Assembly (NCBI GenBank): GCA_947455255.1
Contig: CANGOA010000006.1
Coordinates: 1 to 50,664 of the forward strand
DNA length: 50,664 bases
DNA from: Flavobacteriia bacterium
Lineage (GTDB): Bacteria; Bacteroidota; Bacteroidia; Flavobacteriales_D; Crocinitomicaceae
Direction: 5' to 3'
Each line of letters opens with the position of its first letter. Position 1 is the stretch's first letter. Position numbers and translations under genes: made by a program. The notes beneath the pieces were generated by a model that saw only the letters and a list, made by a program, of their open reading frames with translations, was not told where the DNA came from and searched no databases. Below are positions 1 through 50,664 of this stretch, piece after piece.

Positions 1-10
1 ATTTTTTCAT

Positions 11-1003
11 ATGATATACGCATATCCAGAAAAGTTAGAAAAATTTAAAGCCATGTCTACGGTGTTAGATGTGGTTCAGTTTCTATCTGTACGAGTAAAA
101 GAATTAGATCAACTATTAATCAATCCGCCATACTATACGTTTGAAATCCCTAAGAAAAGTGGTGGAGTACGAACCATCACTGCACCAGAGGAAGCATTAA
201 AAAAGGTGCAACAAACGATCTTGAAACAAGTAGAGGAACTTTATCACAAACCAAGTTCTGTGTATGGATTTGTTGCAATGGATGAATCGGAAGAATATGC
301 TTGTCCAATTGTTGCAAATGCAGCAAATCATATAAATAAGCACTATGTATTGACTGTGGATATACATCATTTCTTTGAATCGATTAAAACACAAGATGTA
401 TTTCAACTATTTACCAATGAACCGTTTTATTTCCCTGAAAAGATAGCATTGATACTTACACGATTGACGACTTACAAAGGATATTTGCCAACGGGAGCTC
501 CAACTTCGCCGATGCTTTCAAATCTGATTTTTCGTGATATTGATCAAAAATTGGAAGACTTAGCCAATAAAATTGGGTTTACCTATTCACGTTATGCGGA
601 TGATTTAACCTTTTCAAGTAACGAACCATTTCCGGTGGAATTTCTAGAACAAATTGAAAAGTGTATCCAACCTTTCACCTTAAACACTAAAAAGACACGA
701 ATCAAAAAACAATCGCAGCAACAAAAGGTTACTGGAATATTGGTCAATGAAAAAGTGAACATTGATCGCAAATGGATCAAACAATTACGTGCTATGTTAC
801 ACGATTTAAAAATCAATGGAGTAAGAAAGGCTTCCTTCAATCATTTTAAAAAAGCAAACCAAGAATCTTTTTTCATCCATCGACTTAGAGGTAATATTGC
901 TTTTTTAGGTCAAGTGAGAGGGATATGTGATAAGGAATATAACAAATATCAATTTGAATTTGACCAACTGGTTATAAAGAATCGGGTGATACGGCCTAAA
1001 TAA
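11..1003 (+). CDS. Retron-type reverse transcriptase
   Basis: This 330-residue protein is a group II intron-like reverse transcriptase of the retron class. The polymerase motifs are visible in order: an RT1-like segment with KSGGVRTI near residue 50, VDIHHFFESI near 117 (motif A), PTGAPTSPMLSN near 160 (motif B) and YSRYADDLTF near 196 (motif C, the catalytic YADD). Two retron hallmarks are present: NAANH just before motif A (the NAxxH signature) and VTG near 242 in the C-terminal region that recognises the msr RNA. Length is normal for retron RTs. It should copy a cognate structured RNA into branched msDNA. The msr-msd RNA normally lies upstream of the RT, and only ten bases precede this start, so it is outside the window. 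No effector gene is recognisable directly downstream. An internal Met at residue 15 is an alternative start. Confidence 0.88.
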   Translation: MIYAYPEKLEKFKAMSTVLDVVQFLSVRVKELDQLLINPPYYTFEIPKKSGGVRTITAPEEALKKVQQTILKQVEELYHKPSSVYGFVAMDESEEYACPIVANAANHINKHYVLTVDIHHFFESIKTQDVFQLFTNEPFYFPEKIALILTRLTTYKGYLPTGAPTSPMLSNLIFRDIDQKLEDLANKIGFTYSRYADDLTFSSNEPFPVEFLEQIEKCIQPFTLNTKKTRIKKQSQQQKVTGILVNEKVNIDRKWIKQLRAMLHDLKINGVRKASFNHFKKANQESFFIHRLRGNIAFLGQVRGICDKEYNKYQFEFDQLVIKNRVIRPK

Positions 1004-1160
1004 AACATTATTTTTTAATTAACGAATGTTTTTTTAAAATATTTTTAAATAATTTTAAGTGTATGTTTTTCAATGGTATATATTCAATAGAATAAAGTAA
1101 AACTTTAATTTTTTGAGTTGGTATTGGGGTTTTCAATTAGGAAAATCCCTTTTTTATTTC

Positions 1161-1168
1161 TATATTTG
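1161..1168 (+). promoter_or_regulatory. Bacteroidota -7 promoter box before a non-coding stretch
   Basis: TATATTTG matches the Bacteroidota -7 consensus TAnnTTTG exactly. No clean -33 TTTG is visible at the usual 19-base spacing. No open reading frame of useful length starts downstream before the T-run at 1320-1327, so transcription from here would make a short untranslated RNA. Confidence 0.45.
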
Positions 1169-1327
1169 CAAACCGAATTACACAAGGAATACCTAAAATT
1201 TCCTTTGTTATTTGATCATAAGTAATACTATGTCTAACCCCGGATTGGGAGTTCCTTAATCCAAAATCATAAATCAAAATGAAAAGTTAACCACGTAAGT
1301 GCATGGCTATTTTATTGCCTTTTTTTT
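1169..1327 (+). ncRNA. Candidate structured small RNA, family not recognised
   Basis: The stretch lies between a TAnnTTTG box and a run of eight T. Hairpins can be drawn by eye. ACAAGGAA pairs with TTCCTTTGT (one bulged T) just after the promoter. GGATT pairs with AATCC around 1242-1262. CAC-GTAA-GTG forms a stem closed by a GNRA-type tetraloop near 1292-1301. A short GGC/GCC stem precedes the T-run and could act as a weak terminator. It could be a free-standing sRNA or a long leader of the downstream sigma gene. I could not assign it to a known RNA family. Confidence 0.35.
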
Positions 1328-1396
1328 AAAAAAAAATAATTGCACAAAACTAAAATCTAACAAGCAAAACGTAAAAAACTTACGTACTTCAAGTTA

Positions 1397-1404
1397 TACC
1401 TTTG
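1397..1404 (+). promoter_or_regulatory. Probable promoter of the leader ORF / sigma factor unit
   Basis: TACCTTTG fits the TAnnTTTG -7 consensus of Bacteroidota and lies 24 bases before the ATG of the 27-codon ORF at 1429. It is the nearest good promoter to the sigma factor gene. A -33 element is not obvious. Confidence 0.4.
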
Positions 1405-1428
1405 TAAAACACTTAAAAACCATCAGTT

Positions 1429-1512
1429 ATGAAAAATCTAAACATCTCTTTTTTCGCTTCTATGAATAACCAACTGATTGGTAAGTATTCTTTTAATACA
1501 AGGGTCTTCTAA
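1429..1512 (+). CDS. Leader-peptide-like 27-residue ORF
   Basis: An ATG-initiated 27-codon ORF (starts MKNLNISFFASMNNQ, ends TRVF) sits between a TACCTTTG promoter box and the ECF sigma factor gene 95 bases further on. The ten bases just before the ATG (ACCATCAGTT, 1419-1428) can pair with AACTGATTGGT at 1472-1482 inside the ORF with one bulge, which would put the start codon at the edge of a hairpin. That arrangement resembles a translated leader that controls a downstream gene, but the peptide has no recognised family. It may be a chance ORF. Confidence 0.3.
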   Translation: MKNLNISFFASMNNQLIGKYSFNTRVF

Positions 1513-1607
1513 TTTTCTGATTCGGTGTAGACACGTTGTCTATATCTAGTTAATCTGGTTGCGGCCGGAGTGGATTTTTATTCTCTAATTTTTAAAATTT
1601 AAATTGT

Positions 1608-2147
1608 ATGGAAACTATTGGTAATGGGTTGTTTAACTGTGTAAATGAAGTAAAAATGTTGAACGAAATTAGAAGTGTTGCATATTATGCTGCTAAAAAC
1701 AAATTACGTGATGAACATTTGTTTTGGTTGGAAGACATAGTGCAAGATGTGGTGATCAAAGTGTATCACAACTTGGATAAATATGACATAGATCGTGCAA
1801 GTTTTAAGACTTGGGTAAATCGTATTGCAATCAACGAATGCATTGATTTTGCGAAGCGAAGTGTTGTACGCAATACCGTGCGCATGGAAGTGCTTGGTGG
1901 AACCTTTGAAAGTGCAGACGATAGTGATTACTGGTCACGCGAAGAAATGTTTGACGCGATGGAGAATGCGATGTTGCGCTTGAGCGAACAAGATACTCAA
2001 CTCTTGACGTTGAAATATTACGAAGGGAAGTCTAGTCGTGAAATCTCGGTAATTACTAACATACCTGAAAATCAAGTGCCAGTTTGTATGCAGCGCGCTA
2101 GAAAGCGCCTGCAGCAACTAGAATGGAGTGGAAGTATGGCAGCATAA
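1608..2147 (+). CDS. ECF-type RNA polymerase sigma factor
   Basis: This 179-residue protein has the two-domain layout of extracytoplasmic-function sigma-70 factors. Region 2 spans roughly residues 40-87 (LEDIVQDVVIKVYHNLDKY followed by FKTWVNRIAINECIDFAKR), which binds core polymerase and the -10 DNA. A variable linker follows. Region 4 spans about 120-170 (LSEQDTQLLTLKYYEGKSSREIS, then a helix-turn-helix ending in RARKRLQQL), which reads the -35 region. It presumably directs a small regulon. No membrane anti-sigma gene follows: only short ORFs lie downstream. It may therefore be controlled by expression or by a partner elsewhere. The ATG at 1608 follows an AT-rich leader without a clear Shine-Dalgarno. 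Confidence 0.85.
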   Translation: METIGNGLFNCVNEVKMLNEIRSVAYYAAKNKLRDEHLFWLEDIVQDVVIKVYHNLDKYDIDRASFKTWVNRIAINECIDFAKRSVVRNTVRMEVLGGTFESADDSDYWSREEMFDAMENAMLRLSEQDTQLLTLKYYEGKSSREISVITNIPENQVPVCMQRARKRLQQLEWSGSMAA

Positions 2148-2214
2148 AAATATTGATACATGTTATATTGTATTAAACACATCGTATAAGAAATAGAATA
2201 TTTTAAGGTGAGTT

Positions 2215-2343
2215 TTGAAAATTAGGTTTTTTGAGGCAAACAAAAAATTAAATACGCAGTTTACTCAAGTAAATGAGGAATTTAATTTTGAAGTTGAACG
2301 AAGAAAAAACAATTTTCAGAGATCACCTACAAAACAACAATAA
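2215..2343 (+). CDS. Possible 42-residue small protein, TTG start
   Basis: After a stop at 2209 this frame is open from a TTG at 2215 to TAA at 2341-2343, and the next ORF begins at the very next base. The peptide is charged and hydrophilic (FFEANKKLNTQF, then NEEFNFEVERRKNNF). There is no ATG, so if real it depends on a TTG start. The abutting stop/start with the next ORF is the main reason to list it; it could be chance. Confidence 0.2.
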   Translation: MKIRFFEANKKLNTQFTQVNEEFNFEVERRKNNFQRSPTKQQ

Positions 2344-2481
2344 ATGATGAAAGACTTAGAAATTAAAACAACAGACATGAAACTAGTAGCTTCTGTAGAA
2401 AATGCAGTAGAAACAACTTTGTACCTAAACAACTTATATGCAGACAGTATGGAATACCATTATTTGTTGCCTTGTGCTTAA
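2344..2481 (+). CDS. Small 45-residue protein of unknown function
   Basis: A 45-codon ORF with two consecutive ATGs (2344 and 2347) encodes MMKDLEIKTTDMKLVASVEN and ends in LLPCA. It has no signal peptide or membrane segment and no recognised family. Its codons look like those of the neighbours. It lies 196 bases behind the ECF sigma gene and just before the hypothetical gene at 2571, so it may belong to the same transcript. Confidence 0.35.
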   Translation: MMKDLEIKTTDMKLVASVENAVETTLYLNNLYADSMEYHYLLPCA

Positions 2482-2570
2482 TAATATATATAACGATGAA
2501 ATCAATTAAAAACTGGGAAGTATACCACGGAATAAAAAAAACACCAACAACTTTATTTAATACTGAAATT

Positions 2571-2894
2571 ATGATTTTAACCTTGGAACAATTTAAAAAC
2601 CAATTAACTGAAAAACAATTAACAGATTTCTTAGCGCACATGAATAAGATTTACGATTGTGAACAACTCGGAGATCGTGAAATCAAAATGTGTTACTTAG
2701 CATATTTATGGAAAAATAAAAAAGTGGTTTTAAATGATATGGGGTACGATATTCCTGATGCAACATCGCTAGGGATTGATTTATTGGCAGATTATGAGAT
2801 TGCTTTTGAAGCTGGAGAAGGCGAAGGTGGTGGAGTGAATTTAGGCGTGCTTCACGATTACTATGTCTTCCAAGATTTAGAAAAATTAGTATAG
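2571..2894 (+). CDS. Hypothetical acidic protein, 107 residues
   Basis: The conserved-looking part starts MILTLEQFKNQLTEKQLTDF and ends in VFQDLEKLV. It is soluble and acidic, with a Gly/Glu-rich stretch (EAGEGEGGGVNLG) near residue 85. I do not recognise a family. The frame is open further upstream to an ATG at 2496 and a TTG at 2472. I prefer 2571 because the 25 residues before it read like translated leader, but ATG 2496 (132 residues) is possible. No Shine-Dalgarno supports either choice. Confidence 0.5.
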   Translation: MILTLEQFKNQLTEKQLTDFLAHMNKIYDCEQLGDREIKMCYLAYLWKNKKVVLNDMGYDIPDATSLGIDLLADYEIAFEAGEGEGGGVNLGVLHDYYVFQDLEKLV

Positions 2895-3051
2895 GTATCG
2901 TTTATGAATATCTTGTTTATAAATTAACCTCAAACCGCTAAATTTTTCGATACTTAATACATGATTATAACTATTTTTATTCGATTATCAGTTAGTTAAC
3001 AGAATTTTAGATAGATACTTAATTTTTAATTTTATCCTTAAATCTTTACCC

Positions 3052-3816
3052 ATGGAAAACAACAACAATACAACCTCTAAACCGCTATTTCTAGGTACAT
3101 GTGTACTTATCGGACTTTTTTTATTAGGATACTTTATTTATAAAGGACTGAAAACATTTAGTGATAAAGATCGTGTGGTGACCGTTAAAGGGTTAGCAGA
3201 AATGAATTTAAAAGCGAACCAGGCGTCTATTACCATGGAGTTTTCCTTCTCTGGAGATGAACTAAAAGACTTAATTCAACAAACGGAAAGTAAAAAGAAA
3301 GCAATTATTGCCTATTTGAAAAAGAAAGGATACAGTATGGATGAAATTGGTGTTGGTAACATTGACATTTCAGACAAAGAAAAATATTACGAAACAGAAT
3401 GGGAAAATGGGCATGAAGTACAAGTGAAAATTGACCGGTATACAATTTCTCAAAGACTGTCAGTATATTCCAAAAATGTGAAAGAAACAGAAGATATCTC
3501 TGCGAATATCAATCTTGATCTAGTGAGTGCTGATTTAACTTCTAAATTAACGACTGACTACTATTTCCCTGAATTAAATACGATTAAGCCAAAATTGATC
3601 GCTGAAAGCACAAAGAATGCACGTGTTGCTGGGGAACAATTTGCGAAAGATTCAGATGCTTCTTTGGGTAAAATTAAAACGGCATCACAAGGACAAATTA
3701 CTATCGCTGGCGAGTATTACTATGGTGAAGAAGGCGCTGAAGGAAATTCCAAACCAGAAGAACCATATTTACAGAAATGTCGCGTGGTAAGTACAATTGT
3801 TTTCTTTTTGGAGTGA
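3052..3816 (+). CDS. SIMPL-domain (DUF541) membrane-anchored protein
   Basis: This 254-residue protein has one N-terminal membrane segment (about residues 11-33, hydrophobic from PLFLGTCVLIGLFLLGYFIY). A SIMPL/DUF541 domain follows, starting at VVTVKGLAEMNLKANQASI, the typical opening of this oxidative-stress-linked family whose biochemical role is poorly defined. The rest contains the repeated beta-alpha pattern expected, with SQRLSVYSKNVKETEDIS near 140 and a C-terminal RVVSTIVFFLE strand. The protein is probably held in the inner membrane and faces the periplasm. It ends 19 bases before sbcD on the same strand, so it may be the first gene of that transcript, although the functional link is unclear. 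Confidence 0.75.
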   Translation: MENNNNTTSKPLFLGTCVLIGLFLLGYFIYKGLKTFSDKDRVVTVKGLAEMNLKANQASITMEFSFSGDELKDLIQQTESKKKAIIAYLKKKGYSMDEIGVGNIDISDKEKYYETEWENGHEVQVKIDRYTISQRLSVYSKNVKETEDISANINLDLVSADLTSKLTTDYYFPELNTIKPKLIAESTKNARVAGEQFAKDSDASLGKIKTASQGQITIAGEYYYGEEGAEGNSKPEEPYLQKCRVVSTIVFFLE

Positions 3817-3835
3817 TAAATTAATCAATAAACAG

Positions 3836-5065
3836 ATGGCTATTAAAATTCTACATACTGCTGATTGGCACCTTGGAAAAAAATTAGACTCGTTCTCTCG
3901 TATGGAAGAACAAGTGGAAGTAATGGACGAAATTTGTTCGATTGCGGATGATCAAAAAGTGGACATGGTAATTGTTGCTGGTGACTTGTTTGATACGTTC
4001 AACCCACCTGTGGAAGCAATTGAATTGTTTTATAAAACCTTAAAAAGACTTTCTGCAAATGGAAAACGTCCGGTCATCGCTATTGCAGGGAATCATGATA
4101 GTCCGGATAGAATTGATGCTCCGAACCCGTTAGCAAAAGAATGTGGGATTATCTTTATTGGTAACCCCGATTCTGTTTTAACTCCTTTTAAACTGGAGGA
4201 CGGATTTGAAATCACAAAAGTAGATGGGAATTTCTTTGAGATCAAGCATCCGAATCATCCTTTTCCAATTCGTATCATTGCAACACCATATGCGAATGAA
4301 GTTAGGTTGAAAACGTATTTAGGAGCAGAGGAAAAAGACGATGCACTAAATGCACTTTTGAAGAATAAATGGCAAGATTACGCGGATAACTATTGCGATG
4401 CAAAGGGGGTTAATCTATTAACTTCCCATCTATATATGTTAAAAAAAGGCGGCGAAATCTTAGAAGAACCAGAAGGCGAAAAACCATTAAAAGTAGGGAA
4501 TGCGGAAGTGATATATACAGAATGTATTCCATCACAAATTCAATATACTGCATTGGGTCATTTACACAGTTACCAAGCAGTTGGAGGTCATTCGAATCCC
4601 GTTATTTATTCGAGTAGTCCATTGGCCTATAGTTTTGCGGAAGTAGGTAGGGAGAAAAAAGTGGTAATTATCGAAGCTGAACCTGACAAAGAGGTGATAG
4701 TGTCTCCAATTGGATTGAAGAAAGGGCGCGAATTACACCGCAAAAAGTTTGATTTTATCGAGGATGCAGTTACTTGGTTGCAAGATAATCCCTATACTTT
4801 GGTTGAGTTAACCTTAGTAAGTGATCAATTTCTGACCAACGATGAATTGAAAAAGATTCATGAGAGCCACGACGGGATCATCCATATCATTCCTGTAATT
4901 CGTCAAGAAGACACTGGTAAGCAAATTGAAAACCAGGTAAATCTCGATCAAAATATGGAAGGTTTGTTTATCGATTATTTTAAATCGAAAGAGAAAGGAC
5001 AAGAACCAAATGAAGAATTAATGGCTTTGTTTTACGAAGTGTTGAGTACGCAATCTGAAAATTAA
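3836..5065 (+). CDS. sbcD: SbcD exonuclease subunit (Mre11-type nuclease)
   Basis: SbcD is the metallophosphoesterase nuclease of the SbcCD (Mre11-Rad50) complex, which opens hairpins and protein-blocked DNA ends. All phosphoesterase motifs are visible: HTADWHLGKKL at residues 6-16, AGDLFD near 57, AGNHDSPDR near 83, the histidine of TSHLYML near 195, and GHLHS near 241. Length (409 aa) is normal. I start at ATG 3836 because it places the motif I histidine at residue 6 as in the family; the frame is open a little further upstream into the SIMPL gene. sbcC follows after six bases, so the two are co-transcribed. Confidence 0.93.
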   Translation: MAIKILHTADWHLGKKLDSFSRMEEQVEVMDEICSIADDQKVDMVIVAGDLFDTFNPPVEAIELFYKTLKRLSANGKRPVIAIAGNHDSPDRIDAPNPLAKECGIIFIGNPDSVLTPFKLEDGFEITKVDGNFFEIKHPNHPFPIRIIATPYANEVRLKTYLGAEEKDDALNALLKNKWQDYADNYCDAKGVNLLTSHLYMLKKGGEILEEPEGEKPLKVGNAEVIYTECIPSQIQYTALGHLHSYQAVGGHSNPVIYSSSPLAYSFAEVGREKKVVIIEAEPDKEVIVSPIGLKKGRELHRKKFDFIEDAVTWLQDNPYTLVELTLVSDQFLTNDELKKIHESHDGIIHIIPVIRQEDTGKQIENQVNLDQNMEGLFIDYFKSKEKGQEPNEELMALFYEVLSTQSEN

Positions 5066-5071
5066 TTACCT

Positions 5072-8000
5072 ATGTTACCATTAATTTTATCCATTGAAGG
5101 TGTTTATTCCTACCAAGGAAAACAAACAATTGATTTCGAACAATTAACGAATGCTGGCTTGTTTGGTATTTTCGGGAAAGTTGGATCTGGAAAATCAACG
5201 ATTTTAGAATCGATTGGATTTGTTTTGTATGGTGATACAGAACGGATGAATTCGAAAGACAAGATTTCATACAATATGTTGAATTTAAAGTCAAATAAAG
5301 CTTCGATCGAATTTGATTTTTTAAATTTTGAAAACAAAAAATACCGTTTTGTAGTATCTTGGAAACGAGAGAAAAAGTTTGAAAAAATAAGTTCTTTTGA
5401 ACGTTCTGCTTATGTTTGGGAAGGTGGTGTTTGGAAGCCTTTACCAACTTCGAATGCTGCTGAAATAGTAGGTTTATCCTATGATAATTTCAAACGAACC
5501 ATTATTATTCCACAAGGAAAATTTAAAGAATTTTTAGATTTAACAGGTTCCAATCGTTCAGAAATGATGAAGGAAATTTTTCATTTACAACGATTTGATT
5601 TAGCGCCAAAAGTTGGTTCACTAAAAAAGAATGCAGAAACTATTCAAAGTGAATTTAGAGGGAAGTTAGAAGGGTTTGAAGAGGTAACGGCAGAGATTAT
5701 TGAAGCGAAGAAGCAAGAATTAGTTCAGGAACAAGTTGGATTAAACACGAAGAAGGAGGAGTCTAAACAACTAACCCAGGCATTTAATGTAATGGAAACG
5801 TTGAAAAATGATTTACAAACATTAAAAGATAAAAAAGAAGCACTTGCTACCTTAAACGAACAAAAGGAAGCGATTCGTTTGAGGGAACAGCAGCTAAATC
5901 GATATACATTAGTTGAACGTATTTTTAAAGCGATCCTCCAAGATTCGAATACTAAAAAGCAAGAATTTCTTCAAAAACAACAACAAAAAGAAGCCATTGA
6001 ACTAGAAATTAATTCACTTGAAACGGAATTAATGGCGTTAAAAAATAAGTTGAGTGTATTTGATGAAAACAAAGATCAGTTAGTACTCAACAAAAAGAAA
6101 GTAGAGGAATATGATGGAATCCTTCAATTAAAACAATCCGAGAAAGCGCATGAAGAAATTCAGAAAAAAATTACGGAATTTGAAAGTGTAAAAGTAAGTC
6201 TGATAGAAGAGGAATCTACTGTTAAAGACACATTGAAACGTGTCCAAACGGAATTAGATGCTTGTAAAAAGAAACGTATCGATCCATCCCTTTTGTTTGA
6301 TCTTGGGGCGTGGTATAATAACTACAATGCCAAAAAAATAAAAGTTAAAGAACACGAAACAAAGATCGAACAACTAGAAGTTGAGATCAATCAACATCAA
6401 AAGGTTTTTACGGATTTACAGGTAGACCAAACTTCCTGGAGAACATTCTTTGATACACAAAAGATAAAAGTAGAAGCGGAGAGGGATGAGTTACTCAGTC
6501 AAAATACAAAAGCATTAGTAAGAAAAGAATTAGCTCATTTTTCGTCGCAATTACACGAAGGAGAAAATTGTCCATTGTGTGGATCCCTAGAACACCCTTC
6601 CATTATGAAAGTTGAGGATGTTGGTGAATTATTGAGCGAACTGGAAAAAGAAATACAAATCAAAAATCAAGTATTACAAACAATAGGTCAACACTTTGCT
6701 ACGCTTCAAACTTGTGAGCAACAATTGGAACAATCCAACAAATTATTTTTTGAAGAGAAAGATCTATTAGCAAAGACGAACGATGAACTTATTCAATTGA
6801 AAAATTCCTTTAGATGGAATGATTTTCCAATGGATACCACGGAGTTGTACGATCAAAAAAAGAACGAACTGAAAGCGGTAAATGATAAAATCACTTCGTT
6901 GGAAAATGAGCTTACAAAAACACAAGAGAAGTTAAACGGAATTACCGAAAAAATCAAGGGTATCGAAGTTGAAAGTCGGGAAATAGGCTTACAGCAAGTT
7001 CGTTTAGAGGAAGAACGTAAAGGAATTAAATCCAGGTTACAAGTGCTTCGTTGGGAAGATTTTACTACGGTAGAGTTAAGTCTAATAAGCGTTCAAAAAC
7101 TACGTTTATCGGAAGAAAATGCACGAATTGAGGAAGAAATTAATACTACAACTAAACTGCACAACGAAAAGGAAAAACGATTTGGAGAGCAAAAAGCGGT
7201 GGCAAATGTATTAGCGGAACAAATAGGTGTTTTGAATACAAACCTAGAACAACTTTCGACTCAAATCAATCAGTTGCAAAATGACCATGGTTTTAATAGC
7301 ACAGATGAAGTAATAGAGATATTAAACCAAGCGATCGATGTTGTTCGTGAAACTGAGAAAATCAATCAATTTCACATCGCTGTTGAATCTTCTCAAAAAT
7401 TGATTCAAGAGTTAGAAGCAAAAGTGCAAGGTCGTGAGTTATCGATAGAAGAATATACGGCGATTGCACATAAATTGAGTATTTTGAATGAAGCTGTCGA
7501 GCTGCTTAAATCGGAGATGGCCAAAAAAGAAGGAGAGGTTCAACGATTGGAAGTTGAATACTTGAAAAAAGCAGATTTATTGATCGAATTTGAAAAAATA
7601 AACCAACGCGTAGCGAATTTAGTTACCTTAACAAATATGTTTAAAGGAAATGGTTTTGTGAATTATGTGTCAGGGATTTACCTACGAAACCTCGCGGATA
7701 ATGCTAACGCTCGTTTTCACCGAATCACTAAAAATCAATTGAGCTTAATCATCAATGATAAAAATGAATTTGAAGTAATCGATTACTTAAATAATGGCGC
7801 GACAAGAAGTGTAAAAACCTTATCTGGTGGACAATCCTTTCAAGCTTCTTTGTGTTTAGCACTAGCATTAGCTGAGAGCATCCAAACGCAAAATTCAAGC
7901 GATAAAAATTTCTTCTTTATTGACGAAGGATTTGGAACGCAAGATGCAGAAAGTGTTGAATTAGTATATCAAACCTTACAATCCTTATTGAAAGAAAATC

Positions 8001-8107
8001 GCATCGTTGGTTTCATTTCACATTTAGCTGAATTACAAGAACGTATTCCGCAATCCATTACCATATTAAAAAATGACCAAACAGGAAGTTATGTTACCCA
8101 AAATTAA
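5072..8107 (+). CDS. sbcC: SbcC exonuclease subunit (Rad50-type ATPase)
   Basis: This 1011-residue SMC-like ATPase partners SbcD. The N-terminal Walker A is GKVGSGKST near residue 35. Long coiled-coil arms run from about 170 to 850 and are interrupted by the zinc hook CPLC (residues about 500-503), through which two molecules join. The C-terminal lobe carries the ABC signature LSGGQS near 917 and Walker B FFFIDEGFGTQD near 947. ATP-driven closing of the arms gates SbcD nuclease activity at DNA ends and hairpins. The length is typical. Its last 17 bases overlap the recD start, indicating translational coupling between SbcCD and RecBCD genes. Confidence 0.94.
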   Translation: MLPLILSIEGVYSYQGKQTIDFEQLTNAGLFGIFGKVGSGKSTILESIGFVLYGDTERMNSKDKISYNMLNLKSNKASIEFDFLNFENKKYRFVVSWKREKKFEKISSFERSAYVWEGGVWKPLPTSNAAEIVGLSYDNFKRTIIIPQGKFKEFLDLTGSNRSEMMKEIFHLQRFDLAPKVGSLKKNAETIQSEFRGKLEGFEEVTAEIIEAKKQELVQEQVGLNTKKEESKQLTQAFNVMETLKNDLQTLKDKKEALATLNEQKEAIRLREQQLNRYTLVERIFKAILQDSNTKKQEFLQKQQQKEAIELEINSLETELMALKNKLSVFDENKDQLVLNKKKVEEYDGILQLKQSEKAHEEIQKKITEFESVKVSLIEEESTVKDTLKRVQTELDACKKKRIDPSLLFDLGAWYNNYNAKKIKVKEHETKIEQLEVEINQHQKVFTDLQVDQTSWRTFFDTQKIKVEAERDELLSQNTKALVRKELAHFSSQLHEGENCPLCGSLEHPSIMKVEDVGELLSELEKEIQIKNQVLQTIGQHFATLQTCEQQLEQSNKLFFEEKDLLAKTNDELIQLKNSFRWNDFPMDTTELYDQKKNELKAVNDKITSLENELTKTQEKLNGITEKIKGIEVESREIGLQQVRLEEERKGIKSRLQVLRWEDFTTVELSLISVQKLRLSEENARIEEEINTTTKLHNEKEKRFGEQKAVANVLAEQIGVLNTNLEQLSTQINQLQNDHGFNSTDEVIEILNQAIDVVRETEKINQFHIAVESSQKLIQELEAKVQGRELSIEEYTAIAHKLSILNEAVELLKSEMAKKEGEVQRLEVEYLKKADLLIEFEKINQRVANLVTLTNMFKGNGFVNYVSGIYLRNLADNANARFHRITKNQLSLIINDKNEFEVIDYLNNGATRSVKTLSGGQSFQASLCLALALAESIQTQNSSDKNFFFIDEGFGTQDAESVELVYQTLQSLLKENRIVGFISHLAELQERIPQSITILKNDQTGSYVTQN

Positions 8108-9947
8108 AACGGAAGATTTAACCGTGCACCACCATTTTGCACAGTATTTTAAGGATGAAAAATTAGAACCATATTTGTATGTTTTGTCAAAACAGATGGC
8201 AAATGGTCACATATGTATTCCAATCGATGATTCGATCAATGATGAACTTTTAGAAGGAGGGTATGAGATCATTAAACAAAATATCGTAGAAAGTGCTCTA
8301 GTCACTTTTGCTAAGTCCTATGATGAATCCAAGCAAACAGATTTAAAACCTTTCGTTTTTTACAAGGGTAAACTGTATTTGCAGCGTTATTTTGTCTATG
8401 AAAATACGATATTAGAAAAATTGAAGGCATTCGAAAATAATCTGTTATTCAATGAGCGCAGAAGCAAACTATCCAATCACAAAGATTTTATACTAGAATC
8501 AATTTCTAGAGAGGAGGATGTTCATATGTATTCTGATATCGAAAAAATCGATTGGCAAGCAATTGCTGCAATTAAAGGAGTACTGAATAATCTAACAATT
8601 ATTACCGGTGGACCAGGAACAGGGAAAACAACTACCGTCGCAAAGATATTAGCACTGTTAAAACGCGTAGAAGGAGAAAATTTATCGATTGCATTAGCAG
8701 CTCCTACCGGAAAAGCAGCTATGCGTATGAAGGAGTCGTTATTGAATTCTGTAAAAAAATATTCGGATTTAGGTATTGATTCGATTGTCAATAAACTTGA
8801 AACGTTTACCATTCACCGCTTGTTGGGAACGAATCTAAATACCCCTTTTTTTAAACACAACAAGGAGAACAAACTCCCCTATGATGTAATAATCGTTGAT
8901 GAATCCTCCATGATAGGGATGTCTTTATTTGCAAAATTAGTGGATGCCATACCAGATACATCAAGATTAATATTACTGGGTGATTCCGAACAACTAGCTT
9001 CGGTAGATGCGGGAAGTTTATTTGGGGACATTTGTATGTCGCAAAAAGACATCGAAAATAAATTCACAGCAGAAGAGGTGGATTTATTAAAACCGTTAAT
9101 TAAATCCTACAGATTCGAGGAGGTTGCAATCATTGAAAAAAGTGGTTTTTTAAATGATAGTTTTGTGCGATTAAAAAAAACGTATCGATATAATTCAAAT
9201 TCAACCTTGGGTAGATTTAATTCATTTGTAATAGAAGGGAATACCGATGAATTAAAAAATATTCTAAAAAATAAGTCAACGGATGATTTGAAACTGGATA
9301 TAACCTATAGTTCGACTTTTATCAATGATTTCATTTTAAAATACAAGGCTTTTATTGATGAAGATATTATTTCAGAAGCATTAAATAAGATGAACAATTG
9401 TAGAATTCTTTGTGCAGTGAAAGCTTCCGAAGAAGGTGTTTATGCACTGAACGAAAAGGTAAAGGATCTACTTAAAAAAGAATACAAAAATCAAAAAGAT
9501 AAATTTAATCCTTCCACTGAAATTTTCAACAATCAATTGATTATGGTGACTAAAAATCAACCAGAAATGAATCTTTTTAATGGAGATGTTGGATTGATTC
9601 GTTATTCGGGGGGTAAACTAAAAGCTTTTTTCTCAAAACAAGAAAATATTGAATTAGATGGGGGAAAAGACTATGTTGAGGTTAACCCAGGTTTTATCGC
9701 ATCTTGGGAAACAGTATTTGCTATGACCATACATAAAAGTCAAGGTTCAGAATTTAATGAAGTGATGGTGATTCTTCCCAAAAAGAAAGAAAATCGTTTA
9801 TTAACAAGGGAGTTAGTATATACAGGAATTACTAGGGCAAAGGATTGTGCTTTCATTCAAACCTCAGAAGAAGTTTTGTATACCGCTGTCGCTCAACAAG
9901 TAGATCGCGTTTCTGGATTGAAAGATAGAATTCTAAATTTAAAATAG
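8091..9947 (+). CDS. recD: RecD, 5'-3' helicase subunit of exonuclease V
   Basis: RecD is the fast SF1B helicase of RecBCD. Visible motifs: Walker A GGPGTGKTTT near residue 173, APTGKAAMRM (Ia) near 206, the DEXX motif VDESSMIG near 268, LLGDSEQLASV (III) near 300, TIHKSQGSEFNEV (V) near 550 and YTGITRAKD (VI) near 580. The ATG at 8091 is preceded by AGGAAG and overlaps sbcC by 17 bases; an upstream start at 8073 is less likely. At 618 residues it is close to E. coli RecD. recC starts two bases after its stop. The middle segment (about 340-480) is divergent from well-known RecD proteins. Confidence 0.92.
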   Translation: MLPKIKTEDLTVHHHFAQYFKDEKLEPYLYVLSKQMANGHICIPIDDSINDELLEGGYEIIKQNIVESALVTFAKSYDESKQTDLKPFVFYKGKLYLQRYFVYENTILEKLKAFENNLLFNERRSKLSNHKDFILESISREEDVHMYSDIEKIDWQAIAAIKGVLNNLTIITGGPGTGKTTTVAKILALLKRVEGENLSIALAAPTGKAAMRMKESLLNSVKKYSDLGIDSIVNKLETFTIHRLLGTNLNTPFFKHNKENKLPYDVIIVDESSMIGMSLFAKLVDAIPDTSRLILLGDSEQLASVDAGSLFGDICMSQKDIENKFTAEEVDLLKPLIKSYRFEEVAIIEKSGFLNDSFVRLKKTYRYNSNSTLGRFNSFVIEGNTDELKNILKNKSTDDLKLDITYSSTFINDFILKYKAFIDEDIISEALNKMNNCRILCAVKASEEGVYALNEKVKDLLKKEYKNQKDKFNPSTEIFNNQLIMVTKNQPEMNLFNGDVGLIRYSGGKLKAFFSKQENIELDGGKDYVEVNPGFIASWETVFAMTIHKSQGSEFNEVMVILPKKKENRLLTRELVYTGITRAKDCAFIQTSEEVLYTAVAQQVDRVSGLKDRILNLK

Positions 9948-9948
9948 G

Positions 9949-12900
9949 ATGGCAGTTAAACATTATATCGGGTCAAATAATACTACATTAGTAAACAAGC
10001 TTGCAAGTGTTCTATCGTATGAAAAATCACTTTTCGCTCCAACGTTTATTTGTATTGGTCATTCTTCTACAAAAGATTGGTTAGTAGAAGAATTGGTTCA
10101 AAAAATGGATATTGTAGGAAATTGTGTTTTCCAAAAACAGCAGGAATTAATTCAAATGATTCATGCGACACTAATTGAAACTAACTCCAAAAAGGAATTG
10201 TATCAATCAGATCATTTACAATGGTTTATTTTTAGTATTTTGAGATCTGACGGTTTTCGAACTGCTTTTCCAGATATTTCATCCTACTATGGTGATGATG
10301 CATTGATGCAATTCACCTTAGCTGAAAAAGTAACTGAATTATTAGAGGTTTACCAAGCTTCAGCAATGGATGTGATCAACGCTTTAAATAACGACTCAAG
10401 TGAATCGTTACATTTTAAATGGCAACAATATATTTGGAAGGAGTTACAACGATTAACTGAAAATAAATTTGCTTCCTTACCTATTATTTATCGTGAAATC
10501 AACGAAAGTTTACTTTCTAAAGAAAGACAGGAATATTTACACTCTAAAATCCCAAACATCCATCTATATGGAGATTTGGATTATACACCAGAATTTATTC
10601 AGTTTCTTAAAACCATTGCAACACATACAAATGTTACAATATACAGTGTAAGCTTTTCAAATGAGCAGAATACTTCGCGCTTTGTTAAAAATAACAACGC
10701 TTTTAGTGAAAAAAACAAGCTTTTATTTAAAGGAATAGAAGAAGAACTCCTAACAGAAAGTCCTGTTAAATTTAACGACACTTTACTTAGTAATATTCAA
10801 TCCGAAATTGAAAATGGGGAACAACAAAGAGAGTATAATTTTAAAAGGAAGGATGATTCAATCACTATTTCTAATTGTTTTACTGAATACAGAGAAGTAG
10901 AGGCGTTGTGGAATTTTCTCATCCATCAATTTAAAAATAATGAAACGTTGGCTTTGAGGGATGTATGCGTCATTGTTCCTGCTATTGAAAAATATGCACC
11001 CGCCATCAAAGCTGTTTTTAATAATGACAAAGTTTCGTTGGATTATACATTTTATGATAGTAATTCGAAGATACAAGATTCACCTTATAAAGCGTTAATT
11101 GCATTATATGGGTTTGATGCAGAAGAATTTACTTCCAAACAAGTTTTTAGTTTGTTAGAATTTAAATACATACGAGATAAATTTGGGTTTAATGAAGATC
11201 TATCAATTATTAAAAAAGCAATTAACGATGCTTCAATCTTTCACGGATATGAAGGACAAGATACATTTGAAACACATTTTGTTTCTTGGAAAAATGGATT
11301 GAAACGCTTAGTTATTGGTGCTTGTGTAGAAAAAACAGATGAACAAATTCTTGGTTTTGGGGATGCATTTTATCCAATTTCAGAGTTTGAAGATCAAGCG
11401 ATTTATGAGTTAATGAGATTAAATCACTTTGTAGATACGTTGAAACATTTTTCGAAGGAGAAAAATCAAGAAAGAACGTTAGCCGATTGGCAAATATTTA
11501 TCAAGAACTCCATTGAAGAATTTATTAATATTACAGAATACGAACCAGCATATTTTGATAAAAAGTTGGAGCAACTTGCAAAATCAAGTGTGCTTATTTC
11601 ATCCGAATTAATTCAGTTCAATGTAATTCAATATTATCTAACCAAATTATTCGAAAATCAAGATGTTTCAGAACGGGTTGGTTTTGGTGGAATCCGTTTT
11701 GTATCTCCGAATCCACGTATGGTAACTTCGTTTAAAATCAACTGCTTTTTGGGTTTGAACGGAAGTGATTTCCCGCGTTCGTTTAAAAAAATAAGTTTCG
11801 ATTTAAGAAGTAAAGAACTAATTACCACTAGTAATGAATTAGACAAACATTTGTTTTTATCCTTGATTCAAGGAACGAAAGAGAAGTTATATTTGAGTTA
11901 TATTGGTCAAAACGTGAAAGACAACAGCGTAATCCCTGCATCAACGTTGGTGGAAGATTTATTAGCTGTGTGTAAAAAATGGAAGATTACGGAAAAGGAA
12001 CTCATTCATAAACATCCATTACACTCCTTTAGTACAAAATACAATAATCCAAATTTTCCAGGTTTGAATCGTTACGATAGTGATGCTGATACGCTGTCAG
12101 AATTACATATTGATTCGACTGCAACAAAAAAAGAAATGTTAAAACGAGATACAAAAGGTCGAATTATAATTCCTTTACACGAACTCATTCGATTTGTAGA
12201 GGATCCTGTTAAGCATTTCTATACAAAAGTATTAGGGATTTATTATTCGGATAAATCGATTGATTTGTCTGAAAGTGAGCTGTTTGAATTAGACCATTTA
12301 GAGAAATGGAACGTTAAGAATACGATACTTCAAGGTGAAATAATACAAGGTTTTGACGAAGAGAAAATGTATCAACGCTTAAAAATGAACGGACATTTTC
12401 CTTTGAAGAATTTAGGTGAGCGTGTAAAAAAATCAATCTCCACGGAAGCACAAAAAGTCGTAGAAAGTATCCAGACTAAAATAAATTTAGAACTCCAGGA
12501 ATCGTTGCCCATATACATTGAGTTGGAGAATAAATATGTGATAGAAGGAAACATGGATTCCATTTTTAAGAATACATTCTTGTTTGCGACTGTCTCTAGT
12601 AATAAATGGAAATACCAACTTCGTGCAGCAATTCAGTTTTTAGCTGTTATAATTTCAAGTGATGAACGTATATCAAAAGGATACTATGTCTCGAAAGATA
12701 AAACAATGAATCTGGATTGTACTTCTGAAAATGCAATGAATTATTTAGTGCAGTTGTGTACCATGTATGAAGCTGGAAGTACAAATTTGAATCATTTTTC
12801 CATCGATTTTGGTGATAAATTAAATGATAATAAAATGTTCGAACATAAAAAAACGCCTGAGCAATTCGTTGATACTTTAGCTGGGTTAGTAAATGGCTAT

Positions 12901-13035
12901 ATGTCAACCGTAAATCCTTCTGAATATTTTATGAGAGAATTAAACAATGGATCTATGACGAATCAAATGGCAATGGATACATTTAAAGCGTATTTCACGA
13001 CGACCAATGAATTATTAACTTCTACATTAAGCTAA
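9949..13035 (+). CDS. recC: RecC subunit of exonuclease V
   Basis: RecC is the helicase-like scaffold of RecBCD. It splits the duplex, routes the strands to RecB and RecD and scans for Chi. The 1028-residue length and the position between recD and recB fit. The sequence shows the degenerate SF1 fold rather than working ATPase motifs: no Walker A is present. A family landmark is LGLNGSDFPRS near residue 602, equivalent to the conserved GMNDGVFPR-type segment of RecC. The first 60 residues resemble the usual RecC opening. What Chi sequence it recognises cannot be read from the window. Confidence 0.87.
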   Translation: MAVKHYIGSNNTTLVNKLASVLSYEKSLFAPTFICIGHSSTKDWLVEELVQKMDIVGNCVFQKQQELIQMIHATLIETNSKKELYQSDHLQWFIFSILRSDGFRTAFPDISSYYGDDALMQFTLAEKVTELLEVYQASAMDVINALNNDSSESLHFKWQQYIWKELQRLTENKFASLPIIYREINESLLSKERQEYLHSKIPNIHLYGDLDYTPEFIQFLKTIATHTNVTIYSVSFSNEQNTSRFVKNNNAFSEKNKLLFKGIEEELLTESPVKFNDTLLSNIQSEIENGEQQREYNFKRKDDSITISNCFTEYREVEALWNFLIHQFKNNETLALRDVCVIVPAIEKYAPAIKAVFNNDKVSLDYTFYDSNSKIQDSPYKALIALYGFDAEEFTSKQVFSLLEFKYIRDKFGFNEDLSIIKKAINDASIFHGYEGQDTFETHFVSWKNGLKRLVIGACVEKTDEQILGFGDAFYPISEFEDQAIYELMRLNHFVDTLKHFSKEKNQERTLADWQIFIKNSIEEFINITEYEPAYFDKKLEQLAKSSVLISSELIQFNVIQYYLTKLFENQDVSERVGFGGIRFVSPNPRMVTSFKINCFLGLNGSDFPRSFKKISFDLRSKELITTSNELDKHLFLSLIQGTKEKLYLSYIGQNVKDNSVIPASTLVEDLLAVCKKWKITEKELIHKHPLHSFSTKYNNPNFPGLNRYDSDADTLSELHIDSTATKKEMLKRDTKGRIIIPLHELIRFVEDPVKHFYTKVLGIYYSDKSIDLSESELFELDHLEKWNVKNTILQGEIIQGFDEEKMYQRLKMNGHFPLKNLGERVKKSISTEAQKVVESIQTKINLELQESLPIYIELENKYVIEGNMDSIFKNTFLFATVSSNKWKYQLRAAIQFLAVIISSDERISKGYYVSKDKTMNLDCTSENAMNYLVQLCTMYEAGSTNLNHFSIDFGDKLNDNKMFEHKKTPEQFVDTLAGLVNGYMSTVNPSEYFMRELNNGSMTNQMAMDTFKAYFTTTNELLTSTLS

Positions 13036-13037
13036 CT

Positions 13038-16000
13038 ATGAATCCATTTGATGTTAAAACCGTAGAGTTATCGGGTGCTAACTTGATTGAAGCAAGTGCA
13101 GGAACAGGAAAAACTTTTTCGATAGCAGTTTTAGTTGTTCGTTTAATTATTGAAAAATCAATACCCGTTTCAAAGATGTTATTAGTAACGTTTACTGAAG
13201 CAGCAGCAGCAGAACTAAAAGAACGTTCCATTAAATTTATTCGTGAAGCCATTGAAGAATTTGAAAATGAAGGTTCATCTGGAAATTCAATGATTGAGGA
13301 AATTGTCAAAGATTTTGATAAGGATAGATACGAGGCGAAAGAGAATCTTTATAGCGCATTGCTGGAAATCGATCAAGCAATGATGTGTACTATTCATAGT
13401 TTTTGCCAACGAACATTGAATGAATTTGCGTTTGAAACAAACCAGGCATATGGGAAAGAATTAATTACCGATGTTAGTGCTATCAATGCGAAATATATAC
13501 AAGAATTTATTCGAGAAGAATTAAGTAGTTTACCCGTTCTGATTTTGGAAGTTGTATTACCAATTTTTCATTCACTCGCTGGAAAAATTATTGATAATCA
13601 ACTTGCCGGGAAAAGATATATTAAATCTACAACGGATGAGATTGATATTGCTATTTGCTTGAGTGAATTGAATGAATATGAAGAGTTTAAATTAAACTTG
13701 ATTGATGAGACTCAACTGAATGAGATGAGGGAGGTGATTAAAAATTCAAATAATCGCTATGTTGTAAAATCACGACAAACATATATAGATAAAGTCTCCT
13801 CTATTGAAAATGCGATTACTGCTTTAGAAAAAAATGATCCAAAAACATTTAATAATTTATTTCCAGAATTATCCGAACAAGTACTACCTAGATTTGAAAA
13901 AATAAAAGCACTAAAAAATCAATTACAAGATTGGTTGATCGTAAACTTTATCAATTGGATTTCTTCTAAAATCGAAGTGACTTTAAAAAAGAAAAACCTT
14001 TTTACCTACGATGATTTAATCAATCAACTCTTCGAAGTTCGAATGAATGAAAACTTAAAACAAATTTTACGAGCTAAATACGATGCGATTTTTTTAGATG
14101 AGTTTCAAGATACAGACCAGAAACAATTCGATATCTTTTACAACCTATTTCAAGAAGATTCGACTAAAATATTATTTTACATTGGCGACCCAAAACAATC
14201 CATTTACTCCTGGAGAAAAGCAGACTTAAACACCTATTACCAAGCAAGAAATTCAATTTTGGAATCCAAACGATTTGATATGAAAGTGAATTTCAGATCA
14301 AGTGCCCAATTAATTGCTGCATTAAATCATTTTTTTGATCCAACTGGAGACTTCGATACGTTTGAAAATGGAGTAGAGGCTTCGGAACAAAATCGAATTA
14401 ATTATATTCCAGTTTCTTCTGCAAACACCAAAAGTATAGGTTTGGTTATGAATAAGGTAGAGTTTCCACCAATTCGAGTAGTGAATCAACATTGTAATAA
14501 TGATGAAATCTATGAATCTATAGAATTGACATTGAAAAACATATTTTTTGGAGGTTTTACATTGAATGATCAACAGGTGAAACCTTCCAACGTTTGTGTT
14601 TTAACCAGAACAAATAAGCAATCAAAAGCAGTCAAGGACATATTAAATAAATTATCGATTCCATCAGTCATTTCCGATGATGCTAAAATAATCGATAGCA
14701 CGGAAGCAAAAGAATTGCTCTATGTTTTAGAAGCAATTTTAGCACCGCAAAAATCTACCATTCAAAAGGCGTTTTTGTCCTATTTATTGAATTACAAAGT
14801 TGAAGAAATTAAAGAATTAGATTTCGATTACTACGTAGAACGGTGTACTACTTATAGTAAAATTTGGGCAAAAGATGGTGTCTATGTAGCACTGAACAGT
14901 TTTATTGCTGATTTTAATATGATTCAAAAATTACAGGATAAGCAAATTGAAGGTCAACGCGTGATTTCGAATTTGAAACAATTGATAGAGTTGTTACAAG
15001 AAAAAGAATTAAGAAATGCATTTACCCCAAGTGAAACCTATACTTTTCTTCAAAATCAAATCAATGCATCGAGCGATCAAGAAGTGTCTGAATATGCACA
15101 ACGACTAGAAAATGATGAAGATACAGTTAAGATCGTTACGATTCATAAGAGTAAAGGGATGGAATATGACATTGTAATTGCTCCTTTTTTAGATTTAGAG
15201 GATAATGAAAAATTTGAAGTTAGTAGTATTCGTATTCCTCGCGATGAACATGGAAATAACTATGTATATGTAACCAATCCAATTACTGATCAAAACCTAA
15301 AGCAATATTATACAATTCAACAAAAACAGGAAAATAGAAGATTGATTTACGTTGCTTTAACGCGTGCGAAATACAATTTAATTATTATTAATAAGACACA
15401 TAGTAAGGGTAAAACGATTTATGAAATAACTCATTCTTTGACTGGATTTATTAAAGCATTACCAGGGAATACAAATACCATCGAAGTAATTAATCGCGAA
15501 GATTTAGAACGTGTTGCTAAAGGTAAATTAGTGACCGGATTGGAAGATGTTCAAGTGACGAAAAATCCATTACCATCGATCACTTTGACAGATAGTAAAT
15601 ATAAAAAAATGAGTTACTCATTTTTAGCCGCTCATCCTACCAAAGGATTTAAAGAGCAAATCGTTGAATACGAGTTTGGAACCTACGATCAGTTTGTCTT
15701 CAAAGATTTACCTAAAGGGGCACATATAGGTAATTTACTTCACGATATTTTTGAATACATCGATTATTCAGATACTTCTAAATGGATACATATTATTCAG
15801 AATGTTATTATTCGTTATTTACCTACCCAAAAAGATAATCCAGCATTTTCAGAGTCTCTACTGAAATTGATTGATCATACACTTCAAGCAAAAATCCAAT
15901 TTGAGGATAAATCATTTCAACTTGCAACACTTATAAGAGAAAAACGTAAAAATGAATTCGAATTTAATTTCGCTATACCAAATAAATTTGATGTTTCGGA

Positions 16001-16406
16001 ATTAGAAACCATTCTTAACGATGAAGTTAGGACGATTAAAACTAATTATAACGAAGTCCAAGGAATGATGACTGGTTTCATCGATTTATTCTTTGAACAC
16101 GATGGAAAATTCTACATTCTCGACTGGAAGTCTAACTTCTTAGGAGATAGTATCGAAGATTACAACCAAACTGGAGTTGCTAACGCTATGAATGAAAGTA
16201 ACTATCATTTACAATATTTGATCTATGCTTTAGCACTCGATAAATACCTCACATCAAAACTACCTGGTTTTGATTTTGAGCAACAATTTGGTGGTGTTAT
16301 CTATTTGTTTTTACGTGGAAATAGGGAAGGGGAACACACTGGGGTTTATACACAAAAGGTGACAAAGGAAGAATTGAAACGACTTAAATTAGTGCTCAAA
16401 GTATGA
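13038..16406 (+). CDS. recB: RecB, helicase-nuclease subunit of exonuclease V
   Basis: RecB is the 3'-5' SF1A helicase and sole nuclease of RecBCD. Helicase motifs: EASAGTGKTF (Walker A) near residue 19, VTFTEAAAAELKER near 52, FLDEFQDTDQ near 351, GDPKQSIYSWRKAD near 383, VTIHKSKGMEYD near 702 and IYVALTRAKY near 770. The C-terminal nuclease domain keeps the RecB triad: GFIDLFFEHDG then YILDWKSN near 1014-1033, preceded by HIGNLLHDIFEY near 896. All catalytic acids and the lysine are present, so the enzyme should degrade DNA. Length 1122 aa is near normal. The stop overlaps a small ORF by four bases (ATGA). Confidence 0.93.
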   Translation: MNPFDVKTVELSGANLIEASAGTGKTFSIAVLVVRLIIEKSIPVSKMLLVTFTEAAAAELKERSIKFIREAIEEFENEGSSGNSMIEEIVKDFDKDRYEAKENLYSALLEIDQAMMCTIHSFCQRTLNEFAFETNQAYGKELITDVSAINAKYIQEFIREELSSLPVLILEVVLPIFHSLAGKIIDNQLAGKRYIKSTTDEIDIAICLSELNEYEEFKLNLIDETQLNEMREVIKNSNNRYVVKSRQTYIDKVSSIENAITALEKNDPKTFNNLFPELSEQVLPRFEKIKALKNQLQDWLIVNFINWISSKIEVTLKKKNLFTYDDLINQLFEVRMNENLKQILRAKYDAIFLDEFQDTDQKQFDIFYNLFQEDSTKILFYIGDPKQSIYSWRKADLNTYYQARNSILESKRFDMKVNFRSSAQLIAALNHFFDPTGDFDTFENGVEASEQNRINYIPVSSANTKSIGLVMNKVEFPPIRVVNQHCNNDEIYESIELTLKNIFFGGFTLNDQQVKPSNVCVLTRTNKQSKAVKDILNKLSIPSVISDDAKIIDSTEAKELLYVLEAILAPQKSTIQKAFLSYLLNYKVEEIKELDFDYYVERCTTYSKIWAKDGVYVALNSFIADFNMIQKLQDKQIEGQRVISNLKQLIELLQEKELRNAFTPSETYTFLQNQINASSDQEVSEYAQRLENDEDTVKIVTIHKSKGMEYDIVIAPFLDLEDNEKFEVSSIRIPRDEHGNNYVYVTNPITDQNLKQYYTIQQKQENRRLIYVALTRAKYNLIIINKTHSKGKTIYEITHSLTGFIKALPGNTNTIEVINREDLERVAKGKLVTGLEDVQVTKNPLPSITLTDSKYKKMSYSFLAAHPTKGFKEQIVEYEFGTYDQFVFKDLPKGAHIGNLLHDIFEYIDYSDTSKWIHIIQNVIIRYLPTQKDNPAFSESLLKLIDHTLQAKIQFEDKSFQLATLIREKRKNEFEFNFAIPNKFDVSELETILNDEVRTIKTNYNEVQGMMTGFIDLFFEHDGKFYILDWKSNFLGDSIEDYNQTGVANAMNESNYHLQYLIYALALDKYLTSKLPGFDFEQQFGGVIYLFLRGNREGEHTGVYTQKVTKEELKRLKLVLKV

Positions 16407-16540
16407 ATATTATACCCAAAAAGTACCCGCCAATTTCGGTAGAGTTTCAGAATTTACAAAAATCACAAGATAATATTGACTTTATCAAACGAGGTAAAGC
16501 TAATAAGGCTGTAAATGAGGGAGTAAATTCTTTTTCCTAA
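16403..16540 (+). CDS. Small 45-residue ORF coupled to the recB stop
   Basis: ATG at 16403 overlaps the recB TGA as ATGA, a classic coupling arrangement, and runs 45 codons (MNIIPKKYPPISVEFQNLQK to VNEGVNSFS). No family is recognised. It is basic and hydrophilic. The stop lies ten bases before the TATATTTG box of the next gene. It is either a tiny sixth gene of the operon or a decayed remnant. Confidence 0.35.
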   Translation: MNIIPKKYPPISVEFQNLQKSQDNIDFIKRGKANKAVNEGVNSFS

Positions 16541-16550
16541 AATATATGTG

Positions 16551-16593
16551 TATATTTGTTCACGAAAACGAAATGTTCACGTAAACGTGTACA
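16551..16593 (+). promoter_or_regulatory. Promoter with palindromic operator for the type IV TA operon
   Basis: TATATTTG (16551-16558) is an exact TAnnTTTG -7 box. The octamer TGTTCACG occurs at 16557-16564, and again 17 bases later at 16574-16581, where it is followed by an inverted copy to give TGTTCACGTAAACGTGTACA (16574-16593, one mismatch). The sites cover the expected transcription start just ahead of the antitoxin ATG at 16604. This is what a self-repressing toxin-antitoxin operon would show, with the AbiEi-like antitoxin as the likely repressor; the regulator itself is inferred. Confidence 0.6.
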
Positions 16594-16603
16594 TTTAAAA
16601 TTT

Positions 16604-17617
16604 ATGAACATGACAACGGAAGAAATTATAACCCAAGCGCTATCAAACTTAGAAAAAATAGCAAATCTAAGAGCGGAATTTGATATAATTGAACAAAAGA
16701 AAATAGATGGTTGTTTGAAAATAACCATAAATAATAAAGTGTATTTCTTAAATGCGAAAGTGAATAAAGAACTGAGAAATCAAAAAATAGAATCATTAAT
16801 CAGTTACAATGAGCAATTCAAACCATTTATCGTCTTATCGACCAGAATTTCCTCAAGTGTTAAAACGCAATTACAAAAACATCAAATAGCTTATTTAGAA
16901 GCGAATGGAAATGTTTACTTAACTATGGATGATTGTATGCTTTGGATAGATACAAACAAAACTATTCAATTGGAAGAAAAATTTCGAAGCAGGATATACA
17001 CAAAAACAGGATTAAAGGTTGTCTTCGAATTTTTAAACAATAATAAACTGATTCATCAACCGTATAGACAAATTGCAGAAGTAACAAAAACAGCAATAGG
17101 GAATGTTACGAATATACTTAAAGGACTTAAAGAAGAAGGTTTTGTTTTACAGTTGAATAAAAATGAAATTATTTTTAAAAACAAACAAGAGTTACTTGAA
17201 AAATGGACAAACGCATTTGAATACAATCTAAAACCAACACTAAAAATTGGGACTTTTAAATTTATAGATGAAAATAATTTTTACAATTGGAAAAACATTC
17301 AATTTGTAAACGAACTAACAGTTTGGGGAGGAGAACCTGCAGCTGATATCTTAACAAATCACTTAAGACCAGAAAAATTAACACTATACACTTCGGAGAA
17401 CAGAAATGATCTAATGAAAAATTACCGCCTTGTACCTGACAGCAATGGAAATATTGAGATCTATAAAAAGTTTTGGAACGAGGATAGTAACATAAATAAC
17501 GATAAAAATACTGCTCCGCCAATGGTAGTATATGCAGATTTAATAACCTCAGACGATAAAAGAAATCGTGAAACAGCAAAAATGATTTATGAGCAACACA
17601 TTGAACAAAACGTATAA
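16604..17617 (+). CDS. Type IV toxin-antitoxin antitoxin, AbiEi-like
   Basis: This 337-residue protein resembles AbiEi-family antitoxins of type IV systems. These neutralise a nucleotidyltransferase toxin without stable binding and repress their own operon. An N-terminal domain ends near residue 120. A winged-helix segment follows around 140-175 (IAEVTKTAIGNVTNILKGLKEEGFV). The C-terminus has VVYADLITSDDKRNRETAKMIY, a conserved feature of this antitoxin group (VYADL..SxDxRNxETA). The chosen ATG 16604 lies just behind the operator; ATG 16610 is equally plausible. The last 29 bases overlap the toxin gene in another frame. Confidence 0.75.
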   Translation: MNMTTEEIITQALSNLEKIANLRAEFDIIEQKKIDGCLKITINNKVYFLNAKVNKELRNQKIESLISYNEQFKPFIVLSTRISSSVKTQLQKHQIAYLEANGNVYLTMDDCMLWIDTNKTIQLEEKFRSRIYTKTGLKVVFEFLNNNKLIHQPYRQIAEVTKTAIGNVTNILKGLKEEGFVLQLNKNEIIFKNKQELLEKWTNAFEYNLKPTLKIGTFKFIDENNFYNWKNIQFVNELTVWGGEPAADILTNHLRPEKLTLYTSENRNDLMKNYRLVPDSNGNIEIYKKFWNEDSNINNDKNTAPPMVVYADLITSDDKRNRETAKMIYEQHIEQNV

Positions 17618-18434
17618 GGAACTTGCGATACCGTATTTTAATGAAGTTTTCAATATCATTGATAGTACATTATTAAAATTAAACATACCTTACTATTTGG
17701 TCGGCGTAAGTGCGGTTGCTTTGGAATTACTTAAAGAAGGAATCAAACCTTCTCGTGGTACTAAAGATATTGATTTTGCAATTATGATAGGTTCTTTAGC
17801 TGAGTTCGAAAAAGTAGTGGTTGAGCTTGAAAACGAGGGATTCAACAAAGTAAAAGCACCGTGGACATTCTTTCATCCAACGTATAACATTGCAATTGAT
17901 TTATTACCGTTCGGACAAATTGAAGAAAATGACACAGCAAACTTCAACGAAAGATATACAGATCTTCATGTTTTAGGTTTTAAAGAAGTGATGCAACATG
18001 CTATTCCTGTAGCAATTGAAGAAAAATTTGCACAAATACCACCCTTACATGGTATGGTGATACTCAAGTTGATTGCTTGGAATGATCGACCAGAAGAACG
18101 TGATAATGATTTGAAAGACATATTATTAATTATAAAGGAATATTTCGATTTTAATAGTAATGAAATATTTGATTGCTATTTCGATACTTTCCCTGAGGAA
18201 TTTGATAAAATCATTGTTTCAGCTAGGGTTTTAGGTCGAAAAGCAGCTGAAATTATTCAAGCTTCAGAGAAAGTAAAAAATAGAGTGCTCGAAGTATTAA
18301 TGAATAACAATGCTAAACTAGAAAATTCACCCATCGCAGAACGTTGGGCTCGTGATAATGATTGGACGATTACTTATGCAGTAAGTATTTTAGAAAATTT
18401 CAAACTAGGCCTTACTGAAGTCATGAACCATTAA
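17589..18434 (+). CDS. Nucleotidyltransferase toxin, AbiEii-like
   Basis: The 281-residue protein has a minimal nucleotidyltransferase fold: LVGVSAVALELL near residue 37 followed by SRGTKDIDFAIM near 58. The latter is the catalytic DxD-type motif (DID) of polymerase-beta-like enzymes. FHPTYNIAIDLLPFG near 97 supplies the third acidic residue. Toxins of this group transfer nucleotides onto tRNA or other acceptors to stop growth, which can abort phage infection; the acceptor here is unknown. It overlaps its antitoxin gene by 29 bases, so the two are translationally coupled. All catalytic residues look intact, unlike the second toxin locus near 45 kb. Confidence 0.75.
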   Translation: MSNTLNKTYKELAIPYFNEVFNIIDSTLLKLNIPYYLVGVSAVALELLKEGIKPSRGTKDIDFAIMIGSLAEFEKVVVELENEGFNKVKAPWTFFHPTYNIAIDLLPFGQIEENDTANFNERYTDLHVLGFKEVMQHAIPVAIEEKFAQIPPLHGMVILKLIAWNDRPEERDNDLKDILLIIKEYFDFNSNEIFDCYFDTFPEEFDKIIVSARVLGRKAAEIIQASEKVKNRVLEVLMNNNAKLENSPIAERWARDNDWTITYAVSILENFKLGLTEVMNH

Positions 18435-18520
18435 ACATTCATCATCCATAATTTATAATCCCCAAAGTTATATTTCATACTTCATCTCGTATATCCTTCA
18501 CAACCTAATAAACAACAACT

Positions 18521-19171
18521 ATGGAAACTAAATTAAAACCAAGCAGAGAACAATTTTACAAATTTATCAATGATGTTTTATCAGAAGATCAAGCAGATGA
18601 TTTTTATAATACCTACGATTTGGAAAATCAAGTCTACGAAGAAAATGGTAAATACGGTTTGATAAATTGCATCGGAGAAATCTTAATACTGCCGTTGTTT
18701 GATGATTTTAGGTTATTATCAAGCAAACCATTAGTACCAGGAAACAAAGTAGTAGCACAACAAAATGGCTTGTGGGGAATCGTTAAGGTAGATGGTGAAT
18801 TAGGGGAGTGGATGATAGAGCCTATTTACGAATACATAAGTTATCCAAATACCATTGCAGCCTGTTACAAAGACCAAAAATGGGGTGTCTTAAACACAAC
18901 GACCAATGAATTTATCATCCCGATGATCTGTAATCATATCTCCTTGGAAAATGGTTTTATCTTTTCCAACGGAATCGGAACGTTTGAAATTAATGGGAAG
19001 TGGGGAGTGATGCGTGAAGACGGTGAACACACCGAAGCCATCTTTGATGAAGTGGAACTTGATTTGGAACAAGCGGTTAAAGTCAGAATAGGGGAGACTT
19101 GGGGGTGGATCAACGAAGATAGAGAGTTTACCGAGGATGCGGATGAAGCGTACTATTGGTGTGGGATGTAA
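18521..19171 (+). CDS. WG-repeat protein
   Basis: The 216-residue protein contains five WG-type beta repeats: NGKYGLINCIGE near residue 43, NGLWGIVKVDGE near 81, DQKWGVLNTT near 117, NGKWGVMREDGE near 157 and GETWGWINED near 190. Such repeats (WG_beta_rep) form a beta-solenoid or propeller-like interaction surface. No signal peptide is visible, so it is probably cytoplasmic. The biological role is unknown. It follows the TA operon with an 86-base gap and has its own start without an obvious ribosome site. Confidence 0.75.
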   Translation: METKLKPSREQFYKFINDVLSEDQADDFYNTYDLENQVYEENGKYGLINCIGEILILPLFDDFRLLSSKPLVPGNKVVAQQNGLWGIVKVDGELGEWMIEPIYEYISYPNTIAACYKDQKWGVLNTTTNEFIIPMICNHISLENGFIFSNGIGTFEINGKWGVMREDGEHTEAIFDEVELDLEQAVKVRIGETWGWINEDREFTEDADEAYYWCGM

Positions 19172-19213
19172 AATAGTTTTTTATTTATAACTTTATGTAA
19201 TTCTGTAAAGTAA

Positions 19214-19531
19214 AACAATAATGAACAAACAAGAGCTACCCCCCAAGTACCCCTCAAGTACCCCTCAAGTACCCCTCAAGTACCCCTCAAGTACCCTACA
19301 ACTTCAATTGAAGTAATTGGCTTAATAACAATCATCGAGGGTGAGATGTCTAGATTAGAAATTCAGAATGCAATTGGATTAAAAGATGCTAAGCACTTCC
19401 GTGAAAATTATTTAGAACCAGCGATAGCAGCTGGCCTAATCCAAATCAAATACCCAGATAGTCCAAATTATCCAAAACAAAAGTATTTACTAACTGAGAA
19501 GGGTTTAATGCTCAAAACGAATATGAAATGA
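19214..19531 (+). pseudogene. C-terminal winged-helix remnant of a larger (Fic- or AAA-type) protein
   Basis: Frame 2 is open from 19214 (after TAA at 19211), through an 11-bp repeat array, to the stop at 19529-19531. It reads as repeated KYPSSTPQVPL units, then IEVIGLITIIEGEMSRLEIQ and LKDAKHFRENYLEPAIAAGL, ending in QKYLLTEKGLMLKTN. This is the usual C-terminal tail and winged helix of many Bacteroidota Fic-family and AlbA_2/AAA-4 proteins, where a Pro/Val repeat linker precedes the helix-turn-helix. The catalytic N-terminal domain is missing. A 61-codon ORF beginning at ATG 19346 could still be translated as a free DNA-binding domain. Confidence 0.6.
19245..19296 (+). repeat. 11-bp tandem repeat AAGTACCCCTC, four full copies plus a part
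   Basis: Exact copies start at 19245, 19256, 19267 and 19278, followed by a partial copy at 19289. Because 11 is not a multiple of three, each frame cycles and encodes the same 11-residue period (KYPSSTPQVPL) after 33 bases, whichever frame is used. Repeat-number changes would shift the reading frame of the downstream winged helix. This is a plausible slippage tract. Confidence 0.85.
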
Positions 19532-19563
19532 TGATCAATAGATTATAAATAAAAACGAATACT

Positions 19564-19935
19564 ATGACTTGTATTGCAATAATTGAAGCAGCAAAAAGAG
19601 CTTCAGAATCAGTTCATAAAGAAAAACTAATTGCTTTTTTTGAAGATAAATCAAAAGATGTATTACATCAATTAGATATTCCGACCACCAGTGAAATGCA
19701 TAACTGGAGTGGGGAAGAGTGGATTCAAAACTTAAATCAGGAAAACCCATTAATTACGGATGAGATAATTGATGAATTTGAAATTTGGTTGAATGATTTA
19801 TATACTGAATATGCTATCTATCTTGATTTTATTGGTGGACACGAAATCTATGAATTGTGTGGGGTATTTTGGCGAGTTAATCCTGAAGATAGGGAAGTAG
19901 TTGGACCTACAACAGATAAAGACAATCTATGGTGA
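19564..19935 (+). CDS. Hypothetical acidic protein, 123 residues
   Basis: The protein begins MTCIAIIEAAKRASESVHKE and ends in VVGPTTDKDNLW. It is soluble, acidic and rich in aromatic residues (HNWSGEEWIQNLNQ, ELCGVFWRVNPEDREV). No recognised motif or membrane segment is present. Size, acidity and isolated position among defence and toxin genes resemble small immunity-type proteins, but that is only a resemblance. It follows the truncated winged-helix remnant and precedes two other unassigned genes on the same strand. Confidence 0.5.
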   Translation: MTCIAIIEAAKRASESVHKEKLIAFFEDKSKDVLHQLDIPTTSEMHNWSGEEWIQNLNQENPLITDEIIDEFEIWLNDLYTEYAIYLDFIGGHEIYELCGVFWRVNPEDREVVGPTTDKDNLW

Positions 19936-19997
19936 TTTTTGGAAAGGAAGAAAGTAAAGAGTAGAGGTAAATATTAGACAACAATAATTTTTAAATT

Positions 19998-20237
19998 ATG
20001 GGGACAAGTTCAAGCGACTATAATGACAAAAGAGCAAAAGAATTTGCAGAAAAAGCAAGTGAAGTAGCTAAGTATAAAAAAGAGTATAAAGAAGGGTGGG
20101 ATGCTAAAATGGCAGAGATGAAAAGCAAGCGAACTCTTACTTTAGATGAGGAAAAACAAAAAGCTTTAGAAGAGCGTCAGCAAAAAGCCATGGAACGAAG
20201 AGAGAAGTTTTTGGCTCGAAAAAATAAAGAAAAATAA
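19998..20237 (+). CDS. Small charged, probably helical protein, 79 residues
   Basis: MGTSSSDYNDKRAKEFAEKA opens a sequence almost entirely of Lys, Glu, Ala and Arg, with the second half EEKQKALEERQQKAMERREK. A long helix or coiled coil is expected. No family is recognised. Its stop lies six bases before the next gene, so the two are likely an operon. Confidence 0.5.
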   Translation: MGTSSSDYNDKRAKEFAEKASEVAKYKKEYKEGWDAKMAEMKSKRTLTLDEEKQKALEERQQKAMERREKFLARKNKEK

Positions 20238-20243
20238 AACAAC

Positions 20244-21224
20244 ATGGTAGAAATTATAGCATCAGATTTTGAACTAACAGTCGTTGCGCAAAAGGAAGAA
20301 AATTATTTTTTAGCGGACAAGAAAAATGTCTTTTTTTATTTTGTTTTTTTTCAGAAAAAAGGGTATTACAATGAGGTAAAACAATTTTATATTCACCGAT
20401 TTGAGTTGGCTGATTGGCTCAACAAAGTGATTAATAAAAAGGTTGAAAACGATCTAAATTTAGCTTCAGGATTGGTTTCTTTGTCTTTTCAAACAAATGG
20501 AGAAGATAAGATTCTTTCGATACAATATGATGAAATAGCATTTGAAGTAAATTTAGTGGAAACTGATTTCGGTAAACAGTTATTATCTGATGTTTCAATT
20601 CTAGATAAGATTGAAAGTGAAAGCATCAAAAAAGCATTTAAAAAGAAAATAATTTCAGCTGTTGTAGACGAATATGATGTAAATAAAAACTACACACTTT
20701 CTGATACTACTTTGCGTGCTGCTGCTTTCGAATTGAAAAGCTCAAAAACAAAAAAGACATGGCAGCGAACTTCCTATTTTTATGACTTATTAAAAATGGA
20801 ACTTCAGGATACTGTTAAAATGAATAAGTATTTAGCGAGTGAATTAATGATGGGCTTGGAGATCGTAGTTGGTAAAACGGAATGTAACTGTTCTAACGAT
20901 GGGTGTTTCTTTGACATGTTAAACACAGCCTACACCACTTTCTTTAAGGAAGAAGATTTAGTAACAGATGGTAAATTGGATGAAGAAAAAGCAGGAATTC
21001 AATTGGCTAAAATTTGGAAGGAATTAACTCCAAAACAACGTGTTGTATTGAATTTCTTGGATGACAGATTCGGCAACACTCCTTTGATTAATTTATACTT
21101 ATTGACACCAAATACAAATGTTCAAGAATACATTTTCAAAATGACCTATCCTTACCAACCGGATTCGGAGGATGATTTGTTTGTTCGAAAAATTGCTAGT
21201 TGGGTGGAGTTTTTTTCGCGTTAA
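20244..21224 (+). CDS. Unassigned protein, 326 residues
   Basis: I do not recognise this protein. It begins MVEIIASDFELTVVAQKEEN, has no signal peptide, and contains an aromatic stretch near residue 30 (VFFYFVFFQKKGYY) that is too polar around it to be a membrane helix. A cysteine cluster ECNCSNDGCF near residue 213 might bind a metal. The C-terminal half is mainly helical. It is the last gene before the large defence cluster, 103 bases from the start of the next gene. Its pairing with the small charged protein upstream suggests a two-gene unit of unknown role. Confidence 0.5.
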   Translation: MVEIIASDFELTVVAQKEENYFLADKKNVFFYFVFFQKKGYYNEVKQFYIHRFELADWLNKVINKKVENDLNLASGLVSLSFQTNGEDKILSIQYDEIAFEVNLVETDFGKQLLSDVSILDKIESESIKKAFKKKIISAVVDEYDVNKNYTLSDTTLRAAAFELKSSKTKKTWQRTSYFYDLLKMELQDTVKMNKYLASELMMGLEIVVGKTECNCSNDGCFFDMLNTAYTTFFKEEDLVTDGKLDEEKAGIQLAKIWKELTPKQRVVLNFLDDRFGNTPLINLYLLTPNTNVQEYIFKMTYPYQPDSEDDLFVRKIASWVEFFSR

Positions 21225-21327
21225 AAATGTAGTTTTTATACATCAGATTTAATTTCAATATTTTCTAAACAAAAATCATTAGATTTAGTGTATTATTTAG
21301 ATCAGTGTTAAATATTAATTTTAGTTT

Positions 21328-24300
21328 ATGAGCAATAAAACACAAAACATAAAATCGTTCAAGATAATTTATCCCCAAATATATTCATACATATTACCTA
21401 AACGAGATCAGAATAACGGATCACAAAAAATTGGATATACAGAGAAAAAAAATGTTGATGAAAGAATACTTCAACAAGTAAAAACAGCAGCTTTTACAGA
21501 AGATTACACCAAACTTTGGAGTGCTCCAGCTTTTTTTGAAGGAGAAGAAGAAAGTTTTATTGATAAAACATTTCATAAATTTCTTATTAAAAAAGGAATA
21601 GAAAAAAAAGATAATTTAGGGGATGAATGGTTTTATTTTAATGGAGAGCCTTTAAAATCAAAGACTTTGCTCGATTTATTTCGAAAAGAAGGGTTTGCAG
21701 CTCTTCAAAATGATAACAAAAAGTTAGATTATACATTGCGTTCGGAGCAAAAAGAGGCTGTAAAAAAAGCGCTTGAGTATTTTAAAGATAATGCGAAAGG
21801 AGAATTTCTTTGGAATGCTAAACCGCGTTTTGGGAAAACATTAGCTAGCTATGATTTAGCAAAACAATTAGAAGCAACAAAAGTACTTATTGTAACCAAT
21901 AGACCGGCAATTGCAAATTCCTGGTTTGATGATTATCATACATTTATTGATGGATATGCTTTTATTTCAGAAACATCTTCTTTAAATAATAGACCAACAC
22001 TCACTAGAGAGCAGTATGTTTCAATTAAACCAATAAAACCACAATTTACATTTCTTTCTTTACAAGATTTAAAAGGCTCTAAATACTTTGGTGGGAATTT
22101 TGAAAAATTACGTTGGATAGCTGATTTAGAATGGGATTTATTAATTATCGATGAGGCACATGAAGGTATCGATACAGGTAGGACAGATGCTGCTTTTGAT
22201 ATTATTAAACGTAAACATACGCTTCATCTTTCAGGAACTCCTTTTAAAGCTTTAGCAAATGAAAAATTTCCAAAGGAAGCTATTTATAACTGGACATATT
22301 TGGATGAGCAAAAGATAAAGTATCAAGAATTAGAAGAAGGTGAATTCGGTGACCATACAGATTTACCTGATTTAAAGCTGTTTACTTATCGTATTTCCCA
22401 AATGATAACGAATGAAGTAAATGAAGGAATAGAAATCGATAATGAAAACGTTGATTATGCTTTTGATTTAAATGAGTTTTTTAGAGCAAAAGACAAAAAA
22501 TTCATAAGAGAAAATGAGGTTATAGAATTTTTAAATAATCTGACAGAAAATAAAAAATACCCTTTTTCTACACCCGAATTAAGAGAGGAGCTAAAACATA
22601 CATTTTGGTATGTTGGTAATAGGGTTGAATCTGTAAAAGCTCTTGAGCAACTTTTAAAAAAAGATCCAGTTTTCAAAGAATATGCAATAATTGTTGCTGC
22701 TGGAGATGGTAGAAGTTTCGAAGAAGAAGAAAATGATATTAGAGGCAATGAAAAATCTTTTGAAAGAGTAAAAAAAGCAATTTCAGAAAATGAAAAAACA
22801 ATTACCCTTTCATGTGGTCAGTTAACGACAGGAGTTACAATTAAAGAATGGTCTGCAGTTTTAATGTTGACAGATATTAAAACTCCTTCTTTATATATGC
22901 AGGCAGCGTTTAGGGCTCAAAATCCTTATAAAGAAATTAGGAATAGTGAGTTGTATGTTAAAAAATCTGCATACCTTTTTGATTTCGCACCGACGCGAGT
23001 ACTTGAAATCTACGATCAGTTTGCTAATGGTTTAAATCCAAAAGCAGCACAAGGTGAAATAACAGAAAAAGACAGAGAAGAGAACATTCAAGAGCTTCTT
23101 AACTTTTTCCCTGTTATATCTGAAGATGTTAATGGAGAAATGATAGAACTAGATGCAAATAAAGTTCTTACATTTCCAAATGCTTTGGCAGCAACAGAGA
23201 TTGTGAATGCACGTTTTATGACTAATCTTTTATTCAACGATAGCTTAAAGGGAGTATTCAATTTCCCCAAAGAAGTTGAAGATATTTTTGATAAAATGCC
23301 AATCGAAAAAAATAAAAGTGTACAGAAATCTAAAACTACACTTAATCTAGAAGATGCAAAAAAAATCAATGAATCAAAAACGACCAAAATAAGTGAAAAC
23401 ACAGAAATTATTCTAGGAGAAAAAATATTCAAATCAAATACTGAACGCGTCGTAGATAATTTACTTAATAAAAGTGAAAAAATATCTTCCAATGAATTAA
23501 TAGAAAACTTTACTCAAGTTGCAGAACCACTTATTGCAAAGTACAAGGAAGTATATAAAACTACCCAAGCAGAAACTAATGAGGCAACAAAACAAATTCA
23601 AGAAAAAGTTAAAGTAGTTGCTGAGGAGTTTAATAATTCAGAAAATAAAGACTCTAATGATTTAAAGAAAAAGTTAATTGAAATATTAGAAGTTGATTTT
23701 GTTCAAAATAAAGTAGAACAAAAGGAACAAGAAGTTATTGAAAAAGTTCAAAAAACCAAAGAAGATGAAATAAGAGATAGGTTGCGTTCCTTTACTCGAA
23801 CAATTCCAATGTTTATTATGGCAAATTCATCAAGAGATGAAATTACAATTGACAATTTTGATTTAGAAATTACCGATGAAGATTTTATTGATCTTACAAG
23901 CATAACCAAAGAAGAATTTCACAAATTGCGTGATGGCTTTGATTATGAAGAAAATGGCGTTAGAAAATCATTTCAAGGTGTATTTAATAAATATAGATTC
24001 AACGCATCTATTGCTGAATTTAGGCTAAAAAAAGACCAATTATCCAATTATTTTATTTCCAAAGATGATATTTTTGAGCTAATACCCAATCAAAAAACAA
24101 ATCAAATTTTCACACCGAAAAAGGTGGTACAAATGATGGTTAATCAGTTGGAAGAACATGATCCATCTTTATTTACTAGAACCGATAGTACTTTTATAGA
24201 TTTGTATATGAAGTCGGGTATGTATATTACTGAGATAGTAAAAAAACTATTCAATAATACTCGAGAACATTATAAGAGTGATAACGAATGTTTAAAACAC

Positions 24301-25575
24301 ATTCTGGAAAACCAAGTGTATGGACTTTCTCCAACACCAATTTTGCAAGGTATTACCCAAGCCTATATTTTTGGCTTTGATACTGAACAAAACATTTTAC
24401 GAAAGAATTTTAGATATCATGATTTATCTTATGATGCCCAAATAGTATTAGCACAACATAAATTAAAAGAACTTTTTAACCTAAATGAAAATATGAAATT
24501 TGATGCTGTAGTAGGAAATCCACCTTATCAAGAATCTACAGGGAAAACTGACGATCAAGATAAAGGTAACACTAAATATATTTATTATCACTTTCAAAAT
24601 ATAGCAGATCTTATTTCGAATAAAACATGTTTAATATATCCATTTGGAGGGTGGTTTGATTCACCGTTTAGTTTCGATAAGTTTGGAGAAAAACTTCTTT
24701 CAGATAAGCATACAATTTCAATTAATGCTTACGAAGGGACAACAGATAAACGTGCTTGGTATCGATTAGATAAGGATCCAGATCCTTTATTTGGTAATGA
24801 TGCAAATTTATCAGCAGGTATTGCTATTGTATTTAGAAATTTAAAAAATAAGGGGAAGGATTTTTACTATTCAAACCGAGTTTATTCAGATAAAAAAGTT
24901 AAAGTAAAATTTGATGACTGGGAGAATTTAGCTCCAAACCCTGATTTTATGGAATGGACAAAACTACTTGGAAATAAAAAAATTAAATCTAGAATTAAAA
25001 AAGGTATTTTTAGTATAGAATCAAGTTTTGTTCAAAAAAATCCTCAGAAAGTTTCTTTCAATAAAGAAGATTGGGATAATCCAATTCAAATATTAACAAA
25101 TGATAAATCAGGCTCTGCTGGAAGAGCAACTTTGTTTTGGGCTGACAAAGAAATAATTAAAAAAGGGATAGAATATATTGACCTTTACAAGGTAATTACA
25201 ACTTCGGCTTACCCGAAACAAAAGTTTTCTTCGGGTAAGCCGACAATAAAAAATGTTCAACAAAGATCGAAAGAATTAATTGAAATTCTTCCAAAAGGTT
25301 CAGCGTTTGGGGCAAGCAGACTTGCTTTGTTTATGTCTGAAAATAAGAATGAATGCGATAATTTCATTAAATATTCACAAACTCGTTTTTTCGCATTTCT
25401 TCTTTTACAAGAACCAAATCAAAGATCAACAATTGGAAGTATAATTTTAGATCAAGATTTTAGTGAAAATTCAGATATTGATTGGAATAAATCAATTTCT
25501 GAAATAGATTTTCAGTTATATTCTAAATATGAATTAAGTCAAGATGAGATTTATAAAATTAATAATCATGAATAA
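21328..25575 (+). CDS. GIY-YIG nuclease / SF2 helicase / N6-adenine methylase fusion
   Basis: This 1415-residue protein looks like a single-chain restriction-modification enzyme. The N-terminus has a GIY-YIG-like module: IYSYILP near residue 17, KIGYTEK near 37, then VDERI. A superfamily 2 helicase follows, with AKPRFGKT (Walker A) at about 164-171, IIDEAH at about 273-278, LSGTPFKAL near 300 and TGVTIKEWSAV near 505. A long hydrophilic, coiled-coil-prone spacer runs about 660-820. The C-terminal Eco57I-type methylase has FTPKKVVQMM near 930, the variant motif I FIDLYMKSGMYITEI near 956 and the catalytic NPPY at 1064-1067. It should methylate adenine and cut unmodified DNA with ATP-driven movement. 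A methylase-like partner gene follows after 20 bases. The recognition sequence cannot be read. Confidence 0.78.
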   Translation: MSNKTQNIKSFKIIYPQIYSYILPKRDQNNGSQKIGYTEKKNVDERILQQVKTAAFTEDYTKLWSAPAFFEGEEESFIDKTFHKFLIKKGIEKKDNLGDEWFYFNGEPLKSKTLLDLFRKEGFAALQNDNKKLDYTLRSEQKEAVKKALEYFKDNAKGEFLWNAKPRFGKTLASYDLAKQLEATKVLIVTNRPAIANSWFDDYHTFIDGYAFISETSSLNNRPTLTREQYVSIKPIKPQFTFLSLQDLKGSKYFGGNFEKLRWIADLEWDLLIIDEAHEGIDTGRTDAAFDIIKRKHTLHLSGTPFKALANEKFPKEAIYNWTYLDEQKIKYQELEEGEFGDHTDLPDLKLFTYRISQMITNEVNEGIEIDNENVDYAFDLNEFFRAKDKKFIRENEVIEFLNNLTENKKYPFSTPELREELKHTFWYVGNRVESVKALEQLLKKDPVFKEYAIIVAAGDGRSFEEEENDIRGNEKSFERVKKAISENEKTITLSCGQLTTGVTIKEWSAVLMLTDIKTPSLYMQAAFRAQNPYKEIRNSELYVKKSAYLFDFAPTRVLEIYDQFANGLNPKAAQGEITEKDREENIQELLNFFPVISEDVNGEMIELDANKVLTFPNALAATEIVNARFMTNLLFNDSLKGVFNFPKEVEDIFDKMPIEKNKSVQKSKTTLNLEDAKKINESKTTKISENTEIILGEKIFKSNTERVVDNLLNKSEKISSNELIENFTQVAEPLIAKYKEVYKTTQAETNEATKQIQEKVKVVAEEFNNSENKDSNDLKKKLIEILEVDFVQNKVEQKEQEVIEKVQKTKEDEIRDRLRSFTRTIPMFIMANSSRDEITIDNFDLEITDEDFIDLTSITKEEFHKLRDGFDYEENGVRKSFQGVFNKYRFNASIAEFRLKKDQLSNYFISKDDIFELIPNQKTNQIFTPKKVVQMMVNQLEEHDPSLFTRTDSTFIDLYMKSGMYITEIVKKLFNNTREHYKSDNECLKHILENQVYGLSPTPILQGITQAYIFGFDTEQNILRKNFRYHDLSYDAQIVLAQHKLKELFNLNENMKFDAVVGNPPYQESTGKTDDQDKGNTKYIYYHFQNIADLISNKTCLIYPFGGWFDSPFSFDKFGEKLLSDKHTISINAYEGTTDKRAWYRLDKDPDPLFGNDANLSAGIAIVFRNLKNKGKDFYYSNRVYSDKKVKVKFDDWENLAPNPDFMEWTKLLGNKKIKSRIKKGIFSIESSFVQKNPQKVSFNKEDWDNPIQILTNDKSGSAGRATLFWADKEIIKKGIEYIDLYKVITTSAYPKQKFSSGKPTIKNVQQRSKELIEILPKGSAFGASRLALFMSENKNECDNFIKYSQTRFFAFLLLQEPNQRSTIGSIILDQDFSENSDIDWNKSISEIDFQLYSKYELSQDEIYKINNHE
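25204..25243 (+). repeat. Perfect 14-bp GC-rich inverted repeat inside the methylase gene
   Basis: TCGGCTTACCCGAA (25204-25217) and its exact complement TTCGGGTAAGCCGA (25230-25243) flank a 12-base loop. The arms are much more GC-rich than the surrounding gene and encode SAYPKQKFSSGKPT in the methylase C-terminal region. A stable hairpin would form in the mRNA and in single-stranded DNA. Confidence 0.85.
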
Positions 25576-25595
25576 TTTCAGATTTAAAAATTATT

Positions 25596-26522
25596 ATGAG
25601 TAAGTTGAATTCTATTTTGATCGACATAAAAGAAGATTATTTAGAAAAAAATAATAATTGTTTAGATATTCTTTTGCAGGATAAAACTTCTGCAAATAAT
25701 ATTATTTGGGCTACAGATTCGTATGAACCAAAAGGTGAAAATTTTTCTCCTATCGCATCTATAACTTCAGATTTAGTTACAGGAAATAATGGGGACTTAA
25801 TTCAGCCTAGAGCTGTAAAAAGTAAGGAAGATCAATTGTTAAGAACACGAGATAAAGCGGAGGTATTTACTCCACTTTCAATCGTTAAACAAATGAACGA
25901 GGCTTGTGATACTAAAAGGGTAACTAAACACAATTGGCAAGAATATGTTTATTTACTCAAATTAGAAATTACTTGTGGTGAAGCTCCATTTATCGTTTCT
26001 CGTTATGATCCTGTTTCTGAAAGTCAGCAATTATTACCATTATCAAAACGTGTTGGATTTTTAGATTATAAATTAAAAACGATATCAAAATACTGTGACA
26101 ATCACGAAGAATGGGTTGAATGGGCGGTTAAAGCTTTTCAAAGTACATATGGTTTTGAATGGCAGGGAGATAGTTTATTGATTGCAAGAGAGAATTTACT
26201 TTATACGTTTATAGATTATTATTCTGCAAAATTCAATACCACACCAAGTATTGAGCATCAAAAAGAGATAGCAGAGATTATTGCTTGGAATATATTTCAA
26301 ATGGATGGTTTGAAATACGTGATTCCAATGAGTTGTAAGAGTGAAAATAAAGTAATTGAGGGTAAACAAACATTATTTGACAAAGAGGATGACCAAATAG
26401 TTGAACTTCCCTGTCCTGGTTGTGATAAAAAAATAGCTACAAAACACAATGGTATCTATGTGAATATTATGGATTGGGTAAAAGGTGAAACAATCAGATT
26501 TGTTGATATAGCATGTAAATAA
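25596..26522 (+). CDS. Restriction-modification 'subunit M'-type partner protein
   Basis: The 308-residue protein resembles proteins annotated as restriction endonuclease subunit M that sit beside helicase-methylase fusions. Landmarks are EVFTPLSIVKQMNEA near residue 88, LEITCGEAPFIVSRYD near 123 (in the place of an AdoMet-binding loop) and GDSLLIARENLLYTFIDYY near 190. A short Cys motif CPGCDKKIATKHNG near 272 closes the protein. No NPPY catalytic motif is seen, so it may help target recognition or complete the methylase rather than methylate alone. It starts 20 bases after the fusion gene, which implies co-expression. The assignment rests on family memory of the motifs. Confidence 0.6.
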   Translation: MSKLNSILIDIKEDYLEKNNNCLDILLQDKTSANNIIWATDSYEPKGENFSPIASITSDLVTGNNGDLIQPRAVKSKEDQLLRTRDKAEVFTPLSIVKQMNEACDTKRVTKHNWQEYVYLLKLEITCGEAPFIVSRYDPVSESQQLLPLSKRVGFLDYKLKTISKYCDNHEEWVEWAVKAFQSTYGFEWQGDSLLIARENLLYTFIDYYSAKFNTTPSIEHQKEIAEIIAWNIFQMDGLKYVIPMSCKSENKVIEGKQTLFDKEDDQIVELPCPGCDKKIATKHNGIYVNIMDWVKGETIRFVDIACK

Positions 26523-26571
26523 TATTCCTTTCGGATAAAATTGAACTAACTAAATAGCAAAAAAAAGTATT

Positions 26572-29500
26572 ATGGATTATTTATTTTGGAATAAGAATTT
26601 GTGGGATTACTTTTTTAGAGAAGATTTAAAAAACACAAATTACAAAATTGTTCTTGCTGTTAATGAAAATGTTATTCTCGAAATTGGCTCTAAATTTAAT
26701 ATAGAGAATCCTTTAGAAGACTTTATTAATGCTATTAATGAAGGGCCTAGTGAAATTGTCGACGGTATTCAGAAATTTAGTACCAAAAAGAAAGATTTAG
26801 ACATTTTGAATAAATCAAATTTTTATTTAAAAGAAAATTCTATTTTTTCAAAGTTTGGCACTAAAATTCCAAGATGGTCTGATTCAAAAGAAGAATGCTT
26901 GTTGACTGGTTATCTAGCCTATTTGGTTCTAATGATTACAGATGAAAGTCAATATTGGTCAAATGTAAATTCTAAACTTAACATACAAACAAGATCTGTA
27001 TCTCAGAATCTTACTCCATCTTTCTTTGATTATTTAAAAATATGGGCAAAAAAGAAAGGATATAACTTTTTTTTCAAAAACATATATACTACAAAAAAAA
27101 ATGTTGGCACAATTTATAGTCAACTACCGCTAACTCTTGAAGAGGAAAAACAAATTATCACATCATTGTATTATGCGAAAGTAGAAGATCCTGAAGAATA
27201 TTTGATTTTAAAAAACAAGCCTACTTTTGAAATAATTGAAGAATTTATTGAAAACCAAAAAAGCTTTCTTAATAACCCAACAACAAAAGAAATAAATGAT
27301 TATTCTAGTGAATTAAGATCTGTTGTTTTTGATTATGTATTTCAAAATTTTGATAAATACATCACATTTTGTGAAAATTCCAATGAGATCGAAATCAAAA
27401 AGGCTCTCGAATTAAGGAAAATTGTTAAACAAAATATCAAGCCAGAATATTTTTTATGTATCGAAGATCATAAAATTAAAGGTGTGTTATTAATAAATAC
27501 AAAACTTAGTAATTCTATAAAAGAAGGTAATTTATTTTTAAAGTGTAAGAAAAACGTGTACAATCATGATACTAGATTCTATCGAAATGTAAATGATGAC
27601 GAAGGTAATTTTTATAAAGCCTATTTTTTTGATGAAATATTTGAATCAGGTAAATATAAAATCTTTAATAACAATATTGAGACACATCTTGAATTTGAAG
27701 TTCCTACTTTCCCTGACTTCAAACAACCTATTTGGTATAAAGATTACTCAAGATTGAATCGAGATTTAAAAATTATTCAGTTAAATAAAAAGATTGAATT
27801 TGATATTAATAATCCTTATAAAATAATTACATCATCTGATTTTGAATTTGAAAAGGAAGAAATTGACAAATATGGAATAATAAATTTGGGGGTTAATTTT
27901 AAAATTAATGTTCAAAATAATTCTGATATATTTCAAATATTTACACTTTCTCTGGAAAAAATTGAAACAAAATTTGAATTAGCTGGAAAGGCTATTGAAA
28001 TTACTGATAAGGAATTTGAAATTATTTTACAAGGGGCACCTGACGGAAAAAGAGGTAGTACGTCATACTTAAATAAAATCCCAGTTACTATTGGTTTTAA
28101 TCCTACTTCAATAACTAGAATAAAAATTTACGAACCAAATAATACATTAATTGAAATTTCTGATTTCAAGCAAAACGATCAAAATTTAGATACTTTCTAT
28201 TCTACTCATATTAATAATCTTAAAGAAGGGGATTACAAAATCGAAGTGTATAATCTAAATAATACTGTTATCAAAACAAAAGAGTTCTCAATCACGATTG
28301 GAGATTTTTCTGAACAACGTTCTGAAAAATATTTAAAGTACAATATCTGTGATTTTAATAAACTCACCACTTTCAAGATTGATGAAAAAACAATTGAAGA
28401 ATATTCTTTAAAAATAACAAAAGAACTAATTGAGGAATTAATAGATATTTTAATAAAAGGAAAAAAGATTATAAGTGTTTACGATGATGATTTCAAATAC
28501 ATATTAAAAACACTTCTTAATAAATATAATGATTTTGATCAATTAAATACTATCAAATTAGAACCTTTAGAAATAGGCAAAAGAATTATATATATATTAG
28601 ATAGTCTTAATATCATAGAACGAGAGTTTAATTATATAAAGACTATTAACAAACCATATTGGATTTCCTCTAGTGTGGATAGAAGATATAACATAGTTGG
28701 CGCTTTATCGTTAGATGATATAAAAGAACTTAACAAGGTCACTTCTATAAAGTCAAACAACCAATCTATTAATAGATCAATAAATAAATATCAAGTCGTT
28801 TTTGAATTACCACGTCAATTCTATGTTGAAAAATGTGATGAAAACAAACTTCCTAAAACAGACAAATTTAAATATTTTCAAGATTTAGAGGAGTTTGATT
28901 TTGTATTTCAAGAACCAGAAGAATTAGAATTTATAATTGATAGCGACACCTTAAAATTAATTGACGAAAACATATTAATACCAATTAACAATATAAAAGT
29001 TTTGAATTGGTTTACTTTAAAATACGAAGCGATAATTCAAGACCAATTCAAGGAAATGCTCACGTATTGGGGGTATAAACTATTTGAAATTGAAAGTAAA
29101 AAGAAATATAATAATCGAGTTGTTAAATATTACTTTCTTTTTTCAATAGGTGAAAATGGAATTAGATATGCTTATTTTCCTTATGAACAAAGACATATAG
29201 CGCTTAGATTATACTTAAAAAAAGTAAAGTATTTTGATCTTTCACACTTAATCATTAGTGAAACGAATAATTCAGTTAGTCTAGATTTTGAATTCATTTC
29301 AAATCAACTTATAGATAATGTAATTACTGATAGAGAACACAAAAAAATATTTAGTGTTATAAATGATAATCCAGACAACATATCTGAATTTAAAACAATA
29401 ATTAATTTTCAAAATGCTTTTAAAATCGATTTAGTTTTTAGAAAAATTATTCAATCCTATTTCTTATACGATAAAGAGAATCAGATTTTTGCCATTAATG

Positions 29501-29775
29501 CATCAGTTGTATTACCTGAAAATATAGAGAAATATCTTAATGGATTAAATGGATTATTGCCAATTTATTTCAAACATAATGCAATTCTACCAATCAGCAA
29601 TTTAAATCAATTATTAACAAAAAACAGTGCTAATACTGAGGGGAAAGAAATTGAATTTAAAGCATATCAAAATATACCTGAAGAAATAGTTAGTAAAATT
29701 TCAAATAATTTAATTGGAGGACAGATGCATCTTCAAGGAAAAAATTATTTAGAAATTAAAATAGAAATAAAATGA
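26572..29775 (+). CDS. Large unassigned protein paired with DruE-type helicase (DruH-like)
   Basis: This 1067-residue protein has no enzymatic motif that I can see. It starts MDYLFWNKNLWDYFFREDLK and continues with a mixed alpha/beta domain. Around residues 483-590 a beta-rich stretch resembles an Ig-like sandwich (PVTIGFNPTSITRIKIYEP). The C-terminal half includes a helical section with FTLKYEAIIQDQFKEML near 820. Its stop codon overlaps the next start as ATGA, tying it to the 1869-residue helicase. A roughly 1000-residue partner plus a giant DUF1998 helicase is the gene layout of Druantia type III (druH-druE), which is the basis of the call. Sequence homology to DruH was not tested. Base composition is visibly more AT-rich than the recBCD block. 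Confidence 0.5.
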   Translation: MDYLFWNKNLWDYFFREDLKNTNYKIVLAVNENVILEIGSKFNIENPLEDFINAINEGPSEIVDGIQKFSTKKKDLDILNKSNFYLKENSIFSKFGTKIPRWSDSKEECLLTGYLAYLVLMITDESQYWSNVNSKLNIQTRSVSQNLTPSFFDYLKIWAKKKGYNFFFKNIYTTKKNVGTIYSQLPLTLEEEKQIITSLYYAKVEDPEEYLILKNKPTFEIIEEFIENQKSFLNNPTTKEINDYSSELRSVVFDYVFQNFDKYITFCENSNEIEIKKALELRKIVKQNIKPEYFLCIEDHKIKGVLLINTKLSNSIKEGNLFLKCKKNVYNHDTRFYRNVNDDEGNFYKAYFFDEIFESGKYKIFNNNIETHLEFEVPTFPDFKQPIWYKDYSRLNRDLKIIQLNKKIEFDINNPYKIITSSDFEFEKEEIDKYGIINLGVNFKINVQNNSDIFQIFTLSLEKIETKFELAGKAIEITDKEFEIILQGAPDGKRGSTSYLNKIPVTIGFNPTSITRIKIYEPNNTLIEISDFKQNDQNLDTFYSTHINNLKEGDYKIEVYNLNNTVIKTKEFSITIGDFSEQRSEKYLKYNICDFNKLTTFKIDEKTIEEYSLKITKELIEELIDILIKGKKIISVYDDDFKYILKTLLNKYNDFDQLNTIKLEPLEIGKRIIYILDSLNIIEREFNYIKTINKPYWISSSVDRRYNIVGALSLDDIKELNKVTSIKSNNQSINRSINKYQVVFELPRQFYVEKCDENKLPKTDKFKYFQDLEEFDFVFQEPEELEFIIDSDTLKLIDENILIPINNIKVLNWFTLKYEAIIQDQFKEMLTYWGYKLFEIESKKKYNNRVVKYYFLFSIGENGIRYAYFPYEQRHIALRLYLKKVKYFDLSHLIISETNNSVSLDFEFISNQLIDNVITDREHKKIFSVINDNPDNISEFKTIINFQNAFKIDLVFRKIIQSYFLYDKENQIFAINASVVLPENIEKYLNGLNGLLPIYFKHNAILPISNLNQLLTKNSANTEGKEIEFKAYQNIPEEIVSKISNNLIGGQMHLQGKNYLEIKIEIK

Positions 29776-32700
29776 AAAGACCTATCAAACTTGCAAAAAA
29801 TCTGCAACAAAAATTTCAAACTTATATTGAAACAGACTTTTGGGCGTTAGATCCTGATTTCCAAAAAGCTAGACGAGAATTATTAAATGACGCTAATAAA
29901 AAAGCAGTTTTTCAAGAACCATGGTTTGAAATTGTAAGACCTTACAAATCTTCTGGTAAAAAGATAGATCAGCTAGATTTAAGTGATTTCAATCAACATC
30001 TTAATTCTGATGAACTTATTTTCTTTAAAAATCTTGTTAAATCGGGATTAATTGATGGAAATATAACTCTGTATAAGCATCAATTGATGATGATTCAAGA
30101 ATATTGGAAAGGTAAAAACTTGGTGATTACAACAGGAACAGGTTCAGGTAAAACGGAATCTTTTCTTTTACCTTTGTTTTCTTATTTAAGTAAGTATTAC
30201 CTTCAAAAAAGTAATATTCAAATAAATAATTCTAGTGAAGAAAACTTATGGTATTTAAATTATCAAATTAACGGAAATAATAGGCAATATACTGAAATCC
30301 CACATCGTCAATCCGACTGTGAGAATGCTTGTGTAAAAGCAATCATTTTTTATCCTATGAATGCTTTAGTTGCAGATCAAATGAATAGATTACGAGCGGC
30401 GTTAGCATCATCAGAAGCGTTAGATGTTTTTGAACAAGCAGGAAAAGGTAAATTGTATTTTGGAAAATATAATTCCACATTGAAGGTTGCAAGATATAAT
30501 GGTAATGGAACACTTAAAAATAAGAGAGAAATTGCCAATGAAATGGAAAAACATTATGAGGCTTTTAAAAAAATAAAACAAAAAATTGATGAAAAACCAG
30601 AAGATAAAAGTATAAAGGAGCTTTATTCTTCGACACCTAATCCTTTTGGTTCAGAACTTCTCAACCGTTGGGATATGCAACAAACACCACCCGATTTATT
30701 TATCACAAATTATTCTATGCTTAATGTGATGATGATGAGGAATGAAGAAAATAATTTTTTTACTAAAACAAAGGATTGGCTTGAATCTGATCCAATAAAT
30801 AATATTTTTCACTTAATAATTGATGAACTCCATTTAAACAGAGGTACGGCAGGTGCAGAGGTGTCTTGGTTATTACGATTGTATTTAAATCGTATTGGAT
30901 TACATCCAGGTCATTCTCAACTAAGAATTTTAGCATCTAGTGCATCTTTAGAAGGAGATAAAGCGAATGAATTCTTGGAGGATTTCTTTGGTTATGATAG
31001 AAATACTTGTAATCAACATTTTTCAATAATTTCAGATGAATATTCAGATGTTGATAAACCAGATTTAGACGTATTGTCAGATGAAAAATTAATTAAAGTT
31101 TATGATTATCTACCTGATAAAAATTACGAAAGAGGTAATCCTGAAAAAATGGTACAAGAGATTTTTAATAAAAACGATCTGAATATATTTTTAGATAATG
31201 TTAAATTAGAAATTTCTTCAAAAATAGAATGTTGTTATCCAGATTACAGTAGAAAAACTATCAGTAAATCAGAATTAGCCCAAGCTTGTTTTCCAAATCA
31301 AGATAATTTTAATCAAGAAAAATGCTTAGAAGCGTTCTTGTATATAAGAAGTTTATTTGATGAACGATCTGACGGTAGAGATTTACCTAGATTAAGGATA
31401 CATTTACTCTATAATAATTTACCAGGATTGTTTTCTAAAATGGATAGTTTATCTGGTTTAACAAATGATCCATTTAAGATGATGGATGATAACAAACGAT
31501 TTGCTCAACTTCTTGTATGTTATGAATGTGGAACCCTAATGTACGGCGGTTATAGACATAATATAAATACAGAAAATGGGCTTGAGTTTGAAATGTTACC
31601 AGTACCTCAAAATTTAGACGCATCACCAGATTCGTATACACAAACAATTCCAGATTTTATGAGTTATAATGAATTTGTATTGTTTTGGCCTAATGAATTG
31701 AATAATAAACAAATTAACACTGATGCAGAACAGCCCTTTGATACCGCAAAATTCGGAGGTAGAAATATAGCGAATGGCGGACAATGGGTTTCCGCAAGTT
31801 TGAATCCAAGGAATGGTAGAATTAAAGAAGGTGCTTATAATGATAGTAATTGGGTTTTAGGTTATCTATTCAAACAACTTGTCCGAGATGAAGAAATGAA
31901 GGCATTACCATCACAATGTCCATGTTGTGCTCAAAAAAATCATTTTAACGCGCAAAGAACTACGCCCTTTAATCATTTTAGTACACCTCATAATAAAACA
32001 ACACAAGTATTAACAACTCAATTACTAAAAGAAATTAGTAATGAAGTTGATAATAGGAAACTAATAGTGTTTTCTGACTCTCGAAATGCTGCAGCAAATC
32101 TATCTGCACGATTAGAATTAGATAATTATTGGGATAGTATGCGAAAAATTATTGCATATATAGCAAGGTATTCGGAGCAAGATCAACAAATGACTCAAAG
32201 AATTGAACAAATCCAAAATGTATCTTGGAGTGAAATAGACGACGACATTAAGGAGTATATAAAAGGAAAAGGACTCGTAGATGGAGATTTAATTCAAACT
32301 GCTGAAAGAAGGTCAGATAGGGTGCACTACGCTGAAGATATAATTAAAGAATTTTTAGCTAAAATTGAAGAAACGAATGTAGGAAATAATTTAAGAATTT
32401 CAATTGCTGAAAACATTCTTTCAAATGCAAATGCTACAAATCTAGTTCTAAAAAGACTATTAGAGAAAGGTATACCTCCAATGGGTAATACTTTTAAAGT
32501 TAGAATTTCAAATAATGGTCAAAATACTTACGTACCAATTAGAGATTTTGATAATTTAAAATGGTATAATTTATATAATCTAAAAAATGGATCGTATAAC
32601 TTTGAAATAAATGGAAATCTAGATCAACGAAAACACATCAACGATGAACTAAAAAAAGAATTTACCAGAGGATTATTTGGGAAAAATCGTTTTTCAATTG

Positions 32701-35381
32701 AGATGATGGCTAAAGGATATGTTGCTTTTAAGGTAGAACAAATTCAAAATTTATTAACACAACTAAATATAACAGATCCAAATGAAAAACAAAAAATAGA
32801 AGAAGTTTCTAATAGTTTTATCAGAATCTTAGGATATAAATATAGATCAATTGCACATTCCGATATTATTCAACCAAATGATAGTAAAAATAATATTGTT
32901 GATTTCAGTTCTACACATCCCGTAAGACAATATTTAAACAAATGTTATCCTAATCAACTAAATATTCACAATCAAATTCTATGTTTACTTAATGGTTTTG
33001 GTGCAACAGTTAACAATCTTTACATTGGTGGAGTAATCGATCCTAAAGATTTTGATTTGATCTTGGCTAAAGAAAATTCAATAGTCTATATATGTAATAA
33101 CTGTCAAACCCCACATTTACATAAATCAGGAGGAGTTTGTGCACATTGTTTTACAGATTTAACAATTCCGAATAATTTAACTGAAATAATCGCTGGAGAT
33201 TTATGGAAAGAAAATTATTATACTCAAAACCCTGAAGAAGACATTATAAGACTACATTGTGAAGAATTAACAGGTCAAACAGATGATTTTGAAAAAAGAC
33301 AAAGATTATTTAAAAATCTCTTTTTGGAAGGTGAAGTACAACAAGCTGAGCAAATTGATGTGATTTCAGCAACTACAACAATGGAAGTTGGTATTGACAT
33401 AGGTTCTTTGAGTGCAACCTTAATGGGGAATATGGCTCCAGAACGTTTTAATTATCAGCAGAGGGTTGGTAGGGCAGGTCGAGGCGGTCAAGCTTTTAGC
33501 GTAGCCTTAACAGTATGTAGAAGTAGTTCTCATGATGCTTTCTACTATTTCAATCCAGATGCAATGCTTAATGCTAAGCCTCCTATCCCACTAATTCCAA
33601 TTAGTTTGAATGATATTAAAGAACGTTTTTATTTTAAAGAATTATTACGTCAAGTCTCAATGAAAGGGAATCCAGAGTTGGAAGGTCAGTTAAATGAAAA
33701 AGATACTCATGGAAGATTAGGTAAAACATCTGATTTTAAAGAAAATAAAGATAAATTCAAAGATAATTTACTTGATTCAATTCAGCGTACCATAATAGAC
33801 CCCGTTTTTACAACGTGGGCAAATTATATAAACATTAATAAGAGCATAAAGGATATAGAAGAAAAACTTAATATTGCAACAAAAAGATCCCCAATACCAT
33901 CTGGTTTGGCTTCTGCATTAGCTGAAAATGGAATATTACCAATGTTTGGAATGCCTACTAATGTAAGAGTTGCATATTTAAATGGTGGTGGAGAAGTGGA
34001 TAGAGAGGCAGAATTGGCACTCACGGAATTTGCACCTAGTTCAGAACTACTAAAAGATAAAAAATATTATCCTATGGAAGGAATTACGTCCACTCGATAC
34101 AGAATAGGAGGTAATTTAATGAATGATGTTGTCTCAGATGAATTTAATACTTTTTATTACATAGAACAAGATGATAAAAGTATATATGTTCAAAATGATT
34201 TACCTGAAGGAAATGTTACTTATCGTAAAGCGATAATGCCAAAAGCTTATTATTCTTTCAAAGAAATTTATGAAACAGACAATAATAAACAAAGACATCA
34301 ATTGAGCTTACCAAAAATAGATACAGGGATAGATGATGTCAATAAAATAACTATACATAATATTGAAGTCACTTGTTTTAAAGGAAGTTATTTTGTTTTC
34401 AATGATAATAAAGGACAAGATTTTGAGTTTTATGAAAATAATTATTCAAGACCACAAAGTAATGTCAATTTATATCAATGGTCTATTAATTCAGTCAACA
34501 ACGAAAATATGGGGACGTTTTCATTAGCTAATAAAACTTTTACCACGCTTTTAGAAATTGGTCCAAAAGAATTACCTTCAGGTTTAAGATTAGGTTTGTA
34601 TCAAGATAGTGAAGCAAACAAATTATCATTATTTCGAAATACTGCAATACAAGCAGCAGCTTATTCAGCAGCATTTATTTTACGTAATGTTTATACAACA
34701 GATAAAGATATTGATGGTGAAGAGATTAGAATATTGAAATTAAGACAACATAATGATGTGCAAAAACTTAATATTCTTCTTGCGGATAAATTGGTTAATG
34801 GTTCTGGTTTTTGCAAAGAATTATACGACAATATTTCACATTATTTTAATTTGTGTTTTGATAAATCGAATCCTTTTGCGTCAAGAATTTTATCTGAAGA
34901 AAACTTACAATGTGATACTGCAAGTTATCAAAATTTGATGAATTTCCGAAATCAGAAATTTCATCCAATTTTAGATTGGAGATTAGGTTTATCATACCTT
35001 AGGTTATTAATGAATATGGATAATGAGAGTGTTCTAAATGCTAATACAAGTTTACATGAGTTTAAAAACTATAATTCTTCAAATAATTGGAGTGAAGGTT
35101 TCCAGAATTTATTTTCTGAATGGGTAAACACTACACAATTAGGTGATTATCATTGCATAGATAATATACCTATATGTTTAAGAAATGGACATTACATTAT
35201 TGGTATACATCCTCTTTGGGATGTAGAAGCACAAAGTGGTTCTCTTTATAATACTATCAATAAATTAAATTGTAATAATCCAATATTTATAGATTCATTT
35301 AATCTTATAAGAAGACCTGGAGCATGTTATAGTGCAGTTGTTGAAGCTATCCCAAATAATGATAATATAGCTATACCATAA
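29772..35381 (+). CDS. druE: Giant SF2 helicase, DUF1998/DruE type
   Basis: This 1869-residue DEAD/DEAH helicase has Walker A TTGTGSGKTESFLLP near residue 119, FYPMNALVADQMNRLR near 195, IIDELHLNRGTAGAE near 349, a motif III-like SSASLEG near 391, and the C-terminal helicase signature VGIDIGSLSATLMGNMAPER then QQRVGRAGRGG near 1229. Cysteine pairs occur at CYECG (about 583), QCPCC (about 716) and CNNC with CAHC (about 1110), consistent with zinc binding as in MrfA/DUF1998 helicases. The motif layout and length match DruE of Druantia anti-phage systems. It is coupled by ATGA to the 1067-residue gene upstream. Its 3' end overlaps the convergent NERD-helicase gene by 11 bases. Other DUF1998 helicases (DISARM, MrfA) are shorter. 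Confidence 0.7.
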   Translation: MKRPIKLAKNLQQKFQTYIETDFWALDPDFQKARRELLNDANKKAVFQEPWFEIVRPYKSSGKKIDQLDLSDFNQHLNSDELIFFKNLVKSGLIDGNITLYKHQLMMIQEYWKGKNLVITTGTGSGKTESFLLPLFSYLSKYYLQKSNIQINNSSEENLWYLNYQINGNNRQYTEIPHRQSDCENACVKAIIFYPMNALVADQMNRLRAALASSEALDVFEQAGKGKLYFGKYNSTLKVARYNGNGTLKNKREIANEMEKHYEAFKKIKQKIDEKPEDKSIKELYSSTPNPFGSELLNRWDMQQTPPDLFITNYSMLNVMMMRNEENNFFTKTKDWLESDPINNIFHLIIDELHLNRGTAGAEVSWLLRLYLNRIGLHPGHSQLRILASSASLEGDKANEFLEDFFGYDRNTCNQHFSIISDEYSDVDKPDLDVLSDEKLIKVYDYLPDKNYERGNPEKMVQEIFNKNDLNIFLDNVKLEISSKIECCYPDYSRKTISKSELAQACFPNQDNFNQEKCLEAFLYIRSLFDERSDGRDLPRLRIHLLYNNLPGLFSKMDSLSGLTNDPFKMMDDNKRFAQLLVCYECGTLMYGGYRHNINTENGLEFEMLPVPQNLDASPDSYTQTIPDFMSYNEFVLFWPNELNNKQINTDAEQPFDTAKFGGRNIANGGQWVSASLNPRNGRIKEGAYNDSNWVLGYLFKQLVRDEEMKALPSQCPCCAQKNHFNAQRTTPFNHFSTPHNKTTQVLTTQLLKEISNEVDNRKLIVFSDSRNAAANLSARLELDNYWDSMRKIIAYIARYSEQDQQMTQRIEQIQNVSWSEIDDDIKEYIKGKGLVDGDLIQTAERRSDRVHYAEDIIKEFLAKIEETNVGNNLRISIAENILSNANATNLVLKRLLEKGIPPMGNTFKVRISNNGQNTYVPIRDFDNLKWYNLYNLKNGSYNFEINGNLDQRKHINDELKKEFTRGLFGKNRFSIEMMAKGYVAFKVEQIQNLLTQLNITDPNEKQKIEEVSNSFIRILGYKYRSIAHSDIIQPNDSKNNIVDFSSTHPVRQYLNKCYPNQLNIHNQILCLLNGFGATVNNLYIGGVIDPKDFDLILAKENSIVYICNNCQTPHLHKSGGVCAHCFTDLTIPNNLTEIIAGDLWKENYYTQNPEEDIIRLHCEELTGQTDDFEKRQRLFKNLFLEGEVQQAEQIDVISATTTMEVGIDIGSLSATLMGNMAPERFNYQQRVGRAGRGGQAFSVALTVCRSSSHDAFYYFNPDAMLNAKPPIPLIPISLNDIKERFYFKELLRQVSMKGNPELEGQLNEKDTHGRLGKTSDFKENKDKFKDNLLDSIQRTIIDPVFTTWANYININKSIKDIEEKLNIATKRSPIPSGLASALAENGILPMFGMPTNVRVAYLNGGGEVDREAELALTEFAPSSELLKDKKYYPMEGITSTRYRIGGNLMNDVVSDEFNTFYYIEQDDKSIYVQNDLPEGNVTYRKAIMPKAYYSFKEIYETDNNKQRHQLSLPKIDTGIDDVNKITIHNIEVTCFKGSYFVFNDNKGQDFEFYENNYSRPQSNVNLYQWSINSVNNENMGTFSLANKTFTTLLEIGPKELPSGLRLGLYQDSEANKLSLFRNTAIQAAAYSAAFILRNVYTTDKDIDGEEIRILKLRQHNDVQKLNILLADKLVNGSGFCKELYDNISHYFNLCFDKSNPFASRILSEENLQCDTASYQNLMNFRNQKFHPILDWRLGLSYLRLLMNMDNESVLNANTSLHEFKNYNSSNNWSEGFQNLFSEWVNTTQLGDYHCIDNIPICLRNGHYIIGIHPLWDVEAQSGSLYNTINKLNCNNPIFIDSFNLIRRPGACYSAVVEAIPNNDNIAIP

Positions 35382-37251
35382 GTTGGCATATTCCAGGGTT
35401 ATTTTGGGCAATTGAAATAATTTTTCGGGATACTTCTGAGTTAGGATTTTTCAATGTAATGACAAGGGTATCTATTGCTCTTGTCATTACTATTAAATTA
35501 AAACTCTCAATAGCTTTTTGTATATTATCTAGTTGTTGAAGTTCCATCAATTGTAGAATAAATTCATCCCATTCATAGCAAACAACAGTCCAGGCTTCTA
35601 ATCCTCTACAAGCTTGGTAACTTATTGTTCTGAATTGATCTATTGGAAACTTTTTTGTTCTATTTTCTTGTTTGTTAGCTATGAATGTTTTGTGACCATA
35701 ACTGTTAATTATGTTTTCAATTTCATCCATTTTTTCTATTCTGCCACATAAAAACATCATATCATAGAATGAATTTTCATTTTCTTGCAAATCTTTAATT
35801 AGATTAGAATGAATATCATAACTATATTGATTCGTTATAATAACTTTACCACCATTTAGTTTTTTATTATTAATTAACTCCCAGTTATATTTTTCTCCTA
35901 TTATACGTAAAAAATCAACAATATTAACTTTGTTTCTGTGAGATACTTCAAGGGTAAATTTCTGTCTTTTATCTCGGCTAAATCCATTTACCCAATCTTG
36001 AGTAATATTATTCGTTTCAAGATTCTCTATAAATTGATTCTCACCTATAGCTACTACTGTATATTGAAATCCAAATAACTTGAATATAATATTTTTTTTA
36101 TTGTCATCCCAATCTTGTCCTTCATCAATTAAAACACAATCATATTGTTGTGGTAGACTAAATAATTCTCTTGGATCTTCTACATCATTTAGAAGTGTAT
36201 TTAGCTTGTTAGTTAGTTCATCAAAATTTATATTGTTTTGATTTATTTTTTCATATTCATTCAAACATTCAAAAACAAAAGCATCAAATGTTTTAATTTC
36301 AATTTGATTTACATCAGCTAAACCAGAGTAATACAATAACCTTTTTATATCTTGCTGTAAAGCTTTGTTAAATGTTAAAATAATTGATTTTAAATCTCTT
36401 TTTTGATATAGATTTTTAGCTAGATGTATTAAGTGGATTGTTTTACCTGTTCCTGGATTTCCATGTATTGTAGTTATCTTTTTGCCAATTTCATTAAAAT
36501 AGTTTCTTTCAAATTCATTGATTTCTTTTTGAATTAATTCATGAACTTTTTTTCTTGATATTTTACCTATTCCAATAGCTGAATTTTTACTCATTACTTC
36601 GAAAAAATCTGATGTGCTTTTAGCAATTGTATCATTTGCACTACTTCGATAATACGTAATGTTATCAATTTGTTTTGGTAAATTGTTTTTAAAAACTACT
36701 TCAAAAATATTATTTAAAGTTGTTTGCCCCCAAATTATATTATAAACTTGATGAGAGTCAAAATGATTTAAAGTATCGGCTCTAAAAAGCCAAATAAGAT
36801 TTACAACAAAAGGACTATAGTTTATTCTATCTTTTAAAAAATTAATTATAGCTGTTTTTTGTCCATTACTTTGAAAAGTTACGTCATGAAATCCATCAGG
36901 ATATAAACAATAAATCTTTTGATTTTCTATCTTAATAGAAGTATACTCATTATGTTTTTTGATTTCAAAAATTAATAACGCATCTTTAATTTTTACTTTT
37001 CTATTTAAAGGTAGTGTACTACCTTGTACACCAGTTCTTACTTCTAACTCAATCTCATCAATCATATCAATCCATACAACTAAATCTAAATCTTTATTTT
37101 TTGCTTGTGGACAAATCATTGAAGGGATGATGTAAATATTTCCTCTAAGATGTTTTGGAATTGAATATTCAATTAAATTAGCAAGTTTTGAAGCTGCATT
37201 AACTTCGTCAGAAGATTCATATTGTGCGTTATATAATCGATGTATATTCAT
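35371..37251 (-). CDS. NERD-domain nuclease fused to SF1 (UvrD-like) helicase
   Basis: The 626-residue protein combines an N-terminal NERD (nuclease-related) domain with a superfamily 1 helicase. NERD residues appear as DLDLVVWID near 54 and LLIFEIKKH near 92 (the D...ExK pattern). Helicase Walker A is GNPGTGKT at 264-271, with ILTFNKAL near 290, Walker B VLIDEGQDW at about 373-381 and a C-terminal QACRGLEAWTVVC motif near 545. Such proteins are common in defence islands and are predicted to attack or unwind foreign DNA. It is transcribed towards druE and the coding ends overlap by 11 bases, so the two transcripts are antisense at their 3' ends. Confidence 0.78.
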   Translation of the reverse strand: MNIHRLYNAQYESSDEVNAASKLANLIEYSIPKHLRGNIYIIPSMICPQAKNKDLDLVVWIDMIDEIELEVRTGVQGSTLPLNRKVKIKDALLIFEIKKHNEYTSIKIENQKIYCLYPDGFHDVTFQSNGQKTAIINFLKDRINYSPFVVNLIWLFRADTLNHFDSHQVYNIIWGQTTLNNIFEVVFKNNLPKQIDNITYYRSSANDTIAKSTSDFFEVMSKNSAIGIGKISRKKVHELIQKEINEFERNYFNEIGKKITTIHGNPGTGKTIHLIHLAKNLYQKRDLKSIILTFNKALQQDIKRLLYYSGLADVNQIEIKTFDAFVFECLNEYEKINQNNINFDELTNKLNTLLNDVEDPRELFSLPQQYDCVLIDEGQDWDDNKKNIIFKLFGFQYTVVAIGENQFIENLETNNITQDWVNGFSRDKRQKFTLEVSHRNKVNIVDFLRIIGEKYNWELINNKKLNGGKVIITNQYSYDIHSNLIKDLQENENSFYDMMFLCGRIEKMDEIENIINSYGHKTFIANKQENRTKKFPIDQFRTISYQACRGLEAWTVVCYEWDEFILQLMELQQLDNIQKAIESFNLIVMTRAIDTLVITLKNPNSEVSRKIISIAQNNPGICQLMV

Positions 37252-37335
37252 ATAAATTCTTGTTTACTTGTAAAAATATTTTGTGAATAATTTTAGAAGA
37301 ATTCTTTTAATATTGTTTAATTTTTTTTATTTAAT

Positions 37336-37809
37336 TTAAGTCGAATACCCACCCAAAAACTCCAAAAATTCTTCTTCGTTCTCTTTTGGATTACCTTGAA
37401 AAGAATTTTGTAGTCGTTCTATAAAAGAGTCTTCTGTATCTATTTCCAAAAGTTGGTAAATTTTACCTAAAAATTCAATATCGTAGGTTAGGACACAACT
37501 TGAAAAATCGTTCCAAAAAGAATCAAAATCCGTTTCACTCCATGTTGAATCGATATACTTGATATAGATAGATTTTAATTTAGTTAAATCTTCAGGCTCG
37601 TAGATGTCATAGGTTTGATCGATGAGTGCCTCAATAAAGAGTATGACAGGGTAGAGGTCTTTCCATGCTTCAAGATCATCACAAAAACAAAATCCTCCGC
37701 CACCACGAAAGGAATCACATGTAAAACATGCATAACCAGTAATTATGGGTTCGTTTATTTGAGTATTATAAAATACTTGATTCAGTTCTTGTAAGTCAGG
37801 TAGTTCCAT
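37336..37809 (-). CDS. Hypothetical acidic protein with Cys cluster, 157 residues
   Basis: The protein begins MELPDLQELNQVFYNTQINE. A cysteine-rich loop CFTCDSFRGGGGFCFCDD near residue 28 might bind a metal. The C-terminal QGNPKENEEEFLEFLG resembles the C-terminus of the divergent neighbour at 37870 (EHPKENKQQFIKYI). Both also share a WxExxFxxF-like stretch, so they may be related small proteins. No function is assigned. It lies upstream of the NERD-helicase gene on the same strand, 84 bases away. Confidence 0.5.
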   Translation of the reverse strand: MELPDLQELNQVFYNTQINEPIITGYACFTCDSFRGGGGFCFCDDLEAWKDLYPVILFIEALIDQTYDIYEPEDLTKLKSIYIKYIDSTWSETDFDSFWNDFSSCVLTYDIEFLGKIYQLLEIDTEDSFIERLQNSFQGNPKENEEEFLEFLGGYST

Positions 37810-37869
37810 ATTTCATTAGTAATGTTTTTAAATATAACTAATTCTATTAAATTTGATTAAAAAAATAAA

Positions 37870-38430
37870 ATGACAATCGAAGATATTATAGACGAATTAG
37901 GTGAACCATTAAATGCTTATGATCGTTCACAAAGTATAAAACCAACTGAAGAAGGTTATTATCTGTATGAATTATATGAAACCTTTAATTTTTGGGAGTC
38001 CAAAACTTGGTTTTTTAATAATTTGAAGGAGTTTTATGATTACGCTTATTCCCATGTAATGTTCGATTATATCAATCGAGAAGAGAGTGATTGGTATGAT
38101 TTCGACGATGAAACAGATCAAAGTGAACTTTATCAGCAACTTATTTCATTAAAAAATACAAATTGGACAGAAGAAGAATGTCAAAAATTTGTTAAAACTT
38201 TTGATCTTCCGATGTTTGAGTTGGTTCAATTTGGTACGGTATCGGAATTTTTTACTGCTTCTGATGAAGTTGTCCAAAAATGCAAAAAATACCACGCTTC
38301 TTTAGACGAACTAGAAAGAAGTAATTTATCACAAGGTTTTTACCAAATCATACATGAATATCTCTCAAAATTCAAAGAACATCCAAAGGAAAATAAACAA
38401 CAATTTATAAAATATATTTCAGAGAATTAA
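37870..38430 (+). CDS. Hypothetical acidic protein, 186 residues
   Basis: The protein starts MTIEDIIDELGEPLNAYDRS and is rich in Asp, Glu and Tyr (YINREESDWYDFDDETDQSE near 77). The C-terminal FKEHPKENKQQFIKYI recalls the end of the 157-residue protein transcribed divergently from the same 60-base gap. Size and acidity resemble polymorphic immunity proteins, but no family is recognised. It is convergent with the MQLL paralogue at 38494. Confidence 0.5.
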   Translation: MTIEDIIDELGEPLNAYDRSQSIKPTEEGYYLYELYETFNFWESKTWFFNNLKEFYDYAYSHVMFDYINREESDWYDFDDETDQSELYQQLISLKNTNWTEEECQKFVKTFDLPMFELVQFGTVSEFFTASDEVVQKCKKYHASLDELERSNLSQGFYQIIHEYLSKFKEHPKENKQQFIKYISEN

Positions 38431-38493
38431 CTATAATAAAAATAATTAAATCAAAAAAAATAACAGTCATTGTTAACTTTAAAATGTTAAATT

Positions 38494-38859
38494 TCAAATT
38501 TTTATCTTAGTATTCATATCTAAAACATGATACACTGTATCAAATATTGACCCACCTGATATTGATTGATTTTTAATTTTAAAAATAACCCAATTCGGTT
38601 CAGGATAAATAACTAATAATGATTCAATAGCTTCTAAATTTGGTTGTTTTTGATGCTGTTTTTTATAATTACTATAAAAAATAGCCCAAGCCTCTTTTAA
38701 TTTTTCATTACTTATGGTTGGCTCAGTTAAAAACTCATCTAACCAATACCCCATTGTAGACGGTGCATCTTCATTACAATCATCTTCCGATAATATTTGT
38801 ATACCAGTAGCAGGACAAAACAAATTAAAATGATCTAATTCTAATTCAAGAAGTTGCAT
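38494..38859 (-). CDS. MQLL-family paralogue, 121 residues
   Basis: One of three related genes in this region. It opens MQLLELELDHFNLFCPATG and carries GYWLDE near residue 38 and YPEPNWVIFKI near 85, ending with VLDMN. The shared pattern MQLLxLxLxHxNL...ATG and YPEPNWVIxK identifies the family. The function is unknown; there is no membrane segment. The protein lies six bases downstream of the 151-residue gene on the same strand. Confidence 0.6.
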   Translation of the reverse strand: MQLLELELDHFNLFCPATGIQILSEDDCNEDAPSTMGYWLDEFLTEPTISNEKLKEAWAIFYSNYKKQHQKQPNLEAIESLLVIYPEPNWVIFKIKNQSISGGSIFDTVYHVLDMNTKIKI

Positions 38860-38864
38860 TCTTA

Positions 38865-39320
38865 CTAATTTAAATTTTGGTCATTCATCGATTTTTCATG
38901 CGTCAACATAATGATTTTACATTTAATCAAGCAATTTTGAAAGCTTTCAAAAAAGGCATCTTTATCCGTTTGAAGTTGCAAAAACACCTTCATTTCTTCG
39001 ATGCTTTCAATTGTTTCCGCTTCGTATTCCAAAACAGAAGGTAAAAGAAAAAACAGTATGTTATTTTCGTTTTCAATGATTGGAGAATGTAACCCAACTA
39101 ATAGGTGGTCATTTAGAAATTCATCATCGTTAATCACGAAAAAAGAATTACTTTTTTGTATCAAATCATTCAATAAATTAGTACGATTACTTGCGCTTAA
39201 GTAATTTTTAAAAGTAGGAATGTCTGATAATCCAAGCATACCAATCTTTTTTCTTAATTCTTCTGTAGAAATAATGGTTTCTAATGCTGGAGATAGAGGT
39301 CTTAATATTGTATAATTCAT
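38865..39320 (-). CDS. Hypothetical protein, 151 residues
   Basis: The protein starts MNYTILRPLSPALETIISTE and contains a hydrophobic strand NNILFFLLPSVLEY near residue 86. No recognised motif. It is soluble by eye, and it precedes the MQLL paralogue at 38494 by five bases, so the two form an operon. Possible roles as partner or immunity protein are speculation. Confidence 0.45.
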   Translation of the reverse strand: MNYTILRPLSPALETIISTEELRKKIGMLGLSDIPTFKNYLSASNRTNLLNDLIQKSNSFFVINDDEFLNDHLLVGLHSPIIENENNILFFLLPSVLEYEAETIESIEEMKVFLQLQTDKDAFFESFQNCLIKCKIIMLTHEKSMNDQNLN

Positions 39321-39392
39321 AGTTTGTTAGTTTTTATATGAGCTAAAGTTAAGTTATTCTTCGGATTGTGGTTTGGATTTTGGTTAAGCGTA

Positions 39393-39761
39393 TCAATCCT
39401 CCTTCACCACATTCAAATCCACCACAGTCCAAATCACACTTGTAACTAGTCTACTTTCATCCACTCTCGATGTGTTTTTATAAATTACCCAGTTTGGTTC
39501 AGGGTAAGCCATTAAAAACTTTTCAATACTTTCATCATTAGGAGTATCTTGGTATTGCGTTTCGTATTCGTTTAAAAAATCTTCCCACGCTGTTTCTAAA
39601 TCAGCATCATTCAAGATTGGGTCAAGTAAATTCTCATGATGCCAAAATCCTTTAAAGGATGGATCAGTATCAAAAAGTCCTTCATTTTCCATTTGTATAG
39701 GTTCACCTGTAGCAAGGCTATATAAGTTGGAGTGTTTTAATTTTAAATCAAGTAATTGCAT
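39393..39761 (-). CDS. MQLL-family paralogue, 122 residues
   Basis: Second member of the family: MQLLDLKLKHSNLYSLATG at the N-terminus, GFWHHENL near 37, YPEPNWVIYKNTS near 90 and VVDLNVV near the end. It has lost the cysteine of the CPATG motif (SLATG). It is more diverged from the 39783 copy than that copy is from the 38494 copy at the N-terminus. Function unknown. Confidence 0.6.
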   Translation of the reverse strand: MQLLDLKLKHSNLYSLATGEPIQMENEGLFDTDPSFKGFWHHENLLDPILNDADLETAWEDFLNEYETQYQDTPNDESIEKFLMAYPEPNWVIYKNTSRVDESRLVTSVIWTVVDLNVVKED

Positions 39762-39782
39762 AGTATATATATATTATTTTAA

Positions 39783-40151
39783 TTAAACATTTGAAACAAC
39801 GTTCATATCCACCACATGCCAAACACTACTCCAAACGGGACCACAGGCCATACCATGTGTCGTAATTTTGTAAATCACCCAATTTGGTTCAGGGTAACTC
39901 ACTAAAAACGCTTCGATCTCCTCGTAACCTGGGAAATCATCGTGTTCTGCTTCATAGGTTTCAATAAAGTTATCCCAAGCTAGTAGCAAATCAGCATCCT
40001 TGATAAAAGGTTCAGAGATTACTTCATCAATCCAATATCCTTTCAGTGCCAAAGCATCTTCATTGATCGGTTCACAATCTTCTAAAATCACTTCGCCTGT
40101 TGCAGGACAATACAAGTTAAAGTGGTCAAGTTCTAAGTCTAAAAGTTGCAT
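39783..40151 (-). CDS. MQLL-family paralogue, 122 residues
   Basis: Third member: MQLLDLELDHFNLYCPATG, GYWIDEVISEP near 39, YPEPNWVIYKITTHG near 90 and VWHVVDMNV at the C-terminus. It is separated from the previous paralogue by 21 bases and points the same way, so the genes probably arose by tandem duplication. Acidic and soluble. Function unknown. Confidence 0.6.
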   Translation of the reverse strand: MQLLDLELDHFNLYCPATGEVILEDCEPINEDALALKGYWIDEVISEPFIKDADLLLAWDNFIETYEAEHDDFPGYEEIEAFLVSYPEPNWVIYKITTHGMACGPVWSSVWHVVDMNVVSNV

Positions 40152-40263
40152 AGTTGTTTGAATTAAAGGTTAAATAATATCGTTTCTAACAGATATACGA
40201 ATGAGGGAAGGAGATATAACAAAGTATTCATCAATCATAATCCATTTTACCGTCACTCGTCAC

Positions 40264-41934
40264 TCATCTAAATCCGATCTGCGTATAACTCCTCGTATGA
40301 TTCACTTCTTCCTCACAAAACTGCGTCAACATCGAATGAGTTACCTCTTCATTATTTAAAATAAAATTGATTTCGCTTTTACGGTAGATATTATCAATCT
40401 GACCACCCGAAAGTTCATAATTGTATGCCAAACTTTCACAAGTATCGAACGGAAGCGTTGTAAATTTATTTTGCCAAATGGAAGCACGTTGGTAGGGGGT
40501 AGGGACCATAAATTCTACTTTGTATAAAAAACGACGTTCAAACGCTTTGTCCAGGTTGTTCATTAGGTTAGTAGTAGCCATGAATATGCCTTCAAAGTTT
40601 TCGAGTTCATCTAATAAAATGTTTTGTATTGCATTTTCAGTTTGTTGCGTGTTATTTGAGCCATTACTACTACGCTTTGATAAGACGGCATCCGCTTCGT
40701 TGAAGAAGAGAATAGGGGCGATGCTACAGCGTTTAGCATATTCCCGGTAGTCATTAAAAATGCGTTTGATGATTTTTTCACTTTCCCCAAACCACATCGA
40801 TTTCGTGTTACTAATATCTACTTTCACAATTTCTCTTCCAGATTGTTTTGCTAATTGAAGGACACTTTCCGTTTTTCCCGTTCCTGGCGCTCCAAACAAA
40901 AGTACATTTACCCCTTTAGGCATCCCTTTCGAAGTCATGCGATCCACCAATTGGGTGTAATTTTCTTCTTGAAGAATCGAACGTACCGCCTCCATTTGTT
41001 GTTTTTCCTTTTCGCTGTAAAACAAGTTTTTTTCGGTGATTGTTGTTGGTAGTATTATACTTGCTCTTCGTGAGGTTGGCATTTTTATAATCACATCAAA
41101 TGTAGCCAATTGATCTGCAGCTTTACGCGAAGGATTTGCTTCAAAATTATTCATGAATCCAGTGCTTACATATTCCAATAATTCATGTTTCACCAACGGA
41201 TTACTACCCTGAACCATGGACTGCGTAAACAATACTTGTTGACTGCGAGATTTAAAGATCGAACTGCAGAGATTGTCCACATCAATTCCATTTTGTCCGC
41301 AAAGCGTATTCCAAATTACATAGAAAAACACCAATATTTCTTCAATGGTTAATTTGTATTCCGTAACCAATTTCGCTGCTTCAAAATGTGTGTAGTTCTG
41401 AAGTAAATCGATCACAAAGTCTTCCAATTCTAATGTTTGAATTTCGCCATCAATACATTGTTGACCAACGGTATTAAAAGCCTCAATTAATTCAATTTCA
41501 GTCAGAATTTTCTTTTCTTCAATCACTGGGAATTCCTTACCTTTCAGTAGGTTGTAACTGATATTTTTAGTAATCGTGTACGAAAAATTAAAAAGTAGAT
41601 TATCTTGTCTCGGACGAAGTTTTTTAGCTTTCACAATACCTTTATCACACAACGTTTGAATAGCATCTACTACGCTCAATATAGAAAACGTATTCGTTTT
41701 AAAATACTTGCATAGATCATTGAGATTTGCACTTTCCCCCATCAAATTCACATAAAAAATAACTGCAAAAATGTAAGATTCTTCCGTTGGAAGTTGCGTA
41801 TAACTCGATAATACAGCCAATTCCTTTTTAAAAGAAGTATACAATTCCTGATTTGGAATTTTACCTTCCGACTGTAAATAAACAGTGTTAATCGCAGCAA
41901 AAATCGCTTCTTTTTTTATGCTTTTCTTTTTCAT
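40264..41934 (-). CDS. AAA+ ATPase with altered Walker B motif
   Basis: The 556-residue protein has a poorly conserved helical N-terminal part (residues 1-300). A classical AAA+ module follows: LLFGAPGTGKTES (Walker A, 346-356), SMWFGESEK near 379, Walker B ILFFNEADAVLSKR at 408-421 and the arginine-finger region AFERRFLYKVEF near 462. In Walker B the usual Asp before the catalytic Glu is Asn (N412), while E413 is kept, so ATP binding is likely but hydrolysis may be altered. The likely role is remodelling of a protein or complex. No partner gene is evident beside it; the MQLL paralogues lie downstream. The start at 41934 is followed by a Lys-rich sequence. Confidence 0.75.
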   Translation of the reverse strand: MKKKSIKKEAIFAAINTVYLQSEGKIPNQELYTSFKKELAVLSSYTQLPTEESYIFAVIFYVNLMGESANLNDLCKYFKTNTFSILSVVDAIQTLCDKGIVKAKKLRPRQDNLLFNFSYTITKNISYNLLKGKEFPVIEEKKILTEIELIEAFNTVGQQCIDGEIQTLELEDFVIDLLQNYTHFEAAKLVTEYKLTIEEILVFFYVIWNTLCGQNGIDVDNLCSSIFKSRSQQVLFTQSMVQGSNPLVKHELLEYVSTGFMNNFEANPSRKAADQLATFDVIIKMPTSRRASIILPTTITEKNLFYSEKEKQQMEAVRSILQEENYTQLVDRMTSKGMPKGVNVLLFGAPGTGKTESVLQLAKQSGREIVKVDISNTKSMWFGESEKIIKRIFNDYREYAKRCSIAPILFFNEADAVLSKRSSNGSNNTQQTENAIQNILLDELENFEGIFMATTNLMNNLDKAFERRFLYKVEFMVPTPYQRASIWQNKFTTLPFDTCESLAYNYELSGGQIDNIYRKSEINFILNNEEVTHSMLTQFCEEEVNHTRSYTQIGFR

Positions 41935-42020
41935 AAGGAATAATTTAGGTGTGTAATTACTATACGAGAATGTTTATGACTTATAACAAATAATAAAAAA
42001 AGAATTCAATTTTAATTAGT

Positions 42021-42150
42021 CTTATATGGCAAAGCCATTCTCAATGTTCCACCAATCCTACAATCTATTATCAACCTAAACTTCTTAATGCCTTAATGGT
42101 TAAATCCCTACCAATCCTTCAAAAATCTCTTATATGCCTTACATGGTTAA
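42021..42150 (+). repeat. Dispersed intergenic repeat, copy A
   Basis: A unit of about 125-130 bases starts with CTTATATGGCAAAGCCATTC and contains AATGCCTTAATGGTTAAAT in the middle and CTCTTATATGCCTTACATGG at the end. ATGGC-AAA-GCCAT is a short perfect hairpin. The terminal GGTTAA supplies the stop codon (TTA read on the minus strand, 42147-42149) of the lipoprotein gene. Related copies lie near 43.6-43.9 and 46.7-46.9 kb. Confidence 0.75.
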
Positions 42151-42605
42151 TTACCTTCATGATAAACAAACCTTACATCACCAGGCAAATAGGTCATACC
42201 CGAAAGTGTATCGATCCCTCTACTTTCAACAACTATACCACTATAATAATGTGAATCACTTGCTTTGATTCTTCGGTACAAGACTTCCTTTCCGTCAATG
42301 AATATCGACATTTCAAAATAGATGGATAAAGGAATTTGTATTTCGTAAATAACATAATCACCATCCTGTAAACCGATATACGTATACTCCCAAGTTTCAA
42401 CGGAACTTCCTCCTAATTTTGGCATATTCTCCACGTCACGGTAACTTGGTGAAACACCCAAATACAACCCAGTATACGCTCCAAACTTCGATAAGTCGAG
42501 TAACTTATATTTATAGGTGATCGTATGGTCTTTTAATTTTTTCGCGCAACCAGTATACAGGAATAGGATACCCAGTACGCTGAATATGATTTTAATTCGG
42601 TGCAT
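42147..42605 (-). CDS. Small lipoprotein, 152 residues
   Basis: MHRIKIIFSVLGILFLYTGC is a type II signal peptide: a basic start, a hydrophobic core and the lipobox LYTGC with Cys at residue 20. The mature part is beta-rich (YKYKLLDLSKFGAYTGLYLG, DGKEVLYRRIKASD). It should be anchored to the outer or inner membrane. The function is unknown. It starts three bases behind the end of the following lipoprotein gene, so the pair is an operon. Confidence 0.65.
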   Translation of the reverse strand: MHRIKIIFSVLGILFLYTGCAKKLKDHTITYKYKLLDLSKFGAYTGLYLGVSPSYRDVENMPKLGGSSVETWEYTYIGLQDGDYVIYEIQIPLSIYFEMSIFIDGKEVLYRRIKASDSHYYSGIVVESRGIDTLSGMTYLPGDVRFVYHEGN

Positions 42606-42608
42606 AAG

Positions 42609-43526
42609 TTATATTTTTTTAAGCCAAACAATTACTTTATCTGAATTGTATAAATTTTTCATTGTCAACGCATTAATCTGTCCGTCTTTAATGAAAGTAG
42701 AAAGTAGTTGACCGCTATAACTTCCTCCCAAGGTATAGCAATCGTAAAGGTTCAAACTGAACATACCTGTTCCACTGATGTATTGAAGATTGTAATTTCT
42801 TACCGCATTATTGTTGTAGGTATAATACGTTTTGGTTTTAAAATTCAACGTGTCGCTACACGTGATTGTACTTAAGTTTTTAACGTATTTGTAAATAACC
42901 CAGCGAGTACCTGTCAAATCATTCGATTGAATTGTGGTGGGTAGCAGTAGAGTCCCATTATAAATTGTACCAAATTCATTTGCATACACTTGACTTTTTA
43001 AAGGATTCCCTTTTTCCTTAAAATGCAACACGCTATAAAAACGATAATCTACATTTTTGATCGTTACATAACTTTCAAAAACTTTTACGACTAATGTATT
43101 TTCGAGTGCATGAAGGAATTCTATTGGTCGTGCAGAACCGTTTTCTAAGCCATATACACGGAAAACTTTGTTTATTTGTTCGAAGTTATAAACCAATGAA
43201 TCATTTAATTGAAATTTATAATTCGGTAAAAACTTCCACTTAGTCATACCTTGTAATAACGAATCAAAAGGAATAACTGCACCATAGAAGGGATCTAAAA
43301 CACTCTTTTTCTGAAAAGTATCAAAATGATTATAGTAAATTTTAGCTCCATTACTTTGGTTTTCAAAATAGATGACCGCACTGTCTAACACATATTCTTT
43401 ACCAATAGTAGATGCCAATGAAGTATAGGTACTCGTTTGAACCTGTGCGGGATATGTAACTTTCTTTTCTTTAAAACAGCTAGATATTATAGGTAATAGC
43501 AACAATAGTTTAATCATTTTTTTCAT
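42609..43526 (-). CDS. Lipoprotein, 305 residues
   Basis: The N-terminus MKKMIKLLLLLPIISSCFKE is a lipoprotein signal peptide with lipobox ISSC (Cys 17). The rest is a mostly beta protein with repeated Tyr/Asn-rich strands and no recognised enzymatic motif (VVKVFESYVTIKNVDYRFYS near 145). It is likely surface-attached as is common in Bacteroidota. It is upstream of the 152-residue lipoprotein in the same transcription unit. Confidence 0.65.
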   Translation of the reverse strand: MKKMIKLLLLLPIISSCFKEKKVTYPAQVQTSTYTSLASTIGKEYVLDSAVIYFENQSNGAKIYYNHFDTFQKKSVLDPFYGAVIPFDSLLQGMTKWKFLPNYKFQLNDSLVYNFEQINKVFRVYGLENGSARPIEFLHALENTLVVKVFESYVTIKNVDYRFYSVLHFKEKGNPLKSQVYANEFGTIYNGTLLLPTTIQSNDLTGTRWVIYKYVKNLSTITCSDTLNFKTKTYYTYNNNAVRNYNLQYISGTGMFSLNLYDCYTLGGSYSGQLLSTFIKDGQINALTMKNLYNSDKVIVWLKKI

Positions 43527-43611
43527 ATTTCTTTTTTAGTTTAATACGAAATGGGGAGAAGTATATAACAATTGAAATAATTTCCATGCACAATAACTTC
43601 CTCTTCAAAAC

Positions 43612-43940
43612 TCAAACTAAACTTCTAAATATTTTAATAGTTAACCCCCAAGAATAATTCTTATATGCCTTATTTGGTTACAAAATGGCAAAAGCCATTC
43701 TTAATCTACCTCAATCCTACCAATCTACTATCCACCTCAACTTCTCAATGCCTTAATGGTTACTCCCCGCTACAAACTCAACAATTTCTTTTATGCCTTA
43801 GATAATTCAAAAAATGGCAAAGCCATTCTCAATGCCCCTTCAATCCTACCAAATCTTTCTCCACCTCAACTTCTGAATGCCTTAATGTTTACTGCCCGCT
43901 ACACATTCAATAATTTCTTATAAGCCTTATTTGGTTAATC
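43612..43940 (+). repeat. Dispersed intergenic repeat, tandem copies B and C plus a partial unit
   Basis: The 471-base gap before the nucleotidase gene is nearly filled by the repeat family. A degenerate half-unit runs to about 43684. A full unit starts at ATGGCAAAAGCCATTC (about 43685) and a second at ATGGCAAAGCCATTC (about 43813) and runs to about 43938, a period of about 128 bases. Both share CAATCCTACCAA, CCACCTCAACTTCT and AATGCCTTAATG-type blocks with copy A. No gene is seen here. Confidence 0.75.
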
Positions 43941-43997
43941 GCTTACTTAAAATGAATTCCGATTTTTTAGTTATATTTATAATAAGTAATAAATAGT

Positions 43998-44915
43998 ATG
44001 GCAGTCGACTTATCTCAAATCCTAGTAATCGGAGTATCCACGCGTTCCCTTTTCAACCTAGAAAAAGAAAATGAAATCTACGAAAAAGAGGGAGTAGATG
44101 CATTTCGAAATTACCAATTAGAACACGAAAATGAACCATTAGAACCTGGAACTGCCTTTCATTTGGTAAAAAATTTACTCCAGCTAAATCATTTAGCAAA
44201 ACAACAAGTCGTAGAGATTGTAGTGATGTCGCGCAATAGTCCGGAAACGGGAGTACGCGTGTTACACTCCTTACAAACACATGGCTTAGCGATTACACGA
44301 TTAGCATTCTCTGGAGGTGAACCATTATCTCCATATATTCATGCTTATTCAGTCGATCTTTTTCTATCCAAAGACAGTGAGGATGTACAACAAGTGATTG
44401 ATAGTGGTAAATGTGCCGCAGCGTTGATTTATGCACCACCAACTGATGTGCAGTTAGACGATACAAAGGTGAAAATTGCATTTGATGCCGATGCAGTATT
44501 GTTTTCCGATGAATCTGAACAACGTTACAAGAGAGAAGGCTTAGATGCATTCCAAAAACACGAAAGCGATAATGTGGATGTTCCACTAACCGAAGGACCG
44601 TTTGCCAACTTATTAAAGAAACTGTCGCGTTTACAACATCAATTACCTATCGGCATCGAAGATTCACCTTTACGATTAGCAATTGTAACTGCTCGTAGTG
44701 CACCTGCACATTTACGTGTAATTAAAACCTTGCGAAATTGGGGAGTATATGTCAATGAAACCTATTTTCTAGGTGGTTTATCCAAGGATAATGTATTAGC
44801 AGCTTTTGGCGCTCACATCTTCTTCGACGACCAAGACCACCATTTAGAATCTGCATCTAAAGTTGTTCCTTCTGGTAAAGTGCCTTATAATTCCGATTCC
44901 CCATTGAATAAATGA
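43998..44915 (+). CDS. Cytosolic 5'-nucleotidase
   Basis: The 305-residue protein matches the bacterial 5'-nucleotidase family (Pfam 5-nucleotidase, related to eukaryotic cytosolic NT5C1). Conserved segments are LVIGVSTRSLFNLEKENEIY near the N-terminus, FSGGEPLSPYIHAYSVDLFL near 104, AFDADAVLFSDESE near 158 (the acidic HAD-like site) and IVTARSAPAHLRVIKTLRNW near 227. It dephosphorylates nucleoside monophosphates such as AMP or IMP. The gene stands alone, flanked by dispersed repeats upstream and a broken toxin gene downstream. Confidence 0.82.
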   Translation: MAVDLSQILVIGVSTRSLFNLEKENEIYEKEGVDAFRNYQLEHENEPLEPGTAFHLVKNLLQLNHLAKQQVVEIVVMSRNSPETGVRVLHSLQTHGLAITRLAFSGGEPLSPYIHAYSVDLFLSKDSEDVQQVIDSGKCAAALIYAPPTDVQLDDTKVKIAFDADAVLFSDESEQRYKREGLDAFQKHESDNVDVPLTEGPFANLLKKLSRLQHQLPIGIEDSPLRLAIVTARSAPAHLRVIKTLRNWGVYVNETYFLGGLSKDNVLAAFGAHIFFDDQDHHLESASKVVPSGKVPYNSDSPLNK

Positions 44916-44942
44916 AGATTTCAAAAAAAAATGTAGGTTATA

Positions 44943-45977
44943 TTATTTGAAAACGAGTGTAAACTTCCATTCTACATTTTGAAGTTGTTTTCTTAAATCT
45001 TTCAAATTACTGATTAATTCTTCAAATGTTGGTTTATTTTCCTCGTAAATCATATCTTCTTTCATTTTTAAATAATCATTTTCCCATGCTTTAATGACGT
45101 ATTGAGGTGGTATTGGATTTAATGTATTGGGATTATGAAGGTTGTAATCAACCTCGCTAATTCTTGTAAATGTATATCTATGAGCTACTATAGTTTCGTA
45201 TAATTCATTGTCAGATATTGCTTTATTTGCTATCCCTGCTTTTGATAGGTGGTAAATATCATATAGATGACGACTTAGTCTATCTACTCGCATTTTTTCA
45301 TTTGAACGATGAAATTCTTCATGTAGCAAAAATAATTTCTCTAAAAGTGTTCGTTCAGCATTTACCGTAGGAACTTTAAATAAAGGTTTTGAAAAAACTT
45401 TATCGGTATAAAATTCATCCACTAATGCACCAAAAGTTTGAATTGAATAAGGTTCTTTTAATGATCTACAACTTACTTCTATTTGGATTCTAGGTAATAT
45501 ATAGTCTGAATTAGAATTAATTAGATTAGGATAATATATTTCTAATACTCTTGGATCTTGATCGCTTTATTTTGCTTCAATGATTACAAAATCAAGATTT
45601 GTGTATCCTTTAGTTATAAATGCATTTTTTAAGTCTTGAAAAAACGTGTTAGTAGTGTAATTACCCGCTATTTTTCTAAGTTTATCTCGTTGATTTTTGC
45701 CTAAATCCCCTTTGAAACCAAAGTATTCTTTATCTATTGCTAAATCGATATCTTCCGAAAATCGATTTATTAATTTCCATGCCTTACTAAGTGATGTACC
45801 TCCCTTGAAAACCAAGTTCTCTGCAATTGGCATTTCAAAGATAATTTCTAAAGTACGACTTACCCACCAATCCTTTTCTACAGCAAATGCTTTCATTCCT
45901 TTTTGATTGGCAATCTCCGAAAAGATGGCTACTTTTTCTTTATTCTCAATTCTATAAAAATCAATTTCACTCATCAA
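44943..45977 (-). pseudogene. AbiEii-like nucleotidyltransferase toxin broken by one stop codon
   Basis: Read on the minus strand the frame is open for 345 codons from 45977 to 44943 except for a single TAA at 45567-45569. The first part has VEKDWWVSRTLEIIFEM near residue 33, LVFKGGTSLSKAWKLINRFSED near 55 and IDLAID (catalytic DxD). The part after the stop continues SDQDPRVLEIYYPN and contains VNAERTLLEKLFLLHEEFHR, the conserved C-terminal segment of AbiEii/DUF1814 toxins. Nothing else is damaged. The reading suggests a recent nonsense change (CAA or AAA to TAA). Antitoxin start overlaps by 11 bases. Confidence 0.8.
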
Positions 45978-46569
45978 TCAATGCTTTTTTTAATATTTTT
46001 TGTATCCAAACTGGTGCTAATAAAACATCATGCTTTAAGTCCTTTTCTACTTCTTTTTTTAGTAATTCGATAATTTTAGACTCTTCTTCTTCCGTGACTT
46101 TACCATTTCCTATTTCCTTTAGTGCTTGTATTACCAAACGACTTATTTTACCTTTCGCCGATAAATTTTTGGGAGTAGTTTTTTTAAATTGAATGGTACG
46201 TTTTCCTATTTTTATTTTTCTAGGTGAACCATCCGTTAATAAAACGATATTCATAGGGACTTGAGAACTTAACCCTAAAGCATTTAATGCATAACTTCCA
46301 GTGGGTAAAGTACGAATCCTATCTCTTTTTGCAATCGCTTCTGCTACATCTTCAGCAGAAGGAGTTAAAGGTCCAATGAGCTTACTAATTTTTGGGCGCA
46401 CGTAAATACCATGAGCAACACGTACAATGATTTGTTTGTCTTGCAATCGGTCTAAAGCTTTTCTAATAGCATCTGACGAACCAAAAGATAAATAATCATC
46501 CGGTAAAACTAAAGAGCCTTTCGATTTGCTTTTTATTGATTTTTCAATTTGTTTTTCAATACTTTGCAT
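45967..46569 (-). CDS. AbiEi-like antitoxin (DUF6088 type), partner of the broken toxin
   Basis: The 200-residue protein begins MQSIEKQIEKSIKSKSKGSL and has the winged-helix of type IV antitoxins near residues 30-60 (SFGSSDAIRKALDRLQDKQI), followed by VAHGIYVRPKISKLIG. It represses its own operon and blocks the paired nucleotidyltransferase. It precedes the broken toxin with an 11-base overlap. With the toxin gone, retention could reflect regulatory use or recent decay. Confidence 0.78.
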   Translation of the reverse strand: MQSIEKQIEKSIKSKSKGSLVLPDDYLSFGSSDAIRKALDRLQDKQIIVRVAHGIYVRPKISKLIGPLTPSAEDVAEAIAKRDRIRTLPTGSYALNALGLSSQVPMNIVLLTDGSPRKIKIGKRTIQFKKTTPKNLSAKGKISRLVIQALKEIGNGKVTEEEESKIIELLKKEVEKDLKHDVLLAPVWIQKILKKALIDE

Positions 46570-46589
46570 GGATATATCTATCTTATTTC

Positions 46590-46618
46590 TGTCACTAATT
46601 TAGTAAATATTTGTGACA
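46590..46618 (-). promoter_or_regulatory. Palindromic operator upstream of the AbiEi-like gene
   Basis: TGTCAC (46590-46595) and GTGACA (46613-46618) are exact complements that flank an inner ATTTA-G-TAAAT palindrome. The element ends 21 bases before the antitoxin start. It probably binds the antitoxin. No clear TAnnTTTG box accompanies it on the minus strand. Confidence 0.5.
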
Positions 46619-46689
46619 AAATTAAAGTTTTTTTTATCATTTTTATATCAACTAAGTATGAGTAATGCTTAATCTAAACTATCCACATA

Positions 46690-46903
46690 CTACAGGCTCA
46701 ATTTATCTATGCCTGATTTTATAATCCTCCTCTTAATCCTTCAAAAACAACTTATATGCCTTATATAGTTCAAAAAATGGCAAAGCCATTCTTAATACAT
46801 CTTCAATCCTACCAATTCATTCTCCGCCTCAATTTCTCAATGCCTTAATGGTTAAATCCCCAACCAACCCATTAAAAATCTCTTATATGCCTTATATGGT
46901 TTC
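46690..46903 (+). repeat. Dispersed intergenic repeat, copy D with a preceding partial unit
   Basis: A degenerate half-unit (about 46690-46775, ending CTTATATGCCTTATATAGTT) is followed by a full unit from ATGGCAAAGCCATTC (about 46777) to CTTATATGCCTTATATGG (about 46900). The blocks CAATCCTACCAATTC, CTCAATTTCTCAATGCC and TTAATGGTTAAATCCC match copies A to C. No gene or tRNA is seen between 46619 and 46957. Confidence 0.75.
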
Positions 46904-46957
46904 CTAAACAATTGTTATATTTCCTCTTCTTTCTCGTATAGCTAGAAAACCTCACCA

Positions 46958-47662
46958 ATGAAAAAACATAAAATTCTATTCTTCACAGGAGCTGGCGTCT
47001 CTGCTGAAAGCGGTGTTCAGACCTTTCGAAACAGTCCGGACGGATTATGGAACAATTACCGAATTGAAGATGTGTGCACCTTCGAGGGTTGGGAACACGA
47101 CCCGCAATTAGTCTTGGATTTCTACAACCAACGTCGTAAACAATGTTTGGAAGTATCACCCAATCTAGCGCATGAGTTGATTGCTAAACTACAAACAGAC
47201 TTTGATGTATCCGTAGTTACCCAAAACGTAGATAATCTTCATGAACGGGCAGGTGCGCAGAAAGTAGTTCATTTACATGGTGAATTATTAAAATCTCGTT
47301 CAACGATAGATCCTACACTGATTTACGATTGCCAAACAGATATTAAACTTGGTGATACCTGTGAAAAGGGAAGTAAACTTCGACCACATATCGTTTGGTT
47401 TGGGGAGATGTTAGACGAAACCAAAATGTACGAAGCGAAGAAATTAGCAGTAGAATGTGATGTTTGTGTGGTAATCGGAAGTTCGATGCAAGTATATCCC
47501 GCAAATAGTATCCCGCATTACTTGTCAGCACATGCAAAGTTAATTGTCATCGATCCAGCAGAAATATATGTGCATACGGATCATGCAATCAAAGGACATT
47601 ACATACAAAAAACAGCAGTAGAGGGGATGAAGGAAGTGTATGAAACGTTGATGAGGAAATAA
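46958..47662 (+). CDS. cobB: Sir2-family NAD-dependent protein deacylase CobB
   Basis: The 234-residue protein has the sirtuin Rossmann core: FFTGAGVSAESGVQTFR at residues 8-24, VVTQNVDNLHERAG near 87 and the catalytic HLHG (H107). FYNQRR near 55-60 keeps the Tyr and Arg of the YxxR-type motif linked with desuccinylase activity in E. coli CobB. The usual four-Cys zinc site is not intact (only two Cys near 125-135), as in other short bacterial members. It removes acyl groups from lysines, using NAD. It stands alone. Confidence 0.88.
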   Translation: MKKHKILFFTGAGVSAESGVQTFRNSPDGLWNNYRIEDVCTFEGWEHDPQLVLDFYNQRRKQCLEVSPNLAHELIAKLQTDFDVSVVTQNVDNLHERAGAQKVVHLHGELLKSRSTIDPTLIYDCQTDIKLGDTCEKGSKLRPHIVWFGEMLDETKMYEAKKLAVECDVCVVIGSSMQVYPANSIPHYLSAHAKLIVIDPAEIYVHTDHAIKGHYIQKTAVEGMKEVYETLMRK

Positions 47663-47680
47663 TAACTGGTTAAATTTATA

Positions 47681-47715
47681 TTTTGTCGCAAATATATACC
47701 ATATTTGCGACAAAA
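47681..47715 (+). repeat. Perfect 15-bp inverted repeat after cobB
   Basis: TTTTGTCGCAAATAT (47681-47695) and its exact complement ATATTTGCGACAAAA (47701-47715) flank ATACC. It begins 18 bases after the cobB stop. The arms start and end with T and A runs, so a hairpin could end transcription from either side, but no separate T tail follows. A protein-binding operator is the alternative. The remaining bases to 47940 hold no other gene. Confidence 0.85.
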
Positions 47716-47940
47716 AACTACTGAAATTGTAATTTAAATTATTGATTATGATTTCATTGCATTTATTTAATTAGCCGATGGGGGTGCGCTGTTTTTTATA
47801 AATTTTTACTACTGTTTATTGATTCTACTAGTAAATTGATTTATCCATCATTTTAATTTGTTTTTTTGAAACGGAGCAATAAAAAAAATAAATTAAAGTC
47901 AAAAACTTAAGGATTAGGTTAGGTCGGAAAACTGTTATCA

Positions 47941-49062
47941 CTAAACTCTTACTAACTTCATTAGAGGTTCAAAAGAATATAAGGCAGAACGTCTACCAGA
48001 TGCTTCTTCTAGTGTTATAATTAAATTCTCTTCGATTAAAATTCTAGAAAATCGTTGAGCTGTTGCTGCAGGTATAGTACTTTTTGAAGTAAAGTTATTA
48101 TTTCTGAATATAGGATTGGTAAATATATAATCTAACGCATGTATACACCATTTTGAAGATAATTTATCTGTGAAAACCTGTTTCATTTCTTCGTAAAGTT
48201 GTTGAATTTTCTCTGCAACTTCTAAGTTTCTATTTGCCTGACTTGCTACAGCTTTTAAAAAAAATGAACACCATTCATTCCAATTGCCTGTTTTAGAAAC
48301 GTTTCGCATTATATCAATGTAAACATTTTTATTTTCTTCAAGATATCCACTAATATAAAAATGTGGTTGTGAAATCAGTCCTTTAGACCAAAGCATTAAT
48401 GTAATTAACATTCTTCCTATTCTACCATTTCCATCTTCAAAAGGATGTAATGCTTCAAATTCAAGATGCATTACTGCTGATTTGATTAAAATTGGGTCAG
48501 AATGATTTTCAAGGTAGTCGAACAATAAATCTAATCCTTCAGCCAATTTTTCAGGGCTTATAGGGATGAATAAAATTTCATTTTTTACTCTGTCAGCTAA
48601 ATAATTTTGCTCAATTTTAAATTTTCCAGGGGATTTTTGAGTACCTCTTCCAAAAGACAACAATTGTTGGTGGATTGTTTTTATCATGCTTGAAGAAATT
48701 GTATAACCATCGATCATTGCATGTTGAGCATTCAATAATGCTCGTTGATATAGTATAGTTTCAATTACATCTGACCTATAATTTTTAATATTGGTTTCAT
48801 CACCATTTTCGTCTGCTGAATATTTTAATATTTCATCCATTGTACTAATATTTCCTTCCATACGGGATGAAATAACTGCCTCCTGATTTCTAAGTGGTGC
48901 TAACAATATTTCGCTATTATGCATACCCTTTAACATTTGGTCATATTTAGCTAATGCACTAGTTGCTTGTAAAAGTTCGTTTATAAATTTACCGATATCA
49001 AGGTTTTGAGGCGGAAATTGATCGTAATGATAATTAACTGCATTTTCTAAATTAATTGACAT
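47941..49062 (-). CDS. Fic-domain adenylyltransferase
   Basis: The 373-residue protein has the Fic active-site motif HPFEDGNGRIGR at residues 206-217, with all catalytic residues present. The autoinhibitory helix SSRMEG (class II pattern [S/T]xxxE[G/N]) is at 65-70 in the N-terminal DUF4172-like part. It transfers AMP (or a related moiety) onto protein hydroxyls and is normally held off by the inhibitory glutamate. The C-terminus (about 300-373) is a winged helix. The target is unknown. It is transcribed from a promoter inside the 70-bp repeat region upstream. Confidence 0.85.
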   Translation of the reverse strand: MSINLENAVNYHYDQFPPQNLDIGKFINELLQATSALAKYDQMLKGMHNSEILLAPLRNQEAVISSRMEGNISTMDEILKYSADENGDETNIKNYRSDVIETILYQRALLNAQHAMIDGYTISSSMIKTIHQQLLSFGRGTQKSPGKFKIEQNYLADRVKNEILFIPISPEKLAEGLDLLFDYLENHSDPILIKSAVMHLEFEALHPFEDGNGRIGRMLITLMLWSKGLISQPHFYISGYLEENKNVYIDIMRNVSKTGNWNEWCSFFLKAVASQANRNLEVAEKIQQLYEEMKQVFTDKLSSKWCIHALDYIFTNPIFRNNNFTSKSTIPAATAQRFSRILIEENLIITLEEASGRRSALYSFEPLMKLVRV

Positions 49063-49090
49063 AAGGCTAATTTTATTGTTTTCTTTTTTG

Positions 49091-49120
49091 TAAAATTAGT
49101 TTTATTATATGGTTTGTCAA
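49091..49120 (-). promoter_or_regulatory. Probable fic promoter overlapping the first repeat
   Basis: On the minus strand, TTG (plus coordinates 49118-49120) stands 19 bases before TAATTTTA (49091-49098), close to the Bacteroidota TTTG-N19-TAnnTTTG layout. The -33 element lies inside the left arm of the first TTTGTCAATC palindrome, so a protein bound there would compete with polymerase. Confidence 0.4.
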
Positions 49121-49367
49121 TCATTTTTATTGTTTTTTGATTGACAAATGAGTTTGTGTTGCATATTTTAACATCAAAACACTTTGTCAATCACATTTGT
49201 TTTTTTTTGATTAACAAATTAGTTTGAGTTGCATATTTTAATATCAAAATAGTTTGTTAATCATTTTTATTGTTTTTTGATTGACAAATGAGTTTGAGTT
49301 GCATATTTTAACATCAAAACACTTTGTTAATCATATTTCTTATTTTTTGATCGACAAAAAGATTTGA
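49113..49367 (+). repeat. 70-bp tandem repeats, three full copies and a part, upstream of fic
   Basis: The anchor TTTGTCAA or TTTGTTAA recurs at 49113, 49183, 49253 and 49323, an exact 70-base period. Each unit holds an inverted repeat, perfect in the first copy: TTTGTCAATC then, 16 bases later, GATTGACAAA. GTTGCATATTTTAA closes the first three units. The copies differ by scattered substitutions. The array lies between fic and the insertion sequence and contains no gene. Confidence 0.9.
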
Positions 49368-49468
49368 AGTGTAGAATTAAATTATTTTATTGAAATATTC
49401 TGTCTGAAACAATATAATAGTCCCCATTTTCTGGACAGCTGATTAAAGTGTAATTTTAACAGTTGAAT

Positions 49469-49747
49469 ATGAAAAAAGAGAGAAGAAAATTCACGTCAGC
49501 ATTCAAGGCTAAGGTAGCAATTGAAGCAATCAAAGAGGATATGACGATCCAAGAACTTGCAGTTAAACATCAAGTTCATCCATCACAAATAACTACTTGG
49601 AAAAAGGAGTTTTTAGAGAATGCTAGTTTGGTTTTTGATTCAAAACGACAAGAAATCAAAGATGATTCCAAAGATAAAATCTTGTACTCCAAAATAGGTG
49701 AACTCCAAATTGAGATTGATTTCCTAAAAAAAGTCTTGGGGAAATGA
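49469..49747 (+). CDS. IS3-family transposase orfA (helix-turn-helix)
   Basis: The product, read from ATG 49469, begins MKKERRKFTSAFKAKVAIEA, contains the helix-turn-helix DMTIQELAVKHQVHPSQITTWKKEF and a Leu-zipper-like tail (ELQIEIDFLKKVLGK). It binds the IS ends together with orfB. The frame is the same as that of orfB, with a TGA between them, so no -1 frameshift fusion is visible here. A TTG at 49463 is a less likely start. Confidence 0.85.
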   Translation: MKKERRKFTSAFKAKVAIEAIKEDMTIQELAVKHQVHPSQITTWKKEFLENASLVFDSKRQEIKDDSKDKILYSKIGELQIEIDFLKKVLGK

Positions 49748-49813
49748 GTACACCACAAAAGCGGGAACTTATTTAGCTTCGCTTCTACTTCGTGGTCCCC
49801 TTCTTATTCAAAA

Positions 49814-50614
49814 ATGAGTATTGTCAAGCAATGTAAATCATTAGGTCTACAAAAAAGCAGTTATTATTGTAAACCTAAAGGTGAGTCTAGTTTGAATCAA
49901 TTATTAATGAAGGCTATAGATAAAAAGTATCTTGAATGTCCATTTTATGGCACACGAAGAATGACCACTTATCTCAATATGGATTTAGGCTATAGGGTTG
50001 ATAGAAAAAGAATTAAACGCTTATATCGATTGATGGGTCTTACTACTATCTACCCTAAAAAGAATTTGAGTAAACCAAATTTGGCGGAATACAAATATCC
50101 TTACCTATTAAAAGACTTAGAAATCAATCGATCCAACCAGGTATGGGCTTCAGATATAACCTATATTCCCATGTTTAGAGGATTTATGTACATGTATGCA
50201 ATCATTGACGTATATAGTAGAAAAATTGTAGGTTGGGATGTTTCAAACACAATGTCTGTGGAATGGTGCAAATCAGTTACTAGCCAAGCAATTGATACAT
50301 ATGGAAAACCGGAAATTTTCAATACAGATCAAGGGTCTCAGTTTACATCACCTATTTTCATAAATGAGCTCAAAAAACATGATATTAAAATATCGATGGA
50401 TGGAAAAGGTAGAGCATTAGATAATATCTACATCGAACGCTTTTGGAGAACAATCAAATATGAACATATCTAATTGTATCCGGCTAATGGAGGAATCGAA
50501 TTATTAAGAGGAATTAGAAAGTATATTGATTTTTACAACAATGAGAGAAGGCATGATTCATTGAATCAAATCGCGCCAAATAATTTTTATTATTCCAATG
50601 TATCGGTGTCATGA
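49814..50614 (+). pseudogene. IS3-family transposase orfB interrupted by a stop codon
   Basis: The DDE integrase is recognisable: WASDITYIP (first D) near residue 117, NTDQGSQFTSP (second D) near 175 and ERFWRTIKYEHI (E) near 212. At 50471-50473 a TAA replaces the codon after KYEHI. The same frame continues as LYPANGGIELLRGIRKYIDF and NERRHDSLNQIAPNNFYYS to TGA at 50612-50614. All three catalytic acids lie before the stop, but the missing tail probably inactivates the enzyme. Confidence 0.85.
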
Positions 50615-50664
50615 AAACATCTTAACTTTGGTAAAAACCTGTCCAGTCAATCGGGTCCGTTATA

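Follow-up and report, generated by a model that had tools for sequence, protein, structure and literature searches.

The locus between positions 21328 and 37251 of contig CANGOA010000006.1 (assembly GCA_947455255.1), in which five large open reading frames (ORFs) are packed, raises the question of whether these genes form one composite anti-phage system, or separate systems that happen to lie together. The stretch of DNA analysed here, referred to as the window, is 50,664 nt in length, and the sequence-only reading left both a new combined system and two systems side by side as possibilities. The latter is favoured here and the former is not, with a probability of roughly 0.8 that two independent defence systems, a restriction-modification (RM) system and a member of the Druantia II/IV lineage, lie head to tail in a single AT-rich defence island. 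This reading draws on domain content, homology, and genomic associations.

Layout and base composition of the locus

The coordinates of the five genes (Table 1) and the minimal gaps between them are as first described. The first and second genes are separated by 20 bases and the second and third by 49 bases, the third and fourth share an ATGA overlap, and the fourth and fifth converge with an overlap of 11 bases. As each ORF is taken to start at the first start codon past a stop, the small gaps are approximate.

Table 1. Large ORFs of the locus, with their positions in the window and predicted assignments.
ORF	Position	Strand	Length	Predicted assignment
P0001	21328..25575	+	1415 aa	Single-chain restriction-modification protein
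P0002	25596..26522	+	308 aa	M-like partner of the RM protein
P0003	26572..29775	+	1067 aa	Divergent, probably fused DruF-DruL
P0004	29772..35381	+	1869 aa	DruE, DruE2/DruE4 lineage
P0005	35371..37251	-	626 aa	Putative NERD-like nuclease region and UvrD-like SF1 helicase

The AT-rich character of the block is also confirmed, with a GC3 of 0.148-0.204 across the five genes versus 0.248-0.319 in eight upstream genes. In seven downstream genes, GC3 varies from 0.156 to 0.338, so that low values are not exclusive to the five-gene block. The recBCD neighbour with which the block had been compared is present, with a RecC_C match of 105.7 bits at 9949-13035, together with RecD- and RecB-like genes. 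Two features of the layout count against the two-systems reading, that is, the tight spacing of the four plus-strand genes, which could be co-transcribed, and the low GC3 of all five genes, as expected from one joint acquisition. Neither promoter-like sites (94 vs 106.8 in shuffled sequence) nor terminator-like sites (6 vs 5.1) are enriched. The completeness of the source genome is 77%.

The restriction-modification pair

The first two genes (21328-26522) would form a translocating RM system, in which the nuclease of one chain is GIY-YIG-like, its motor belongs to SF2, and its adenine methylase is of the Eco57I type, and a small, SAM-site-like protein is its partner. The union of helicase and methylase in one chain, already recognised from the sequence, is borne out by the Pfam matches of P0001 to ResIII (51.7 bits) and Eco57I (54.5 bits), and the protein scores 106.5 bits against the PADLOC type IIG model. 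The GIY-YIG domain proposed for its N-terminus falls just short in Pfam (T5orf172, 18.9 bits against a cut-off of 20), but its motif region is kept in the alignment of relatives. The methylase motifs FTP ... NPPY are present and conserved with respect to these relatives, and we infer adenine methylation from sequence, the C-terminal region being the presumed target-recognition domain. No Mrr match is found in P0001 by Pfam at E up to 0.01, and a PDB sequence search returns no match at E 0.001.

The partner, P0002, reaches 313 bits against the PADLOC model MTase_II PDLC03390, and has no Pfam match. It contains FTP and a motif-I-like stretch, but NPPY is absent, so that the description as a subunit M is corrected and the protein is not a complete methylase. 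Partners of this family occur in 8 of 13 RM loci. At the loci of the two closest RM relatives (L130 and L108), the P0002 relatives are 72-73% identical and lie 1.7-2.8 kb downstream, separated from the RM gene by other ORFs, unlike the adjacent pair of the window, a difference that counts against the preferred reading.

The closest known architecture is that of the Type ISP RM enzymes, such as LlaGI and LlaBIII, as presented in PMC3874165, which also carry a nuclease, a translocase, and a gamma-type methylase on a single chain. Unlike these enzymes, P0001 has a nuclease that is GIY-YIG-like rather than Mrr-like, and a separate M-like partner, while its recognition domain is assigned by inference only. 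By analogy with Type ISP, the RM chain most likely methylates a specific host DNA site, and on unmethylated DNA it would translocate and cut, with the GIY-YIG domain replacing Mrr.

In the order, P0001 is matched in 2 of 399 genomes at E 1e-100 (the window's own and one other), and in the phylum, in 15 of 395 genomes at 1e-50, with full-length matches only in the window's genome and G564. RM relatives occur in 89 plasmid records, 26 of which cover at least 80% of the P0001 query, and in nine phage records, two of them with at least 80% coverage, and no relative is found in viral contigs.

A divergent Druantia helicase and its partner

The third and fourth genes (26572-35381) are interpreted, on sequence grounds, as a divergent two-gene Druantia of the II/IV lineage, of which PADLOC misses the partner. 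The PADLOC models place P0004 closest to DruE2 (1239.6 bits over residues 1-1856), followed by DruE4 (1120), DruE1 (495), and DruE3 (217.8), and in the tree the protein falls in the DruE2/DruE4 lineage, at the end of a branch that is very long (1.7 changes per column). The Walker A, DELH, and motif VI residues are kept in the conserved columns, and six otherwise widely kept cysteines are lost from the C-terminal half. The label of DUF1998 helicase is thus withdrawn, given these losses and the absence of a Pfam DUF1998 match in P0004, in which only DEAD and Helicase_C are recovered. The C-terminal PLD nuclease domains looked for as a mark of type III DruE are thereby not among the matches of this general Pfam scan. 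A PDB sequence search matches P0004 to entry 9wae and its set (457 bits). P0004 is matched in 2 of the order's 399 genomes at E 1e-50 (the window's own and one other) and, partially, in two phage records, and no relative is found in viral contigs. In the same family, genome G252 has a two-gene FL-DruE pair, the DruE of which is 35% identical to P0004.

The 1067-residue protein, P0003, is probably a divergent DruF-DruL fusion, as judged from profile comparisons. Its N-terminus matches a DruF-type profile HMM built from 24 neighbours at E 2.9e-13 (best of 1000 shuffles, 0.73), and the protein matches a fused DruF-DruL profile at 1.7e-20 (best shuffle, 0.049). The match to a DruL-type profile is weaker than that to DruF (whole 1.2e-6, domain 5.4e-5; best shuffle, 0.0037), and it is mainly residues 955-1047 that resemble the C-terminus of DruL-like proteins, at 8.1e-7 in the fused profile. 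An hhalign comparison is also part of the evidence, and PADLOC names the fused chains at L015 and L019 as DruF and DruL.

The alignment of residues 321-955, approximately, to DruF or DruL is not significant, which counts against the fusion. P0003 escapes the DruF and DruL models of PADLOC even at E 1. The Bacteroidota-type fused profile B and the group C profile have no hit on it, and the group D fused profile reaches just 2.9e-4 (best shuffle, 0.069). The hhalign probability against the G252 partner alone is 2.4. Relatives of P0003 are reached solely via the profiles of DruE neighbours, given that peptide patterns and tblastn recover no close relative in genome contigs, plasmids, or viral contigs, and that among 395 genomes of the phylum, only its own is matched at E 1e-4. 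No PDB match is found for P0003 at E 1, or for the DruF and DruL of locus L020 at E 0.01. Of the best 80 of at least 556 DruE loci, 25 have F and L fused and 35 have them as separate chains; the two are seen in part in 10 and not at all in another 10. Many of these loci also served to build the profile used for the counts. No novelty is claimed for the DruF-DruL fusion as such, since PADLOC has DruF2 models, of 1011 and 1030 positions, that recognise an F-like protein as well as an L-like one.

The pair had been read as type III-like, and a DruH-DruE pair of that type (PMC13192584, PMC13316683) beside an RM system would indeed share with this locus a two-gene layout, of an unknown protein of about 1070 residues and a large DEAD helicase of the YprA family. 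The size of P0003 is also close to most of the DruH models recognised by the positive control, YjiT, which matches 11 models, 10 of them of 1036-1168 positions. P0003 itself has no match to the PADLOC DruH models at E up to 1, and BLASTP against YjiT gives nothing better than E 2.0. With a best DruE3 score of 218 bits against 1240 for DruE2, and a significant match of P0003 to the DruF-type profile, type III identity is rejected as highly improbable. What survives of the original description is a Druantia-family helicase with a partner of its own, which does not match DruH.

Within Druantia, type IV, defined in PADLOC by DruE, DruF, and DruL (PMC8565338), shares with the locus a DruE2/DruE4-lineage helicase, the placement of F and L before E, and a P0003 that is DruF-like at the N-terminus and, more weakly, DruL-like at the C-terminus. 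Unlike type IV, F and L are apparently fused here, P0003 is missed by the PADLOC DruF and DruL models, and the DruE has lost its six cysteines. Type II, named Type IV CoCoNuT in PMC12458937, shares DruE2 as the best helicase model and a DruF-like region, but according to PMC8565338 requires DruM and DruG besides DruF and DruE. Type IV calls for the absence of both DruM and DruG. The window ORFs contain no C5 methylase by profile, and hence no DruM, and the DruG models, for which there was no positive control, match neither P0003 nor ten other window ORFs.

In this Druantia, the DruF-DruL chain is likely to be the sensing and regulatory subunit, while DruE, as a YprA-family SF2 helicase, would probably load on 3' single-stranded replication intermediates, as in the published type III DruE.

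Probably separate modules and an optional NERD-like neighbour

In the loci and genomes examined outside the window, the modules occur apart. This separation, and the lack of a DruH match in P0003, are the two outcomes that the sequence-only reading had named in advance as refuting it. The RM family is absent from all 86 Druantia loci (the best 80 of at least 556 confirmed candidates, five plasmid loci, L005-L009, and G252, L013), and DruE is absent from all 13 RM loci (L010-L012, L108-L112, and L126-L130). The flanks of the 80 loci extend for 0 to 10 kb, so that absences near contig ends are weak, and those of the RM loci are uneven, with matches at L011 and L126 that begin within 0.9 kb of an end, and four loci (L109-L112) found via the nuclease-helicase half only. 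In the search of the order's 399 genomes, the hits to P0001 and P0004 fall in different genomes, with the window's own alone in common. There is no RM relative on the 10.8-kb contig of G252, and the two plasmid match lists have no accession in common among the matches listed (40 of 61 and 40 of 89).

This separation bears on the possibility of a composite, in which the RM module would mark the host DNA and restrict first, DruFL-DruE would deal with the escapers, and the RM methylase would replace the C5 methylase of Druantia II/IV. The common strand, close spacing, and low GC3 throughout are consistent with such an arrangement, as is the C5 methylase seen in 50 of the best 80 of at least 556 Druantia loci, considering that the window has none and that the only one found in its genome sits on a different contig. 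A C5 methylase is lacking from the stretch seen, short in some cases, of 30 of these best 80 loci, however, and thus seems dispensable, as it is from the 2.9 kb upstream of the G252 pair, by profile. An N6 methylase motif scan, based on a crude pattern, flags ORFs in only 3 of the 86 loci. Together with the separate occurrence of the modules, this makes the composite improbable, and a combined RM-Druantia system is not supported. About as improbable is a single layered system of all five genes, in which the adenine RM module would fill the self-marking role that a cytosine methylase often has in Druantia II/IV islands, the fused DruF-DruL would sense infection, DruE would unwind replication intermediates, and the NERD-like helicase would stand in for the PF12705 PD-(D/E)XK nuclease that is often present.

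The fifth gene was described as a NERD helicase, and the name is retained here as "NERD-like". The helicase part matches UvrD and SLFN-g3 helicase above the Pfam cut-off, and the PADLOC model C3a187, "NERD+UvrD", matches P0005 at 41.9 bits over this part only. The Pfam NERD model has no match in the three family members scanned (P0005, L078, and L133), and the name comes from the PADLOC model and from D56, E96, and K98, which, like the Walker A residues, are invariant across 11 aligned relatives. The N-terminal region is a putative NERD-like PD-(D/E)XK nuclease. In the phylum, 9 of 395 genomes match P0005, four of them over a helicase stretch only, and G741 has a second match at a contig edge.

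Helicases of this type recur beside Druantia II/IV-type loci, where they are optional. Relatives of 143-214 bits lie beside DruF/L/E in 6 of the best 80 of at least 556 loci, five of them within 25 bp, and one of four relatives found independently is part of a NERD-F-L-DruE run. The sources searched, which discuss NERD in TALON (PMC12458937) or in Mokosh and Nhi-like systems (PMC10952713), yielded no link with Druantia. Mokosh type I and Nhi-like systems, listed with a NERD domain in PMC10952713, share this domain in a phage-defence protein, by description, and differ in that the NERD-like helicase here adjoins DruFL-DruE.

The association has a possible, though tentative, extension, by which DruFL, DruE, and the NERD-like nuclease-helicase, with no cytosine methylase, would be a separate Druantia II/IV subtype, unrelated to the RM pair. 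The NERD-like gene overlaps or lies within 25 bp of the F/L/E genes in L041, L078, L080, L085, L092, and L133; in L030, the distance is 326 bp. In L080, L085, and L092, neither a C5 methylase nor a PF12705 nuclease is found in the stretch seen, although the sequences of L085 and L092 stop at DruE, with the downstream genes out of view. L030, by contrast, combines the NERD-like gene with both a PF12705 nuclease and a C5 methylase, and a C5 methylase lies 2-3 kb downstream in both L041 and L078. The short contig of G252 carries no NERD-like gene, and the NERD-like genes linked to Druantia do not group in a single clade. The gene is convergent in the window, versus co-directional in the seven other adjacent cases. 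Under the preferred reading of two independent systems, the NERD-like helicase would be an optional companion of the Druantia pair, from which nuclease activity would most likely come.

The locus is thus best interpreted, from its sequence, as two known kinds of anti-phage defence placed side by side, an RM pair and a very divergent member of Druantia II/IV. A two-gene Druantia layout alone is insufficient for a type III call. With a partner that has no hits and a DruE branch of 1.7 changes per column, Druantia II/IV reaches a sequence space that is only partly seen by current detection models, and the NERD-like nuclease-helicase, as a recurrent neighbour of Druantia, is directly testable as a candidate nuclease.

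Gene block and genomic setting

The five open reading frames of the defence block, as placed and spaced by the sequence-only reading, were borne out. The window is the entire contig C6 of a genome of 3.04 Mb (212 contigs, 77% complete), in which the large RM protein P0001 and the DruE protein P0004 each have a single match. The GC3 of all five block genes (0.148-0.204) is set against 0.248-0.319 in the eight upstream genes and 0.156-0.338 in the seven downstream ones; the block looks like acquired DNA, and its downstream neighbours may have been acquired too.

Features of the block and its surroundings
Coordinates	Strand	Feature	Particulars
2-1003		Reverse transcriptase	RVT_1, 76.6 bits; frame open at contig start
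3797-16406		DNA-repair gene run	Metallophosphoesterase (SbcD-like), SbcC-like, RecD-like, RecC (RecC_C, 105.7 bits), RecB-like
16556-18434		Possible AbiE-type toxin-antitoxin pair	353-aa protein with AbiEi antitoxin domain (118 bits), then 281-aa protein (29-base overlap; no Pfam match; weak PADLOC match, PDC-M21B, E 8e-4)
21328-25575	+	P0001	RM protein, 1415 aa
25596-26522	+	P0002	M-like partner, 308 aa
26572-29775	+	P0003	DruF-DruL-like protein, 1067 aa
29772-35381	+	P0004	DruE, 1869 aa
35371-37251	-	P0005	NERD-like/UvrD-like helicase, 626 aa
45967-46569		DUF6088 protein
47941-49062		Fic/DOC protein
within 45967-50473		rve integrase-core ORF	Near contig end

The DruE protein and its partner

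In PADLOC, P0004 reaches 1240, 1191 and 1120 bits with DruE2 and DruE4 models, 495 with DruE1 and at best 218 with DruE3. The pair formed with P0003 had been taken for type III Druantia (DruH-DruE), an identity that was dropped in view of these scores and of P0003, which matches no DruH model (E up to 1), versus 11 for the E. coli K-12 YjiT control. When 86 DruE proteins were placed in a quick maximum-likelihood tree, P0004 fell within a 39-row clade (SH-aLRT 98) together with most Bacteroidota rows and with the F/L/E systems found in cyanobacteria, some Bacillota and archaea; its exact neighbour is unsure because its end branch (1.71) is the longest in the tree.

Of 185 columns that are at least 93% conserved in the other DruE proteins, P0004 retains 162, among them the residues of Walker A, DELH and motif VI. 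Five cysteines are among the 23 columns lost (1467, 1470, a pair near 1481, and 1721), and another is gone at 1718, where 76 of 82 proteins conserve the residue. Given these losses, the zinc sites of the C-terminal half have probably disappeared or been altered, which fits the absence of a Pfam DUF1998 match. Larger departures are found in three proteins (L074, L077 and L013, the locus of genome G252 from the same family), which are perhaps incomplete. The six cysteines are kept by nearly all relatives and the G252 DruE ends at 1532 aa; the sub-lineage of these two proteins may be shedding its C-terminal zinc sites.

For the identification of P0003, which has no match in PADLOC, Pfam, NCBIfam or PDB, 86 DruE loci were gathered: the G252 locus, five plasmid loci and 80 loci from genome contigs, the latter being the best 80 of at least 556 confirmed candidates, with flanks of 0-10 kb and absences that are weak near contig ends. 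PADLOC called DruF, DruL or both in eight of ten DruE neighbours from eight loci, leaving two without a name (L013, L078); the layout is two genes in L020 and a single fused chain in L015 (DruF 3-663, DruL 694-1007) and, likewise, L019. Residues 1-258 of P0003 match a profile of 24 DruF-like neighbours at E 2.9e-13 (best of 1000 P0003 shuffles, 0.73), and the whole F-L chain profile is matched at 1.7e-20 (best shuffle, 0.049) through residues 1-321 and 955-1047. The DruL end is weaker (1.2e-6 over the whole; best shuffle, 0.0037), the middle has no significant alignment to the DruF or DruL profiles, and profiles built from the fused chains of groups B or C alone do not reach P0003. In hhalign, the N-terminus has a probability of 96.7 against the 24 DruF-like proteins, and the C-terminus, less strongly, 62.9 against the DruL-like set and 90.9 against the fused L015 chain. 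The G252 relative of P0003 (1093 aa), which adjoins the DruE, matches the fused profile at both ends (1.3e-32) and is likewise missed by PADLOC.

The NERD-like helicase

Residues D56, E96 and K98 and those of Walker A are invariant across 11 P0005 relatives, and the Pfam NERD model matches none of the three family members scanned. Relatives at 143-214 bits occur in six of the 80 DruE loci (L030, L041, L078, L080, L085, L092); in five of these loci the gene is co-directional with an F/L or E gene 4-18 bases away. By a rough hand estimate (about five copies per 394 genomes), the number expected by chance across 80 loci is well below one, the roughness being due to samples that differ in taxa and to the clustering of defence genes. 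The reverse search of 395 phylum genomes found nine with a match at E 1e-10: besides the window's genome, four carry near full-length relatives, and four the helicase stretch alone. Among the surroundings of the four near full-length relatives, all of which were inspected, one (G430) has the NERD-like gene at the start of a run of NERD-595 aa-423 aa-DruE. Against a fixed partnership, the Druantia-linked genes are not one clade, 74 of the 80 loci have no relative at this level, and P0005 is convergent in the window; the helicase is best seen as an optional Druantia companion, recruited several times. In a proteobacterial group (L055, L060, L061, L083, L089), DruE is closely followed downstream by a UvrD-like helicase of 546-573 aa that is distant from P0005 and recalls the UvrD-family ArmD of ARMADA (PMC12458937).

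The RM pair beside Druantia

The GIY-YIG, Walker A, DEAH, FTP and NPPY motifs of P0001 are also found in its relatives; P0002 has FTP and a motif-I-like stretch but lacks NPPY. Motif I of the large chain looks atypical (DLYMKSGMY), and P0002 has a SAM-site-like motif; the methylase may be split across the two proteins. Partners of the P0002 family occur in eight of the 13 RM loci examined, which have uneven flanks and include four (L109-L112) found via the nuclease-helicase half only. In L108 and L130, which hold the closest P0001 relatives, the partner is 72% and 73% identical to P0002 and lies 2.8 and 1.7 kb downstream. Relatives of P0001 also occur in 89 plasmid records (39 Enterococcus, nine Lactococcus).

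The sequence-only reading had left undecided whether the block was a new combined system or two systems side by side. Relatives of P0001 or P0002 are found in none of the 86 DruE loci, and DruE in none of the 13 RM loci; in two order-level draws of 399 genomes, P0001 (E 1e-100) was recovered in the window's genome and G019, and P0004 (E 1e-50) in the window's genome and G252. Since the modules occur apart elsewhere, which that reading had itself taken as the sign of chance adjacency, two adjacent systems are favored over a composite.

Iterated profiles place a C5 methylase in 50 of the 80 DruE loci and a nuclease of the PF12705 type in 31, often directly 3' of DruE. Neither profile matched any window ORF, the sole PF12705 match seen in the window being a weak hit of 25.5 bits within the RecB-like protein, and the only C5 methylase found in the genome lies on contig C29, which would be compatible with an adenine RM module that has taken the methylase slot of Druantia II/IV. 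This substitution is very improbable, given that 30 of the 80 loci have no C5 methylase within the stretch available and that the P0001 family is absent from every other DruE locus examined. The main reading is an RM system beside a divergent system of the Druantia II/IV lineage, with the NERD-like helicase as an optional companion, at a probability of about 0.80, lowered slightly by the two fused-group profiles that miss P0003 and by the Pfam NERD result. These are real genes in a real defence island, which is not a type III Druantia nor, on the evidence so far, a composite.

Type ISP enzymes, according to PMC3874165, translocate and cut once two enzymes meet, and P0001 resembles them in combining nuclease, motor and gamma-type methylase within one chain; unlike them, the RM pair has a GIY-YIG-like domain and an M-like partner. 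For type III DruE, PMC13192584 describes loading onto 3' single-stranded tails, which by homology may hold for P0004 too; DruFL may have a sensing role, by analogy with DruH in the same paper, and the motif and gene company of the NERD-like helicase suggest a nuclease. What is new here is a Druantia II/IV relative with a partner that current models fail to reach, together with a NERD-like helicase as its recurrent companion.
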